Assembly (NCBI RefSeq): GCF_000012485.1
Contig: NC_007512.1
Coordinates: 559,001-623,000 of the forward strand
Reading direction: 5' to 3'
Length of the DNA stretch: 64,000 bases
Source of the DNA: Pelodictyon luteolum DSM 273
GTDB lineage: Bacteria; Bacteroidota; Chlorobiia; Chlorobiales; Chlorobiaceae
Shown: positions 1 through 64,000 of the stretch, in pieces
How the letters are laid out: each line of letters begins with the position of its first letter
How positions within the stretch are numbered: the first letter of the stretch is position 1
Position numbers and translations under genes: made by a program
Notes under the pieces: generated by a model
Told to the model about the DNA's origin: nothing
Databases searched by the model: none
The model's input: only the letters and a program-made list of their open reading frames with translations

Positions 1-787
1 CATGGGCGTAAGTGCCGATCTTGTTGGCTGTGTCTCCGTTGGCTGTGATGCGGTCTGCGCCGACAACGCCGAAATCGATCATGCCGCGCTGCATGAGGAA
101 TGCCGATGAGGAGTCCGAAATCGAGATGAATGGGATGCCGTCATGCTCGAGCTCCCAGGCCGTCAGGCGCAGTCCCTGAAGGAGCGGGCGGCTTTCTGCG
201 GTGATGACGCGCTCAATCAGCCCCTCCTGCCACGCCAGGCGGATGACGCCGAGTGCGGTGCCGATGCCGCAGCAGGCCAGCGTACCAGTGTTGCAGTGGG
301 TCAGGACATTGAGCTTGCGGGTCTTGAGGATGTCGGCGCAGTCACGCTTGATCTGCTCGACACCGTGGCGCGCGATGCGGTCGCAGTTGTCGACCTCGTC
401 ATTGTAGATCTTGTGCGCCTCATCAGTCATTTTCGTCTTCAGCGTCTCAAGGGAGTCCCCTTCGAAGTTGGCATCGTAGACCGCTTTCATCTTCTTCGTG
501 GCGAAGAAGAGGTTGACGGCCGTCGGGCGGGAAGCTTCAACGTCCTTGATGAGCTGCCCGAAATAGGCCGGGAACTCTTCCTTCGATCCCTTGAAGCTGT
601 TGACTCCGAGCACGACCGTATAGCCTGCCGAAGCGCCGATCAGCGGGGCGCCCCTGACGGCGAGGGTCTTGATGGCCTCTATGGCTTCCCGGTGGTCCCT
701 TGTCTCGACATGCAGCTCCTGCAGCGGCAGGTATCGCTGGTCAAGGTATCGGAAGGTCCCGTTTTTGAATGATATTGCGTCGATCAT
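1..787 (-). CDS. mtnA: S-methyl-5-thioribose-1-phosphate isomerase (partial, C-terminus outside window)
   Basis: Isomerises 5-methylthioribose-1-phosphate to methylthioribulose-1-phosphate in cytosolic methionine salvage. About 262 residues are present; the 3' end runs off the left edge. The N-terminus (MIDAISFKNGTF...), an AVRGAPLIG segment, the THCNTG motif that carries the family's catalytic Cys, and VGADRITANGDTANKIGTY with the catalytic Asp are all readable. The ATG at 787 gives the usual MtnA start. It lies only 15 bp after the stop of the purine-nucleoside-phosphorylase-family gene on the same strand, so the two are probably co-transcribed. That gene's product would supply the MtnA substrate if it accepts methylthioadenosine. 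Confidence 0.95.
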   Translation of the reverse strand, partial: MIDAISFKNGTFRYLDQRYLPLQELHVETRDHREAIEAIKTLAVRGAPLIGASAGYTVVLGVNSFKGSKEEFPAYFGQLIKDVEASRPTAVNLFFATKKMKAVYDANFEGDSLETLKTKMTDEAHKIYNDEVDNCDRIARHGVEQIKRDCADILKTRKLNVLTHCNTGTLACCGIGTALGVIRLAWQEGLIERVITAESRPLLQGLRLTAWELEHDGIPFISISDSSSAFLMQRGMIDFGVVGADRITANGDTANKIGTYAH

Positions 788-802
788 GGTCTTTGTGGCA
801 GA

Positions 803-1624
803 TTAAAGTTTTGCTACGACATTCTTGAAGATGGTGGTCATTTTCGGCTCCGCATGGTTGGATACCTCAATGATCTCTTCAATGCTGACCGGATGCAGGT
901 TGTCGGGGAAGCACTCGTCGGTGATGATTGACATGCCGAAGACCTCTGTGCCCTGGTGCACAGCGGCGATCACTTCCGGAACGGTCGACATGCCGACGAC
1001 ATCGGCGCCGAGGGTGCGCAGCATACGGTACTCGGCACGGGTTTCGAGGCAGGGGCCGGAGAGCGCGATGTAGACGCCACGCTGTACCTTGATTTTATGC
1101 TCAAGAGCCACTTCTTCGGCGATCTTGAGGAGTCGCTTCGAGTATGGTTCACACATGTCGGGGAACCGTGATCCTGTTTCGGGGTCGTTGTGCCCGATGA
1201 GCGGGTTGCCCGGCAGCATGTTGATGTGGTCGTCGATGAGCATGATGTCGCCTTTCTGGAAGCCGGGGTTCAGGCCGCCGCATGCGTTGGTGATGCCGAG
1301 GGTTTTTACACCGAGGTGCTTCATGACGCGGATCGGGAAAACGATCTGCTGCATGGAGTAGCCTTCATAGAAATGGAATCGGCCCTGCATGGCGACGACT
1401 TTCCTGCCTGCAAGGGTACCGAAGATCAGTTTGCCGTGATGGGTTTCCACCGTCGAGATTGGGAAGTTCGGGATATCGGCATAATCCAGCGCAAATTCGA
1501 CATCAATCTCTTTTGCAAGGGCTCCGAGTCCGGTTCCCAGCACAATGCCTACCGGGTATTCGTCCTGTGTCTTTTTCCTGATGAACGAAACGGCTTCCTC
1601 GATTTTTGCCTTCTGTGCAATCAT
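803..1624 (-). CDS. Purine nucleoside phosphorylase family, probable methylthioadenosine phosphorylase
   Basis: A 273-residue trimeric-type nucleoside phosphorylase that splits purine nucleosides with phosphate to base and (deoxy)ribose-1-phosphate. Seen: VLGTGLG phosphate loop (~residue 28), ETHHGKL, ITNACGGLNP, SGPCLETRAEYRML and VGMSTVPEV. The start at 1624 (MIAQKAKIEE) begins the conserved domain; the frame stays open upstream to 1711 but that part does not look like the family. Odd point: the base-recognition segment reads IITDECFP, with Asp where 6-oxopurine enzymes have Asn. Asp there is known from MTA/adenosine-using members. With mtnA 15 bp downstream this suggests MTA phosphorylase activity (inference); a plain inosine/guanosine phosphorylase remains possible. 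Confidence 0.9.
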   Translation of the reverse strand: MIAQKAKIEEAVSFIRKKTQDEYPVGIVLGTGLGALAKEIDVEFALDYADIPNFPISTVETHHGKLIFGTLAGRKVVAMQGRFHFYEGYSMQQIVFPIRVMKHLGVKTLGITNACGGLNPGFQKGDIMLIDDHINMLPGNPLIGHNDPETGSRFPDMCEPYSKRLLKIAEEVALEHKIKVQRGVYIALSGPCLETRAEYRMLRTLGADVVGMSTVPEVIAAVHQGTEVFGMSIITDECFPDNLHPVSIEEIIEVSNHAEPKMTTIFKNVVAKL

Positions 1625-1694
1625 GGTCGGTGTGTTTTTTGTTTGACGGTGGAGTTCGCGATGCAAACCTTCAATATAACCGCTTCCGCCATCA

Positions 1695-1724
1695 GAAAAA
1701 AATCCCCCCATAGAGATGTGGGGG
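1695..1724 (-). terminator. Rho-independent terminator after yggS
   Basis: Read on the minus strand, a CCCCCA/TGGGGG stem with an 8-nt loop is followed by a run of seven T. It sits 27 bp past the yggS stop and would end the long minus-strand run that starts with the TPR gene near 7.3 kb. Confidence 0.75.
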
Positions 1725-1750
1725 CTGTGTCATGTCTTCCTTCGGGGTGT

Positions 1751-2440
1751 TCAGCGCCAGCCGAAGATGGCTGTTCCCACCCTTACCAGCGTCGCCCCCT
1801 GGCGGATGGCGGCTTCGAAGTCTCCGCTCATGCCCATGGAGAGCTCCGTGAGCTCTTCGGGGTGCGGAGCCTGGGTTTTGATGGCATCCAGCAACAGCCG
1901 GAGATCCCTAAACTCCGTTTCGGCCTGTGAAGGGTCGGGGGAGGCAATGGTCATGAGGCCCCGGAGGGTGATACCGGGCAGGCCGAAGAGTGTCTCTGCC
2001 GCCGCCTTCGCCTCCAGAGGCTGCATGCCGTATTTTGTAGCCTCTCCCGAAGTGTTGATTTCAAGCAGGTAGTCTGCATTGATGCCGCGCTTCACGGCCT
2101 GCTTTGAGAGCTCTTCGGCTGTCGATACCTTGTCGATGCCATGGATGAGCGAGACCCTGCCGATGACGGATCGGACTTTGTTGGACTGCAGGTGTCCGAT
2201 GAAGTGCCACTCAAGAGGGCAGCCTTCAAGTTCTGCATCATCGCATTTCTCCAGGAACTCCTGGAGATAGCTTTCGCCGAAGAGTGTCTGGCCAGCGTCG
2301 AACGCCTCGCGGATCATCCCGGCCGGCTTGGTTTTTGATACGGCAATGAGGCGGACCGCCGATGGGTCCCTTCCCGCCGCCCGGGCGGCATCATGGACCC
2401 GTCGGCGGATCTCCAGGAGATTGGACGCAATGCCTTCCAT
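1751..2440 (-). CDS. yggS: YggS/PLPBP-family pyridoxal-phosphate-binding homeostasis protein
   Basis: A 229-residue single-domain alanine-racemase-fold protein that carries PLP and helps keep B6 vitamers in balance; no catalysis is firmly established for the family. Seen: the AVSKTKP motif with the PLP lysine (~residue 36), FGESYLQEF, WHFIGHLQSNK, LLEINTSGE, RGLMTIA and LSMGMSGDFEAAI, all family hallmarks in the usual order and spacing. The start at 2440 matches the normal N-terminus. It begins 9 bp after the cyclophilin gene and so is the last gene of that operon, before the terminator at 1695-1724. Confidence 0.95.
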   Translation of the reverse strand: MEGIASNLLEIRRRVHDAARAAGRDPSAVRLIAVSKTKPAGMIREAFDAGQTLFGESYLQEFLEKCDDAELEGCPLEWHFIGHLQSNKVRSVIGRVSLIHGIDKVSTAEELSKQAVKRGINADYLLEINTSGEATKYGMQPLEAKAAAETLFGLPGITLRGLMTIASPDPSQAETEFRDLRLLLDAIKTQAPHPEELTELSMGMSGDFEAAIRQGATLVRVGTAIFGWR

Positions 2441-2449
2441 GGTGTGCCT

Positions 2450-2941
2450 TCAGGCTTTCGGGGCCTCGACGATTGTTTCGATGGTGACCGGCTTCAGCGG
2501 GTTGTCGTTGGGGTCGGTATTGACGGCGGCGATGCTGTCAACAACCTCAATGCCTGATTCCACCACTCCGAACACGGTGTACTGTCCGTCAAGGAAGTCG
2601 TTGTCAGCCTGGTTGATGTAGAACTGGCTGCCTGAAGACGCCTTCTGGGGGTTGTTGTCCCGGGCGGCGGCAAGGGTTCCTTTTTTATTGGGGTGGCTGA
2701 TTTCGGCCGGGACTTTGTAGGATGGTCCGCCGGTGCCGTGCAGCATACGCTTGTCGTCATGGCGGGAGAGGGGGTCGCCGGTCTGTATCATGAACCCTTC
2801 AATGACGCGGTGGAATCGGATGCCGTCGTAGTATTGTTCACCAACGAGTTTCATGAAGTTGTCTCGGTGCTGCGGGGTATCGTCATACAGGCTGATCTGA
2901 ATGTCCCCGAGGCTGGTCTTGATGATGTAGGATGCTGCCAT
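2450..2941 (-). CDS. Cyclophilin-type peptidyl-prolyl cis-trans isomerase
   Basis: Catalyses proline cis-trans isomerisation in protein folding. The 163 residues form one cyclophilin domain: YDGIRFHRVIEGFMIQTGDP contains the catalytic Arg of the FHRVI motif; SGSQFYIN corresponds to the usual SSQFFI region; YTVFGVVESGIEVVD is the standard end. There is no signal peptide, so a cytoplasmic PpiB-like enzyme is likely. It lies between a membrane-anchored TPR gene (33 bp upstream) and yggS (9 bp downstream). Confidence 0.95.
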   Translation of the reverse strand: MAASYIIKTSLGDIQISLYDDTPQHRDNFMKLVGEQYYDGIRFHRVIEGFMIQTGDPLSRHDDKRMLHGTGGPSYKVPAEISHPNKKGTLAAARDNNPQKASSGSQFYINQADNDFLDGQYTVFGVVESGIEVVDSIAAVNTDPNDNPLKPVTIETIVEAPKA

Positions 2942-2974
2942 GGTGTGTCCTGTTTACTGAGTGTTGTTCGTGAA

Positions 2975-3667
2975 TTACTTGTTGGAGACCTCTTGCATTC
3001 CTGAAATCTTCCAGAGAGCCTGCTGCGCTGCTCTGGCTCCCGACGAACCGGGGTAACGGTCGACGACCTGCCCGAAGAGTTCGCCGGCTTTTTCAGTATC
3101 CCCGGCGCCAAGACGGCAGTCTGCGGCAGCCATAAGGTACTGGGCTTTGAGTGCATTGTTTTCTGCTTTTTCCGATGCGGAGAGAAAGCTTTTTGCTGCG
3201 GCGTCATACTGCTGCAGGTCGCTCTGGCAGGATGCTTTGCCGGCAATAGCTGCTGCCGCGAGGTCTGGGCTCACTGGTGATGCGGCATCGAAAGCTTTCA
3301 GTGCATCCTTGGGCTTTCCAATTGCGTAGTATGCGTTGGCGAGCAGCAGCTCTGCCATTTCACCGCTGGGAGTGCCGTTGTACTGTTCCGCGATGGTTTT
3401 CAGTCCGGGTTCTTTCTCTGTGCCATCGATGGCTCTCTGGAAATCGCCCCGATCGAAGGCCATGGCAGCAGCAGCCATCATCGGCGCAGCCTCGTTTTCC
3501 CTCGAGGCCTGCCGCTCTGTCCAGAAGAAGATGGCGGCGCCTCCGATGAGGATCAGGATAAGAGCTCCAGCAATGAGGTTCTTGTAGCGGATGGCGAAGT
3601 AGAGGAGGTTGTCGACCGCGGTCTTTTTTTCTTCGGTGCGGATTGGCTGTATGTCGTTATCGTTCAT
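2975..3667 (-). CDS. Membrane-anchored tetratricopeptide repeat protein (YfgM-like layout)
   Basis: A 230-residue protein with a short charged cytoplasmic N-terminus, one transmembrane helix (about residues 33-51, LIAGALILILIGGAAIFFW), and a helical-repeat periplasmic part with TPR-like units (ELLLANAYYAIGKPKDALKAF, QYLMAAADCRLGAGDTEKA, ELFGQVVDRYPGSSGA). This layout is that of YfgM/TPR_21-type envelope proteins, which act as scaffolds or chaperone partners near the Sec machinery. The nearby cyclophilin gene fits a folding role, but the exact function is not known. Confidence 0.8.
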   Translation of the reverse strand: MNDNDIQPIRTEEKKTAVDNLLYFAIRYKNLIAGALILILIGGAAIFFWTERQASRENEAAPMMAAAAMAFDRGDFQRAIDGTEKEPGLKTIAEQYNGTPSGEMAELLLANAYYAIGKPKDALKAFDAASPVSPDLAAAAIAGKASCQSDLQQYDAAAKSFLSASEKAENNALKAQYLMAAADCRLGAGDTEKAGELFGQVVDRYPGSSGARAAQQALWKISGMQEVSNK

Positions 3668-3755
3668 GGCTGTGGTTTCGTGTTGGCGGCCGTCGGCCGT
3701 ATTTCGATTCAGAACCTAAACAAGTTTGACGGAAATTGCAAAGGAGTGGGCTGTT

Positions 3756-4526
3756 TCAGGCGCTGATTCCGAATGCGTCGAGGGTGTTTTGATAGATCGC
3801 TTCAGCTGCGGCAGCAGGAGAGATTTCTCTGGCATCGGCAATGGCCTCGGCAACGAGACGGACATGGGCCGGTTCGTTCCGCTTTCCCCTGAATGGCACG
3901 GGGGCGAGGTAGGGTGCATCGGTTTCGGCCAGCAGGCTTGCAAGCGGGACACTGCGTACCACCTCGGGCAGTATTGAGCGCTTGAAGGTAATGGTTCCTG
4001 GGATGGAGATGAACAGTCCCCTTCGGATGCACTCCCGTGCCACCGCAGTATCGCCTGAAAAGCAGTGCATAACCCCCCGGAGGCCTGAATGCCGCTCTTC
4101 GTCCAGGATGCGGAGTGTGTCAGGCCAGGCGTCGCGCGAATGGATGACGACCGGCAGATCAAGCCCCGCTGCCATCCGGAGCATGGTGCGGAACGCGTCC
4201 TCCTGATGACGGGGGCTGTGGCCGGGGTAGTGGTAGTCAAGTCCGATCTCGCCGATGGCAACCACTTCAGGGCAACGGGCAAGTTCCTCAAGTGCTTCGT
4301 AGACCGCATCCGCCACAGCTCCCTCAGCCTCATGCGGGTGGAGGCCCACGTTGGCCCTGATGAAGCCGAACTGCTTGGCGAGTTCGACGGACCTGCGGCT
4401 GGTTGCAAGGTCGGTTCCCGGATCAATGAGGAGCGTGACCCCCGCCGCCTGCATCCGCTGGATGACTTCTTGCCGGTCGGGGTCGAACTCGGGGAACGAC
4501 AGATGGCAGTGCGCGTCAGCCAGCAT
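3756..4526 (-). CDS. TatD-family metal-dependent deoxyribonuclease
   Basis: A 256-residue TIM-barrel hydrolase. Seen: [14 protein letters not shown] with the HxH metal ligands at the start, [32 protein letters not shown] with the metal-ligand Glu, VIHSRDA, VMHCFSG and [14 protein letters not shown] with the catalytic Asp. Family members are 3'-5' DNases active in DNA repair. I chose the ATG at 4526 because the domain begins at the next residue; an upstream ATG at 4586 would place 20 unrelated residues inside lspA. The gene overlaps the 3' end of lspA by 11 bp, which suggests translational coupling. Confidence 0.95.
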
Positions 4527-5019
4527 GACGGGTCTCCTCAGTGTCGGGGAAGATCCGGTTGTAGAACAGGACCAGCATGCATGCACCGATGGTGATGGCC
4601 GAATCGGCTACGTTGAAGATCGGCCAGAGCGAGACCCAGTGGCCGAACAGTTCTCCCTTGTAAAGATCGAAATAGATGAAGTCCGTGACCCGGCCGCTTG
4701 CGATCCGGTCGATCATGTTGCCTATGCCGCCGCCGGCGATGAGGCCGAAGGCCGAAAGAAAGATCGGTGTGCGGTTCCTGCTTCGGGCCACGAATACAAG
4801 CACCCCGAGGACGATGGCGCCGGTAAGCATGAGCAGGACGAATGGCGGTGCGAACTCCATGCCGAATGCCACCCCGCGGTTCTCTGCATAGGTGAAAGAG
4901 AAGAAGTCTGGAATGATGGTGATGCTTTGCTGCATGTCGCGGAGGAAAAAGACTGCAAGCTTTTTGGTGAACTGGTCGGCTGCGATGACAAAAAGCGCAA
5001 GCATGGAAAACATTTTCAT
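4516..5019 (-). CDS. lspA: Lipoprotein signal peptidase (signal peptidase II)
   Basis: Cleaves the signal peptide of prolipoproteins in the inner membrane. The 167 residues have four hydrophobic segments; the family's conserved blocks are present: [10 protein letters not shown] near the N-terminus, ENRGVAFG, and the two catalytic-Asp motifs GNMIDR and FNVADSAI. Length is normal. It lies 28 bp downstream of aroE and overlaps tatD. Confidence 0.97.
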
Positions 5020-5047
5020 GTGGCCGGAACGGGGAGTATGGTTGAGG

Positions 5048-5938
5048 TTATCTGCTGCGCTGCAGCTGCAGTTCGTGAAGGACTATGGGTTCGATATCCC
5101 GGGCGGGCATTTCGTGGCCGGTCCAGAGCTGGAAAGAGCGGGCGGCCTGGGCCAGAAGCATGGCGATGCCCGGTACCGTGTTGGCGCCTGCCGCTTTTGC
5201 TGCGGCCAGAAGCGGCGTGTGTTCGGGGTTGTATACCATATCGTAGACGGTCTGGCCGCTGTGGAGCAGTCCGGCTCCGGTGGGGATGATGCTTTCCATT
5301 GCGTCGGGACGCCCGTAGGTGCCTTTCGGGGTAGCGTTGATGATGAGGGCCGCTTCACGGCATATGTTCATGGCGCTCTCATCGCCGCCAAACAGGTCAT
5401 CCTGGCGGGCAAGTTCCACAAATCCCTTCTGTATATAGGGCAGAAGGCGATCTCTTGCAGTTGCAGGGTCGCGGACGAATACGGTGAGGGACGATGGGCT
5501 GAAATGGCGCATGAGGGCCTCTATCGCTGCCAGCGCAGCGCCGCCGTTGCCGAACATGACTGCCGGCCGGCCGAAAAGGGCGGCTTTCTGCGGCAGGAGC
5601 GGTGCGGCAAATCCGGCGATGTCGGTGTTGTGGCCCGTGAGCCGGCCGTTTTCGTTGACGATGGTGTTGACCGCACCAATGGAGCGTGCGTCGTCGGAGA
5701 GAGCGTCAAGGGAGGGTACAACGGCTGCCTTGTAGGGAATCGTGACGTTGCAGCCCGCAATGCCGAGCGCGCGCATTCCCTTGAGGGCCACCGGGACTTC
5801 CTCGGGGGAGGCGATGTTGAAGATGGTGTAGCAGGCCTCAATCCCGAGGAGTGAAAATGCCGTGTTGTGGATAAGGGGGGAGAGTGAATAATCGACGGCG
5901 CGGCCGATGAGGCCGTAAATCAGTTTGGCATGACTCAT
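5048..5938 (-). CDS. aroE: Shikimate dehydrogenase
   Basis: NADP-dependent reduction of 3-dehydroshikimate to shikimate in aromatic amino acid synthesis. The 296 residues begin with [18 protein letters not shown], carrying the shikimate-binding Ser pair, followed by CNVTIPYK with the catalytic Lys, [17 protein letters not shown] with the catalytic Asp, and a Rossmann segment that reads [15 protein letters not shown] instead of the usual GAGGA. It ends with [18 protein letters not shown]. Its start overlaps the stop of the upstream TPR gene by 4 bp (ATGA), so the two are coupled. Confidence 0.96.
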
Positions 5939-7332
5939 GAAATCCCCAGCATCCTCCTCACCGAATCCTGCTGGTAGAGTTCAGGAAATGCGCTCTGGAA
6001 GAGCTGCTTTTTGTCGGGATCGATCTTGAATGCCTTGCTGAGTGCTTTCAGGGTGCTGAGTTTGTCGCCCATCGCAAAATAGGCGGCGGCAATCTCAAAG
6101 TGTGCATCGGCTGAGAGCGGCTGGAGTTTCAGGGACTGCTCCAACGCTTCGATCGAGGTGTTCATATGGCCGGCCTCCTTCAGCACCATGGCGAAGTCTA
6201 CCCATATCTGCGGGCTTTCCGGATCAAGATCGATCACCCGGCGGTAAGTCTCGATGGAGTCATCCAGATCGTTCATGTTGTACTCGATCTCCGCTTTCAG
6301 CAGGAGGTACTCGATGCTGTCGGGTATGTGCTTCAGGGACTCCATGACGGCATGGAATGCATCAGGGTACTTTTCCATCGCATCATAGCAGCAGGCAAGT
6401 GCGAACCATGCATCGGCAAAATCAGCACTCTGGGCAATGCATTTCTGGTAGCACTCGACGGCTTCCGTGTACAGTTCAAGTTCTTCGCATGCAATGCCGA
6501 GGTTATAGAGCGCATTGATGTCGTCAGGCTCGTAAATGAGGGTCTGGCGGTAGCTTTCGGCAGCGTCCTCTATCCGTCCGTTGATAGCCAGGACATTGGC
6601 CCGGTTGTACCAGGCGGAACTGAAATCCTCGGAAATCGCCAGAGCCATGTCGTAGCACTCGAGCGCTTCGTCGTAGCGCTTCATCTTGCTCAACACCAGA
6701 CCGTTGTTGTACCAGGCGTTGATGTTGTAGGGGTCCAGGTCAAGGTTCTTTTTGTAGCAGGCGTTGCTTTCCTCAAACTTTCCCAAAAGATCTCTGCTGT
6801 ATGCAAGCTCATACCAGGCTTCGGAGAAGTCGGGGTCTAGTTCCAGAGTCCGCAGGAAATCGGCCTCGGCTTCCTCAAAACGGTCAAGTCGCTGCAGGAT
6901 GTTTCCGCGGTAGTAATGGTAATCTTTTTCCATCGAGCTGTCGCCGATGACCCCCTCGATCACTTCGAGTGCCATATCGAGGTTCCCGGTATTGAACCAG
7001 GCCAGCGAAAGATTGAGTATCATCTCGCTGTCTGCCGGGCTGAGGATCGAAGCCTGACGGAACGCATCAAGTGCCTCCTCGCACATGCCGTTGAGGGTCA
7101 GGCAGTTGCCGAGGTGGAACCAGGTTTCCGTATTGTACGGGGCGATCTCCTCCAGGCGCCGGGCCCCAAGAAGGGCTTCAGCAGTGAAGCCGTCTTCATT
7201 GAGCTGCACTATCCTGTCGATCAGCTCTTCTGCATCAAACATTGAGCCGAGACCCTCAAGATCCGGTTCTTCCTTTCCTGACGGCCCTTTCCTGGGGGTG
7301 TGGTCATCGTCGAAGAAATCAGACAGATTCAT
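5935..7332 (-). CDS. Cytoplasmic tetratricopeptide repeat protein
   Basis: A 465-residue acidic protein made almost wholly of TPR units (about ten 34-residue repeats from residue ~50 to the end, e.g. [40 protein letters not shown]). It has no signal peptide or membrane helix. Such proteins act as interaction scaffolds; no partner is indicated except the coupled aroE gene. It is the first gene of the minus-strand run that continues to yggS. Confidence 0.85.
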
Positions 7333-7445
7333 TGGCAGGCGTATAGTGTTTCAAATCCATCAAGATCATAGCATGCATAGATAAATATAAGAGAAATTTC
7401 GGAACTACCGCAGGTTGGCTTTTCAGCCGGATCCGGAAGAGGGTA

Positions 7446-9332
7446 TCATGGGTGGTAATGCCGGAAAATTGACATTCCCTTGACCTTTCCGGCGAATTGG
7501 GAGAGCTCCTCCGCGCTTGCCGCTGCGACACCATCCACCGATCCGAAGCGCTCGAGAAGGGCGAATGCGATTTTTTCCCCGACGCCAGGGATTGTGGTCA
7601 GTCCGGTCTCGAGTGTCCGTTTTGAGCGGATATTGCGATGGTAGGTTATGGCGAACCGGTGTGCCTCGTCTCGCAATTGCTGCAGGAGCTTGAGGGCAGG
7701 GGATGTTTTCGGCAGGTTGAAGGGCCCGTCCGCATCCGGCGTAAAGACCTCTTCAAGCCTTTTGGCGAGCCCGATGACGGGAACCGTGATGCCCAGACGG
7801 TCAAGCACCTTTTTAGCACTGTTGGCCTGTCCTTTTCCCCCGTCAACCACGATGAGGTCCGGCAGGGGGAGTTCGTCCTGAAGCGAGCCTCCGTAGCGGC
7901 GTCCGAGTACCTGCTCCATGGCGGCATAGTCATCGGAACTGCCAGTGCCGCAGGCCTCCTCAAGCGACTGGAGCCTGAACTTCCGGTAGGCGGATTTCAG
8001 GGGCTTTCCGTTGACGAAGCATACCATCGAACTGACATAGTCGGTTCCCTGGAGATGCGAGTTGTCGAAGCACTCTATCCGTTTCGGGGGGGTCTCAAGA
8101 TGCAGCGATTCTCCGAGCGCCTTGACCCCGTAATGCTCGCGGGCAGCTTCGCCGCGTTTCTGCTTCTGCACCAGGTACTCGGCGAGATGGTGTCGGGCGT
8201 TCTGGCGGCACATCTCCACCAGATGGGCTTTTTCCCCTATCTGCGGTACCGTGAACTTCACTGCCTTTCTCCGGGTCGGGCACTCTTCCTCCCTTTCTCT
8301 GGAGAGGGCCTGGAGGCTTTCCGTATCCTCCAGATCAAGCTGCGCCGAGAGCAGTACTTCTTCCGGCATGGCTTCAGGTGATTTCAGGTAGTACCCCTCG
8401 AGTACTTTCCCGAGCAGCTTTTTCTCGGGTTCACCGGCGGTGTTGGTGAGGATGAAGTGCCGGGCGCCGAGCATCTTGCCTTCACGGATGCGGAACACCA
8501 CACCACAGGCTTCGTCGTCCCCGGAAGCGATGGCCGAAACGTCCCGGTCCATGCCGTCGGCGGCAACCATTTTCTGCCTGTCAGCGTATCTGCGGAGGCT
8601 TTGCAGCTGCATCTTCAGCTCAGCGGCTTCTTCAAAGCGCAACTCTGCGGCAGCCGTGAGCATTTTTTCATGCAGTTCCTTCAGGAGTCCCGCGGTGCGC
8701 CCTTTCAGCAGGCGCACGATCTCGCCGATCATCTCCAGATACTCGGCCTCATTCTGCAGCCCTTCGCAGGGCCCCTTGCATTTGCCGATGTGGTAGTCGA
8801 GGCAGAGCTTATGCTTTTTTGCGGCGATGTTTTCAGGCGTGAGGCTGTACCGGCAGCTTCGCACCGGGAAGATGGAGCCGATGAGCTCGAGGATCGAACG
8901 CAGCTGCCCGGCTTCGGTGTAGGGGCCGAACCAGGTCGACTTGTCGCGGGTACGGTTTCGAGAGATGAATACCCGCGGAAAGGGTTCACCGGTGATGACG
9001 AGCCAGGGGTAGGTCTTGTCGTCTTTCAGGTTGACGTTATAGCGGGGCTTCAGCTCCTTGATCAGGTTGTTTTCAAGGATCAGCGCCTCGACCTCAGACG
9101 AGGTGATGATGATCTCCAGATCGGTGATATGGCCGACCAGCACCTGCGTTTTGCCCGTCAGCTGGCGGGGATCGCGAAAGTAGGAACGTACTCTTGAGCG
9201 GATGTTCTTGGCTTTTCCGACGTATATAACCTTCCCTGCACTGTTTTTGAACTGGTAGATGCCGGGGCCTGTAGGCAGTGATGCGACTGTTTCGCGGAGC
9301 TCGGGGAGCGTTGTGTCAGTTTCGGCAGCCAT
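7446..9332 (-). CDS. uvrC: UvrABC excinuclease subunit C
   Basis: Makes both incisions in nucleotide excision repair. The 628 residues carry an N-terminal GIY-YIG nuclease domain (GPGIYQFKNSAGKVIYVGKAKN, residues ~22-45), a four-Cys-type middle region (CRYSL...KLCLDYHIGKCKGPC), a UVR segment (ELRFEEAAELKMQL), the RNase H-like C-terminal nuclease domain (ECFDNSHLQGTDYVSSMV; DLIVVDGGKGQ) and a terminal helix-hairpin-helix (TTIPGVGEKIAFALLERFG). Full length, apparently transcribed alone. Confidence 0.97.
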   Translation of the reverse strand: MAAETDTTLPELRETVASLPTGPGIYQFKNSAGKVIYVGKAKNIRSRVRSYFRDPRQLTGKTQVLVGHITDLEIIITSSEVEALILENNLIKELKPRYNVNLKDDKTYPWLVITGEPFPRVFISRNRTRDKSTWFGPYTEAGQLRSILELIGSIFPVRSCRYSLTPENIAAKKHKLCLDYHIGKCKGPCEGLQNEAEYLEMIGEIVRLLKGRTAGLLKELHEKMLTAAAELRFEEAAELKMQLQSLRRYADRQKMVAADGMDRDVSAIASGDDEACGVVFRIREGKMLGARHFILTNTAGEPEKKLLGKVLEGYYLKSPEAMPEEVLLSAQLDLEDTESLQALSREREEECPTRRKAVKFTVPQIGEKAHLVEMCRQNARHHLAEYLVQKQKRGEAAREHYGVKALGESLHLETPPKRIECFDNSHLQGTDYVSSMVCFVNGKPLKSAYRKFRLQSLEEACGTGSSDDYAAMEQVLGRRYGGSLQDELPLPDLIVVDGGKGQANSAKKVLDRLGITVPVIGLAKRLEEVFTPDADGPFNLPKTSPALKLLQQLRDEAHRFAITYHRNIRSKRTLETGLTTIPGVGEKIAFALLERFGSVDGVAAASAEELSQFAGKVKGMSIFRHYHP

Positions 9333-9385
9333 GCAGGGCGTTCAAGGTGAAGTTGGGGTGTGAAGCGGTACCCATGAAAGTAAAC

Positions 9386-9419
9386 AAAAAAAGGCGCGGT
9401 TGGTTCCGCGCCTTTTTTT
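9386..9419 (-). terminator. Rho-independent terminator after the symporter gene
   Basis: A GGCGCGG/CCGCGCC stem with a 6-nt loop is flanked by A-run and T-run, so it can act on either strand. It lies 26 bp past the stop of the minus-strand symporter gene. Confidence 0.85.
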
Positions 9420-9444
9420 AGTGAATGGTTACCGTTCAGGAACC

Positions 9445-11229
<1,785 letters not shown>

Positions 11230-11282
11230 AGCGGTAAACAGTTAAGGTTTTGTTGTGTGTGCTGGTTTTTTTAGGTAAGCCC

Positions 11283-11540
11283 TCAGTCCTCGCGGACGTC
11301 GAATTTCTTGTCGAGCTTGTTCATCAGTGCGACATAGACGAAGATCAGGATGACGAAGACATAGATCGAGCCCTGCTGCGCAAACCAGAATCCGAGCTTG
11401 AAGCCGCCGATCTGGATGGCGTTGAGCTGGTTTACAAAGAGAATCCCGAACCCGTATGAGACGACAAACCATACCACCAGCAACCCGATGAGGTAGCCGA
11501 GGTTGATTTTCCAGTACTCCTGGAGTTTGCCTTTTTCCAT
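11283..11540 (-). CDS. DUF4212 protein, small subunit of sodium:solute symporter
   Basis: An 85-residue protein with two transmembrane helices (about residues 14-33 and 55-72) and a charged KLDKKFDVRED tail. It matches the DUF4212 family, known to be encoded next to VC_2705-type sodium/substrate symporters and thought to be their small subunit. The symporter gene follows 53 bp downstream on the same strand, so they form an operon. Confidence 0.9.
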   Translation of the reverse strand: MEKGKLQEYWKINLGYLIGLLVVWFVVSYGFGILFVNQLNAIQIGGFKLGFWFAQQGSIYVFVILIFVYVALMNKLDKKFDVRED

Positions 11541-11661
11541 GGATGTTGTGAGTTAATGGTTGTGATGATGCGTGCTATACTACATACATACCCGTAAGGT
11601 ACGGAAAAAGATTATTAGGACAGAAGCCTTTAAACGATTGTTGATACGGCTGAAAACAGTG

Positions 11662-11700
11662 CTCCCGAAAGTGCCGCGTATTTCCAGGCTCTTTCGGGAG
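11662..11700 (-). terminator. Inverted repeat after the DUF302 gene (possible terminator)
   Basis: A perfect 10-bp inverted repeat, CTCCCGAAAG/CTTTCGGGAG, with a 19-nt loop lies 28 bp beyond the DUF302 stop. It has no clean T-run on the minus side, so termination is plausible but not certain. Confidence 0.5.
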
Positions 11701-11728
11701 TATGGTACTTCAGTGCTGCAGTAAGGGA

Positions 11729-12208
11729 TTACTCGGCAATGACCGGGGCAAGCATTTTTGCTTCGTCATCGGCAACGCTGCCACCCATGACCTTGGCGAT
11801 ATTGCCTCCGAAGATCTTGGCCATGAGGCCCATGTTCATGCCGGTAACATAGATCTTGCCGCCCTCTCCTTCATAAACACCCCAGGCGCAGGGCATGAGG
11901 GTGGAGACTTCAGGGTTGGTGGCGAGGACTTCCTGGGCATACTTCGCATTGCAGAGCTCGACAATGCTGACCTGCTTGTCTAGCGTGATGCCCTGCTTTG
12001 CGATGGAGGCTGTCATGTCGCGTGTTGCGGGCGACTGCCAGTTGTTGGCTTCGATTGAGGATGTCAGCGCAGCGCAGGTTTCTTCCACGGTCGCGTAGCG
12101 GCTCTCATGGGTGGTGAGCATCAAGCCCGGCATCATGCGCATGGCAAGAAGCCCGGTGAGGATGATGCCTGCGATGAGTCCCGCAAAGAAGGTGACGGCT
12201 TTGTTCAT
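11729..12208 (-). CDS. DUF302 domain protein, secreted or membrane-anchored
   Basis: 159 residues: an N-terminal membrane helix or signal anchor (KAVTFFAGLIAGIILTGLLA) followed by a DUF302 fold (HESRYATVEETCAALTSSIEAN...; VSIVELCNAKYAQEVLATNPEVSTLMPCAWGVYEGEGGKIYVTGMNMGLM). DUF302 proteins are small periplasmic or cytoplasmic proteins of unknown biochemical role. I took the ATG at 12208 because the membrane segment begins there; the frame is open further upstream but with no sign of coding. It lies between the symporter operon and the porin gene and has its own flanking hairpins. Confidence 0.85.
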   Translation of the reverse strand: MNKAVTFFAGLIAGIILTGLLAMRMMPGLMLTTHESRYATVEETCAALTSSIEANNWQSPATRDMTASIAKQGITLDKQVSIVELCNAKYAQEVLATNPEVSTLMPCAWGVYEGEGGKIYVTGMNMGLMAKIFGGNIAKVMGGSVADDEAKMLAPVIAE

Positions 12209-12332
12209 GTTTTTTTCGTTTTTGATTGTTCGAAGAGGATGCCGGCCGAAGTGCCGTGTTGCACAGTACATACATTTCAATGTACGGTGAAATCGCTTTT
12301 CAGGCAAATGCCCATAACCGGGCAGTAAATAG

Positions 12333-12360
12333 AAAGGGCCGCCCAAGGAGGCGGCCCTTT
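12333..12360 (-). terminator. Rho-independent terminator after the porin gene
   Basis: An 11-bp perfect stem AAAGGGCCGCC/GGCGGCCCTTT with a 6-nt loop lies 25 bp past the porin stop. The T-rich 3' arm on the minus strand completes the signal. Confidence 0.75.
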
Positions 12361-12385
12361 CCAGCTTCTGGCGTAGCGAGTACGC

Positions 12386-13480
12386 TTAGAAGGTTACTGT
12401 TGCCCACAGCTCGGCACGGAGGGTGCTGTTGTCGGTATTGCTCGTGGCTGTTTCGTCGGAGGTTGTCAGCCAGCGGACGGTCGGCTGGAGGCTGAATGTC
12501 CCAGCTGCTGACTCGTAGACGCTGTACTTGTACTGTGCCCACACGAAGGTGTTCGAATAGTCATGGCCCAGTGCATTGTCTCTGGCGGCATTGTAATCAA
12601 CCCATGCCATGACCGGTCCGTACTCGCCCTTCACGCGGACGAGGGTGCTGTGGTAGTCCACGGCGCCGTCATTGGCGAAGTTGTAGAATGCTGCACCGGA
12701 GAGTTTTGCTTCACCGGCAGGAACCGATGCCGTTGCACCGAAGGTCCAGGGAGTTACCCTCTTGGCAAAGGTGAGATCTGCTGTTGGGTCTGCATATCCT
12801 GTGGCCGCCGCTGTCGCGGCAGCGGTGTATACCTTTGTCTGGCTCCATATGTCGGTGCTGCCCAGCACGGTCAGGAACTGAGGCTCAAGGGTGACATCAC
12901 CTACGGTTGTCTTGTAGGAGAGGTGGACGCCGTAGCCGTCATTCAAAAGACCTTCTCTTGATGTGGGGGCAATATTGTCGAGCACAAGGATGGTGGCGGA
13001 GAGGTCCCCGTTGCCGAGCTTGGTGCCGTAGTTGAAGCCGTAAGCACGGTCGTAGTTGATGTTGAAGACCGGGGTGTCGAGAGCCTGCATCGGGTAGAGC
13101 GAGAGGTCGAGCACCGGGTTGTTGAAGCTGTTGAGCGGAATACGGCCCATCATGTAGTGGCTGTCTGCCATCATGCGGCCGAAGTAGAAGTTGGACACGT
13201 CGACGGTGATTTTTTCACTGTTACCATATCCAACGGTCTGCCAGCCGCCGGCAAGGTTTTCCTCGTTCATGAGCATGGTCTTGAAGAAGTACCCGCTACC
13301 GAGATCGGCAGCTGCCTTCAGGCGGATCCTGTACTGCGACTTGACGTCATCGTTCTGGAATGACTTGAATTCAGCGCGTTCCCTGACGCTGGCGTCTCCA
13401 CCGAATTTCAGCTCAGCTGAAGCAGGTGATGCGTATGACAGTACTGCAAGCATTGCAGCAAGCGATAGCATTTTTTTCAT
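12386..13480 (-). CDS. Outer-membrane porin-like beta-barrel protein
   Basis: 364 residues with a signal peptide (MKKMLSLAAMLAVLSYASPASA, cleaved after about residue 22). The rest is alternating amphipathic strands rich in aromatic girdle residues (VSNFYFGRMMADSHYMMGRI; KGEYGPVMAWVDYN; NTFVWAQYKYSVYES), ending in LRAELWATVTF. The terminal Phe is the usual signal for insertion of outer-membrane barrels. It resembles the porin/alginate-export class of GSB and Bacteroidetes relatives; the substrate is unknown. The gene is monocistronic, with a terminator just downstream and a ~250-bp divergent region upstream shared with the NUDIX gene. Confidence 0.8.
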   Translation of the reverse strand: MKKMLSLAAMLAVLSYASPASAELKFGGDASVRERAEFKSFQNDDVKSQYRIRLKAAADLGSGYFFKTMLMNEENLAGGWQTVGYGNSEKITVDVSNFYFGRMMADSHYMMGRIPLNSFNNPVLDLSLYPMQALDTPVFNINYDRAYGFNYGTKLGNGDLSATILVLDNIAPTSREGLLNDGYGVHLSYKTTVGDVTLEPQFLTVLGSTDIWSQTKVYTAAATAAATGYADPTADLTFAKRVTPWTFGATASVPAGEAKLSGAAFYNFANDGAVDYHSTLVRVKGEYGPVMAWVDYNAARDNALGHDYSNTFVWAQYKYSVYESAAGTFSLQPTVRWLTTSDETATSNTDNSTLRAELWATVTF

Positions 13481-13731
13481 GTGTTGTTCTCCGTTAGGTT
13501 GTGTGTGTGCGTTGCAGAGAAAAATGGTCCCGTTACCCTGAAAGTCGGCGGAACCGGATACAGAAAAGAACGTGTGTGCTTGTACTTAACCCTAAATGTA
13601 AGTATTTCAACAGGAAAGGAGCAAATTTATTTTTTGTCTTCTTTTTCCACTGTATTGCATTTAGAGTATATGACTATTATATAAAGGTTTGCGCCGCGTC
13701 GGCTGCACCAACTATTGACGGGGATATGAAT

Positions 13732-14238
13732 ATGGGAGATGTGACATTGCGCGTCAGCGCCCTCTGCATCAGGGACGGGCATGTCCTGCTTGTGGAGCAT
13801 AAGAGTTTTGCCAGCGGGGACTCTCTTCTGCCGGAGAGTTACTGGATTCTGCCAGGCGGTGGGGTTGAGCGCGGCGAGACGCTGGAAGATGCGGTACGGC
13901 GTGAGATGATGGAGGAGACCGGGCTCAGCTGCAATGTTGGCGGGCTGATTTTCGTGAAGGAGCTGCTCTATCCCTACCCCGGTGTTGCGGGCCAGGGGGA
14001 GCGCCATCACTCGGTCTCTCTCGGCTTCCACTGTGAGGTGACAGGGGGTGAAACCATTACCGGCCGGGACCCCGAATACCCCGATGACCAGCAGATGATC
14101 ATGCGGGTCGACTGGCTGGCGGTTGCGGACCTTCATCGCTACGACCTCTATCCGCCGTTCCTTCCTGACTATTTACGCAAAGGTGCTCAGGAAGGGTTTT
14201 CTGGTGCCGTGCCCGAGTTTTTCGATTCACTGCTCTGA
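13732..14238 (+). CDS. NUDIX hydrolase
   Basis: A 168-residue pyrophosphohydrolase acting on nucleoside-diphosphate-linked compounds. The NUDIX box [24 protein letters not shown] matches Gx5Ex7REUxEExGU and lies at about residues 42-64. The substrate cannot be deduced. Two in-frame starts are close: ATG 13726 and ATG 13732. The ACGGGG ribosome-binding site at 13718-13723 has better spacing (8 nt) to 13732. The open frame upstream to 13501 shows no coding character. Confidence 0.88.
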
Positions 14239-14267
14239 GTCTTCCACCTTGTCCGCATTTACAATAC

Positions 14268-14294
14268 AAAAGCCCCTGCAGTTCAGGGGCTTTT
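14268..14294. terminator. Bidirectional terminator between NUDIX and pagL-like genes
   Basis: An 11-bp perfect stem AAAAGCCCCTG/CAGGGGCTTTT with a 5-nt loop stands between two convergent genes. It carries an A-run on one side and T-run on the other, so it can serve both. Confidence 0.85.
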
Positions 14295-14327
14295 GCGTTA
14301 TCGGGTATGTTGGTCCGTGTTTCCGGT

Positions 14328-14870
14328 TCAGAACAGATGGCCGAAGCGGATGCCGATGTTGTCGATGCCCGGATTGGGATCGGCAGTGTTGGCGTTGGAA
14401 ATATGGTCCATCATGAGCGACATCCTGTTGCACTCGCTGAGGTTGTATCCTACCTCGAGTGCGAGCCGGAGGAGAACGGCGCTTCCGAGATCCTTGCCGG
14501 ATTCGTTGTTTGCCGAGAGTCCGACTCCCGCATCAAAAAAGACGCCGTTCTTCCACTGGTACTCCCAGAGGCCGCCGCCGTAGATGTGGCTGGTGTCACC
14601 GGAGCTGTTCAGGGAAAGTCCTACGTTCGGGCGTGCCGAACCGCCCCAGAACTCCCACTCGGGTGTGAAAATGAGCTCTGCGTTGAAATCCACGCCCTGT
14701 TCGGAGGGAACAGCGCCCCAGAGGTTGATGTCGGTGTCGTGGGCGAGGATGCCCACCCGTGCTTCATGCAGCCAGTCGCTGGTTGCTGCCTCTGCCTGCA
14801 GGGGGAGCATGCATAGTGCTGTGATGAGTGCGAGGATTCCGGCCTTGAAGGGTGTGTGTGTCGTTTTCAT
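14328..14870 (-). CDS. PagL-like lipid A 3-O-deacylase (acyloxyacyl hydrolase family)
   Basis: 180 residues with a signal peptide (about 1-28, ending LQAEAA) and a small outer-membrane barrel. The C-terminal DHISNANTADPNPGIDNIG matches the PagL active-site region, where a His-x-Ser pair (here HIS) and the following Asn-Ala are conserved; the last residue is Phe. PagL removes the 3-O-acyl chain from lipid A in the outer membrane. The gene follows pyrB by 39 bp but is functionally unrelated to it. Confident about the family; activity is inferred. Confidence 0.82.
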   Translation of the reverse strand: MKTTHTPFKAGILALITALCMLPLQAEAATSDWLHEARVGILAHDTDINLWGAVPSEQGVDFNAELIFTPEWEFWGGSARPNVGLSLNSSGDTSHIYGGGLWEYQWKNGVFFDAGVGLSANNESGKDLGSAVLLRLALEVGYNLSECNRMSLMMDHISNANTADPNPGIDNIGIRFGHLF

Positions 14871-14909
14871 GGCGTTGAGGGTTGAATGTTAGTGTGTGTG
14901 TGGGTACTG

Positions 14910-15851
14910 CTAAGGTGTATCGGCAAGCAGGGTCTGGAGCACCGCCATACGGACGGCAACGCCGTTGGTGACCTGTTCGAGCAACATGCTTTTCGAGTAT
15001 CCGGGTGGCTGGATGCGGTCTGCCACGCGGTTAGAGATTTCGATTTCACGGTTTATCGGTCCTGGATGCAGCACCAGCAGGTGCCGGGCAGTCCGCTCAA
15101 GCCGTTCATCGGTAAGCCCGTAATGGACGGAGTACTCCTGCAGAGAGGGGAGGTAGCCGCCGGTCGCGCGTTCAAGCTGCAGCCGGAGCACCAGGGCGGC
15201 ATCGGCCCAGCCAAGGGCCTGGTCAAGGTCGGTGAAAAGGCTGACGCCGAGTTTTTCCGAGTCTGGCGGAAGAAGGGTCACCGGGCTGCAGAGGCCGACT
15301 TCGGCACCCATCGTGAGCAGTCCGTGAATGTTTGAACGGGCCACCCGGCTGTGGAGCACGTCGCCGATGATGGCCACCTTTATGGCCTTGAGCGTTCCGA
15401 AGTGTTCACGCAGGGTGAACATGTCGAGCAGGGCCTGGGTCGGGTGTTCGTTTGCGCCGTCACCGGCGTTTACGACAGGTTTTTTTGTGATGCCGCTGAT
15501 GAACTCCGCACTCCCTGAGGATGGGTGGCGCAGGACGAAGGCATCGACCTGCATGGCTTCCAGGTTCTTGATGGTATCGCTGAGTGTCTCACCCTTGGTG
15601 ACGCTGCTCGTTGAGGCGCTGAAGCCGAGCGTGGAGGCTCCGAGGTTCCTTGCCGCAAGTTCGAACGAGAAGCGGGTTCTGGTGGAGTTTTCAAAAAACA
15701 CCAGCGCGATCCGTCTGCCCTGAAGAGAGGGGCTGAAAGACGGGGCGGGTGCGGTGAGCTCTTTCTTGAAGCCTTCAGTTTTGTCGAGCAGTCCGCTGAG
15801 GGTGCCGGCGGACATGCCGCATAGTCCCGTAAGGTGCTGCAGTGCTGCCAT
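14910..15851 (-). CDS. pyrB: Aspartate carbamoyltransferase catalytic subunit
   Basis: Condenses carbamoyl phosphate and aspartate in pyrimidine synthesis. The 313 residues contain FENSTRTRFSFELAARNLG (carbamoyl-phosphate site, ~residues 53-71), SVTKGETLSDTIKNL, VLRHPSSG, ANEHPTQALLDMFTL, IGDVLHSRVARSN and LHPGPINREIEI. No pyrI regulatory subunit gene is adjacent. Start at 15851 gives the usual N-terminus. Confidence 0.97.
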   Translation of the reverse strand: MAALQHLTGLCGMSAGTLSGLLDKTEGFKKELTAPAPSFSPSLQGRRIALVFFENSTRTRFSFELAARNLGASTLGFSASTSSVTKGETLSDTIKNLEAMQVDAFVLRHPSSGSAEFISGITKKPVVNAGDGANEHPTQALLDMFTLREHFGTLKAIKVAIIGDVLHSRVARSNIHGLLTMGAEVGLCSPVTLLPPDSEKLGVSLFTDLDQALGWADAALVLRLQLERATGGYLPSLQEYSVHYGLTDERLERTARHLLVLHPGPINREIEISNRVADRIQPPGYSKSMLLEQVTNGVAVRMAVLQTLLADTP

Positions 15852-15977
15852 GGGAGAGTTCTTGTTGTAAATGCGAAAGTTCTGTTAAATGTATGAAATT
15901 TTTGTTGTTCCGAAACTACTGCAGCAAGTGTAATACTGTGGGCGTTTCGCCTGCGTCGACGCCAGTGTCGGAAGCTC

Positions 15978-17939
15978 TTATCCGCCGGCTTTCTCCCAGT
16001 CGGAGAACATCTGCTCGAGCTCGGCCGAAAGTGCGTGGTAGCCTTCAAGGGTCGCTGCGGTTTCAGCCTGGCTTTTCATGTAGAAATCCTCGTTTGCCAT
16101 GAGGGTCTCCATCCGCTCCTTTTCCTGCTCAAGGCGGTTGATCTCCTTTTCGATGGCTTCGATCTTTTTCCTGTCTTTTTTTGCCGCGGGTTTTGCTGCA
16201 GGGGCTTGGGTTCCGGTTTTCGCAGGTTTTTCAGCCGCTGCTTTTGCCTTCATTGCCGCAGCCTCCCGGGCCTTTTCCTCTTCCAGGTTCTTTTCAGCCT
16301 TTTCAAGGTACTCCGCATAGGTGCCGAGGTAGAGCTGGATGGAGCCGTTCTTGAGCTCTACGACCTTGTTGACGAGGCTGTCGAGGAAGTAGCGGTCGTG
16401 GCTGACGAGGAGAAGGGTCCCGTCATAGTTTTCCAGCGAGTCGATCAGCATCTCTTTTGAACGCATGTCGAGGTGGTTGGTCGGTTCATCCATCACGAGG
16501 AGGTTTGAGGCCTGCAGAAGGATCCTTGCAAGTGCCACCCTGGACTTTTCACCACCGGAGAGCACCTTGATCTTTTTTTCGATCGCATCACCGCTGAAAA
16601 GAAAGCAGCCGAGGATGTCGCGCACCTTTTTCTGCGCTTCGGCTGTCGGCGCGGCATCAAGCATCTCGGTATAGATGCTTTTTTCCGGGGCGAGGGTTTC
16701 GGTCTGGTGCTGGGCGAAATAGTTCATCGACACGTTATGGCCGACCGAGAGTTTGCCTTCGAAATCAATCTCCTGGGCCAGGATCCGGCAGAAGGTCGTT
16801 TTTCCTGCGCCATTCGAGCCGACGATGGCGATGCGGTCTCCTCGCATGATCTCCAAATCGATTCCCCGCAGCACCTCCTTTGTTGTGCCGTCCGGCAGGG
16901 GGTAGCTTTTTCCGACCCCGTCAAGGCGCATCACCTTGCGACCTGATGGCTGTGCCTTGGGGAAGCGGAACGAGATCCGCGACAGGTCTTCTTCCGGGCA
17001 CTCGATCTCTTTTTCGAGCTTTTCCATCTGGCGCAGCCGGCTCTGTGCCTGCCGTGCCTTGGTCGCCTTGGCGCGGAACCGGTTTACGAACGACTGCAGT
17101 TCGGCAATCTTTTTCTTGTCGTTTTCGTACTTGCCCATGAGGAGCTCAAAGCGCTCCGCTTTTTCGATTTCGTAGCGCGAGTAGTTGCCCTTGTATTCGT
17201 CGATGCGCTGAAAGGCTATTTCCAGCGTCTTGGTGGTCAGCTTGTCGAGGAAAAAGCGATCGTGCGAGACGATCATGTAGCTGTGCTCGTAGTTCAGAAG
17301 GTAGTTCTCCAGCCAGCGGAGCGAATCGATGTCGAGGTGGTTGGTCGGCTCGTCGAGCAGGAGCAGGGTGGGGTTCTGCAGGAGCAGCTTGGCGATGTGC
17401 AGGCGCATCTGCCATCCGCCTGAGAACGACTTCACCTTCTTGTGGAAGTCGATTTCACTGAATCCGAGACCCGCCAGCACCTTTTCGGCATCCGACTGCA
17501 TCGTATAGCCTCCGAGGTGCTCGAACTCATGCGTGGCGTCGGAGTAGCGCTCGATCAGGTCGTGGTAGCCGGCACTTTCATAGTCCTGTTCCGGCAGTGC
17601 GAGCTCATGCTCCATAGTGGTGATCTTCCCGGAGAGTTCGTAGAGGCGGGCGTTTGCCTGCAGCGCATACTGCAGGGCCGTTTTCTCCAGGTCGTCGGCA
17701 AACGAGATCTCCTGCGGCAGGTAGCCGATGGTTGTTTCGGCAGACTTGATGAACTGCCCGTTGCTGATGAGCCCGGAGTCCGCGGCGGTGGTGCCGCTGA
17801 TGAGCTTCAGCAGGGTGGACTTGCCGGTCCCGTTCAGCCCGACGAGGCCCACGCGGTCTTTGTCGCCGACCCGGAACGATGTGTCGGAAAGAAGCTCCTT
17901 GGTGCCGACGCTGAGGGAGAGGTTGCGCGCTTCAAACAT
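15978..17939 (-). CDS. ABC-F family ATPase (Uup/YdiF type)
   Basis: A 653-residue soluble protein with two ABC domains and no membrane part. First domain: Walker [10 protein letters not shown] (~residue 35), signature FSGGWQMRL, Walker [13 protein letters not shown]. Second domain: [32 protein letters not shown]. The linker between them ([38 protein letters not shown]) is the P-site interacting arm. The C-terminus has a Lys/Ala-rich stretch and a coiled coil ([20 protein letters not shown]). ABC-F proteins act on the ribosome; resistance or translational rescue roles cannot be separated by sequence. Confidence 0.93.
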
Positions 17940-18241
17940 GGTCGATGTGCCCTTTGGTCATAGTCAATGGTTGTGTCTTGGCACTGAAGGTACTGATTTT
18001 TTCAATGAAACCCCCCGTCCCCCCCGCCTGAAAACTCAATTCTCCCCCTGCTGCCCGAGGGATACCGGCGCGCTGCCTTCAGCGGCTTTGGATGTAATGA
18101 TTTAACGCAATTATTGCAATGGAGGACGAGGGATTGTTGTTTATTTGAATCGTTCCGGCTATTGTGGAACGTGCAAGGTTTTTTGCGTATCTCTCGTCCA
18201 ACCATCATGTACCTGTATTTCAACGCTCTGTTCTCCCTGCC
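17940..18241. other. Divergent intergenic region between ABC-F gene and TolC operon
   Basis: About 300 bp holding the upstream regions of two divergent transcription units. I see a C-rich tract near 18010 but no hairpin with a T-run, no RNA gene and no convincing promoter hexamers. Confidence 0.4.
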
Positions 18242-19522
18242 ATGAAGCGCTCCATCGTTTTTCCCGTTCTGCTCTTTCTCGGCCTTGCTCCCGCTGTGCT
18301 CCATGCCGAAGAGGCGGTGAGCTGGCGAGGGTGTGTGATGGAGGCGCGGGCCCGCCATCCTGATCTCGCCTCTTCGAGGGCCCTTCTCCGGCAGGCCGAG
18401 GCGGAACGCTTGCTTGCCGGCTCGACACTCCTTCCCAGCCTTGGCGTGACAGGCTCCGTCACCACAGGCGGCACGGTCGGCAGCGGGGCCTCAGGGGCAT
18501 CATCCCTCTTTTCCTATTCCGTGACCGCCCGCCAGCTGCTTTATGATGGCCGGAAGAATTCCAAACTCCGTGACGCTTCGGCCGAGTCGGTGAAAGCACG
18601 CGAGAGCTCCATGGCTGGCGTTTCTGCAGACGTCCGCTTTGTGCTCCGCAGTGCTTTCACCGAGCTGTTGAAGGCGCAGGAAATGGTGGAACTGTCATCC
18701 GACATCGCTCTTCGCCGCAAAAACAACGCCCGTCTCATCGCGCTTCGCTACCGTGCGGGCCGCGAGCATATCGGTTCGCTCCGGCGGGCTGAGGCAGATC
18801 TTGCCGCAGCTGAGTTCGAGGTCGCGCAGGCCTCACGCGGACTTGTCCTTGCCCGCTGCGTGCTTTCCTCCGCGCTCGGACGCCGGGAGCGCAGCCCCCT
18901 CAGGGTTGCGGGGTCGTTCACTGCCCCTGTGCCGGAAACTAGGCTGGCACCCGATTTTCAGGCGATTGCCCGGAGGAACCCCCTTGTCGTTGAGCTTGAG
19001 GCAGTCCGGAATGCTGCAGGTTACAGCCTTGCCGCTGCCGAAAGCGCTTTTGCGCCCGAGCTGTACCTGCGTTCATCGGCCGGCAGGAGCGAGACCAGTG
19101 ACTGGCCTCCGGAAAACGTTTCATTGCATGCGGGCGTGGAGCTCGTTGTGCCGATCTACGAGGGCGGAGCCGGACGGGCGAGGGTTGCCGGGGCCCGGGC
19201 CGCACTCAGCGGCAAGGATGCCGCCGTGGAGAGCGGCATGCTTCAGGTTCTGGACCTGCTTGAGGCCAGCTGGAAGCAGTTCGTCGATGCCCGGGAGCGC
19301 CTCACGGTGCAGAAAAAATATCTCGATGCGGCCGTCGAGCGCTCCTCGATTGCTGATGCACAGTATTCGAACGGGCTCATCTCGTTTGATGACTGGGTGA
19401 TCATCGAAGACAATCTTGTCAGTGCGAAAAAGGAATTTCTCAATGCCGGCGGCAATCTCTGGATTGCAGAGGCTCAATGGATACAGGCTAAAGGAGGAGG
19501 ACTTGATGAAGTTGTGGATTAA
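18242..19522 (+). CDS. TolC-family outer-membrane efflux protein
   Basis: 426 residues: signal peptide (MKRSIVFPVLLFLGLAPAVLHAEE), then the duplicated helical hairpin pattern of outer-membrane efflux proteins (WRGCVMEARARHPDLASSRALLRQAEAER; LAAAEFEVAQASRGLVLARCVL; AVESGMLQVLDLLEASWKQFVDARERL). It would form the outer-membrane channel of a tripartite pump with the membrane-fusion and MacB-like proteins encoded next. I placed the start at 18242 where the signal peptide begins. Its stop overlaps the next gene by 17 bp. Confidence 0.9.
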   Translation: MKRSIVFPVLLFLGLAPAVLHAEEAVSWRGCVMEARARHPDLASSRALLRQAEAERLLAGSTLLPSLGVTGSVTTGGTVGSGASGASSLFSYSVTARQLLYDGRKNSKLRDASAESVKARESSMAGVSADVRFVLRSAFTELLKAQEMVELSSDIALRRKNNARLIALRYRAGREHIGSLRRAEADLAAAEFEVAQASRGLVLARCVLSSALGRRERSPLRVAGSFTAPVPETRLAPDFQAIARRNPLVVELEAVRNAAGYSLAAAESAFAPELYLRSSAGRSETSDWPPENVSLHAGVELVVPIYEGGAGRARVAGARAALSGKDAAVESGMLQVLDLLEASWKQFVDARERLTVQKKYLDAAVERSSIADAQYSNGLISFDDWVIIEDNLVSAKKEFLNAGGNLWIAEAQWIQAKGGGLDEVVD

Positions 19523-20477
19523 GGTACTCTCGGCTGTCGCCCTGCTCGGGCTGGTCTCGGGGTCGGTGTTGTTCTTCACCGCAGGTGGCCGAAAGGAGAG
19601 CGCTACAAGGTATTCGGTGGTGATGCCGGAGCGGGGGCGGATCGTTTTGAAGGTGTCGACCACCGGAGAGGTCGAGCCCCGCAACCGGCTGAAGATCCTT
19701 CCTTCCGTTGCGGGACGGGTGGAGGAGGTCCGTGCGGAGGAAGGGGCGATGGTGCGTAAGGGACAGGTGCTCGCGCTGCTCAGTTCCAGCGAGCGGGCAG
19801 CCCTGCTCGATGCCGCGCGTCTTCAGGGCAGCAGCGAGCAGTCCTACTGGCAGTCGGTCTACCGTCCGACAGCCGTGCTCGCACCGATCGACGGGCAGGT
19901 CATCGTGCGCAGCATCGAGCCCGGCCAGACCGTGACGTCCTCCGATTCGCTGTTCGTGCTTTCCGACCGGCTGATCGTGAAGGCTTACGTCGATGAAACT
20001 GACATCGGACGGGTTAAGGTGGGCCAGAAAGCGCTCATCGGGCTTGATGCCTACCCCGAAATCCGTCTCAATGGGAGGGTCAGCCACATCTATTACGAGT
20101 CGCATCTGCAGAACAACGTCAACATCTATTATGTGGACGTGATCCCCGAAACCGTTCCCGATGTCTTCCGTTCCGGCATGAGCGCCAACATCGACATCAT
20201 CGTCCGTGAAAAGACGGACGCCCTTCTGGTTCCTGTAGCAACGTTCTCAACCCGTAATGGCAGAACAACGGTGCTGCTTGAGGGAGAACGAGGAGGGGAG
20301 GGGCGGCCGCAGGAGGTGAGGGTCGGCCTCACGGACGATGGGCGGGCTGAGATCCTCGAAGGGCTCACCGACAGTTCACGGGTCCTGCTTCCCGATACCA
20401 CCTTCGTCCTTCCGGAAAACAACGGCGGTTCCAATCCGTTCATGCCGAAGCGGAAGAAAAAAGATAAAAAGCCATGA
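19506..20477 (+). CDS. Periplasmic membrane-fusion (HlyD/MacA-type) adaptor
   Basis: 323 residues with an N-terminal membrane anchor ([23 protein letters not shown]), a split lipoyl domain ([41 protein letters not shown] ... [20 protein letters not shown]) and beta-barrel/membrane-proximal parts ([21 protein letters not shown]). The alpha-helical hairpin is very short compared with MacA. Start at 19506 follows AAAGGAGGAGG. It lies inside the end of the TolC gene and overlaps macB by 4 bp, so all three are translated together. Confidence 0.9.
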
Positions 20478-22486
20478 CCTCCATGCTCCCCATGGCTCCC
20501 ACGACCCCGCTTCTGGAACTGGTCGATGTACACCGTACCTATCCGGTAGGGGAGAGCACGGTCAATGCCCTGCGGGGGGTTTCCCTTGAGATCCGGGAGG
20601 GAGAGTTCGTGGCTATCATGGGCTCATCGGGGTCCGGTAAGTCCTCGCTGCTCCATATCCTCGGCCTGCTCGACAATCCAGACCGGGGAGAGTACCGCAT
20701 CCTAGGCCGGAATGTCAACGCGCTTCCCGAAGACGGGCAGGCCGGGCTCCGCAACCATGTTGCAGGGTTCGTGTTCCAGCAGTTTCATCTCCTCAAGCGC
20801 ATGTCGATCGTCGACAATGTGCGACTTCCCCATATCTACAGCGGCCTGAAGGGCGATTTCCGCCATGAGGCGCTCGAAAGCCTTAAAAAGGTTGGTCTCA
20901 TGCACCGGCTCGACCATACCCCCGGCCAGCTTTCCGGCGGCGAGCAGCAGCGGGTGGCCATTGCCAGGGCTCTCATCGGCAACCCCATGATCCTCTTTGC
21001 CGACGAACCGACCGGCAACCTTGATTCCAGGAACTCCCTGGAGATCATGAAGATCCTCGAGGAACTTCACCGTGAGGGCCGCACCATCGTGATGGTGACC
21101 CATGAGGACGAGATAGCAGCCTATGCCGACCGGGTGATCACCATGCGCGATGGTCTGGTGGTCAGCGACCAGCGTCGCGACAGGGTATGCCTGCCGGCAG
21201 GACCGTCCGTTCCGCTTACTCTGGACCCGCACGCCATGATGGATGCATCGCGCAATCTGTCCGTATGGCAGGACGGCCGATTCATCGGCTTTGTCCAGCA
21301 GGCGTTCCAGTCCATATTCGCCAACAAGGTGCGCTCCCTTCTTTCCGTGCTCGGCATCCTTGTCGGCGTGGCTTCCGTCATCGCCATGATGGCGCTCGGA
21401 GAAGGCGCTAAGGTATCCATAGAGGAGGAGCTGAAATCCATGGGCTCCAACCTCATCTCGGTCCGGGGCGGCTCGGCCAGGGTGCGCGGGGCTGCACAAG
21501 GAGACGGGGCGGTCGCCCGCTTCACCTTCAAGGATGTGAAGGATATCTCGAGGATGCACTCTCTTGTGAAAGGTGCGGCCGGAACCGTCAACGGCTCAGG
21601 ACAGATTGTCTTCGGTAACCGCAATTGGAGCACCACCCTCGACGGAGTCGGCTACGAGTATGGATCCATGCGCGCCTTCGTCCCCTCCATCGGGCGATGG
21701 TTCACCCGGGATGAGATCCGGAAACGCGAAAAAGTCGCTGTCATCGGCGTAACCGTTGCACGGGAGCTGTTCGGCAATAACAACCCCATCGGCCATACCG
21801 TAAAAATCAACCGTATCAACTTCAAGGTCATCGGTATTGCGCCGGCGAAGGGTTTTTCCACACACCGTGACCAGGACGATGTGGTCCTTGTTCCGGTGAC
21901 TACAGCCATGTACCGTGTTCTTGGCCGGGACTATCTCAACAGTATCTACGTCGAGGTCCGGAGCGCTGAGGGAATCGATGGTGCCAAGGAGGCTGTCTCC
22001 GACCTTATCGTGAAGAATCACCGCCTCAGGGAAGGTGACGACTCGTTCAACATCCGCGACATGACCGAGATCCAGGAGATGCTTTCAAGTACCACACGGA
22101 CCATGAGCATGCTGCTCGGTGCCATTGCGGCCATTTCGCTCCTTGTCGGCGGCATCGGCATCATGAACATCATGCTGGTGTCGGTGACTGAGCGCACCCG
22201 TGAAATCGGGCTCCGCAAGGCCATCGGTGCGCGCCGGGAGGACATCATGCTGCAGTTTCTGGTGGAGTCGGTGGGCCTGACCCTCAGCGGCGGCATCATC
22301 GGCATCATTGCCGGCATCGGGATTTCAGCGCTGCTGGCCGTTTTTGCCGGCTGGGCCGTCAAAACCTCCATCGTTTCCATCGTGCTCGCCACGTTCTTTT
22401 CGGCGATCACCGGCATATTCTTCGGTCTATGGCCTGCACGGAAAGCAGCCGAACTCAGACCGGTGGAGGCGCTGCGCTACGAGTGA
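20474..22486 (+). CDS. MacB-type ABC transporter (ATPase fused to permease)
   Basis: 670 residues. The ATPase half has Walker [10 protein letters not shown] (~residue 51), [15 protein letters not shown] and the Walker B segment [13 protein letters not shown]. The permease half begins near residue 270 ([36 protein letters not shown]), carries a MacB periplasmic domain (~300-510), and ends with three helices including the FtsX segment [29 protein letters not shown]. It would power the TolC-linked export of peptides, lipids or drugs; substrate unknown. Confidence 0.93.
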
Positions 22487-22737
22487 GGAAAAAAAGTTTT
22501 TTTTTGTGCAAGGTTTCCTGGTGGAGCTCGTCATACTCTATGAAAGCCGGTGAAATGGTTGCACCGTGCTCTCTACAGAGTAGTGAATGTGTGTTTGCGT
22601 TATGTGTGTTGTGTGATGTGTGTGGTTGGATTTTCAACAGCAGTTCTTTCCAGATGAACCGTATGCCGTTGTGATGTGAATGACTTGTGAATGGATGGTT
22701 GATTGATGCAGAGGCTGGGATGGGTTGTTGTTGAAGT

Positions 22738-22778
22738 AGACAGGGAAGGGGGGTTGTGCTCCTTCCCTGTCTTTTTTT
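22738..22778 (+). terminator. Rho-independent terminator downstream of macB
   Basis: A 12-bp perfect stem AGACAGGGAAGG/CCTTCCCTGTCT with an 11-nt loop is followed by seven T on the plus strand. It is ~250 bp past the macB stop, so it may end that operon or an unrecognised small transcript. Confidence 0.8.
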
Positions 22779-22803
22779 ATGCCCGAGCGCAATGCCCCTA
22801 AAC

Positions 22804-22835
22804 GCAGAAACCCCGACCTGGGCCGGGGTTTCTGC
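22804..22835 (-). terminator. Hairpin after sucC (probable terminator)
   Basis: An 11-bp perfect stem GCAGAAACCCC/GGGGTTTCTGC lies 50 bp past the sucC stop on the minus strand. Only a weak T-rich stretch follows. Confidence 0.55.
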
Positions 22836-22885
22836 TGTATTTGTCTGCTGACGGGTCCTGTTCAGGAACCGCCATACTACGCTGC

Positions 22886-24061
22886 TCAGGCCGAGAGCGC
22901 CTGGTTCACTTTCTGGGCGGCGTCCTTCAGGCCGTCGGCTGCGATGAGGTTCAGGCCTGATTCATCGAGCATCTTCTGCGCAATGTCGGCGTTCGTACCC
23001 TCAAGGCGCACGATGACCGGCAGATTCAGTCCGATTTTCCTGGCAGCCTCGATGATGCCGCCGGCAACACGGTCGCAGCGGACAATGCCGCCAAAGATGT
23101 TGACGAGGATCGCCTTGACGTTCTTGTCGCTGAGGATGATCTTGAAGCCTTCCTCGACCGTCTGGGGGCTCGCTCCACCGCCGACGTCCAGAAAGTTGGC
23201 GGGGCGTCCACCGGCAAGCTGGATCATGTCCATTGTCGCCATGGCAAGGCCTGCGCCGTTGACCATGCAGCCGACGTTGCCGTCGAGGCGGACATAGTTG
23301 AGGTTCGATTTCGAGGCCTCGACTTCGAAGGGGTCCTCTTCGGAGATGTCGCGGAGCTCGATGAAGTCCTTGTGGCGGTACAGGGCGTTTGAGTCGAAGT
23401 TGATCTTGGCGTCGAGGGCGAGCACGCGTCCCTCTTTGGTGACGACAAGCGGGTTGATTTCGGCTAGCGCCGCATCAATCGAAGTGTATGCGTTGTAGAG
23501 CGCGGTGATGAAGCTGACTGCGTTGCGGAACTGTTCGCCCTCGAGGCCGAGGAAGAATGCCGCCTCGCGGGCCTGGAAGCCCTGGAGGCCGAAACGTGCG
23601 TCAACCTGGATCTTCAGAAGCAGCTCCGGGGTCTCTTCGGCAACCTTCTCGATTTCCATTCCGCCCTCAGTGGAGATCATGAGGACGTTGTTCGAAGTTG
23701 CGCGGTCGAGGGTGATGCCGACGTAGAACTCGCGGTCGATGTTCATGCCCTCTTCGACAAGAAGCCTGCGTACCTCTTTGCCCTCGGGGCCGGTCTGGTG
23801 CGTGACGAGGGTGGTGCCGAGCATCTGCGATGCGATCTCATGCGCCTCTTCGGGAGACTTGGCGAGCTTCACCCCGCCGGCCTTGCCGCGGCCGCCCGCA
23901 TGGATCTGGGCCTTGATGACCACCACAGGGCTGTCCTGCTCGGCGAACAGCTGCTCAGCTGCCTGCTTGGCCTCCTCAGCCGAATAGGCGACGATTCCTT
24001 TCGGCACGGCCACCCCGAATTTCCTCAGGATATCCTTGCCCTGATATTCATGAATGTTCAT
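22886..24061 (-). CDS. sucC: Succinyl-CoA ligase (ADP/GDP-forming) beta subunit
   Basis: Part of the reductive TCA cycle that green sulfur bacteria use for carbon fixation. The 391 residues begin [17 protein letters not shown], the standard SucC start, with an ATP-grasp domain ([20 protein letters not shown]), [20 protein letters not shown], and the C-terminal ligase domain ([48 protein letters not shown]). The alpha-subunit gene sucD is not adjacent in this window. Confidence 0.96.
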
Positions 24062-24172
24062 ATTGCTTGAGGTCTTTTGTTACTGACGGTTTTTCGTACG
24101 CATCCCTGACGGGATAAGGCGAGAATTGCGCATAAACTTTATTATAGTAAAATTTACGCGGACGGGAAAACT

Positions 24173-24211
24173 AATACCGCACATTAATACCGGGCATCAA
24201 TACCGGACATT
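24173..24211. repeat. Three tandem copies of a 13-bp repeat upstream of tadA
   Basis: Consensus AATACCGSRCATY, copies at 24173, 24186 and 24199, ending 19 bp before the tadA start. The 13-bp period would break any reading frame, so this is non-coding leader. It may be an operator or simply a slippage-prone tract. Confidence 0.7.
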
Positions 24212-24230
24212 GACACGCAAAGGGATCAAT

Positions 24231-24692
24231 ATGGATTTCACCTATTTCATGGAGCTGGCCTTTCGTGAGGCCCGGAAAGCATTTGAAGCCGGGGAGGTGC
24301 CGGTCGGTGCGGTGGTGCTCGACGCATCGAGCCACGTCGTCGGGCGGGGCTATAATCAGGTCGAAACCCTTTCAGACGCCACGGCCCATGCCGAGATCAT
24401 CGCCCTCACTGCCGCCATGGCGACTCTCGGCAACAAATACCTCAACGACTGTACGCTTGTCGTGACACTGGAGCCCTGTCCGATGTGCGCCGGGGCAATC
24501 GTCAATGCGAAAGTCGGCCGGGTGGTGTTTGGTGCCTACGACCCGAAGATGGGGGCTGCCGGATCGGTCCTGAATGTCACCGGATGCCGCGCCCTCAACC
24601 ACCAGCCGGAGGTGTTCGGCGGTATCATGGAGGCCCGCGCTCAAGGTCTCCTGCAGGACTTTTTCGCGGAGCTTCGAAGAAAGGTGCGGTAA
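24231..24692 (+). CDS. tadA: tRNA-adenosine deaminase-type nucleoside deaminase
   Basis: 153 residues of the CDA fold. Zinc site: TAHAEIIAL (His-Ala-Glu) and EPCPMCAGAIVNAKVGRVVFGAYDPKMGAAGS, the TadA-type extended motif. TadA makes inosine at the wobble position of tRNA-Arg(ACG). The start at 24231 follows AAAGGGATCAAT; an earlier in-frame opening from 24126 covers the tandem repeats and is not coding. The gene converges with the DUF697-like gene with only 15 bp between stops. Confidence 0.9.
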   Translation: MDFTYFMELAFREARKAFEAGEVPVGAVVLDASSHVVGRGYNQVETLSDATAHAEIIALTAAMATLGNKYLNDCTLVVTLEPCPMCAGAIVNAKVGRVVFGAYDPKMGAAGSVLNVTGCRALNHQPEVFGGIMEARAQGLLQDFFAELRRKVR

Positions 24693-24707
24693 CTGGCGGC
24701 GTGAGGG

Positions 24708-25730
24708 CTACTCTCCGCCTTTTTCGACGGAGATGTTCTCGCGGATGATGTGCTTCACCGAGTTGGCCAGATGGGAGAAAAGGTCCTGGGCGATGCCGCT
24801 GCCCGCCGTTGGCGGAGTGACGGTATCGAGGCTTTCGATGCCCGCCTTTTTCACCGCGGTGCTGATCGTCACCGACAGCACCGGGTTGCACTCCCTGACG
24901 ATCTCCTTCAGCATGAAGGCGGCTTCGAACATGCTCTGCTGAACGATTTCCCGCCGGTCCTCCTCCGTCGTCATCTGGCATCGCCGTGTCGTGATCATGC
25001 CGGCAAGGCATGTCAGGTATGCGTTCGTTGATCCTGCAAGAAACAGGTTCAGGAAGAAGGGTGTCAGGAGGTTGCCTGCCGGCAGGAGCGAAGAGAGCGT
25101 ATTGCTGAATGACGACTGGATGATCGGCTTGATGTGAGCTGGAATCTCCTCTTTCTGGAAGTCGGAAAGAGGCAGGAGTTCGTATACCCCTCTTGTGAGG
25201 GCAATGAACTCCCTGAAATTCTGCCGGCGGTGGTGCATGCAGTAGATGCGCCATACCAGACGGATCATGTTGAAAAATGAGGTCGATGTGCCGTAGGCGG
25301 TACCCTGGGCGAAGGCGCCGACGAAGAAGTTTTTTGTGGCAACTTCCTTCGTGGCGGTGAGGGCTTCGGCTTCAAGCAGCTTCAGGTTGGCCCGTACCCA
25401 GCGCAGGTCGCTTTGCTTTCCATTCCGGTCCGGATGCATGGGGTGAACCGGCATGCGCGATCCCATCCATGCGGCGTAGGATGCCAGATCTTTTGCACCG
25501 GCATCACCGGGCAGTGCAGGGTGCCGTGGTGTCGAGAGAAAGCGGACAGCAGTCCATGCCAGCCAGACGATGACCGTGGTCGATAGGGCGATGAAGGCAA
25601 GGCCTCCATAAGGGATGATGGTGTCGAAAAGCCCTGCGGCTGCTGTGATCTGGTTCAGGGTGAAGACCCCGACAAGCAGGATGGCTGCTGCCGTGAAGGC
25701 GTAGAGGAGTGCCGTTGCTTTTCTTTTCAT
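24708..25730 (-). CDS. DUF697/YcjF-like membrane protein
   Basis: 340 residues. Two N-terminal transmembrane helices (about 8-28 and 40-62) are followed by a soluble linker and a helical domain (AFAQGTAYGTSTSFFNMIRLVWRIYCMHHRRQN...; HIKPIIQSSFSNTLSSLLPAGNLLTPFFLNLFLAGSTNAYLTCLAGMI) of the kind in DUF697 proteins. In other bacteria these are often paired with an Era-like GTPase (YcjX), which is not seen here. Function unknown. Confidence 0.65.
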   Translation of the reverse strand: MKRKATALLYAFTAAAILLVGVFTLNQITAAAGLFDTIIPYGGLAFIALSTTVIVWLAWTAVRFLSTPRHPALPGDAGAKDLASYAAWMGSRMPVHPMHPDRNGKQSDLRWVRANLKLLEAEALTATKEVATKNFFVGAFAQGTAYGTSTSFFNMIRLVWRIYCMHHRRQNFREFIALTRGVYELLPLSDFQKEEIPAHIKPIIQSSFSNTLSSLLPAGNLLTPFFLNLFLAGSTNAYLTCLAGMITTRRCQMTTEEDRREIVQQSMFEAAFMLKEIVRECNPVLSVTISTAVKKAGIESLDTVTPPTAGSGIAQDLFSHLANSVKHIIRENISVEKGGE

Positions 25731-25820
25731 GCCTGCGTCCCCTTGGTTAGCGGGATAGAGTCTGTCGTATCATTCTCACTAATGTACGACTTCGTACGAC
25801 TTCTTTTATGAAAAGAGCGC

Positions 25821-27080
25821 TCAGCGTCCCTCGGGATGCTTGGGGAGGCGGATCGAGTGATCCTGGCTGTGCTGGTAGTCGAGGAATATGTCTTCGGCCG
25901 GGGGGAGCTGCCAGGTGCCGTCCGCCATGCGGTTGGTCGTCTCTTTCAGGCGGTAGGTGGTGTGGCCGCAGGTCCAGCAGTCGTATTTGGCCATGCCGGT
26001 GCAGAGGCAGGTTTTTTCTTCGACCTCGAGCGGTTCGCCCGGTCTGCGCTCTTCTAGAGCTTTATGGTATGCATCGATGTAGGTGCACTTGCCGCCGTTT
26101 TCGAGCAGGTATCCGAGGCCCTCGCAGTTCGGCTTGATGGCGTAGCGGAGGGTTGGCGACTGGCGGAGCATCCGCATCGGGTAGCCGGTGGTGGATGCCA
26201 TGTTGACGACGATGTCCTCTTCCCGTGCGTTGAGGTACTCCTGCTTGACGTTGGCGGGAAGACCGGCCTCCGCCGTGATGGTGAAGCGGGTTGCTACCTG
26301 GACGGCGCCAGCCCCTTCGGCCATGTACTGGGCTGCATCGGTACCGGTGAATATGCCTCCGGCAGGGATGACCGGGATCTGGAGTCCCTCTTCTTTGATG
26401 AATGCGAGGACTTCCGTGAAGATGGTATGCAGGTCGAACTTCTTCCAGTCGTCGGGGCCGAAGCCGAGGTGGCCGCCGGCAAGCGGGCCTTCAACGACAA
26501 TATAGTCCGGCAGGCGCTCGAGGCGCACGGCCCGTTTCATGAAGATGGAGAGAGCCCTTACCGAGGAGATGACGATGCCGATCTTGACGTCGCGGAACCG
26601 GGGGTGGTCCTGGATGAGGTCGAGGGTGCGGAGGTTGAGGCCTGCGGCGAGGGTGATGCCGTCGATTCCGGCATCCATGGCCGAGCGGAGCCTGACCTTC
26701 AGCGTTTCGTTGGCGCCGTTCATGGTCAGCTTTTCCATGCAGTTCAGGAAAATCAGGCCGTTGCCCGTTTTCTGCGAAACGGTATGCTCGATATATCTTT
26801 TCTGCGCCTCTGCCACTTCACCGAGGTCGAACTTGACTTCGGACTTGTCACGGCTGTCGGTGAATGCCGCATATCTCTTTCTTTTTGTGCTGACAAAGGA
26901 GGTATTGAAGATCCTGTCGCAGACGTACCCGGTCTCTGCGTCTGAGATATGGCCGATACCGCCGAGTTTTTCAGCCGCCAGAGCAAGTTCGGTTGTCGAG
27001 ATGTTTACTCCCATGCCGCCGATGATGATCGGGACATACTCTCGCGCGCCCAGTTTCAGCCTGAAATTATCTACCTTCAT
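25821..27080 (-). CDS. Nitronate monooxygenase / 2-nitropropane dioxygenase family flavoprotein
   Basis: 419 residues, an FMN TIM-barrel. Landmarks: PIIIGGMGVNISTTELALAAEKLGGIGHIS near the N-terminus, YIVVEGPLAGGHLGF (catalytic-His region, ~190-205), IPVIPAGGIFTGTDAAQYMAEGAGAVQVATRF (FMN phosphate site). The family oxidises nitronates or acts as enoyl-ACP reductase (FabK). The last ~110 residues are an extension with clustered Cys (NCEGLGYLL, GGKCTYID, KTCLCTGMAKYDCWTCGH), perhaps a metal site. No operon partner. Confidence 0.85.
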   Translation of the reverse strand: MKVDNFRLKLGAREYVPIIIGGMGVNISTTELALAAEKLGGIGHISDAETGYVCDRIFNTSFVSTKRKRYAAFTDSRDKSEVKFDLGEVAEAQKRYIEHTVSQKTGNGLIFLNCMEKLTMNGANETLKVRLRSAMDAGIDGITLAAGLNLRTLDLIQDHPRFRDVKIGIVISSVRALSIFMKRAVRLERLPDYIVVEGPLAGGHLGFGPDDWKKFDLHTIFTEVLAFIKEEGLQIPVIPAGGIFTGTDAAQYMAEGAGAVQVATRFTITAEAGLPANVKQEYLNAREEDIVVNMASTTGYPMRMLRQSPTLRYAIKPNCEGLGYLLENGGKCTYIDAYHKALEERRPGEPLEVEEKTCLCTGMAKYDCWTCGHTTYRLKETTNRMADGTWQLPPAEDIFLDYQHSQDHSIRLPKHPEGR

Positions 27081-27403
27081 TGTCCTGTGTTAAATCGAGA
27101 TATACGTGCATTTACAGATCCTCATCTCCCCTGAGGCCGGGGGTGGCATGCAGTGGTGATAACGTGCCGGCCGCCAAAAATTATTTAAGATATCACATTT
27201 TGCACTATAAATCTACAGCCAATTCGGAGAAAAACCGTCCCCTCAATCATTTGGACATTTCCGATGGAGTTCAGTGGCCCGATAATTAATCCCCTTTGAG
27301 AAAAGGTGGGGAGATTGTTAAATTGGAGACCAATCTGAAAAAGGGCCATCGGGGCACAAGAGATAGTACGCTGAATCCGAATTAACATCCTGAAGGGGGC
27401 ATT
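27081..27403. other. Divergent intergenic region upstream of gpmA
   Basis: About 320 bp between divergent genes. The last bases carry a GAAGGGGG ribosome-binding site for gpmA. An imperfect inverted repeat (AATCCCC...GGGGAGATT, ~27286-27315) is present. No RNA gene or ORF is supported. Confidence 0.4.
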
Positions 27404-28147
27404 ATGATCAAACTGGTTTTGTTGCGGCATGGAGAGAGTCAGTGGAACCTTGAAAACAGATTCACCGGCTGGCACGACATCGACCTGACGGAACGCGGAC
27501 GCAAAGAGGCGGCAAACGCCGGAAAACTCATCCGCGCAGAAGGTATCGTGTTCGACGTGGCCTACACCTCCGTGCTCAAGCGTGCCATCCGCACCCTCTG
27601 GAGCGTGCTCGACGAAATGGACCAGATGTGGCTGCCGGTCCACAAGAGCTGGCGGCTCAACGAACGCCACTACGGCGCCCTGCAGGGACTCAACAAAACC
27701 GAGACTTCGCAGAAGTACGGCGAAGAGCAGGTGCTCGTGTGGAGGCGCAGCTACGATACGCCGCCTCCCGCTCTGGGCCGCGATGATGAACGCTGGCCGG
27801 GTGCAGACCCCCGTTACCGCGGCATGGCCGAAGGGGAGATCCCCCTCAGCGAGTGCCTGAAGGATACGGTCGCCCGTTTCCTCCCTCTCTGGCACGAGAC
27901 CATCGCTCCCCAGATCCGGAGCGGGAAGAGTGTAGCCATCGTGGCACACGGCAACTCGCTGCGCGCTCTCGTCAAGTATCTTGACAACATCTCAGAAGAC
28001 GATATCGTCGGACTGAACATTCCCACCGGCATCCCGCTTGTCTATGAGCTGGACGATGACCTGAAACCGCTGAAGAGTTACTACCTCGGGGACCAGGATG
28101 CCGTGAAGCAGGCGGTGGCCGCCGTGGCCGGTCAGGCGAAAGCCTGA
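27404..28147 (+). CDS. gpmA: 2,3-bisphosphoglycerate-dependent phosphoglycerate mutase
   Basis: Interconverts 3- and 2-phosphoglycerate. The 247 residues carry [26 protein letters not shown] (phosphohistidine in RHG at ~residue 9), [51 protein letters not shown] and [14 protein letters not shown] with the second catalytic His. Length and motifs are normal for the cofactor-dependent enzyme. Confidence 0.97.
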
Positions 28148-28259
28148 GCGGGAGAACGGTGGGTATGTGAGAATTTTTTGCTGAAAAGCCTTATATTCTG
28201 CACCTTGGTTGCGCTGTCGCCTTTATTTCGAAATTACCAGAAAAGTTGTGCCTAATAAT

Positions 28260-32861
<4,602 letters not shown>

Positions 32862-32892
32862 GAACGAGTTAATTATCGAGTAAACTATCGCT

Positions 32893-34371
32893 ATGGGCAA
32901 AGTTAAGGGTTTCATGGAGTTCCAGAGGGCAGTGCCTCGGGACAGGGCGCCGCTGGAGAGGATCAAGGACTGGAACGAGTTCCATCTGGAGATGGAGGAC
33001 GCGGGGCTCCGCGATCAGGGCGCGCGCTGCATGGACTGCGGCACCCCGTTCTGCCATACCGGCATTATGCTTGCCGGAATGACGACCGGATGTCCGATCC
33101 ACAACCTCATTCCCGAATGGAACGACCTTGTGTACAACGGCTACTGGGCGGATGCCTACGACCGGTTGATGAAAACCAACAATTTCCCCGAGTTCACCGG
33201 ACGGGTATGTCCCGCACCCTGCGAAGGGTCCTGCGTGCTCGGCATCATCGAGCCGCCGGTCACCATCAAGAACATCGAGTGCGCAATCATCGAACGGGCG
33301 TTTGCCGAGGGTCAGGTCGAACCCAAATCAATCGCCTTCCGCACCGGCAAAAGCGTTGCCGTCGTCGGGTCGGGTCCCTCGGGACTTGCGGCCGCCGACC
33401 AGCTCAACAAAGCCGGTCACACGGTCACGGTGTTCGAGCGTGATGACCGTTGCGGCGGACTGTTGATGTACGGCATCCCGAACATGAAGCTGGACAAGGA
33501 GCAGGTGGTGCAGCGCCGTATCGGACTCATGCAGCAGGAAGGGGTCGACTTCAGGGTGAGGACGGAGGTCGGTGTCGACTTTCCGGCTGAGCAGCTGCTC
33601 TCGGACTTCGACGCCGTAGTGCTCTGCACCGGTTCGACGAAGCCCCGCGACCTCGATGCAGAGGGACGCAGGGAGGCTTCAGGCATCCATTTTGCAATGG
33701 ACTTCCTCCGTTCTTCAACGAAATCCCTGCTTGATAGTACGGCCCCCGCCCTCTCCGCCGAAGGCAGGCATGTCGTCGTCATCGGCGGCGGTGACACCGG
33801 CACGGACTGCGTGGCAACCTCGATCCGTCAGGGATGCATGAGCGTCGTCCAGCTGGAGATTATGCCGAAACCCGCGCTCGAACGGCCCGATGACAACCCA
33901 TGGCCCCAGTGGCCGAAGACCTTCAAGGTCGACTACGGACAGGAAGAGGCCGCTGCCCTGCAGGGCGACGACCCGAGGAAATACTCCATGATGACGAAGA
34001 AGTTCATCACGGACGGCAGCGGCAACCTGAAGGGTGTAGAGGCTTCGGAAGTGGAGTGGGTCAAAAAGGACGGCCGTTTCATCCCGCAGCCGGTCTCGGG
34101 TACCGAACAGATTTTCCCTGCCGAGCTCGTGCTGCTAGCAATGGGTTTTCTCGGTCCCGAAGAGGCTCTGCTCGACCAGCTCCATGTTGAGCGCGACCTG
34201 CGCATGAATATCAAGGCCCCCGAAACCACCTACCGGGCAGGTGAGGGAAAGATATTTGCCGCAGGCGACGCCCGCCGCGGCCAGAGCCTCGTTGTCTGGG
34301 CCATTCAGGAGGGCCGTGCGGCAGCGCGCGAATGCGACCGTTTTCTCATGGGAGAAACGTTCCTTCCGTAA
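32893..34371 (+). CDS. gltD: Glutamate synthase small subunit
   Basis: 492 residues; passes electrons from NAD(P)H through FAD and two [4Fe-4S] clusters to GltB. Seen: Cys groups [10 protein letters not shown] and [14 protein letters not shown], the FAD Rossmann motif [22 protein letters not shown] (~155), and the pyridine-nucleotide motif [21 protein letters not shown]. Downstream is a DUF4404 gene after 90 bp. Confidence 0.97.
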
Positions 34372-34461
34372 ACGAACAGGAGTGTTAGGCGGTTATACAG
34401 GTATCCATTTTCAATCAGGACGCATCCATCGGGGATGCACTTATAAAAGGCTGGTGGTGTT

Positions 34462-34734
34462 ATGGAACAGCAGAAACTCAGGGAGCTCCTCGAATCGCTC
34501 CACCATGAGCTTGAACAGGTTGATTCGCTCGACGAGTCAACCAGTCGGGTGCTCTGTGACCTGAAAGAGGATCTCGGACGGCTTGCCGGGCAACAGGGCG
34601 CAGCGGATATATGCCGGGACGAGCCTTTCATGGAACGGATGAATGATGCCGTAGACCACTTCGAGACAGACCACCCGAAACTGAGCATGGCTCTCCAGCA
34701 TGTCCTTGACAGCCTCGCAAAAATGGGCCTCTGA
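34462..34734 (+). CDS. DUF4404 family protein
   Basis: A 90-residue acidic, all-helical protein (LRELLESLHHELEQVDSLDE...; FMERMNDAVDHFETDHPKLSMALQHVLDSLAKMGL). The ...HFExxHPxLTxxlxxxxdxLxxMGI pattern is the DUF4404 signature. No function is known. It stands alone between gltD and clpX with its own ribosome-binding region (GGTGGTGTT). Confidence 0.8.
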   Translation: MEQQKLRELLESLHHELEQVDSLDESTSRVLCDLKEDLGRLAGQQGAADICRDEPFMERMNDAVDHFETDHPKLSMALQHVLDSLAKMGL

Positions 34735-34786
34735 TGGCCCCTTGTGCCCTAATTGACAACATAACGACAGAACGCAGAAGCAGCAG

Positions 34787-36112
34787 ATGACCAGAGAACG
34801 AGAGACGGCAAAAGGAAAAACACGGAACATTAACCGGGGCGGTGATGGAGGAGAGCAGGTATACTGCTCATTCTGCGGACGGAGCGCACAGGAGGTCTCG
34901 AGCATGGTCGCCGGGCCCATGGCCTTCATCTGCGACCGCTGCATCAAGACATCCTACGATATTCTGCGCAAGGAGCTGAGCGCCATACAGCATCCCGAAG
35001 TGATTGCCGAGCAGCCGTTTCTCCCGCGCCTTGTCAGCCCGAAGGCCATCCTCGAGTCGCTCAATCAGTACGTCGTCGGCCAGGAAAGGGCGAAACGCTC
35101 GCTTGCCGTCGCCGTCTACAATCACTACAAGCGCATCGACTCGCAGGAGTGGCGGCACGATGATGACGAAATCGTCATCGAGAAGAGCAACATCATGCTC
35201 ATCGGCCCCACCGGCACAGGAAAGACGCTGCTTGCCCAGACGCTCGCCAACCTGCTCGAGGTTCCGTTCTCAATCGTCGATGCCACATCCCTTACTGAAG
35301 CGGGCTATGTCGGAGACGATGTCGAAACCATCCTGGCACGTCTGCTCCATGCCTCCGACTTCAATCTCGAACGGGCGGAGCGCGGCATCATCTACGTCGA
35401 CGAAATCGACAAGATCGCCCGCAAGTCGGCCAATGTCTCCATCACCCGCGACGTCTCGGGCGAAGGGGTGCAGCAGGCGCTCTTGAAGATCCTGGAGGGC
35501 GCAGTGGTCGGTGTTCCCCCGAAGGGCGGACGCAAGCATCCCGAGCAGCAGCTCATCAACATCAACACGAAGAACATCCTCTTCATCTGCGGCGGCGCAT
35601 TCGAGGGGCTCGACCGGCTCATCGCCCGCAGGATCTCCAAGTCATCAATGGGGTTCGGCTCAAGCGTCACGGACAAGCAGAGCGGTTACGACCCCGAAAT
35701 CCTCAAGCACGTCACCCAGGACGATCTGCACGAGTATGGACTGATTCCGGAGTTCATCGGTCGGCTTCCGGTGCTCAGCACTCTCGACCCGCTAGATGCC
35801 GACGCCCTGCGCAGCATCCTCGTCGAGCCGAAGAATGCACTTGTCAAGCAGTACGGCAAACTCTTTGAAATGGACGGGGTTGAACTTGAGTTCACGCCCG
35901 AAGCTCTGGAAAGGGTTGTCGCCATTGCAATCGAGCGGGGGACCGGTGCGCGTGCGCTCCGCTCCGTGCTCGAGAACGTGATGATTGATATCATGTTCGA
36001 GCTCCCGACCATGAAAGGGGTGGGCAAATGCATCATCACTGAAGAGGTCATCGACCGCAAAGGCGAGCCCATCTACCTTGACGGGGCAGGCAGAAAGAAA
36101 AAAAGAGCATAA
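34787..36112 (+). CDS. clpX: ATP-dependent Clp protease ATPase subunit ClpX
   Basis: 441 residues. N-terminal zinc-binding domain with [11 protein letters not shown] and FICDRCI; AAA+ domain with Walker A GPTGTGKT (~residue 143), Walker [16 protein letters not shown], the pore loop in [11 protein letters not shown], an RKG-type loop ([15 protein letters not shown]) and sensor 2 [13 protein letters not shown]. It unfolds substrates for ClpP; no clpP gene is adjacent in the window. Confidence 0.97.
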
Positions 36113-36181
36113 AATGATGACGCGGCCCGTAATCCGCTTTGTATTTTATGAATCTTGTCCTATATTAACAGCCTTTCAGAA

Positions 36182-36255
36182 GGGCGATTAGCTCAGTTGG
36201 TTAGAGCGCTACATTGACACTGTAGAGGTCAGAAGTTCGAATCTTCTATCGCCCA
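36182..36255 (+). tRNA. tRNA-Val(GAC)
   Basis: A 74-nt cloverleaf: acceptor GGGCGAT/ATCGCCC, D-arm GCTC...GAGC, anticodon stem CTACA/TGTAG with loop TTGACAC (anticodon GAC), T-arm AGAAG TTCGAAT CTTCT, discriminator A. CCA is not encoded. From the A of the anticodon onward the sequence recurs 3101 bp downstream, so this tRNA is the anchor of the island. Confidence 0.95.
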
Positions 36256-36599
36256 CATCCCACATAAAAGCCTGCAAGTAAACAACTTGCAGGCTTTTTC
36301 TTTCCTCCCTTGTACCGCCAAAATACTTCCACTTTATCCTAGTTAACTCCGTTTTCCCATGGTTTTGTTACGCCATTGTTATACGAGTTTTTTACTTCTC
36401 CTGAAAAAACCAGATAACTCATTGCATAATTGAATATTGCGCTTGTATGCGTAATGCCTGCGCTACCTCTACAATCTTTTTGTTCAGGTTTCTGGCATTT
36501 ATCGGTGCCAAATGGCCAGAACGTTTTTGGCTTCTTTAGCCCGAGGGTGGCTCATCTTATAAAAGGGGGCGATAGCTGCTACAATCTCCGCATGCTAAA
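36256..36599. other. Gene-free stretch between tRNA-Val and metallophosphoesterase gene
   Basis: AT-rich compared with neighbours. Holds the tRNA terminator, then ~300 bp with no ORF of coding character. TTTTGTTACGCCATTGTTATACGAG near 36363 resembles a GTTACG-containing stretch just left of the right repeat (39232-39258). Repeated at 39357-39700. Confidence 0.5.
36266..36299 (+). terminator. Terminator after tRNA-Val
   Basis: A 14-bp perfect stem AAAAGCCTGCAAGT/ACTTGCAGGCTTTT with a 5-nt loop, ending in five T, 11 bp past the tRNA. It is duplicated at 39367-39400 as part of the long repeat. Confidence 0.9.
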
Positions 36600-37388
36600 T
36601 CACTGAACGTTCAGCGTTTTGAGCGGATCGAAACCGTTGCCGTATTCGTGAGGATATCCTTTGGGGTTGCAGATCACTCTGGTCTCGCCGATTGAATACT
36701 CCATGGCGGTATGGCAGTGACCACAGATCCAGTAGGCTATTTTATGGGAGAGCACCTCTTTTTCAAGGTCTGACACATATGCCGCGTTCAGGAGGTCGTT
36801 TCGGTAACCAGGGGCGATTCCTTGTAGTGAGGGGTGATGATGGGTGACCACAATCACGGTGTATCCGAGTCCCGTATAGTGATCGACATCTTCAAAAAGC
36901 CTTTTTTTCTGCTTGTGATGAAGAGCGAGAAGGTACTCCGGCCGTAACCGGTGATAATCGGCTCCGACTTTAATCAGCCGATAGTCATTGAGGCCCTGAC
37001 TGACATCAAACATGGCGATTGGATTGCCGCCAAAAAAGTCTGTCCAGAGAGTGGTACCGATGATGGCGATTTTCTCCTTTTCCAGGATAAGCTGACCGGT
37101 ATCTACGTTGTGAAATCGATGCTCGGCGATGGCGTTCTGCCAGGAGTGCTTCTCGATGTTGCCGTGATACCATTCATGATTGCCCTCAATGACGAAAACG
37201 TCTCTGAACTGCTTTGAGCACTGCGAAAGAAAACCGAACCATGTCTGTTTTCTGCTCAGCAGCCCGATATCTCCAGCAAGGATGAGCACGGATTCATTGT
37301 CTTCGGCAAGTTCCGGAACCTGCCAGTTCTCGCTGCTCTCTTCCCGACAGAACTCGTTATGGATGTCGGACATGACTCTGAAAAGCAT
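36600..37388 (-). CDS. Calcineurin-like metallophosphoesterase
   Basis: 262 residues with all metallophosphoesterase blocks: MSDIHNEF (DxH, residues ~7-10), LILAGDIGLLS (GD), VIEGNHEWYHG (GNH-E), VVTHHHPSLQG and CGHCHTAMEY (GHxH). Cytoplasmic, no signal peptide. Substrate unknown. It is transcribed away from the AbiEi-AbiEii pair from a shared ~260-bp region, and the same phosphoesterase sequence is duplicated with an AbiE piece farther right, so it travels with that module. Its last 155 codons lie in the 851-bp repeat. Confidence 0.88.
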   Translation of the reverse strand: MLFRVMSDIHNEFCREESSENWQVPELAEDNESVLILAGDIGLLSRKQTWFGFLSQCSKQFRDVFVIEGNHEWYHGNIEKHSWQNAIAEHRFHNVDTGQLILEKEKIAIIGTTLWTDFFGGNPIAMFDVSQGLNDYRLIKVGADYHRLRPEYLLALHHKQKKRLFEDVDHYTGLGYTVIVVTHHHPSLQGIAPGYRNDLLNAAYVSDLEKEVLSHKIAYWICGHCHTAMEYSIGETRVICNPKGYPHEYGNGFDPLKTLNVQ

Positions 37389-37650
37389 CAGTGCTTACAG
37401 TTGAGGTTCATGATACTGTGACGGGAGACCTTGGCTCCACTTGTAACGATACGGTTTCGCAATAACAATACAATGTTGTTCAGCCAGTTCAGGCAATTTG
37501 CAGTGAACAGCTTAAAAGTCGCTGAAAGCTCGAGGAACGAGTGGTAAAAATTTTCCTCAGCCTTTTTCGATGCTTCTCTGGTCTATTGTTGATTAGGATA
37601 AATATACCTATACTTATACATAATGTATGGTATTTCTATCCGTATGAAAA

Positions 37651-38262
37651 ATGTCACAACAAAGTACAGTTGCAGATAAGGCCAAAGCTCTTATTCTTGC
37701 CCAGGGAGGCCTCATCCGTACCCGGGAAGCGATCAGTCTTGGTATTCATCCCCGGACGCTTTACAGTCTTCGTGACAGTGGTGAGCTTGAAGAGCTTTCT
37801 CGAGGGATTTACCAACTCAAAGGGTGGAAGCAGCTCGAATATCCTGATCTTGTCACCGTTGCACTGAGGGTTCCGAATGGTGTACTTTGCCTGGTTTCGG
37901 CACTCTCCTTTCACGAGATGACTACCCAGGTTCCACACAGTGTATCTCTTGCGCTTGAAAAAGGTGCCGAACAACCAAGAATCGAGTATCCTCCGGTTAC
38001 GGTTTTCCGGTTTTCACCCTCTTGTTTCAAGATCGGAATTGAAACGCATCAGCTCGATGGTGTTTCGGTGAAGATTTACAGTCCGGAAAAGACGCTTGTA
38101 GACTGCTTCAAATTCAGAAACAGGATCGGAATGGATATCGTGCTCGAAGCGCTCAAACTGTATCGGCAGAGAGTGCAAAAGAATCTGCATGCACTCATGC
38201 AGTATGCAGAGGTGTGCCGTGTTGCCTCGATCATGAAACCATATCTGGAGGCAACGCTGTGA
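37651..38262 (+). CDS. AbiEi-type antitoxin (type IV toxin-antitoxin), first pair
   Basis: 203 residues. An N-terminal winged-helix half (QGGLIRTREAISLGIHPRTLYSLRDSGELEELSRGIYQL) binds DNA and represses the operon in characterised AbiE systems. The C-terminal half (VKIYSPEKTLVDCFKFRNRIGMDIVLEALKLYRQR) is the part needed for antitoxicity. The stop TGA overlaps the GTG start of the toxin gene. Only the last ~65 codons are also present in the broken copy at 40179. Confidence 0.88.
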   Translation: MSQQSTVADKAKALILAQGGLIRTREAISLGIHPRTLYSLRDSGELEELSRGIYQLKGWKQLEYPDLVTVALRVPNGVLCLVSALSFHEMTTQVPHSVSLALEKGAEQPRIEYPPVTVFRFSPSCFKIGIETHQLDGVSVKIYSPEKTLVDCFKFRNRIGMDIVLEALKLYRQRVQKNLHALMQYAEVCRVASIMKPYLEATL

Positions 38263-38516
38263 GCGCAAATGCTATCAAAAATATCGGAGCCTCGGTCAGG
38301 CAAAGACTGTTGAACAAGGCGCGGCAGGAAAACAGGCCTTTTCAGGAGCTGTTGCAATACTATGCCATTGAGCGCTTTCTCTACCGTCTGTCGGTTTCCT
38401 CATTCGCAGATCGTTTCATTCTCAAGGGGGCATTGTTGCTCAGGGTCTGGCAAGCTCCCCTGGCAAGACCGACAATGGATATTGATATGCTCGGCAAAAC
38501 AGGAAACGCCCCGGAG
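38067..38516. repeat. Left copy of a 450-bp diverged repeat within AbiEi-AbiEii
   Basis: Matches 40179-40628 at a constant offset of 2112 with about 19-20 substitutions and no gap (~96% identical). It covers the end of the antitoxin and the first 86 codons of the toxin. Confidence 0.9.
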
Positions 38517-39197
38517 AGTATCATGACCATTATCCATCAGGTTTTAGCCGTTGAAAAACAAGGAGACGGGATCGTTTTCGATCCGGAATCAATCACCGTT
38601 GAGCCGATAACGGAAGATGCGGACTATGAAGGATTGCGCATACGATTTCGCGGTGATCTCGATGCCGCCCGACTGACTATCCAGCTTGATATTGGATTTG
38701 GAGACAAGGTCTACCCTGATCCAGTACAGGAATCGTTACCATCATTGCTGAATTTCCCTCAGGCTGAGATGTACTGTTACAGCAGGGAAAGCATGATTGC
38801 CGAAAAGTTTGAGGTGATGGCCAAGCTTGGCATCCTCAACAGCAGGATGAAAGACTTCTATGATATCTGGATGCTCTCACGCCAGTATGATTTCGAAGGT
38901 GCCAGTCTCGCAGAAGCCATCAGGCAGACGTTTGCGCAACGGGGAACAACGCTCGTCCAGATGAAAGAAATCTTTTCCGGAGAGTTCATTGAGGAGAAGC
39001 AGGTGCAATGGAATGCCTTCAGAAAACGTATTGGTCTTGAATACCTGCCGGCCTCGTTTGCTGATGTAGTGCAGCAGGTGCAGGTATTTCTATCTCCAGC
39101 TGTGGAAGCACTCAGGGCAAAGCGATTTTTTCAGGACAATTGGATTGCTCCGGATTCATGGCGGAGTAATCATGAAAAACCAGAGGTGAGAGCATAA
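38259..39197 (+). CDS. AbiEii-type nucleotidyltransferase toxin, first pair
   Basis: 312 residues of the DUF1814 nucleotidyltransferase family. Seen: the GS-like motif ILKGALLLRVW, the DxD pair in PTMDIDMLGK, LTIQLDIGFGD with a further acidic residue, and YSRESMIAEKFEVMAKLG...RMKDFYDIWML typical of AbiEii/AbiGii. Such toxins are bacteriostatic nucleotidyltransferases used in phage defence. I chose GTG at 38259: GGAGG lies 8 nt upstream and the codon overlaps the AbiEi stop as GTGA. An ATG farther upstream (38214) lies inside the antitoxin gene and lacks this. Confidence 0.88.
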   Translation: MSANAIKNIGASVRQRLLNKARQENRPFQELLQYYAIERFLYRLSVSSFADRFILKGALLLRVWQAPLARPTMDIDMLGKTGNAPESIMTIIHQVLAVEKQGDGIVFDPESITVEPITEDADYEGLRIRFRGDLDAARLTIQLDIGFGDKVYPDPVQESLPSLLNFPQAEMYCYSRESMIAEKFEVMAKLGILNSRMKDFYDIWMLSRQYDFEGASLAEAIRQTFAQRGTTLVQMKEIFSGEFIEEKQVQWNAFRKRIGLEYLPASFADVVQQVQVFLSPAVEALRAKRFFQDNWIAPDSWRSNHEKPEVRA

Positions 39198-39317
39198 TCG
39201 TTGCTTTTATTTATTGATCGATAGTGATAAAATTTTGTTACGCGTATGTTACGCGAAAATTTTTATAGGCCAGTAACTCCTTTTATATCAATGGCATATA
39301 GCCTTGGTATGATATTT

Positions 39318-40168
39318 ACACTGTAGAGGTCAGAAGTTCGAATCTTCTATCGCCCACATCCCACATAAAAGCCTGCAAGTAAACAACTTGCAGGCTTTTT
39401 CTTTCCTCCCTTGTACCGCCAAAATACTTCCACTTTATCCTAGTTAACTCCGTTTTCCCATGGTTTTGTTACGCCATTGTTATACGAGTTTTTTACTTCT
39501 CCTGAAAAAACCAGATAACTCATTGCATAATTGAATATTGCGCTTGTATGCGTAATGCCTGCGCTACCTCTACAATCTTTTTGTTCAGGTTTCTGGCATT
39601 TATCGGTGCCAAATGGCCAGAACGTTTTTGGCTTCTTTAGCCCGAGGGTGGCTCATCTTATAAAAGGGGGCGATAGCTGCTACAATCTCCGCATGCTAAA
39701 TCACTGAACGTTCAGCGTTTTGAGCGGATCGAAACCGTTGCCGTATTCGTGAGGATATCCTTTGGGGTTGCAGATCACTCTGGTCTCGCCGATTGAATAC
39801 TCCATGGCGGTATGGCAGTGACCACAGATCCAGTAGGCTATTTTATGGGAGAGCACCTCTTTTTCAAGGTCTGACACATATGCCGCGTTCAGGAGGTCGT
39901 TTCGGTAACCAGGGGCGATTCCTTGTAGTGAGGGGTGATGATGGGTGACCACAATCACGGTGTATCCGAGTCCCGTATAGTGATCGACATCTTCAAAAAG
40001 CCTTTTTTTCTGCTTGTGATGAAGAGCGAGAAGGTACTCCGGCCGTAACCGGTGATAATCGGCTCCGACTTTAATCAGCCGATAGTCATTGAGGCCCTGA
40101 CTGACATCAAACATGGCGATTGGATTGCCGCCAAAAAAGTCTGTCCAGAGAGTGGTACCGATGATGGC
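39318..40168. repeat. Right copy of the 851-bp tRNA-linked direct repeat
   Basis: Begins with the tRNA-Val 3' part (39318-39356), which has no 5' half here, then a second copy of the tRNA terminator (39367-39400), the gene-free stretch and the truncated phosphoesterase gene. It breaks off at 40168, where the sequence jumps to the AbiE fragment. Confidence 0.93.
39701..40168 (-). pseudogene. Truncated metallophosphoesterase (C-terminal 155 codons)
   Basis: Identical to the C-terminal part of the gene at 36600-37388, including the THHHPS and CGHCHTAM motifs. It lacks the first 107 residues, thus the DxH, GD and GNHE metal ligands. The break at 40168 joins directly to AbiE sequence. An ATG at 40114 would give 137 residues, but without the N-terminal metal ligands this should not be active. 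Confidence 0.9.
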
Positions 40169-40178
40169 TGAGTGTCCC

Positions 40179-40374
40179 GGTGAAGATCTACAGTCCGGAA
40201 AAGACGCTTGTAGACTGCTTCAAATTCCGAAACAGGATCGGAATGGATATCGTGCTCGAAGCGCTCAAACTGTATCGGCAGAGAATGCATAAGAATCTGC
40301 ATGCGCTCATGCAGTATGCAGAGGTGTGCCGTGTTGCCTCGGTCATGAAACCATATCTGGAGGCAACGCTGTGA
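40179..40374 (+). pseudogene. AbiEi antitoxin remnant (C-terminal 64 codons)
   Basis: Reads VKIYSPEKTLVDCFKFRNRI... as in the intact AbiEi at 37651, with a few substitutions (e.g. RMHKN for RVQKN). The DNA-binding N-terminal half is gone, lost at the junction with the phosphoesterase fragment. Confidence 0.9.
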
Positions 40375-40628
40375 GCGCAAAAGCGATCAAAAATATCGGA
40401 GCCTCGGTCAGGCAAAGGCTGTTGAACAAGGCGCGACAGGAAAACAGGCCTTTTCAGGAGCTGTTGCAATACTATGCCATGGAGCGCTTTCTCTACCGTC
40501 TGTCGCTTTCCTCATTCGCAAATTGTTTCGTTCTCAAGGGGGCATTGTTGCTCAGGGTCTGGCATGCTCCCCTGGCAAGACCGACAATGGATATCGATAT
40601 GCTCGGCAGAACAGGAAACGCCCCGGAG
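40179..40628. repeat. Right copy of the 450-bp diverged AbiE repeat
   Basis: Partner of 38067-38516. Unlike the adjoining 851-bp repeat, which is identical, this part differs at ~4% of positions. The two duplicated blocks therefore have different ages or one has been homogenised. Confidence 0.9.
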
Positions 40629-40631
40629 TGA
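40371..40631 (+). pseudogene. AbiEii toxin remnant (N-terminal 86 codons)
   Basis: Starts with the same GGAGG-spaced GTG as the intact toxin and runs to TMDIDMLGRTGNAPE, then hits a TGA at the join with RhuM-like sequence. It keeps the KGALLL and DxD motifs but not the rest of the nucleotidyltransferase. Confidence 0.9.
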
Positions 40632-40832
40632 CTGACTGAGTTTGTCAGGAAGGGCTTTCTCTTGGACGATGAACGCCTGAAAAACCCGGATCAACCCTTT
40701 GACTACTTCGAGGAGCTTGAGTGGCGCATTCAGGACATCAGGACTTCAGAGCGTCGATTCTATCAGAAGATTACGGACATATACGCTACCAGCATTGATT
40801 ATGATCCGACTTTGGATGTTGAACGGGGTTAA
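40632..40832 (+). pseudogene. RhuM-family virulence/phage-linked protein, C-terminal remnant
   Basis: A 66-codon open frame with no start codon follows the AbiEii fragment's stop. Reads LTEFVRKGFLLDDERLKNPD, then QPFDYFEELEWRIQDIRTSE and RRFYQKITDIYATSIDYDPT, the conserved C-terminal region of RhuM proteins, ending in TAA. The first two-thirds of the gene are missing. RhuM genes are common in islands and near restriction systems; this one is a fossil. Confidence 0.75.
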
Positions 40833-41101
40833 CTGTTTGTGCGAGATTTCCATCGTCGCATCCGGAAGTACTTGTTGCAGTGCTTCTTCATCGGTCTCTT
40901 GGGGGCTGCGATGGTTATAGGTAAGACTGCGCTGGAAGGGATGGGCAGCAAGATGAGTCCTGGCATCTATACCGTAACTGCGCAGGAATTGCTCATCGAG
41001 TGTGAGAGGGACTTTCAGGTTTACGGCCCTGCCTCTATGAACCGTTCATGAAAAACATCATTTTGTGTTGTTTTTCTCGAACGATTCATGTACCTAAGAA
41101 T
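40833..41101. other. Gap between RhuM remnant and second AbiE pair
   Basis: About 270 bp. Both strands have one open frame of ~70 codons here, but neither resembles a family I know. It contains the promoter region of the second AbiEi gene. Probably more island debris. Confidence 0.4.
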
Positions 41102-41884
41102 ATGAATCTATCCCGATACATAGACGGATTACAGGCAAAAGGCTCTTTCTGTTTCAGCGGCGCAGAAGCTTCTTCAGCTCTTTGTTCGAGTGCGATTGCT
41201 ACCCGTGACGCATTGCGTCGTTTGCGGTACAAGCGTGTCGTTGCTATGCCATATCGTGGATTTTATGTGGTCGTTCCGCCGGAATACCGCCAGATAGGAT
41301 GTCTGCCGGCAAACCAGTTTATTCCGTCATTGATGGAGTATCTGAAAGAGCCCTACTATGCCGGGCTGCTCTCTGCCGGTGAGTATTATGGTGCTGCCCA
41401 TCAACGCCCTCAGTCTTTTCAGGTCATTCTGGAGCATATACGCCCGGCAATCATCTGTGGCTCGGTCAAGGTCGATTTCATACAGCGGAACAATGCTGCT
41501 CTCATGCCGACCCGAAACTTCAAAACCCCGCGGGGGTATCTGAAGGTATCTTCTCCCGAGGTGACGGCTTTTGATGTAACCGGATATCCCCATCATGCAG
41601 GAGGGCTTGATAATGCGGCAACCGTGCTGGCTGAATTGGCTGAAGGCATGGATGCCGGGAAATTGCTTGATATCGCCGGGTTGTCGCCCGTTACCTGGTC
41701 TCAGCGTTTAGGTTACTTGCTGGAGTTGATCGGCGAGGATGGACTTGCTGAGGGGTTAGCCGCATATGTTGCGGAGCGAAAGCCGGTTCCGGCTCTTCTT
41801 TCCCCGTCACAGCCGCATCATGGTGTCCATCAGGTGCCCCGCTGGCGGCTGCTCCCAAATGAAACGGTTTCCCCTGATCTATGA
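41102..41884 (+). CDS. AbiEi-type antitoxin, second and unrelated pair
   Basis: 260 residues from ATG 41102 (MNLSRYIDGLQAKGSFCFSGAEA...), which matches how this subtype normally begins; an in-frame ATG at 41048 would add 18 residues. N-terminal wing: ATRDALRRLRYKRVVAMPYRGFYVVVPPEY. Middle: FIPSLMEYLKEPYYAGLLSAGEYYGAAHQRPQSFQVI. C-terminal half: YLKVSSPEVTAFDVTGYPHHAGGLDNAATVLAEL. This is the longer AbiEi subtype and shares little with the 203-residue protein at 37651. Its stop overlaps the toxin start by 4 bp (ATGA). Confidence 0.88.
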   Translation: MNLSRYIDGLQAKGSFCFSGAEASSALCSSAIATRDALRRLRYKRVVAMPYRGFYVVVPPEYRQIGCLPANQFIPSLMEYLKEPYYAGLLSAGEYYGAAHQRPQSFQVILEHIRPAIICGSVKVDFIQRNNAALMPTRNFKTPRGYLKVSSPEVTAFDVTGYPHHAGGLDNAATVLAELAEGMDAGKLLDIAGLSPVTWSQRLGYLLELIGEDGLAEGLAAYVAERKPVPALLSPSQPHHGVHQVPRWRLLPNETVSPDL

Positions 41885-42726
41885 TCCCTCTTGATTATAT
41901 CACAGAATGGCGGTCTCATGCTCCTTGGCAGCAGATATCCCAGGTGGAGCAGGATATGATCATATGTCGTTCGCTGGTTGAACTTTACAGTCATCCTGTT
42001 GCAGCTGCCAATCTGGTGTTTCGTGGTGGTACGGCCCTCTTCAAGCTTCATCTTTCACCGGCGAGATATTCGGAAGATATCGATCTGGTTCAAAAGGAGC
42101 CGGGGCCGATCGGCCCGGTCATGGATGCGATCAAGGAAAAGCTGAATCCCTGGCTTGGAGAACCTAGGCGGAAGCAGTCGGAAGGCCGTGTGACGCTGAT
42201 ATGGCGAGTTGACTCAGAGGAGGGGATGCCTTTGCGATTGAAAGTGGAAATCAATTCCAGGGAGCGCTTTAGCGTACTTGGATATCAGCAGCTGCCATTT
42301 GAAATGACATCTCGATGGTATTCAGGCAGCGCTGCCATTACCAGTTACGGCCGGGACGAACTGCTTGGCACGAAGCTGCGGGCACTGTATCAGCGTAAAA
42401 AAGGCAGAGATTTGTACGATCTGTGGTATGCAGCGAAGACGATGCCCCTCAACCCGGAGGCCATGGTGTCATGTTTTTTGCGCTACATGGAGCATGAACA
42501 GCATACGGTTACCCGTGCAGAATTCGAGATGAACCTATTGGAAAAGCTGGATGATCCGCGTTTTCTCGGGGATATAGGACCGTTATTGGCCCCGTTATTA
42601 ACCAGTAAGACAGAGTGGGACGCGAAGTCTGCCGGAATCTATGTGCTTGAGGCGCTGACTCCGCTGATGCCCGGTGATGCATGGCAAAAGACGCAGGAGA
42701 AGTTGGCAGCCTTTAAGGCGAACTGA
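41881..42726 (+). CDS. AbiEii-type nucleotidyltransferase toxin, second pair
   Basis: 281 residues, DUF1814 family. Motifs: LVFRGGTALFKLHL (GG-x-S/T motif, ~residue 47), RYSEDIDLVQ with the DxD pair, LRLKVEINSRE, and ELLGTKLRALYQRKKGRDLYDLWYA (conserved K...GRDLYDLW). It should be a growth-inhibiting nucleotidyltransferase neutralised by the coupled AbiEi. The gene immediately precedes, in convergent orientation, the Wadjet operon. Confidence 0.9.
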   Translation: MIPLDYITEWRSHAPWQQISQVEQDMIICRSLVELYSHPVAAANLVFRGGTALFKLHLSPARYSEDIDLVQKEPGPIGPVMDAIKEKLNPWLGEPRRKQSEGRVTLIWRVDSEEGMPLRLKVEINSRERFSVLGYQQLPFEMTSRWYSGSAAITSYGRDELLGTKLRALYQRKKGRDLYDLWYAAKTMPLNPEAMVSCFLRYMEHEQHTVTRAEFEMNLLEKLDDPRFLGDIGPLLAPLLTSKTEWDAKSAGIYVLEALTPLMPGDAWQKTQEKLAAFKAN

Positions 42727-43050
42727 CGGGGTCGCATACGTACGCATTGTTAATGCGTTTAGACCCTACCGAAAGCCGCCCTCAGCTCCTGATGCCCTCA
42801 ATGCATTGCAGGGATTGCTGATTACCTGGAGCTGGGAAAGTCGGACTGGCCATCATTCGGTTCTGTCGATGAACGGCCTGATTGGACTATGCACCCCGAA
42901 ATCCAGGGTGGAGAGTTCCTGGTATATGTCTGACAAGGATCGCCTCGATCTGATGTTAAGCTCTTGGTTGATGGTCTTTGGTGAGAACCGAGCGGCGTGC
43001 GTTAAAGGATTCGTGCCTGCCGGTTTTTTTCGGAGAGTGCTTTTCCGAGG
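42727..43050. other. Gap between AbiEii and jetD, with a possible gene remnant
   Basis: About 320 bp between convergent genes. On the plus strand 42793-42933 is an open stretch without a start codon that reads protein-like (DYLELGKSDWPSFGSVDERP, then DWTMHPEIQGGEFLVYV and a stop). I do not recognise it. The rest is featureless; no clear terminator is seen. Confidence 0.35.
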
Positions 43051-44262
43051 TTATGATGATGCAGATAAGGCCGGGTTCTTTCTCAGCGCATCAAGGAGCA
43101 TGGAATATCCGATCTTTTCCTGTTCGAGCCGTATGTGCTCACCCAGATTATTCTGCCGCAGATCGTTGAAAAGGGATTGCTCCGGGTCGGTAAGCCGTTG
43201 GAGGGCGGTGGTTTCCGGGCAGGGTTCTCTCTGCCAGTATTGGCGATGGGCGAGGAGGGTTTCCCTGTCCATGAGGAATGATGTGGCGGTGGGGAAGTAT
43301 TGGCGGAACTGGTTTAGAATGGCGAAACCATGGGTGTCGATGTCACCCCAGTAGTAAAGCTTTTTATCCTGCAGCCAGCTGACGACGGCGAGGTTGCTGA
43401 AGCCGTAGCCTGCTCCGAAGATGACCATTGCCCGCGGGATGGGCGGAAGGACGAGGAAGTTGATTTCGTTTTCGGTGACGAAGACGGTTTCAACCGGGAG
43501 GTGGAGCCGGGCGAAGTCGGTATGGGTAAGGGTGATTTCCTGATCGGTGCAGTATGGCAGAATGGAGTAAGCGGAATCAAGGATTCGGAACCGCACCCGG
43601 AGCGCTTTGTCCCGGAACCCGTAGCGCCGGCAGAAGTTTGTGGTGCCGGTGGCATGTTCGTCGATTGAACTCTTCGGCAGGGCGAGGTCGAAGAGTTCCG
43701 AGAGCACGCCGCGGTGGCGTTCGATGAATTTGGTGTGCACGCCGGCAATATCGATTTGCCTGAGGTAGACGGCGGGCCGGGGATGCTGGCGCAGCCATTC
43801 GACGATGTTGAGCATGAGGGGCCAGACCGTGGCAAGTTCCAGAGCGCGAAGGGGTCGTTTCGAGATCCAGGGGAGCAGAGCGGGCTCATATCGCCGGGTC
43901 AACTCGATCATATCGACAAATGCGGCAGCGGCGCGACGTTTGCCGATGAGGCCGAGGGCGTCGTCCGCCGAATCGATCCATATCTCGTATGGAATGCTGT
44001 CGCTGCCGTGCACCCGGTGGTTGAGGGTGCGCGAGACGATGCGGTAGGGCCCTTCAGCTGCTTTGAGCCGGGCGATCCAGTCGCGTACCTCGATAAACCG
44101 GTCGCTGATCTCTCGTGAGTCCGGCCTGCTGTGGCCGAGTCGCAGGGGGAAGAGGTCCCGGTCATCCACCAGGGCGTTGAGCAGTGTCCCCCTGTCCCAG
44201 AGCCTCTGCACCTGTTCCCGGATGTCGGCAGGGGTGGTCCAGTCCTTTTTTGTTCCGCTCAT
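43051..44262 (-). CDS. jetD: Wadjet system nuclease subunit JetD
   Basis: 403 residues, DUF3322 followed by DUF2220. The C-terminal Toprim-like part has TENEINFLVLPP with the catalytic-type Glu (~264), IFGAGYGFSNL and YWGDIDTHGFAILNQFR with the two metal-binding Asp (~307, 309). In characterised Wadjet systems JetD cuts plasmid DNA after the JetABC motor extrudes it. The start overlaps the jetC stop by 4 bp (ATGA). Length is typical. Confidence 0.93.
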   Translation of the reverse strand: MSGTKKDWTTPADIREQVQRLWDRGTLLNALVDDRDLFPLRLGHSRPDSREISDRFIEVRDWIARLKAAEGPYRIVSRTLNHRVHGSDSIPYEIWIDSADDALGLIGKRRAAAAFVDMIELTRRYEPALLPWISKRPLRALELATVWPLMLNIVEWLRQHPRPAVYLRQIDIAGVHTKFIERHRGVLSELFDLALPKSSIDEHATGTTNFCRRYGFRDKALRVRFRILDSAYSILPYCTDQEITLTHTDFARLHLPVETVFVTENEINFLVLPPIPRAMVIFGAGYGFSNLAVVSWLQDKKLYYWGDIDTHGFAILNQFRQYFPTATSFLMDRETLLAHRQYWQREPCPETTALQRLTDPEQSLFNDLRQNNLGEHIRLEQEKIGYSMLLDALRKNPALSASS

Positions 44263-47200
44263 TGGGCCATCTTCTGCTTTTCTGTACGATACTCTTCGAT
44301 GCTGAGGTTTCGCAGCTCGGAGTTCCGGCCATCCTTGTTCTGCACAAACCCGACGCTGGAGACGAAGGGTTCAATGATGTGGATTTTCTGCAGCGGGGTG
44401 ACGATGAGCAACTGCAGGTTGAGCTGGGCGAAGAGTTTCAGCCCGTAATGGGCAGATTCGTCAGACCCGCGTCCGAAGGCTTCGTCGATGACCACGAAGC
44501 GGAAGGAACGGGATCGCACCTCTCCCCATTCGAGACCGAACTGATAGGCGAGGCTGGCTGCAAGCACCGTATAGGCAAGTTTCTCCTTCTGTCCGCCCGA
44601 TTTACCGCCCGAGTCGGCATAGTGCTCATGTTCGCTATCATCCTCCCTCCATCGTTCGCTTGCTGCAAACACAAACCAGTTACGGACGTCGGTCACTTTT
44701 TCCCTCCAGCGGCGGTCAAGTTCGCTGTACTCATCGCGTCCACGGAAACGGTCGATGATCCGGCGAACCTGGAGAAACTTGGCTTCGGAGTATTCGCTGT
44801 CCGAGCCGGTGAGAGCTCCTTCGGTGCAGCTCCGCAGCTCTGTCTGGAACTCGCGGATGTCGGCATCCAGGTTCATCTCCGCTTCGAGGAGGATGTAGCG
44901 GCCGGGATTGTAGTCGATTTTTGTGAGCGATTCATTGATGCGTCCGATGCGTTCCTTGATGGTTTCTCGTTCACGTGCAAGCTGGGACTGGAAGTTGGCC
45001 ACTTCGCGGATGGTGTTCTCGTTGAGCAGATCCTTGAAGCGCACTTCAAAGCGCGGCAAATCGTCAGCACGGAGATTGCCGAGCATTGAGCGGTACTCAT
45101 CGGCCGAGGCTATGTTGACATCGACCTCACGGGTCTCAAGTTTCCATTTCTCGTTATACTCGGTCATCAGGCGGATTATCTTGTCGTTCAGGCGCCTGAT
45201 TTTGTTGTCTTCAGCATCGATTTTCGACTGCAGCCAGTCGCGCATGTCGCGTTCGCAGTTATCGCACGATTCGATGGTGATGGCACGGTTTTCCGTCATC
45301 TCCAGCCGCAGCGATTCAAGGCGGGGGAAGCGTTCCGCAGATTCCGGAACAGCTTCGTTCAGGCATTGCCCGGCCTGTTCTGCGAGTTCCTTCGCATCGC
45401 TGATTTTCTGCTCGGTTTTTGCGTGCCTGCTTTTGCGCTCGTTGAGTTGGCGCTCGGTCTCACGGAGTTCCTGCTCAACCTCCTGGAGCTGCAGGGTGAG
45501 GGTTCGGAGGATGTCGGACGTGCTCTCCAGTTCCCGCTTTTCGGCTTCGAGCCGGGCGATGGCGACCGCCACCGGCTGCCAGTCGAGTTCATGAAAGTCG
45601 GAATACTCGTCGAGGCGCGAGAGGATGGCCAGGCGTTCCTTCAGGGCGGTCTGCTCCTGCCGGAGTGCTTTCATCCGGCTGTTCAGCTCGCCAAGGCAGT
45701 CGTTTTTTTGACGGGCATTCTCTTCGAGCACGGTGATCTTGGCGGCGTTGCTCCAGCCGAGTACAAATCGGCTGCGGTCGTCGAGGCGGTGGCGGTCATC
45801 TTTTTCGTGGCGTTCACCCGCCATCTTGACCTGTCCGGCCATCGTAATCGCCTTTTTCTCACGTCGGAACATCTCTTGACTGTCGCAGCAGACCACGTCG
45901 AAACGGCGGTTTATCTCCCCTTCGAGCCATTCAAAGTGGGGGGAGTCTGCCTTAATCATGAGTTTATGCGGCAGGGTGGCGGGGCCGGGGGGCATTGTTT
46001 CGCTGCGGGACGGTGTGCGCACCCGGAAGTAGACGAGACGACCCTTGAGGTGGGTGCAATCAACCCATTCGGCGACGGATGCGTAGTAGCGGTCGGGAAC
46101 GAGCAGCGAGAGTGCGAAGTTGCGCAGCAGGCGTTCGATGGCCCCTTCCCATCCGTTCTCCTCCTGGCGCACCTGAAGAAGTTCTCCCGCAAATGGCATC
46201 TCATTTTCGTCGATGCCCAGCGCCCGGCAGAGGTCGCGTCGCATTGCAATCTGCCTGTCGTCGATATTGTTTGTGCGAGCCTTCAGGCTCTCGATTTCAG
46301 CCATCAGCTCCCGGTATTCCTGTTCTTCGCGGGTGAGGGTGACTCCCAGCTCGTTCAGCTCGTTCTGTATCCTTGCTTCCTGTCCGGCTGCGTTTTCGCG
46401 CATGGTTACCTGCAGGGTGCGCTTATGGAGGAACTCCTCGAGGCTGCTGGCGGGTGTTTCGCCGAGCGGCTTGAGCAGCTCAGCATAGCGGGTGGCTTTG
46501 AGCTTTTTATGTTCGAGTTCGCCCTGCTTCATGCGGATGTCGGAGGCGATGCTCTCGATTCGGTCGCCCCCGCTCTCTCTGATGGTGAGCCGGAGACTGC
46601 GATCCCGCTCCTGTTGTTCGAGTCGCTCTGCTTCGAGGCGCCTGAGGGAGCTCTCATGGCGAACGAGTTCTTCTTCGAGCGAGGTGAGGCGGTGGTGGAG
46701 CAGGTCGAGCTTGAGGGTCGCGAACCAGGGGCGCAGGGTTTCACGGCAGCCGCGCAACTCTTCGTTGGAGGCGGAGAGCTCCCTGTGCCGGTTGCAGTCC
46801 TCAACGAGCGGATCGAGCATCGAGATCTGCTGTTTAGCCTTGAGCACGGCTTCGTGTGCGCGCTTGAGGTCTTCGAAGTGGTTGATGAGGGCTGCGATGC
46901 GGGGCTCGACGTCGAAGGGTTCGAGCATGTGGGTGCGCACGAAGTCGGTTAGGTTTCCAACCGATTTGAGCGAGACGGTCTGATGGAACAGCTCCAGCGC
47001 CTGGTCGTTGTCGATGCCGAAACGGCGGCGGAACCAGGATCCGTATTTCGGGAAGCTGTCGAACAGCTCGACGCCTCCCGCTTTCAGTCTCTTGCGCAGG
47101 GCGGTGATCTCCGGGCCGAAGCCGGAAAAGTCGATTGCGATGGAGAGGTCGCGTTCGGCTGCCGCATAGATGCGCGCGGGCGGGCCGGAGGGATCCTTCA

Positions 47201-47624
47201 TCCAGAATACCTGGGCAAGGGTCACGGTCTTGTCATAGCCTTCGTTCCGGAAGACGCCGAGCACCACCGAGTAGGCGCTGCTGTCGCGAAGGGCGACTGG
47301 TTTGGCGCCACCGCCAAGTGACTCCTGTCGCTCCGATTTGTAGAAGCCGAGCACATACGACCGGAGTGAGCGCTCCCGGATATCGGCACCGGCAGCTTTG
47401 TTGTAGATAATGCGCTGGCTCGGGACGAGCAGCGTGGTGAGGGCGTCGACCAGGGTCGATTTGCCTGAGCCGATGTCTCCGGTGAGGAGCCCGTTCAGTC
47501 CATCGAGCCGGAGCGTCCAGACGCGGCTGTCGAAGGTACCCCAGTTGAACACCTCGATCCGCTGGAGGCGGAAACCTGCGAGTCGGTCGTCTGAGATGAA
47601 TCCCAGTTCAAGTGCTTCAGCCAT
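44259..47624 (-). CDS. jetC: Wadjet system SMC-like ATPase JetC
   Basis: 1121 residues, MukB/SbcC-like. N-terminal Walker A GDIGSGKST at ~49-57, then long coiled coils (~280-480 and ~690-960) around a hinge-like segment, and a C-terminal head with signature SGGKSGGQKEKLAYTVLA and Walker B FRFVVIDEAFGRGSDES. Uses ATP to extrude DNA loops; circular plasmids are recognised and passed to JetD. I start at 47624 (MAEALELGFISDDRL); the frame stays open 50 codons upstream into jetB without homology. It overlaps jetB by 8 bp and jetD by 4 bp. Confidence 0.94.
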   Translation of the reverse strand: MAEALELGFISDDRLAGFRLQRIEVFNWGTFDSRVWTLRLDGLNGLLTGDIGSGKSTLVDALTTLLVPSQRIIYNKAAGADIRERSLRSYVLGFYKSERQESLGGGAKPVALRDSSAYSVVLGVFRNEGYDKTVTLAQVFWMKDPSGPPARIYAAAERDLSIAIDFSGFGPEITALRKRLKAGGVELFDSFPKYGSWFRRRFGIDNDQALELFHQTVSLKSVGNLTDFVRTHMLEPFDVEPRIAALINHFEDLKRAHEAVLKAKQQISMLDPLVEDCNRHRELSASNEELRGCRETLRPWFATLKLDLLHHRLTSLEEELVRHESSLRRLEAERLEQQERDRSLRLTIRESGGDRIESIASDIRMKQGELEHKKLKATRYAELLKPLGETPASSLEEFLHKRTLQVTMRENAAGQEARIQNELNELGVTLTREEQEYRELMAEIESLKARTNNIDDRQIAMRRDLCRALGIDENEMPFAGELLQVRQEENGWEGAIERLLRNFALSLLVPDRYYASVAEWVDCTHLKGRLVYFRVRTPSRSETMPPGPATLPHKLMIKADSPHFEWLEGEINRRFDVVCCDSQEMFRREKKAITMAGQVKMAGERHEKDDRHRLDDRSRFVLGWSNAAKITVLEENARQKNDCLGELNSRMKALRQEQTALKERLAILSRLDEYSDFHELDWQPVAVAIARLEAEKRELESTSDILRTLTLQLQEVEQELRETERQLNERKSRHAKTEQKISDAKELAEQAGQCLNEAVPESAERFPRLESLRLEMTENRAITIESCDNCERDMRDWLQSKIDAEDNKIRRLNDKIIRLMTEYNEKWKLETREVDVNIASADEYRSMLGNLRADDLPRFEVRFKDLLNENTIREVANFQSQLARERETIKERIGRINESLTKIDYNPGRYILLEAEMNLDADIREFQTELRSCTEGALTGSDSEYSEAKFLQVRRIIDRFRGRDEYSELDRRWREKVTDVRNWFVFAASERWREDDSEHEHYADSGGKSGGQKEKLAYTVLAASLAYQFGLEWGEVRSRSFRFVVIDEAFGRGSDESAHYGLKLFAQLNLQLLIVTPLQKIHIIEPFVSSVGFVQNKDGRNSELRNLSIEEYRTEKQKMAQ

Positions 47625-48252
47625 CCGTTTCCTCCGTAGATTTTCCGCTGAGTTGGCGGTACTCGTCGAGTCGGCGGTCGAAATCGGCCAGCCACTGTGC
47701 ATCGACAAAGGCTTTGATGATGCGCCGTACCTCAATCGTCTGTTTGTCGTTTCGCAGGCGCCGGATGAACCCAAGCTCGGCGATCTTGTTCAGGGATGCA
47801 TCAACCTGGTCGATAAGCTTCACCTCATTGCTCCCTGCCGGGAGGAAGATACGGATCAGCTCGACCACCTCCTCGCGTGAGAGGATCAGGCGGGTGTCCC
47901 CACCGCCAGCATCGGATTCGGCGAGTTTCTTGCGCAGGAGCGCGAGCAGGAGGCTGACCGGGTAGGAGAGCTGTCGCCGGGCCACCAGGCGCGGCATGGA
48001 GTCCTGACTCTCCTCTTCACCCGCCGCGCGGGACCTCAGGAAGGCATAGCCCTCTGCTTCGTCGAGTATCAGTTCGAGGCCGAGCACCGAAATGTAATCG
48101 CGTACGCCTGCCTGCATGTTCAGCAGCGCGTTCCAGAGTGCAGTGTTCTCCTCCTCGTAGAGGACTCCTTTGAGCAGGGTGACCACCAGGGGCGAAAGCT
48201 CCTCGGGCGCTGTTGCCGGCCGCGGGGTTTGGGCGTCTATGGGAGTTGTCAT
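47617..48252 (-). CDS. jetB: Wadjet system subunit JetB (MukE-like, DUF4194)
   Basis: 211 residues. A poorly conserved N-terminus leads to LSPLVVTLLKGVLYEEENTALWNALLNMQAGVRDYISVLGLELILDEAEGYAFLR and tandem winged-helix character (ARRQLSYPVSLLLALLRKKLAES; LSREEVVELIRIFLPA; IDQVDASLNKIAELGFIRRL). This is the DUF4194/MukE-like kite subunit that binds the JetA kleisin. ATG at 48252 shares one base with the jetA stop. Confidence 0.92.
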   Translation of the reverse strand: MTTPIDAQTPRPATAPEELSPLVVTLLKGVLYEEENTALWNALLNMQAGVRDYISVLGLELILDEAEGYAFLRSRAAGEEESQDSMPRLVARRQLSYPVSLLLALLRKKLAESDAGGGDTRLILSREEVVELIRIFLPAGSNEVKLIDQVDASLNKIAELGFIRRLRNDKQTIEVRRIIKAFVDAQWLADFDRRLDEYRQLSGKSTEETDG

Positions 48253-49700
48253 TAGTCGTTGCGTACAAAGATGATTCTTGGTAGTGTTGCCCGTCGCATA
48301 AAACCGTTTTCACCTTCCCATTCAATCCGCTCTTCAACCTCATCGTCTACTGCCGTACGGGGCCACTCTCCGGCGATCTGGAGGTAGGTGACCAGCTCGG
48401 CCAGCCCGTGTTGAAGGGGATGGAGGGCGATCAGCTCGCCGAGGCCGATCTGCTTTTGTTCCTGAAGCGCCTTGCGGATGTTGCCCGTCAGTTCTGCGCG
48501 GTCGATGATTACCTGTGCGTAGAGGGCGGCAGTGTCGATTTCAGCATCTCCCGCCTCAAGCGCAATGCCTTCGATTACCGGTTTGAAGGGCGGGCGGTAC
48601 AGCGGTCGTTCAAACGGCAGTTCGATCGAGGCTGAGGCATCGGCAATGGGCATGAAGCTTCCTTCGGGCATCTGTCCATTGAGGCCGAGAGCACTGCTTT
48701 CGATGTCGTGCAGGATATCCATTATACGGCGGTTTTCGAGCCAAGCCTTGTCATCGAGGAACTTGCGCAACTGTCCGGAGAGGCGGGCTACAGTGCGCTG
48801 GGTGTGCTCGCCCGCTTCGAGCCAGTCGTAGTGCACCCGCTTCAGGCGGGGTTCGGGATGCATCTCCACTACTGGCGGAAGGTTCAGCACCTCGTCAAGC
48901 AGGACGCTCAGTTCTTCCTGACGTGACTGCGACATCAGGAACCCCCAGAAGGCCCGGAAGCTTTTGCCCTGGTCAGAGTCGGCAATGGCATCGCGCTGTC
49001 CCATGATCTCTTCAAGCAGAGCTCCCTTGCTTCCTTCCCAGAGAGCGATGCGCTCCCGCACACGCCGGTCGAGCGTACGGAAATTCTGCTCCACCTCGCG
49101 GAAGTCGGTCAGCAGCTCGCGTGCCAGCTGCAGGAACTGCTGGAAGCGATCCTTGAGCGCCGTGTCATCAAGCAGGGAGATGTCTCCGGCATGGATGCGG
49201 GCAATCTCCCCATCGATCTCTTCGCGGCGCCGGTTCAGCTCGGCGATTCGCAGCTCCGGATCGGCCTGGCTGCCGGTGCTCATCTGACGCAACAGCTCGA
49301 AGAGGGTCAGGAGGCGGGATTCGGTGCCGACGAAGGCGCGTTCGGAAAGGCTTTCCAGCCAGGCCAGAGCCTTTTCGGTGGCAGGGGTCACATCGTAATG
49401 AGGTTCGTCCTCTCCGACTGGATAGAACTTTCTCAACCACCCCTTGTCATTCTCCGCCCAATCGTTCAGATAGCTCTGTGCAGAGCCGGGATACGCTGTG
49501 TCTCCAAGCTGACGGCGAAGCGCGAAGAGTTCGTCCTCAAGCTGTTCGACAAGGTCGGCCTCTGAGAGGGTGCGCACATTGGGCGCAATGAATGCCCGGT
49601 GCAGGAACGATGATACCAAAGGCGCATGCTGCGCCCGCAACAGGCGCCAGGCCGGATGGTTCTGGCGGAGCAGATCGAGGGTGGTATAGTCGAGAGCCAT
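48252..49700 (-). CDS. jetA: Wadjet system kleisin JetA (MukF-like, DUF3375)
   Basis: 482 residues of DUF3375. N-terminal helical winged domain (YTTLDLLRQNHPAWRLLRAQHAPLVSSFLHRAFI), a coiled-coil middle (IAELNRRREEIDGEIARIHAG; LLTDFREVEQNFRTLDRRVRERI) and a C-terminal winged part. It is the kleisin joining two JetC heads. First gene of the four-gene operon: jetA/jetB share 1 bp, jetB/jetC overlap 8 bp, jetC/jetD overlap 4 bp, so translation is coupled through all four. Base composition is closer to the core genome than that of the AbiE section. Confidence 0.93.
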   Translation of the reverse strand: MALDYTTLDLLRQNHPAWRLLRAQHAPLVSSFLHRAFIAPNVRTLSEADLVEQLEDELFALRRQLGDTAYPGSAQSYLNDWAENDKGWLRKFYPVGEDEPHYDVTPATEKALAWLESLSERAFVGTESRLLTLFELLRQMSTGSQADPELRIAELNRRREEIDGEIARIHAGDISLLDDTALKDRFQQFLQLARELLTDFREVEQNFRTLDRRVRERIALWEGSKGALLEEIMGQRDAIADSDQGKSFRAFWGFLMSQSRQEELSVLLDEVLNLPPVVEMHPEPRLKRVHYDWLEAGEHTQRTVARLSGQLRKFLDDKAWLENRRIMDILHDIESSALGLNGQMPEGSFMPIADASASIELPFERPLYRPPFKPVIEGIALEAGDAEIDTAALYAQVIIDRAELTGNIRKALQEQKQIGLGELIALHPLQHGLAELVTYLQIAGEWPRTAVDDEVEERIEWEGENGFMRRATLPRIIFVRND

Positions 49701-50212
49701 CAGCGCATCTCAAAGCTTTCCGTCAACAAAAAGCGTGAGTGTCGCCCGCCTTTTCCGGTGATACTATGGATGACGTATGGTGACGAATACATGAGGAAAA
49801 AGGGGAATTGGTTGCATATGCCGCAGCCGCAGGCGTTCATTCAGGATCAACCTGACATAAGCAGCGTACACTGTATTATATAACACTATTTTCCGGTTTG
49901 ATTCTGAACTTAAAAAGCATGGCTTCAACAGCTTGAAACGTTTGCCGATAGAGCCGGCCGGGATGGACAGGTCTGCCGCCGGGAGGATCCGGGGGATATC
50001 TGGGGGAACTTGTATCCACTGGTCCGGGAGCTGCCGCCCGGTCATTGCGTGATCATTCCGGACATGGGCGGCACCCTGACTTGCCGTCCATCGGGTGATG
50101 GTGATCCACTCTGCCATCAGATAAGTCCGGAAAAGCAACGAAGCGTGTCCCTGTGCGTGTTTCTGTCCCGAACTAGCTCCCCTGACGGCCCCTTGTTCGT
50201 CCTGCTTCGTCC
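49701..50212. other. Intergenic region upstream of jetA
   Basis: About 510 bp between the jetA start and the end of the aldolase gene. On the minus strand a TATAAT (49875-49880) in an AT-rich patch could be a -10 box for the Wadjet operon; the -35 is not clear. No RNA gene is seen; a 182-codon minus-strand frame running into the aldolase gene has no coding character. Confidence 0.4.
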
Positions 50213-51220
50213 TTACTCGATATATTCTCCCCGACGGGCCATGGCGTTGCTGCGGGAGCGGTGCAGGAGGGTTGTCTGTGCGGCCTCCCTCTGGGCGTCC
50301 TCCCCGTTCCACTGTGCCATGGCTGTCTGCTGGATGGCGCGGGCGAAGGAGAAGGAGAGCGCCCAGGGCGCGGTCTGGCGATAGCGTTCGTTGATTGCGC
50401 TGAGGCGGGCTGAGGCCAGCTGGCCAGGCTGGCCTCCGGAGAGGAAGGCGATGACGGGAACGGCTGCGGGTACGGTGCGCAGCATGCAGCGCAGGGTGGC
50501 GTCAGCCTCCTCCATGATGGTATTCTGTATGGGGCAGCCGAGGGCGGGAAGCACCATGCTGGTTTTCAGTACCGTTCCCTCAAGCAGCACCCTCTGGTGG
50601 ACAAGACTGCTGAATACCTCCCGGAGCACCACTTCAGTCACCTCTTCGCATTGATCCATCGTATGCGTCCCCTCCATCAGGACTTCCGGCTCTACTACGG
50701 GGACCAGCCCCGCCTCCTGCGCCAGCGCGGCATATCGTGCCAGAGCGTGCGCGTTGGCTTCGATGCACCCACGGGTGGGGATGCCCTCTGCGATGGTGAT
50801 GACCGCACGCCATTTGGCGAACCGTGCGCCCGCTTCGCGGTACTTTTCAAGCCGTTCGCGCAGTCCGTCAAGGCCTTCGGTGATTTTTTCTCCCGGATGC
50901 AGCGCCATGGCTTTTGCTCTTTCGTCCACCTTGATGCCGGGGATAATGCCTGCCTCCCGGAGCACTTCGACGATAGGCTGTCCTGCTGCAGTCTTTTGCC
51001 GGATGGTTTCCTCAAAAAGGATTGCGCCCGAAATGAAGTCGCCTATGCCGGGGCTCGTGGCGATCAGTTCCCGCCACTGCCGCCGTTTTTCCTCAGTCTC
51101 CTCAATGCCCAGTATGGCGAAACGCCGGTTGCAGGTCGGCACGCTTTCATCCATCGCCAGAATGCCTTTGTCGCCGGCGGCAAGTGCCCGGGCGGTTTCC
51201 TTGAGTGTTTCGCTGTCCAT
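50213..51220 (-). CDS. Class I fructose-bisphosphate aldolase
   Basis: 335 residues. LAAGDKGILAMDESVPTCNRRF at the N-terminus, PVVEPEVLMEGTHTMDQC, and LEGTVLKTSMVLP with the Schiff-base Lys, as in eukaryote-type class I aldolases; ends near LSFSFARAIQQTAMAQWNGE. It works in gluconeogenesis and glycolysis without a metal ion. ATG at 51220 follows GGAG at good spacing; the open frame upstream to 51358 is not homologous. Confidence 0.93.
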   Translation of the reverse strand: MDSETLKETARALAAGDKGILAMDESVPTCNRRFAILGIEETEEKRRQWRELIATSPGIGDFISGAILFEETIRQKTAAGQPIVEVLREAGIIPGIKVDERAKAMALHPGEKITEGLDGLRERLEKYREAGARFAKWRAVITIAEGIPTRGCIEANAHALARYAALAQEAGLVPVVEPEVLMEGTHTMDQCEEVTEVVLREVFSSLVHQRVLLEGTVLKTSMVLPALGCPIQNTIMEEADATLRCMLRTVPAAVPVIAFLSGGQPGQLASARLSAINERYRQTAPWALSFSFARAIQQTAMAQWNGEDAQREAAQTTLLHRSRSNAMARRGEYIE

Positions 51221-51429
51221 GTTCGTTCTCCGTTGAAGGATTTCGGTCGCCTCTGGAGGGGATGGGTCGAGTACAAACGCAATCGGCAGGACCTCCAAAA
51301 AGTTGCAGGCCTCCCGAGAGGAGCGCTTGCAGGAGAGGGGACGGTGCGCTATACTCACTTAAACACCCTGCAGCAGACTCATTCTGCCTGCACGGGGGAT
51401 TTCCAGAAAAGCAATGGTTGTGAGGGGTG

Positions 51430-53262
51430 ATGAAGAAAGGACGAGAACGCAGCGGAATGTTCCGGGCATGGTCATTGGTTCTGCTGCTTGCATTGAGCGG
51501 TATCGTACCGGCGGCCTGGAGCGCACTCCATGCAGCGGGTCCCGCCGATCCCTCAAGCGCGTTCCGGCTTCGGGGGGAACTGCTTCGAAATGGCTCAGTC
51601 AGTCTCCGGTGGGAGATTGCTGAAGGCTACAAGCTATACGGTGACCAGGTGCGTCTGGAGGTTGACAGCGGATCAGTCTCAATGACCCCTCCGGTACTGC
51701 CTGAGGGAGAGCAGGCTCTGGATCCCCTTACCGGTGAGGCCGCAGCCGTGTATCACGACTCCCTCCGACTCACGGTGCCCTTTACCGCTACGGGAAGCCC
51801 GTTCGTTCTCAGGGTATGGCATCAGGGCTGCGCCGATGAGGGGATCTGTTACCCTCCGGCTGCGACCCTGTTCCGCATTGATCCCGAAAAGCCGGGTCCA
51901 CTTCGCGCAGAGGCCGGCAGTGCGGGGTTCGGGGTACTTCCCGCGTCCCCGTCCGCATCTTTCGAGCCGCCTTCCGACACTGCGCCCTCACCCGTCATGG
52001 CAACCCTCATGGAAGGGTCGCTGTGGAAGATCGGCGCGGTGTTTTTCGTCTTCGGCCTCCTGCTCTCCTTAACGCCCTGCATCCTGCCGATGCTGCCGAT
52101 CCTCTCCTCCATCATCGCCGGTGAGGCGTCTCCTTCGCGCTCGCGGGGTCTTCTGCTCGCTCTCGTCTACAGTGCCGGTATGGCTGTGGTCTATACGGGT
52201 ATGGGCGTCGCTGCCGGTCTTGCCGGCGAAGGGCTTGCCGGGTTCCTGCAGCAGCCGCCGGTGCTGCTGGGTTTTGCGTTCCTGCTCATCCTGCTTTCGC
52301 TTTCCATGTTCGACCTCTACCAGCTCCAGATACCGGCTTCCCTCCAGAAACGGCTTAACAGTGCGTCGGTTACATTGAAAGGGGGGCGGTTTCCGGGAGT
52401 GTTCCTGATGGGTGCGATCTCGGCGCTCGTGATCGGTCCATGCGTCGCCGCACCGCTTGCCGGGACTCTGATCTTCATCAGCCAGACGGGAGACCTGCTC
52501 CTCGGCGGCATGGCGCTTTTTTCGATGGCAGCGGGCATGAGTGTCCCTCTCCTCCTGCTCGGTCTTTCGGCAGGGTTCCTTCTTCCGCGGGCCGGCGGGT
52601 GGATGGTCGCCGTCAAATACCTGTTCGGCATCCTTCTCATCGCCGTAGCCATCAACATGGCCTCTCCCGTTCTTCCTCCGCCGGCAGTCATGACAGCCTG
52701 GGCCATGCTTCTGGTACTTGCAGCCTATTTCCTTGGCGTTTTCCAGCGCTCCGGGGGAAATGCTTCTTCACTGAACCTTGCTGGAAGGGCAACCGGGTTC
52801 TTATGCCTGCTTCTTGCCGCAGTCATGGTGTTCGGGGCCGCGACAGGCGCAAGGAGCCCGGGCGATCTCTTGAGGGTGCTTGGCGGTACTGCTGTTGATG
52901 GCCGCCAGCCGGCGCTGCAGTTCCTGATGATCAGCTCCGATGCTGAACTCGATCGTGAACTCCGTGATGCCGACCGTCCCGTGATGCTTGACTTCTCGGC
53001 TGACTGGTGCGTCTCATGCAGGGAGCTTGAGCATATCACCTTCCGCGATCCGGAGGTGGCAGCTGCACTCGGCCGGATGAGGCTTCTCAGGGTCGACGTG
53101 ACCAGGCACACGCCTGAAGACCGTCGGCTCATGAAGCGGTTCGGGGTGTTCGGGCCGCCGGCACTGGTGTTTTTCGATTCGAAGGGCAGGGAGCTGTCGG
53201 GCCTGCGGGTGGATGGGTTCATCGCTCCGAAGGACCTCCTGGAGCTGATCCGGAGGCCCTGA
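51430..53262 (+). CDS. dsbD: Thiol:disulfide interchange protein DsbD
   Basis: 610 residues carrying electrons from cytosolic thioredoxin to periplasmic disulfides. Domains: signal peptide, N-terminal immunoglobulin-like domain with QGCADEGICYPP Cys pair (~120-133), eight transmembrane helices (~200-470) with the redox Cys in LTPCILPMLPIL and GPCVAAPLAGTL, and a C-terminal thioredoxin domain with DWCVSCRELE. The start may be ATG 51430 (GAGGGG close upstream), a GTG one codon before, or ATG 51457 directly before the hydrophobic signal core. Confidence 0.93.
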   Translation: MKKGRERSGMFRAWSLVLLLALSGIVPAAWSALHAAGPADPSSAFRLRGELLRNGSVSLRWEIAEGYKLYGDQVRLEVDSGSVSMTPPVLPEGEQALDPLTGEAAAVYHDSLRLTVPFTATGSPFVLRVWHQGCADEGICYPPAATLFRIDPEKPGPLRAEAGSAGFGVLPASPSASFEPPSDTAPSPVMATLMEGSLWKIGAVFFVFGLLLSLTPCILPMLPILSSIIAGEASPSRSRGLLLALVYSAGMAVVYTGMGVAAGLAGEGLAGFLQQPPVLLGFAFLLILLSLSMFDLYQLQIPASLQKRLNSASVTLKGGRFPGVFLMGAISALVIGPCVAAPLAGTLIFISQTGDLLLGGMALFSMAAGMSVPLLLLGLSAGFLLPRAGGWMVAVKYLFGILLIAVAINMASPVLPPPAVMTAWAMLLVLAAYFLGVFQRSGGNASSLNLAGRATGFLCLLLAAVMVFGAATGARSPGDLLRVLGGTAVDGRQPALQFLMISSDAELDRELRDADRPVMLDFSADWCVSCRELEHITFRDPEVAAALGRMRLLRVDVTRHTPEDRRLMKRFGVFGPPALVFFDSKGRELSGLRVDGFIAPKDLLELIRRP

Positions 53263-53270
53263 AAAGCAAA

Positions 53271-53297
53271 AAAGCCCAGGAGATGGTCCATGGGCCC
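53271..53297. terminator. Hairpin after dsbD
   Basis: GCCCAGGA/TCCaTGGGC stem just past the dsbD stop. The A-run lies on its left, so a T-run follows the stem only when read on the minus strand; on the plus strand it lacks one. It may shield dsbD from antisense transcription or act weakly for dsbD. Confidence 0.35.
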
Positions 53298-53524
53298 TTC
53301 TGCCGGCCGGGAAGAGCCCAGCCTATAGGTAAAATGTTACGGGAAATTTCCCGATTACGCAAATCCATTATTCATAATTGTTAACTTTTTTTGCTCCGCT
53401 GTCCATCGGCGTGGCGGGTCTTCATGGGCGGAGGCCCCTGAGCATTCATTTGCTTATTTTTGCTGAAGTCTGGTGTAATCTTATTAACTTCAACAACATT
53501 GAAAAACATATAACGATTTACGAA

Positions 53525-55933
53525 GTGGCAAGACAGCGCAACAGCAGGAACAGGAAAGCTAAGCCCTCAGCACCGTCCTCAGCACAGCCCGCAGCAGAGA
53601 ACAGGAAAAGAAGCAGACCGTCTTCACGACAGAGCGGGGAACGGGTGAAGCCAAACGACCATATTCTCATCAACGAGTTTCTTTTCATGCGCGGCGAGAG
53701 TTCGCTTGGCGCTGAAATAGTCAACTTTCTTTCAGAGCACGAAGGGCAGCGTTACCGCTCGGTGGAGCTGGCCAAGGCCATGGGCTACGGCGAGTCCCGC
53801 CAGCTTCCCGGATTCTGGTACGTGCTGCACAAGATGCAGGATGAGGGGACGCTCGACAAGGATTCCAACCGCTGCTACGGCATGCCGGGCCCCGACGCTT
53901 CCTACGAAGACCATCTACAGCACCAGAAACCCTTCCCAATACCCGACAAGGACCAGTACAAGGTCGACAGCACCTATACGGGTTTCATCACCACCCATCC
54001 CAACGGGTATGGATTCGTGAAGGTCGAGGGATTCGATGACGATGTCTTCATCAAGGCCGATGTCATGAACTCCGCAATCCACGGTGACGAGGTCGAGCTT
54101 ACGGTCACCAAGGTCCCCAAGACATACAGTTCCCGTTCGACGCCTCATCAGCGCTGCGAGGGCATGGTCACGAAAATCATCCAGCGCAAGGTCTCGACCA
54201 TCGTCGGCACGCTTGTGCGCGGCAACCGCCGCTTCACCCTGAAGGCGGATGAACGGAAGATCCTGCCTGAAATCATCATTTCGATCAAAAACGCAGCCAA
54301 GGCCAAGGACGGCCAGAAGGTCATGGTCGGCGAGCTCGATTTCAGCAAGGAGGGAGCAATACAGGGCAAAGTGCTGGAGATCCTCGGTACAGCCGGTGAC
54401 TCCGCAGTTGAAGTGAGCGCCATCGCCCGGAGCAAGGGCATTGACGAAACCTTCGACAAGGAGATCGTAAAGGCCGCCTCAGCGATGAAAATGGGCGTGA
54501 CAGACAAAGACCTGCAGGAACGCCTCGACGTCCGCGACAAGGTGCTCTTTACCATCGATCCCGTCGACGCAAAGGACTTCGACGACGCCCTTTCGGTCGA
54601 ACCTCTCGAAAACGGGCTCTGGAAGATCGGTGTACACATTGCCGACGTATCGCACTATGTGACCGAGGACTCTCCGCTCGATAAAGAAGCCCTGAAACGC
54701 GCCACTTCCGTCTATCTCGTCGACCGCGTCATTCCGATGCTGCCTTCCCGTCTTTCCGAAGACATCTGCAGCCTCAACCCCGGCGTCGATCGCATGGCAT
54801 TCTCCGTTTTCTTCACCATGACGGAGGATGGCAAGGTCCAGAAGCATGAGTTCCACAAGACCGTCATTCACAGCAAGCGGCGTTTCACCTACGAAGACGT
54901 CCAGGAGATTCTCAACAACAAGAAGGGTGACTACCTGATGGAGCTGCAGCTGCTTGAGAAGATCAGCGTGCTGCTTCGTGAAGAGCGTTTCCGCCACGGC
55001 GGCCTTGATTTCGAAACCGAAGAGGTCCGCTTCAAGCTTGGCAAGAAGGGCGAGCCGCTCGAAGTCATGAAAAAGGAGCGCCTCGGCAGCCATCGCCTGA
55101 TTGAAGAGTTCATGCTGCTGGCCAACCGCAAGGTGGCAGAGTTTCTGACCAAGACCTTCAAGGAAGGCAAGAAGGTGCCTCAGCCGGTGATCTACCGCGT
55201 GCACGATTCGCCCCAGCAGGAGCGGGTCATCATTCTTGCCAATTTCGTCAAGAAGATCGGCTACGACCTCAAGATCAACAAGGGCAAGGACGGCCCGATC
55301 GTCTCTGCCAAGTCGCTGCGTGAGCTCCTGCAGAAGGTCCACGGCACCAACGTCGAGTTCCTCGTCAACGAGCTCGTCCTTCGCTGCATGTCGAAAGCCG
55401 TCTATACCGGGGAGAACGATGGCCACTACGGCCTCGGTTTCGAGCACTATACCCACTTCACTTCGCCGATCAGGCGCTATCCCGACCTCATCGTGCATCG
55501 ACTGCTCTTCGAGTATGAGGCGTTCCGTAAAAAGCGCCGCAAGATGCCCGAGGCGCGCATTGCCGAGCTGAAGCAGAAAATCGATACGGTATGCCGCATC
55601 TCAAACGAGCGCGAAAAGGTTGCCGTCGAGGCTGAGCGGGAATCCATCAAGCTCAAGCAGGTCGAGTACATGCAGAGCCACACCGGAAAGGTCTATCCTG
55701 GCGTCATTTCAGGAGCCACCGAGTACGGCATCTATGTCCGCATGGTCGATTTCGCCATCGAGGGTCTGGTGCACATGCGCAACCTCACCGACGACTACTA
55801 CGAGTTTGACGAGAAGTCATACTCGCTGGTTGGCAAGCGCCGCAAAAAGCGCCTCCAGATAGGCCAGAAGGTAATGGTGAAGGTGCACGAGGTCGACATG
55901 CAGCGCCGCACCATCGACCTGACGCTCGGCTAG
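53525..55933 (+). CDS. rnr: Ribonuclease R
   Basis: About 802 residues from GTG 53525 ([15 protein letters not shown]...). 3'-5' exoribonuclease that degrades structured RNA. Basic N-terminal tail, winged-helix region ([25 protein letters not shown]), two cold-shock domains ([26 protein letters not shown]), the RNB domain with [15 protein letters not shown] catalytic Asp cluster, and a C-terminal S1 domain ([31 protein letters not shown]). No ATG fits: the frame is open from 53378, but the upstream part is unlike the family, so I favour GTG 53525 despite a weak ribosome-binding site. Its stop overlaps the photolyase stop in a CTAG. Confidence 0.92.
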
Positions 55934-57417
55934 GGTTCCTTCTGTTCGCGTATGTAGCGCTCCACATCGAACTTCCGCCGGCACCCGGCGGCGTTCATGT
56001 ACCTGATCTTCCCGTAGACCGGCCGCTCAAACCAGGGCCGGTCATGCAGGCCCCCGATCGACCACGCCACCCCCGCATACCCGTTCGGATCCCTTCCGTC
56101 AAGCGCGTACCGATCGTTCAGCCACACCGCCGTTTCGAATGCTTCTCTCGGCGAGGGGCTCCACTCCAGAATCTTCTTTGCCCAGTACATCCGCATGTAG
56201 CCGTGGATCGATCCCGTACGAAGCAGTTCCTGCTGTGCCGCGTTCCACAGCGGGTCGTGCGTAACAGCTTTCTCGAACTCTTCGGGTGTATAGATAGCCT
56301 CCCTCAGGTCCGCGGCATGGCGGGCGAGACTGTCCTGTGCCCATATGGGCAGGCCATCGAACGAGTCGTAGCGGCTGTTGTATGCGCAGTAGTTGTCTGA
56401 CAACTCACGGCGTACGATCAGCTCTTCGAGGAACGCCGCTTTTGACTCCTCCGGACTTGGGCTGTTCACTACGCCGGTTGCCTCCCATCCCTCCGGACTT
56501 GTGCTGTTCACTACGCCGGATGCCTCCCTTCCCTCCGGACTTGTGCTGTTCACTACGCCGATTGCCTCCCATCCCTCCGGACTTGGGCTGTTCACTACAT
56601 TCATAACGCCCCTTACCGCAATGGCAACCGTACCGGCCCAGATATGACCGAAATGCAGGTAGGGTGACAGGCCTGAGGTCGCATCGGCGTTCGGGTCATT
56701 GCGCCGCTCTCCATACCAGGCGAGCCGTTCCCGGATGAAGGTTTCGAGATGGCGGATGGCTGCTGCTTCGCCGGGCTGCGGATGGCGGACTGTTCCGGCA
56801 GGGCGTTCGACCGGGAGCCGCGCCCTCACCCTCTCCCAGTCGGTCGGAGCCCACGGCTCGGATGCTGGCACCCGCTCAACAGGCGGTAGCGCGATGAGAA
56901 ACTCTCCGAGCAGGCGGTTGACTTTCGGACGGAAGGTGCGGGCCGAATATTCCTGTTTCGGGGAGGCCATAAGGCAGGGAACGATGTTGTGTGCATCGAC
57001 CTCGATGAAGAGTACCGGGAGTGCCGCCGCCGCAGTCGCTTTCCACCTGCGGCTGATTCTGAGCGGGGAGTAGTCGGTGACGACGCACCCGGAGCCTATG
57101 GACTCCCTGAAACGTACGATTGCCTCTGCCGGGTCGCCCTCAAGCAGCACGAAGCCGATCTCCAGTTCCCGCAGCCGACGCTCCACCTCCATGAGTCCCC
57201 GCAGCATGAAGTCGTACTGGCGAAAGGTGGCGCCGATGAATGAAGGCGAGAGGGTGAAGGCGACGATGAGGGGTGCCCCGTCTGCCACGGCCCGGAACCG
57301 TGCGTAGTGCAGTGCTCGGTTCTGCTCCACCCGCTGGTCGCGTGACATCCAGTAGATGACGGGCCCCGATATTCCGGGTGCCGAGTTCAGCACCGAGATG
57401 CATCGTGGATCGATCAT
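55930..57417 (-). CDS. phr: Class II deoxyribodipyrimidine photolyase (CPD), with repeat insertion
   Basis: 495 residues; splits UV-induced cyclobutane pyrimidine dimers with light. Class II marks: [20 protein letters not shown] at the N-terminus, [85 protein letters not shown]. Odd: about 50 residues at ~274-323 are 3.6 copies of a 14-residue unit ([14 protein letters not shown]) placed in frame between two conserved helices, encoded by a 42-bp tandem repeat. The reading frame is kept, so the enzyme is probably still made. The next gene upstream overlaps it by 4 bp. Confidence 0.93.
56449..56598. repeat. 42-bp tandem repeat inside the photolyase gene (3.6 copies)
   Basis: Copies begin at 56449, 56491, 56533 and 56575 with CTCCGGACTTG... 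and differ at only one to four positions each. The period is 14 codons, so copy-number change keeps the frame. The units have no hairpin-spacer layout and so are not CRISPR. Confidence 0.95.
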
Positions 57418-58142
57418 GCCGTTCCCTCTGCTTTGAATCCGGCTATGTCGAGGAAGTTGCCAAGGAGGCGGAGTCCTGTAGTGCGATACTCTTCCTGCAG
57501 TTCGTCAAACTCCCCGAGCAGACGTTCACGGCCCATTGCTTTCAAGTCGGGGTCGATCTCTGTCCATCTGTCGAGCGTGTCGCGCGTCATTTCGAAATGG
57601 CATTGCAGCCCGTAGGCGTGCTTTCCCGCCTTTACCGCCTGGTGGTGGCATCGGTGGCCGGTTCCGAGCAGGACGGTACCAGTTGCCGGCACAACCGTTT
57701 CGCCGTGGAGCTGGAAGACCCGGAACCGATCCCCGAGCCCCTTGAACAGTGGGTCGCTCTGTCCCTCTTCGCTCAGCTCCATCCGGTAGGGGTCACCGGT
57801 GGGATCGAAAAAACCGGTCTCTTTTTCAGGGCAAGGAACCACTCTGCCGCCTGCAGCATGCACCAGCGCCTGCATGCCGAGGCAGATGCCGAGGTAAGGT
57901 ATCTCTTTTTTTAGAGCCTTCTCGATCTGCTTGAGTTCACCCTGCATTTCGGGCGTTGGGTCATTGACGCTCTGCGGTCCTCCGAGCACTACGAGGGCCC
58001 GGTAGCTGTCCGGGTCGGGGAACGGGTCGCCCCGGGAGAGGTCTGCAATATCGGCATCGATCCGGCGGTCAAGGAGCAGGCCTTCAAGCAGGCCGGGACC
58101 TTCGTGCGTGATGTTCTTTACGATGAGGAGTCGCTCTTGCAT
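57414..58142 (-). CDS. Class I glutamine amidotransferase (GMP-synthase-like)
   Basis: 242 residues, one GATase1 domain: LVVLGGPQSVND, YLGICLGMQALVHAAGG with the catalytic Cys (~88), FQLHGETV, and GLQCHFEMT with the catalytic His. No synthetase domain is attached. Such stand-alone proteins are often annotated as GMP synthase-related; the acceptor is unknown. Overlaps the photolyase start by 4 bp, so the two are co-translated, although no link in function is known. Confidence 0.88.
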   Translation of the reverse strand: MQERLLIVKNITHEGPGLLEGLLLDRRIDADIADLSRGDPFPDPDSYRALVVLGGPQSVNDPTPEMQGELKQIEKALKKEIPYLGICLGMQALVHAAGGRVVPCPEKETGFFDPTGDPYRMELSEEGQSDPLFKGLGDRFRVFQLHGETVVPATGTVLLGTGHRCHHQAVKAGKHAYGLQCHFEMTRDTLDRWTEIDPDLKAMGRERLLGEFDELQEEYRTTGLRLLGNFLDIAGFKAEGTA

Positions 58143-58171
58143 GCTGGATGGTTTTTCGGTTCGGTCGCAGG

Positions 58172-58195
58172 GAAGCCCCGTTTCTGCGGGGCTTC
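58172..58195 (-). terminator. Hairpin after the chlorosome-like gene
   Basis: A 9-bp perfect stem GAAGCCCCG/CGGGGCTTC with a 6-nt loop, 85 bp past the minus-strand gene at 58280-58576. No strong T-run, so termination is plausible only. Confidence 0.5.
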
Positions 58196-58279
58196 TCAGT
58201 TGTTTGGTATGCTCTACGTGCCCCCGAGGGCGGCCGGGTTTAGGCCGGTTCCACCCTTGGATGCGCTACGGGCAAACTC

Positions 58280-58576
58280 TTAGGGCTTCGCGGGATTGAA
58301 GGGGTTGGAACCCGGAGCGCTCTTTGGGGCAGCGGCAGGAGCTGCAGGTTTGGCCGCAGCAGGTTTGCCGAATGAACCGACGGAGTCCGCTACGCTCTTG
58401 AAGACATCCATGCCGGTATTGATTGTTGCGGTCAGTGCCGTTGCGCAGAGGTTGACGCCTGATTCAGCGACTGAAAGAACCGATGCGGCACCGTTGGCGA
58501 CGCCGTCGGCAACATTCTGGATTGGTGCGCCTACTGCATTGAAGAGATCCGAGAAAACACCGTTGCTGTTAGCCAT
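58280..58576 (-). CDS. Small Ala-rich protein, chlorosome envelope-like
   Basis: 98 residues from ATG 58576 (MANSNGVFSDLFNAVGAPIQ...). A weakly amphipathic Ala/Val/Ser-rich N-terminal part (NVADGVANGAASVLSVAESGVNLCATALTATINTGMDVFKSVADSVGSFG) is followed by a Pro/Ala-rich tail ending NPFNPAKP. The pattern resembles chlorosome envelope proteins of the CsmC/CsmD or CsmB/F kind in green sulfur bacteria, but similarity is only by eye. Upstream frame to 58648 ignored. Divergent from pepD; a second chlorosome-like gene lies on pepD's other side. Confidence 0.6.
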   Translation of the reverse strand: MANSNGVFSDLFNAVGAPIQNVADGVANGAASVLSVAESGVNLCATALTATINTGMDVFKSVADSVGSFGKPAAAKPAAPAAAPKSAPGSNPFNPAKP

Positions 58577-58704
58577 GTCTGTATGGGTTTGTTGGATTGA
58601 TGAAAGCCGTTGCGTAACATCACTGCAAGCGCCCCCTTTCAGGAGCACGGTTGTCTGTTTCGCCGGTATAAGAGAGAATATAACACTAAAAACCCCCGAA
58701 CGCC

Positions 58705-60156
58705 ATGCATGATGAACTCCTGCAGCTCGAACCCCGGCCGCTCTGGCGCCATTTTCATCTGCTCTGCCAAACGCCGCGGCCGTCCGGGCATGAAACGGCT
58801 GTGCGCCGACTTGTGGTCGGGTTCGGGCGTACGCTTGGCCTTGAGACCCTGAAAGACGAAGCCGGCAATGTCATCATCCGCAAGCCCGCCACCCCCGGTA
58901 TGGAGGAGCGCCCGGGGGTCGTGCTTCAGGCCCATCTCGACATGGTGCCCCAGAAGGACGCCGGTTGCAGCCACGACTTTGCAAACGATCCGATTGAGGC
59001 CTATGTCGATGGAGACCGGGTGCGTGCACGCGGCACCACCCTCGGGGCCGATAATGGCATCGGTGCGGGAGCGGCGATGGCCGTACTTGAATCCTCCACG
59101 ATTGTGCACGGGCCCCTTGAAGCGCTTTTCACCGCAAACGAGGAGGCCGGCATGACGGGCGCCCTCGGCCTGAAGCCGGGAGTGCTGAAGGGCAGCATTC
59201 TTCTCAACCTCGACTCCGAAGACGAGGGAGAGCTTTTCATCGGCTGTGCCGGCGGGCTCGATGCCACCATTGCGTTCGACTGCCCTCAGGAACATCTTCC
59301 TCCCGGCAACCGTGCATTTGAGGTGAGGGTCAAGGGACTCAGCGGGGGGCACAGCGGGATGGACATCAACCTCGGTCGTGCCAATGCCAACCGGGTTCTC
59401 GCAGCACTTCTCCTTAGGGGGGCGGAGACGCACGGCATGCGGCTCGCTTCATTCGAAGGCGGCAGTCTCCGCAACGCCATACCGAGAGAAGCTTCTGCTG
59501 TCGTGACGGTTCCGGACGAAGATGCCGGGAGGTTTCATGGTATGTTTCCGGATCTTGCCGCGGCCATAGGTGAACAGCTCGCCGCGGCAGATCCCGGGTG
59601 TAGCATTGACATCATTCCAGGTGACGAGCCCTCATCAGTGATACAGAGGGATGCTGCCGGGCGCTTCCTCAGGGGGCTCTCTAACTGCCCGAACGGGGTC
59701 ATCCGGATGAGTGCCGATATCGATGGACTTGTTGAAAGCTCCAGCAACCTTGCCATTGTCCGCACCAGCCCCGGCCGTGCCATTGCAGAGTGCCTGCTGC
59801 GCAGTTCCACGGACGGCGGCATGGAGGAGCTCAAGGATGCATTTACCGGCGTATTTCCTCCGCTCGGAGCAACGGCGCTGTTCAGCGGCGGTTACCCCGG
59901 GTGGAGGCCTGATCCAGCATCCCCGGTCCTCAGGCTCATGCAGGAAGCATACCGGAGCCTGTACGGCAGAGCGCCCGGGGTGAGTGCCGTACACGCCGGA
60001 CTTGAATGCGGCATCATCGGCGACCTCTGCCCCGGACTTGATATGGTCTCTTTCGGTCCGACCATTCGCCACCCCCACTCTCCGGGCGAGTATGTCGTCA
60101 TCTCTTCAGTCGGAAGATTCTGGGATTTCCTCGTCCGGGTGCTCGCCGAAATCTGA
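58705..60156 (+). CDS. pepD: Cytosol nonspecific dipeptidase / aminoacyl-histidine dipeptidase
   Basis: 483 residues of M20 family (PepD). Seen: VLQAHLDMVPQKD (metal His and catalytic Asp, ~78-82), GTTLGADNGIGAGAAMA (bridging Asp), FTANEEAGMTGA (catalytic Glu-Glu), LLNLDSEDEGELFIGCAGG, GLSGGHSGMDINLGRANANRVLA and the last metal His in SAVHAGLECGII. Full length, monocistronic. Confidence 0.95.
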   Translation: MHDELLQLEPRPLWRHFHLLCQTPRPSGHETAVRRLVVGFGRTLGLETLKDEAGNVIIRKPATPGMEERPGVVLQAHLDMVPQKDAGCSHDFANDPIEAYVDGDRVRARGTTLGADNGIGAGAAMAVLESSTIVHGPLEALFTANEEAGMTGALGLKPGVLKGSILLNLDSEDEGELFIGCAGGLDATIAFDCPQEHLPPGNRAFEVRVKGLSGGHSGMDINLGRANANRVLAALLLRGAETHGMRLASFEGGSLRNAIPREASAVVTVPDEDAGRFHGMFPDLAAAIGEQLAAADPGCSIDIIPGDEPSSVIQRDAAGRFLRGLSNCPNGVIRMSADIDGLVESSSNLAIVRTSPGRAIAECLLRSSTDGGMEELKDAFTGVFPPLGATALFSGGYPGWRPDPASPVLRLMQEAYRSLYGRAPGVSAVHAGLECGIIGDLCPGLDMVSFGPTIRHPHSPGEYVVISSVGRFWDFLVRVLAEI

Positions 60157-60166
60157 AGGCTTAAAC

Positions 60167-60436
60167 TCAGACCTGCCGCTTCGGGACAAGGGCGGTGGTG
60201 ATGCCGTCCATAACCCTGCTGAATGTCTTCAGCATGCCGAGTGATAATTCAACGGACGCCCTGCTGAGCGGCACGAGCAGGGCCATAACCGCCCTGAGTC
60301 CACCAGCCATCATTTCAACCTGCAACTGGCCGAGGCGGGCCGTTGCATCTACGAGGCCGCTGGTTGCGCCCCGTCCCTGTACTGTCGTTTCTTCTGCCAT
60401 TTTCATCATCGTTTTATCGTTGTTGTAGTCATGCAC
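60167..60436 (-). CDS. Chlorosome envelope protein of the CsmB/CsmF type
   Basis: 89 residues. The part after ~30 (LVDATARLGQLQVEMMAGGLRAVMALLVPLSRASVELSLGMLKTFSRVMDGITTALVPKRQV) follows the CsmB/CsmF pattern: a hydrophobic amphipathic stretch with VxGKxxQLQ-like, GLKxxxxxLxPL and a terminal APKK-like end. CsmB and CsmF sit in the chlorosome envelope of green sulfur bacteria. Several Met codons are possible; I kept 60436 because GGAGGGG lies ~8-10 nt upstream, although MAEETTVQG at 60400 resembles the usual N-terminus better. Confidence 0.7.
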   Translation of the reverse strand: MHDYNNDKTMMKMAEETTVQGRGATSGLVDATARLGQLQVEMMAGGLRAVMALLVPLSRASVELSLGMLKTFSRVMDGITTALVPKRQV

Positions 60437-60695
60437 ACTACCCCTCCATCATTATGACGGGGAGAAGTAAACTGTAATGCGTTTACTTACGAATTAGTTT
60501 TCAGTTCAGCCGTCATTGGCGAACTCATCCATTTCGCCAGCCCTGATAGTTCCAACTTGATGAGCGTTACGGACTATCTGGCAATGCCATCTGAACATAT
60601 CCGTGAACATCTTCCTCATGTGTGCATTGTCACCCGAAACCCGTACTTTATCCCTTGCAGTGCCAGATGCCCCCGAAATATTCAACAGATGAACA

Positions 60696-61277
60696 ATGAG
60701 TGAACAACTGACCTTCAGAGAAGCAATGGGCCCTATAAGCGGGGACGGCAACATAGATTGTTCCGGGAGAGGGTTGACCTCGCTTGAAGGTGCTCCGCAG
60801 GAGGTCCGCTGGGACTTCAACTGTTCCGGAAACAGGCTTGAATCGCTTGAAGGCGGCCCCGTTGGCGCCTACATCAACATCGACTGTTCCGGGAACATGC
60901 TCAGCAACCTTATCGGCGCTCCGCCGATTGTCGGCTCGTTCAACTGTTCAGGTAACCAGCTCACCACCCTGCAGGGCGGACCCATGGAAGTAGCTGCAGA
61001 TTTCGATTGTTCGGACAATATGCTCGACTCTCTTGACGGTGGGCCGGCGTTTGTCAGCGGGAAATACTCCTGTGCCGACAACCAGCTGACCTCCCTGATC
61101 GGTGCCCCTGCCGAGGTCGGCGACTTCGACTGTTCCGGCAACCGCCTCATGTCTCTGGCGGGATGTCCCGATGTGGTCAACGGTGATTTCATCTGCGGCG
61201 ACAACGATGAACTCTTTACTGAAGAAGAGGTCCGAGAGGCCTGCGAAGTGAGGGGAAATGTTATAAACGGGATATAG
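60696..61277 (+). CDS. Cys-containing leucine-rich-like repeat protein
   Basis: 193 residues, mostly seven to eight units of ~20-22 residues with consensus FDCSGNxLxSLxGxPxxVxG (e.g. FNCSGNRLESLEGGPVGAYIN; FDCSGNRLMSLAGCPDVVNGD). Each turn has Cys at the same place, so a solenoid with a Cys ladder is likely. A short acidic C-terminal helix ends it (TEEEVREACEVRG). No signal peptide. Similar repeat proteins occur in phages and scattered bacteria; function unknown. It is preceded by ~250 bp with no other feature. Confidence 0.75.
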   Translation: MSEQLTFREAMGPISGDGNIDCSGRGLTSLEGAPQEVRWDFNCSGNRLESLEGGPVGAYINIDCSGNMLSNLIGAPPIVGSFNCSGNQLTTLQGGPMEVAADFDCSDNMLDSLDGGPAFVSGKYSCADNQLTSLIGAPAEVGDFDCSGNRLMSLAGCPDVVNGDFICGDNDELFTEEEVREACEVRGNVINGI

Positions 61278-61341
61278 GGGAAGGAGCGAGCCGTCGCCGC
61301 CGTTCCTTCCCGGGCGGGTCCTCCGCAGGCTTATCCTGCCA

Positions 61342-61935
61342 TCAGGTCCGCAGTCCTGTGAACGGCGCTATCGAAACATGCTCCATCAGCAGCTCCATGA
61401 GTTCACGGGTGGCTTTTATGTCTGAAAGCGCATCATGTGCGTTTTCAAGCCGGACTCCGAGATGTTCGCAGACCGTCTGCAGCTTGTGGTTTGGGAGCGA
61501 CAGCCGGCCCATGTACTCCATGATGTTCAGTATGGGCTGGGGATCAAGGGATCTCCAGTTGATGAAGGAGCCGAGGCCGTACTGGTCGTAGCGGCGGAAC
61601 ATCCGGCTCAGAAAATCAAGGTCGAAACGGACATTGTAGCCGGCCGGGTAGAACTTGTCATTTCTCTCGAAACGGGAGACATGGCGTGCAAGAAAACCGT
61701 CGATTGCCTTATAGGCTTCGGCGTGCGGGGTGAAGGATGCGATCTGCTCGCGGCTGAAACCGCTGACCGCCAGCGCTTCATCCTCAATCATCGCCCCTTC
61801 GTGCGGCTGCATCTTGATTTCGAAGGACTCCGCCACCACACCCTCAATCTCCGCCAGACCGGCAAACTGGATGATGCCGTGGCGGTCCGGATCTATTCCT
61901 GTTGTTTCAAGGTCGAACCATAACACCTTTTTCAT
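61342..61935 (-). CDS. DEDD-type 3'-5' exonuclease (DnaQ/RNase T superfamily)
   Basis: 197 residues. ExoI WFDLETTGIDP (Asp, Glu at ~8,10), ExoII YPAGYNVRFDLDFLSRMFRRY, and ExoIII with HDALSDIKATRELMELL (His and Asp). Stand-alone exonuclease domain without polymerase. Start at 61935 (MKKVLWFDLE) begins the fold; the earlier ATG at 62025 adds 30 residues with no family match. Lies 114 bp past the HTH-Panacea-like gene on the same strand. Confidence 0.88.
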   Translation of the reverse strand: MKKVLWFDLETTGIDPDRHGIIQFAGLAEIEGVVAESFEIKMQPHEGAMIEDEALAVSGFSREQIASFTPHAEAYKAIDGFLARHVSRFERNDKFYPAGYNVRFDLDFLSRMFRRYDQYGLGSFINWRSLDPQPILNIMEYMGRLSLPNHKLQTVCEHLGVRLENAHDALSDIKATRELMELLMEHVSIAPFTGLRT

Positions 61936-62049
61936 GAATCGGCTCCGTTTGCGTGGCTGGAAGTGTTTAGGGGGGAAACTACACTCTTTATTCATTGATG
62001 CGCTGTGGCATATCGGGCATTGCACTGCATTCTCGGCTTGTCTTTCCTC

Positions 62050-62667
62050 TCAGCCCGTCATGGCGACCGCTTTTTCAATCAGCACATATGCGGCTGCCGA
62101 GAGTTCCTGAAGGTCCGGCTTCATGAGCGGGAGGTATCTTCTGGCGCCTGACTCCCTGTCTACGACCATGTGCAGCACATGTTCCTTCACCATGTTTGCG
62201 AGTGTGGTGCTTATTGCATGTTCCATTTCCGAGCTGCTGCCCTTCGGCATGCCGGAGATCGATTTTCCGTAGGCTGCGAGGTGCATACGGTCGGCCTCCA
62301 GAACGGTTTCCGTGATGCGCCGGCCGTCCAGAAGGGGGTCGCCGGCAGCAGAGAGGAGGATGACATGCAGCATCGTTTCAAGCTCTGGACGTATATGGCC
62401 GTATCCTTGTGCGCTGTCTGATACCCTTAAAAATGCATCCTCGACACTCTCCCTTACCGGGCGGCGCTCTTCGAGCAGTGTTCCGAGGGAGATGCCGAGC
62501 GCTTCGGCAAATTTCGCCAGTTCCCTGAAACGTACCTCCTGACTGCCCGATTCAATTTTGGTGACGGCGGTCCTCGGCATAGCTATCCGTCTGGCGAGTT
62601 CCTCCTGAGAAAGCCCCTTTTGGCCGCGGAGTTCTTTGATCCTCTGTCCGATGTTTTCCTCTGTCAT
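62050..62667 (-). CDS. HTH (Xre) protein with a Panacea/SocA-like C-terminal domain
   Basis: 205 residues from ATG 62667. Xre helix-turn-helix at ~5-60 (IGQRIKELRGQKGLSQEELARRIAMPRTAVTKIESG). The C-terminal ~110 residues read TMLHVILLSAAGDPLLDGRR, ITETVLEADRMHLAAYGKSISG and YLPLMKPDLQELSAAAYVLIEKA. This matches the Panacea (DUF4065/SocA) pattern of KLLYfaD..Hl..yG.sItG followed by a P.D...ls..e....e segment. Panacea proteins are known as antitoxins that neutralise varied toxins, and HTH fusions autoregulate. No small toxin gene is adjacent. The domain call is mine by eye. Confidence 0.7.
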   Translation of the reverse strand: MTEENIGQRIKELRGQKGLSQEELARRIAMPRTAVTKIESGSQEVRFRELAKFAEALGISLGTLLEERRPVRESVEDAFLRVSDSAQGYGHIRPELETMLHVILLSAAGDPLLDGRRITETVLEADRMHLAAYGKSISGMPKGSSSEMEHAISTTLANMVKEHVLHMVVDRESGARRYLPLMKPDLQELSAAAYVLIEKAVAMTG

Positions 62668-62686
62668 TTGCAATAGTATACAAATA

Positions 62687-62701
62687 GTTCTACTATAGAA
62701 C
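62687..62701. promoter_or_regulatory. Operator-like inverted repeat GTTCTA-N3-TAGAAC
   Basis: A perfect 6+6 bp palindrome 20 bp upstream of the Xre-type gene's start, in an AT-rich patch that could hold its promoter. A typical site for autorepression by a dimeric HTH protein. Confidence 0.6.
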
Positions 62702-62865
62702 AAGGCGGGTTCTCCATAAGAACCGCAATCATCTGCTTGCGGGTGCTGCTTGATACCGCAGGGGACCGCTTGTACGGGCAATATAAAACAAACCGGGCGG
62801 AGGATACTCATGGTTGCGTTGCTTGCAGGCAGAGAGAGATCAACTTCAACACAGGAGAACATCAT

Positions 62866-63468
62866 ATGAAAAAGGGCTATACGCATATCACGGTCATTCT
62901 TGACCGCTCGGGATCTATGGGAATCATCCGTGATGACACCATCGGCGGACTGAACGCGTTTGTCGATCGCCAGGCGGCGGAGCCGGGGGATGCGACCCTT
63001 ACGCTTGTGCAGTTCGATTCGGGGGATCCCTACGAGGTGCGCCTGCACTTCATGCCGATCGGCGAGGTTCGGGCGCTGAACCCTGAAACCTATGTTCCGA
63101 GGGGTATGACGCCGCTGCTCGATGCACTCGGCCGAGCAATCAACGACATAGAGTGCGGCATCGCAAAGCTTGAGGAAGGCCGGCGGCCCGAAACGGTTGT
63201 CGTTGCAGTCATTACCGACGGCCAGGAAAACTCGAGCACGGAGTTCACGAAGCCGCAGGTGGAGAAAATGGTCGGCCGGAAGTCGGCCGAAGGGTGGGAG
63301 TTCATTTTTCTCAGCGCAGATCTGTCGGCCATCGAGGACGCTCAGCAGCTGGGGTTTCGTCAGGATGCCACCGCATTATTCGACAAAAGCCCGGAAGGGG
63401 TGGCCTGCTGCATGGAGATGCTGTCGAGCAGGGTGAGCGAGAAGCGCATTGCTCCAGATGATGCGTGA
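62866..63468 (+). CDS. von Willebrand factor type A domain protein
   Basis: 200 residues forming a single vWA domain: MIDAS motif DRSGSMG (D13-x-S-x-S), TLVQFDSGDPYEV, the distal Thr in RGMTPLLDALGRAI, and VITDGQENSS with the last metal Asp. Cytoplasmic. vWA proteins bind partners through a metal ion; partner unknown. ATG 62866 follows AGGAGAA. Divergent from the HTH-Panacea-like gene with a shared ~200-bp upstream region. Confidence 0.88.
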   Translation: MKKGYTHITVILDRSGSMGIIRDDTIGGLNAFVDRQAAEPGDATLTLVQFDSGDPYEVRLHFMPIGEVRALNPETYVPRGMTPLLDALGRAINDIECGIAKLEEGRRPETVVVAVITDGQENSSTEFTKPQVEKMVGRKSAEGWEFIFLSADLSAIEDAQQLGFRQDATALFDKSPEGVACCMEMLSSRVSEKRIAPDDA

Positions 63469-63610
63469 TCATGTCATTCTGACTGTGCCCGGGACTCAAA
63501 TGATTTCAGGACGGTCTGAGTATCCTCGGAAGTGCTATATTTGCTCTGATGTGCAGCTGTAGTCGGCGGTGCATGCATTTTTATGCAATACAGACAGGAG
63601 TGAGAGACTT

Positions 63611-63967
63611 ATGGAGTTGACAGGTAAACTGGTTTCGGTGCTGCCGGAACAGACCGGGAACGGAAAAAACGGGGTGTGGCGGAAACAGGATGTAGTGATT
63701 GAGACTGAGGGCAAGTTCCCGAAAAAGATATGCGTCTCCATATGGGGAGACAAGGCTGACCGCTCTATTCTGCAGCCGGGAGCGCAGCTAAAGGTTTCTT
63801 TCGACCTTGAGAGCCGGGAGTTCAATGGTCGGTGGTATACGGATGTGAAGGCCTGGAAAGTGGAGACTGCCGGTGGCGGCAAGGCTGGGGGTGAGCGCTT
63901 TGCTCCCGCAGAGGGCGTGTATGATTCGGGACCTACGTCTTACGATGACGGCGATATGCCCTTCTGA
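63611..63967 (+). CDS. DUF3127 (OB-fold-like) protein
   Basis: 118 residues. MELTGKLVSVLPEQTGNGKNGVWRKQDVVIETEGKFPKKICVSIWGDKAD...LKVSFDLESREFNGRWYTDVKAWKVE is the DUF3127 pattern, an OB-fold-like domain common in Bacteroidetes and Chlorobi. The C-terminal tail is Gly/Ser-rich and ends in the acidic DDGDMPF, a tail like that of single-stranded DNA-binding proteins. Function not established; nucleic acid binding is inferred. ATG 63611 chosen over 63569 because the domain begins there. Confidence 0.82.
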   Translation: MELTGKLVSVLPEQTGNGKNGVWRKQDVVIETEGKFPKKICVSIWGDKADRSILQPGAQLKVSFDLESREFNGRWYTDVKAWKVETAGGGKAGGERFAPAEGVYDSGPTSYDDGDMPF

Positions 63968-63993
63968 GCAACCCTTAAACAAAGGACGTGGTC

Positions 63994-64000
63994 ATGGCCA
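63994..64000 (+). CDS. Start of a further gene (truncated by window edge)
   Basis: An ATG-GCC preceded by AAAGGA at 8 nt lies in the last 7 bases, 26 bp past the DUF3127 stop. Nothing more can be said. Confidence 0.3.

Follow-up and report, generated by a model that had tools for sequence, protein, structure and literature searches.

The jet genes at positions 49700 to 43051 of the 64,000-nucleotide stretch of Pelodictyon luteolum DSM 273 analysed here (the window) very probably form an intact type I Wadjet plasmid-defence operon that was gained, by the stock of this genome and its relative G017, from outside their own genus branch, most likely from the Chlorobaculum-like side of the Chlorobiaceae, and that lies in a recently shared block running from a tRNA-Val gene to an aldolase gene. 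What the analysis shows directly is the genes with their motifs, a predicted JetD fold, the phylogeny of JetA and the low divergence found across the block. Type I Wadjet is known as a kind; what is new is a further member, in this strain. The literature searched, which took in few subscription journals, yielded no account of Wadjet in green sulfur bacteria.

Gene content and active sites of the jet operon

The genes jetA-jetB-jetC-jetD are all open and co-directional, and their order is that of type I Wadjet:

48252..49700, minus strand: jetA, 482 aa; kleisin-like subunit, DUF3375
47617..48252, minus strand: jetB, 211 aa; MukE/MksE-like KITE subunit, DUF4194; without the N-terminal extension that bears an IFDR-type motif
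44259..47624, minus strand: jetC, 1121 aa from ATG; SMC/MukB-like ATPase
43051..44262, minus strand: jetD, 403 aa; CAP-Toprim nuclease, DUF3322 and JetD_C

The mechanical jetC ORF starts upstream at a TTG (47774); the 1121 residues are counted from the ATG. All genes overlap, as the first-pass annotation had stated: jetA/jetB by 1 nt (TAATG), jetB/jetC by 8 nt and jetC/jetD by 4 nt (ATGA). The best PADLOC models are those of type I (JetA1, E 7.1e-227; JetB1, 6.7e-92; JetC1, E 0 and 1631 bits; JetD1, 9.8e-148), and the type II and III models listed score far below them (JetC2, 23 bits; JetD3, 22.9; JetD2, 17.1). Pfam matches are DUF3375 (JetA), DUF4194 and MksE (JetB), AAA_29 and SbcC_Walker_B (JetC), and DUF3322 and JetD_C (JetD). 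The PADLOC and Pfam family matches of the four proteins far exceed chance. Promoter- and terminator-like sites (4 and 4, against shuffle means of 2.8 and 9.2) are uninformative. With four open, linked genes, each best matched by a type I model, the complete JetABCD operon first proposed is confirmed as a reading of the sequence; it is ordinary in its main features and probably functional.

The catalytic motifs that had been claimed for JetC and JetD are all found. JetC carries a Walker A motif (GDIGSGKST, from residue 49), a signature motif (SGGQ, 1009) and a Walker B motif (VIDEAF, 1045), invariant in 5/5 aligned JetC sequences. The JetD Toprim ligands are E264, D307 and D309, with Y286, E380 and E382 as further noted residues. 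E264, Y286, D307, D309 and E380 are present in 73/73 JetD rows, a set made up of the window and the 72 of 75 matches that are near full length and free of stops. In the E. coli chain the residue aligned with E264 is position 248, a Glu that is mutated in 8q72.

The JetD fold model, predicted from an alignment (A2) of 30 of the 73 rows, has a mean pLDDT of 89.8. Compared by VIA-align, which re-examined Foldseek's own match list, the model matches Corynebacterium glutamicum MksG (8b7f) with a Z of 25.3 over 361 residues (rmsd 7.1) and Pseudomonas aeruginosa JetD (7til) with a Z of 23.1 over 366 residues; the rmsd of 15.9 to the latter indicates that the domains are placed differently in the model. 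The next fold match is topoisomerase VI (Z 12.7).

The solved JetABCD complexes of P. aeruginosa PA14 and E. coli GF4-3 resemble the chlorobial system in their four subunits, sequence matches, Walker motifs, and Toprim Glu and DxD. JetC is 73-80% identical in rows titled Chlorobiaceae, Chlorobaculum, Chlorobium or Pelodictyon, and 67-71% identical in rows titled Desulfuromonas, Desulfuromonadales or Desulfuromonadaceae. Other Chlorobiaceae Wadjet loci share the gene order but differ in genomic site, and some have inserts between jetB and jetC.

Could these genes encode a chromosome-organising condensin of the MukBEF/MksBEF kind instead of a defence system? JetB also matches the Pfam MksE model, and the NCBIfam SMC_prok_B model matches JetC weakly, far under its cut-off, in a search with no match above the NCBIfam cut-offs. 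The linked jetD nuclease with its intact active site, the patchy presence of the operon (33/61 family genomes) and the differing sites among relatives make a condensin extremely unlikely. A decaying or silent operon, kept by chance, also seems improbable. Jet genes do look broken in some relatives, all of them draft assemblies (G017 and G013 in jetC, G041 through a stop in jetA), but in the window the four frames are open with intact motifs, and dN/dS against G017 is low for jetC (0.06, over 1045 of 1121 codons), jetA (0.17) and jetB (0.27). For jetD the ratio is 0.72, from few changes (dN 0.0138, dS 0.0191), and this pair thus does not show selection on the nuclease.

Several jet loci of relatives are unusual in structure. 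In some Chlorobiaceae a short ORF fuses the JetA start (~52 aa) to the JetB end (from residue 178), with the same junction each time, right before jetC (L091 3204-3449; L104 7454-7705; L127 8756-8992, with L274 seemingly the same contig; eroded in L093 2208-2344). Full jetAB then stands elsewhere: ~12 kb off in L093 (G031), where genes that by eye are TA-like lie between the two, ~30 kb off in G047, and on other contigs in G059 and G311. The first 35 jetC codons of G013 are repeated either side of a ~2.2 kb insert (L100 8481-10766, 13861-14118), and this jetC has a frame change near residue 1034. Five relatives have a gap of about 195-580 bp between jetA and jetB (L085, L086, L088, L089, L121); by eye, a GTCATTCTGA...GAATCC-type repeat that resembles a small mobile element is present in the gaps of L086, L089 and L121.

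The tRNA-Val-to-aldolase block and the origin of the operon

The operon lies in the following setting, the last gene of which we take to be a class I fructose-bisphosphate aldolase:

36182..36256, plus strand: tRNA-Val (gac), an integration hot spot
36213..37067, plus strand: 855-bp direct repeat, copy 1, beginning inside the tRNA-Val
39314..40168, plus strand: 855-bp direct repeat, copy 2, 99.9% identical, carrying a tRNA-Val 3' end
36600..37388, minus strand: metallophosphoesterase (MPE) of the tRNA-flanked unit
37651..39197, plus strand: AbiEi-AbiEii pair 1 (PADLOC, Pfam)
41048..42726, plus strand: AbiEi-AbiEii pair 2 (PADLOC, Pfam)
50213..51358, minus strand: aldolase gene, far end of the low-divergence block

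The AbiEi/AbiEii pairs that adjoin the operon belong to a separate system, a type IV toxin-antitoxin, and the Jet proteins match no AbiE model. The AbiE1 unit is flanked by two tRNA-Val 3' ends (at 36213 and 39314). Further tRNA-Val copies were looked for beyond this unit, including beyond jet, without success (40641-51430 gave a best local score of 18, and 50 shuffles gave scores of up to 25), and a search of 34000-54000 for Rfam RNAs returned only the tRNA. The description of the locus as the end of a tRNA-linked AbiE island is therefore right in that jet adjoins AbiE modules downstream of the tRNA, but the tRNA link itself is shown for the 36213-39314 unit only. AbiE genes are bordered by tRNA-Val ends in G050 too, and such ends recur in G044, a genome that is otherwise distant and holds 95-96% protein relatives of the MPE/AbiE1 unit. 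An MPE gene is a repeated neighbour of AbiE genes: besides the tRNA-Val unit, it is seen in DNA matches around 748-750 kb of the window genome (L002, L003) and in G044 (L116 2283-3068). Right after the tRNA-Val of G023 (L107 after 4727) there is a frame that by eye resembles a tyrosine recombinase, and a similar, truncated start follows the tRNA-Val of G029 directly (L109 before 14932).

Comparison with G017 delimits the block. The flanking core genes, which we take to be clpX, gltD and rnr and which alone provide the baseline, have dS values of 0.37, 0.38 and 0.35, whereas those of jetA-D are 0.095, 0.032, 0.072 and 0.019 and those of the aldolase, MPE and AbiEi1 genes are 0.085, 0.075 and 0.073. 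This low divergence indicates that the tRNA-Val-to-aldolase block was shared recently, and its evenness that the divergence of jet and of AbiE1/MPE between the two genomes began at a similar, recent date. In 500-bp windows over 14001-64000, identity to G017 is mostly 0.95-0.99 over 36001-49500, with several of them between 38501 and 43000 holding few aligned bases or none (G017 lacks counterparts of parts of 38517-42886), and 0.90-0.97 over 49501-51500, where the 500-bp piece at 49501-50000 reaches just 0.896; outside the block it is 0.80-0.95 on 18001-36000 and 0.80-0.94 on 51501-64000. A second stretch outside the island, 14001-18000, also has raised identity (0.92-0.99).

In G017 a multi-copy sequence interrupts jetC at a contig break, and the operon thus seems dispensable in that genome. 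The sequence at the break (L105 13713-13781, L106 1-18; 47391-47396 in the window) occurs at 7 further positions, of which 4 lie no more than 8 bases from a contig start, and ~6 bp are repeated at the break; judged from these features it is probably an insertion sequence.

The first-pass annotation had proposed examining conservation in the Chlorobiaceae. A JetA match occurs in 33/61 family genomes, this one included, and presence is patchy. Across the phylum, 61/394 genomes have DUF3375, with 58 of these passing the cut-off; this family accounts for 50 of the 61, and 8 genomes outside it pass the cut-off. In a quick JetA tree without bootstrap (31/33 genomes with JetA, G027 and G041 being left out, and 5/6 outgroup loci), the window and G017 group with six rows of the sister genus, taken here as Chlorobaculum, and with G009 and G058 of their own genus (SH-aLRT 100), apart from 21 of the 25 rows of that genus. 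An AU test on JetA rejects the own genus as one clade (p 8.35e-05). The sister genus as one clade is not rejected (p 0.096). In a ClpX tree, likewise quick and without bootstrap (41/61 genomes, without G048 though it is near the window by ClpX), the own genus forms one clade (100) with G017, G023, G029 and G007 nearest to the window. The two trees are thus incongruent, and no JetA match was found in the nearest lineages G023, G029, G007 and G048. Outside G017, JetA identity is at most 88%. Plasmids offered no near source: JetC relatives were found in 13/72,556 plasmid records at E 1e-20, with a best identity of 59%.

Insertion sites differ as well. G007 has an empty site on one contig, in which the tRNA-Val is followed after 714 bp by a match to the gene that follows the aldolase in the window. 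Jet flanks were viewed in 14 genomes that have the other JetA type of the genus. In 6 of them jet stands between two genes that we take to encode an ABC protein and a large ribonucleotide-reductase-like protein, and another 3 keep one of these two neighbours. The same site is empty in the window genome (G000), where the two flanking frames stand 126 bp apart. The ribonucleotide-reductase-like gene at this empty site (L276 5661-10241) is a 1526-codon frame with a ~1 kb in-frame insert compared with relatives of ~1150 codons; the insert is possibly an intein.

These results bear on the age of the operon. The first-pass annotation noted the near-core base composition of jet and took it to mean that Wadjet is the older part of the island, to which the AbiE modules were added afterwards. 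The composition is as described: GC is 59.4% for jet against 58.0 and 58.6% for the window flanks, 48.2% for MPE/AbiE1 and 52.0% for AbiE2, and the GC3 of jet is core-like too. The age drawn from it is unsupported. The nearest jet relatives are in the same family, so a core-like GC is expected whatever the age, and the divergence of jet and AbiE1/MPE is alike, so composition says nothing on which of them joined first. An older resident would also fit the position of jet as the part farthest from the tRNA, the near identity of the second AbiE1 copy to the first, and the close MPE/AbiE1 relatives in G044 compared with the more distant JetA relatives outside G017. Set against these are the dS against G017, low alike for jet, MPE, AbiEi1 and aldolase; the nearest lineages without JetA; the incongruence of JetA with ClpX; and the genus' common jet site, which is empty here. 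These points do not date the joining of the parts, but with them we regard an older Wadjet resident as rather unlikely and favour gain of the operon from outside the genus branch. The second AbiE1 copy (855 bp, 99.9% identical within the genome) alone looks later.

The JetB N-terminus and the JetD tyrosine

According to PMC10586767, an IFDR motif at the JetB N-terminus contacts JetD; this motif is reported for a studied complex and is not a defining feature of type I Wadjet. The solved JetB chains of PA14 and E. coli GF4-3 are ~30 residues longer at the N-terminus than chlorobial JetB, which aligns from residue 15 or 25 to solved-chain residue 48 or 54 and so is without about 29-33 N-terminal residues of the deposited chains, in which tags are possible. 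By eye, the window JetB has no IFDR-type motif. A relaxed pattern, run without the solved JetB chains as a control, was absent in 74/74 relatives with near-full JetB (77 matches, less the fragments L127, L128 and L131). Of three longer JetB proteins, the L216 one fits the pattern (LFDQYR), the L260 one does not but by eye contains IFDTIAAR, and the L230 one shows neither. Short JetB is found in 8/8 phylum genomes outside the family and in the actinobacterial relatives L228, L261 and L262. The JetC of the window shares 41-48% identity with the four actinobacterial plasmid copies H2-H5 and 24-31% with H6, H8 and H9 of the long-JetB kind, whose records are those of L230, L260 and L216.

JetD position 286 is Tyr in all 73 rows, and also in Thiodictyon, Nocardia, two Streptomyces records and MksG. 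It is Phe in all 6 readable rows of phylum genomes that lie outside the family, Leu in the E. coli GF4-3 chain, and Ala in L216 and L230. Besides the 73-row set, the comparison took in 16 records, of which L229 and L260 gave no reading at the JetD columns and L268 and L269 had no JetD match.

MksG of C. glutamicum MksBEFG, a type I Wadjet from another phylum, is the best solved match of JetD by both sequence and fold, and JetD E264/Y286/D307 align with MksG E236/Y258/D279 (numbering of PMC10123090) with the same spacing. In that paper, the Y258A substitution drastically lowers cleavage and leaves residual activity, MksG binds the kleisin MksF, and the authors state that the tyrosine seems conserved in actinobacterial homologues of MksG and not in JetD. 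A short, motif-less JetB together with a tyrosine in 73/73 JetD rows places the chlorobial system closer to C. glutamicum MksBEFG than to the E. coli and P. aeruginosa models, a likeness that rests on the JetD/MksG comparison, with short JetB seen in actinobacterial relatives. Chlorobial Wadjet is thus probably MksBEFG-like in the docking and chemistry of its nuclease.

We tentatively suggest, as one joint reading that could well prove wrong, that type I Wadjet comprises two mechanistic branches. The first, to which the chlorobial operon might belong, would combine a short JetB, an aromatic residue over the JetD Toprim metal site and a kleisin-docked JetD, and would take in Chlorobiota, Desulfobacterota, many Pseudomonadota and Actinobacteria, with Phe for Tyr in other genomes of the Bacteroidota phylum. 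The second, of the E. coli GF4-3 and PA14 type, would have an N-terminal JetD tether on JetB and no such aromatic. The long-JetB examples behind this suggestion are few and of shared ancestry, not independent events. In the literature searched, no paper beyond PMC10123090 was found on a split of type I by JetB length and JetD tyrosine.

Predicted mechanism and significance

The biochemical steps are inferred from studied systems. JetABC, an SMC complex, is thought to extrude DNA, and JetD to cut once extrusion on a small circle is complete; linear DNA and plasmids above about 100 kb escape Wadjet (PMC10586767). In P. luteolum, JetA, JetB and JetC would make up an SMC motor dimer whose DNA extrusion depends on ATP; on small circles the motors would meet, and a JetD Toprim dimer would then cut the DNA. 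The cleavage metal would be held by E264 and D307/D309, and Y286 probably aids cleavage, as does Y258 in MksG. The kleisin JetA, and not JetB, probably provides the docking site for JetD, in the way that MksF does for MksG. That the operon restricts plasmids in this strain, as the first-pass annotation expected, is a fair inference from the family.

The analysis corrects an age reading drawn from base composition and points to a less-studied nuclease branch. If the two-branch reading is true, the well-studied structures may not apply to the anchoring and activation of chlorobial JetD. In bacteria that are hard to manipulate genetically, Wadjet stands in the way of such work; should this be so for green sulfur bacteria too, removing the system could make them accessible to plasmids.

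What the first reader, a model, noticed from the sequence alone, without database searches (positions are those of the whole stretch)
62050..62701. HTH-Panacea-like antitoxin without an obvious toxin, behind a perfect operator palindrome
The C-terminal half carries the D..HL.xYGxSIxG pattern of Panacea domains, which neutralise many different toxins. Panacea antitoxins normally sit beside a small toxin gene; here the neighbours are a DEDD exonuclease (downstream, same strand), and a vWA protein and a DUF3127 protein (divergent). Either it is a stand-alone regulator or one of these is an unusual partner. The GTTCTA-N3-TAGAAC site lies between the divergent genes and could control both.
Basis: partly seen in the sequence, partly recalled or inferred. 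Interest (0 to 1): 0.6.

Follow-up and report, generated by a model that had tools for sequence, protein, structure and literature searches.

The report
Toxin-less antitoxin relative, likely self-regulating switch
A green-sulfur-bacterium DNA-binding protein descends from a known family of antitoxins but has lost its toxin and its neutralising signature, and it now looks like a self-controlling gene switch that almost always sits beside a von Willebrand-type (vWA) gene.

Summary
An XRE-type HTH protein (62050-62667, minus; 205 aa) has a C-terminal half that Pfam misses but that is a divergent Panacea domain. Three tests agree: a profile-profile match far above shuffles, a Panacea protein as the only good structural hit, and bridging homologues elsewhere in Bacteroidota that are true Panacea proteins, four of five with a HigB2/RelE-like gene directly downstream. 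In the Chlorobiaceae branch the GPV signature needed for neutralisation and the C-terminal tail are gone, and no toxin remnant was found. So it descends from an HTH-Panacea antitoxin but does not look like a working one. The layout resembles restriction-modification controller (C) proteins. In this genome the pair occurs only here, so the protein most likely regulates itself. A divergent vWA (or F1N-vWA) gene accompanies 14 of 15 loci. It is a good candidate for shared control but a poor toxin candidate, because intact copies persist without the regulator. The exonuclease and DUF3127 genes are only local neighbours. Binding, regulation and any signal sensed remain untested.

The parts
62050..62667 (-). 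HTH-Panacea-derived regulator gene, 205 aa
   Evidence: ORF and 11 full-length Chlorobiaceae members; HTH_3 2e-14
62470..62655 (-). XRE/Cro-CI HTH domain, residues about 5-66, with invariant S20-Q21 (SQE motif) as in C proteins
   Evidence: PADLOC Control_protein 2.5e-12; C.BclI and C.AhdI among the closest PDB structures
62053..62388 (-). divergent Panacea domain, residues about 94-205, without the GPV motif and the C-terminal SH..PW tail
   Evidence: hhalign 48.2 against a maximum of 19.5 in shuffles; Foldseek top hit SocA-like Panacea, TM 0.69
62687..62701 (.). proximal operator GTTC-N7-GAAC, -34 to -20 from the regulator ATG, overlapping the -35 box
62675..62680 (-). -10 box TATACT of the regulator, ending 7 nt before the ATG (suggests leaderless mRNA)
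   Evidence: TATAAT/TATACT/TATCAT at the same place in all aligned loci; inferred
62698..62703 (-). -35 box TTGTTC, 17 bp from the -10 box, overlapped by the proximal operator
   Evidence: TTGTT conserved at the same place; only 3 of 6 consensus bases; inferred
62866..63468 (+). divergent vWA protein, 200 aa, intact MIDAS; conserved partner gene

Best explanation
The gene encodes a DNA-binding regulator descended from an HTH-Panacea antitoxin. In the Chlorobiaceae line the toxin gene, the GPV neutralisation motif and the end of the Panacea domain were lost. The HTH dimer binds two tandem GTTC-N7-GAAC operators 22 bp apart around its own, probably leaderless, promoter. By analogy with R-M controller proteins, it would activate from the distal site at low level and repress from the proximal site (over the -35 box) at high level; plain autorepression is also possible. 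The same operator probably sets expression of the divergent vWA gene or F1N-vWA operon. The altered Panacea half would serve as dimerisation or sensing domain. Shown by computation: homology, motif and toxin loss, operator architecture and uniqueness, vWA linkage. Inferred: DNA binding, autoregulation, vWA control, sensing.
For: Panacea origin: hhalign E 1.2e-7, score 48.2 against a maximum of 19.5 in 198 column shuffles; Foldseek top viral hit is a SocA-like Panacea protein, E 1.4e-3, probability 1.0, next hit E 0.12; whole-length profile matches in other Bacteroidota (E 3e-32 to 4e-21) that score PF13274 at 1e-16 to 2e-19. Toxin loss: four of five bridging homologues have a gene of 114-129 aa directly downstream, HigB-2-like by PDB profile (E 0.013-0.026, five of six hits); no convincing trace of it by tblastn in the Chlorobiaceae loci. 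Motif loss: FGPVP, FGPIP, FGPTP or YGPVP in the bridging set, absent in all 11 full-length Chlorobiaceae members; a GPV double mutant abolishes neutralisation in a tested PanA (PMC8832971). Operator: sites starting at -56 and -34 in every locus read, two loci with one mismatch; all 13 exact tandem sites in 86 Chlorobiaceae genomes lie at this gene or its remnant. C-protein likeness; leaderless mRNA, paired C-boxes and the SQE-sigma70 contact in C proteins (PMC4824078).
Against: No binding or expression data. The -35 hexamer is weak (3 of 6). The promoter of the vWA gene could not be placed, and operator distance to that gene varies. In G074 an intact regulator and operator stand without a vWA next door. 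In multidomain antitoxins Panacea may sense rather than neutralise (PMC10440598), so loss of GPV does not by itself prove loss of antitoxin activity.
Confidence: 0.7

Rival explanations
1. It is still an antitoxin and the divergent vWA protein is its unusual toxin; the two form a divergent toxin-antitoxin pair under a shared operator.
For: vWA or F1N-vWA is the divergent neighbour in 14 of 15 loci; 9 of 9 regulator-bearing genomes have the vWA gene against 2 of 52 others; distances of the two proteins correlate (Mantel r 0.65, p 0.0004), though shared ancestry of the genomes would also do that.
Against: Intact vWA homologues exist without the regulator: a second copy in the same genome (67% identity) next to a divergent WYL-type regulator, and copies in G012 and G055, genomes in which only HTH-level matches or none were found. 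The G012 copy groups with a Panacea-linked one (support 90/91). The GPV motif is gone. No vWA toxin of this kind is known to me. Divergent layout is unusual for type II pairs.
Confidence: 0.1
2. It neutralises a toxin encoded elsewhere in the genome or by a phage, in trans.
For: Panacea antitoxins are very promiscuous (PMC8832971); small toxins are hard to recognise.
Against: No small gene is conserved next to it; GPV motif and tail lost; type II antitoxins are normally cotranscribed with their toxins. Not tested directly.
Confidence: 0.1
3. The DEDD exonuclease downstream is the toxin or effector partner.
For: Same strand, 114 bp downstream; also adjacent in G017, G029 and G007.
Against: Absent beside the regulator in G023, G043, G011, G025 and G024; looks like an ordinary RNase_T/DnaQ-type exonuclease.
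Confidence: 0.03
4. The C-terminal half is not Panacea but an unrelated helical domain.
For: No Pfam PF13274 match even at E 1, none in the genome; no PDB fold match at E <= 0.001 for the C-terminal half.
Against: Profile-profile, fold and bridging-homologue evidence agree. The PDB searches named no Panacea structure at all, so their silence says little.
Confidence: 0.04

Closest known systems
HTH-containing Panacea antitoxins (PanA, DUF4065/PF13274; PMC8832971, PMC10440598)
   Same: N-terminal HTH plus C-terminal Panacea fold; whole-length homology to bridging Bacteroidota members that do score PF13274
   Different: No GPV motif, no C-terminal tail, no adjacent toxin, below Pfam detection; linked instead to a divergent vWA gene
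Restriction-modification controller (C) proteins such as C.BclI, C.AhdI, C.Esp1396I
   Same: Among the closest solved HTH structures and PADLOC Control_protein; SQE motif; two tandem palindromic operators before its own gene, proximal one over the -35 box; probable leaderless mRNA
   Different: 205 aa with an extra domain against roughly 80-100 aa; no restriction or methylation genes alongside; operator GTTC-N7-GAAC rather than a known C-box
FtsZl1/vWA operons (PMC2875224) and vWA/tubulin conflict systems (PMC7159879)
   Same: In G043, G025 and G024 the neighbouring genes are F1N, vWA and an FtsZ-like protein
   Different: The window locus has the vWA alone; family membership of the FtsZ-like protein was not tested

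Membership tests
Panacea antitoxin (PanA) | Pfam SocA_Panacea match over the curated cutoff | tested here: not met
   No hit at E <= 1; none in the genome
Panacea antitoxin (PanA) | Panacea homology by profile-profile comparison or bridging homologues | tested here: met
Panacea antitoxin (PanA) | Panacea fold | tested here: met
   C-terminal model pLDDT 90; best BFVD hit a SocA-like Panacea protein, TM 0.69/0.64
Panacea antitoxin (PanA) | GPV motif critical for neutralisation | tested here: not met
   absent in all 11 full-length Chlorobiaceae members
Panacea antitoxin (PanA) | small toxin gene beside it | tested here: not met
   none conserved in the Chlorobiaceae loci; present in four of five bridging loci
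Panacea antitoxin (PanA) | neutralises a toxin | not testable with these tools
   needs a bench test
R-M controller (C) protein | XRE HTH with SQE motif | tested here: met
R-M controller (C) protein | tandem palindromic operators upstream of its own gene | tested here: met
R-M controller (C) protein | leaderless transcript | tested here: inconclusive
   fixed -10 box ending 7 nt before ATG; 5' end not mapped
R-M controller (C) protein | adjacent restriction and methylation genes | tested here: not met
   no such gene recognised in the neighbourhoods read

The most novel reading that the evidence does not exclude
A Panacea domain has been turned from toxin neutraliser into the sensing half of a controller-type switch that governs a vWA (or F1N-vWA-FtsZ-like) conflict or membrane-remodelling system. 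It would be a natural case that isolates the sensor role proposed for Panacea.
Probability: 0.22. Interest if true: 0.65.

Novelty: new variant of a known kind. Interest (0 to 1): 0.45.

Why it matters
The role of Panacea in multidomain antitoxins is an open question; a sensor role is the favoured hypothesis (PMC10440598). A natural branch that keeps the HTH and the Panacea fold but has dropped both toxin and GPV motif lets that idea be tested without a toxin in the way. It also suggests an evolutionary path from antitoxin to regulator and gives a compact, conserved operator to work with.

Tried and rejected
Pfam, NCBIfam and PADLOC on the whole protein find only the HTH. PDB Foldseek with the full model returns HTH-driven matches, with the C-terminal half nothing at E <= 0.001; a PDB sequence-profile search with the C-terminal half gave nothing usable. 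The collection scan for close relatives found only one other full-length gene. A wider regulon was looked for: no second tandem site in the genome. A toxin remnant was looked for by tblastn: nothing convincing. A promoter for the vWA gene could not be fixed. The operator is not shared with the bridging homologues, whose upstream palindromes differ. No full-length relative of the regulator is in the plasmid collection; phages were searched only with the vWA protein. The vWA tree does not separate Panacea-linked from unlinked copies cleanly.

Full report
Where it lies. The window is part of a single-contig 2,364,842-base genome of the Chlorobiaceae; the only full-length relative in the scan of the public genome collection is in a Pelodictyon luteolum MAG, at 81% identity. 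The size suggests Chlorobium luteolum DSM 273 (from memory, not tested).

The gene. ATG at 62667, stop at 62050-62052, 205 aa. Residues 5-66 form an XRE HTH (HTH_3 2e-14), residues 67-91 are a low-confidence linker, and 94-205 are a helical domain with a small hairpin. Full-length homologues occur in 9 of 61 sampled Chlorobiaceae genomes and in 11 of the 86 later scanned in the family, with further pieces at contig ends. The HTH half is strongly conserved (77% mean pairwise identity) and the C-terminal half much less (44%).

Is the C-terminal half Panacea? Pfam says no even at E 1, and a search of the genome with PF13274 finds nothing. Three other tests say yes. A profile of the nine homologues aligned to eleven Panacea domains from sister genomes gives E 1.2e-7, score 48.2; 198 column-shuffled controls reach at most 19.5 and the reversed profile 9.7. 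The predicted structure of the half alone (pLDDT 90, pTM 0.84) has one good match among viral models, a SocA-like Panacea protein (E 1.4e-3, probability 1.00, TM 0.69/0.64; next hit E 0.12). And the profile of the whole family finds full-length relatives elsewhere in Bacteroidota (G316, G213, G369, G348, later G455), of which the four scanned score SocA_Panacea at 1e-16 to 2e-19. The PDB searches were silent for this half.

What was lost. Four of the five bridging genes have a gene of 114-129 aa directly downstream; a profile of these four matches HigB-2-type toxins in the PDB (five of six hits, E 0.013-0.026). That is weak but one-sided. The fifth, G455, has no such gene there. The bridging proteins carry an F/YGP(V/I/T)P motif and a tail of some 45 residues with an SH..PW or related signature; the Chlorobiaceae members lack both. 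In one tested PanA, single changes in the GPV motif were tolerated but the double change abolished neutralisation (PMC8832971). tblastn of the bridging toxins against the Chlorobiaceae loci gave nothing convincing. Because GPV-type motifs are present in the other Panacea proteins examined, the absence here is best read as loss.

The operator. A second copy of the same type lies at 62709-62723. Counted from the start codon the two GTTC-N7-GAAC sites begin at -34 and -56 in every locus read (G017 distal and G043 proximal with one mismatch). Downstream of them is a constant TATAAT-like box at -13 to -8, and TTGTT stands at -36 to -32, so transcription should start at or next to the ATG. Across 86 Chlorobiaceae genomes the tandem pattern occurs 13 times without mismatch, each time at this gene or a remnant of it; one-mismatch hits outside these loci are scattered. 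In this genome there is one such site, at its own promoter. Single GTTC-N7-GAAC sites are fairly common, so the pair and its fixed position carry the weight.

Likeness to controller proteins. C.BclI and C.AhdI are among the nearest solved HTH structures, and PADLOC's Control_protein model scores 2.5e-12. C proteins bind two palindromes, activate at low and repress at high level, contact sigma70 through an SQE motif, and commonly have leaderless mRNAs (PMC4824078). The protein here shares SQE, tandem sites and geometry, but has no restriction or methylation genes beside it and carries a second domain. So it may work like a C protein without being one.

The neighbours. A vWA gene or an F1N-vWA pair is divergent in 14 of 15 loci whose upstream side is held (own, G017, G023, G029, G007, G011, G069, G075, G043, G025, G024, G081, G063, and G074 C101 where the regulator is decayed); the exception is G074 C130. 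In G063 the vWA match ends after about 30 residues. The vWA protein also occurs without the regulator: a second copy at C1:961404 of the same genome beside a WYL-type regulator, and copies in G012 and G055. An addictive toxin should not outlive its antitoxin, which argues against the TA rival, though a harmless variant cannot be excluded. The exonuclease and DUF3127 genes are neighbours in only some loci.

Mechanism. Most likely a self-regulating switch, with the vWA gene as probable second target and the altered Panacea half as dimerisation or sensing domain. The order of activation and repression is borrowed from C proteins. Confidence is 0.7 for the regulator reading as a whole, lower for vWA control.

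Novelty. HTH-Panacea proteins are known (343 HTH-bearing PanAs in PMC8832971). A GPV-less, toxin-less branch with a controller-type operator and vWA linkage was not found in the papers searched. New variant of a known kind.

Noticed in passing
L027, L031, L032, L095, L097 (G043, G025, G024, G081, G063): F1N (about 360 aa, no Pfam match) with vWA, and in three loci an FtsZ-like protein (Pfam Tubulin 3e-28 in G024), next to the regulator. F1N relatives occur in other phyla: directly behind an HTH gene in Euzebya and Bosea, and near caspase and trypsin-like genes in Bradyrhizobium.
   Followed up: partly
G000 C1:961404-961988 (L064:7405-7989): Second vWA copy, 67% identical, with a divergent WYL-type regulator and a downstream trypsin-like protease; no tandem operator. 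The regulator and protease calls are by eye.
   Followed up: partly
L026, L028 (G023, G029): A RelE (PF06296) and HTH antitoxin pair sits between the vWA and DUF3127 genes.
   Followed up: partly
phage records: The vWA family is found in 215 phage records, 35-41% identity among the best.
   Followed up: no
62810-62869: A 19-codon reading frame with its own GGAGG ends in an ATGA overlap with the vWA start and is kept in G017; possible leader peptide (read by eye).
   Followed up: no
60696-61277: Leucine-rich-repeat-like protein with regular repeats, weak match to LRR models.
   Followed up: no
G074 C101 and C130 (L099, L093): One genome holds a decayed regulator with intact operator and vWA, and an intact regulator with operator elsewhere.
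   Followed up: partly
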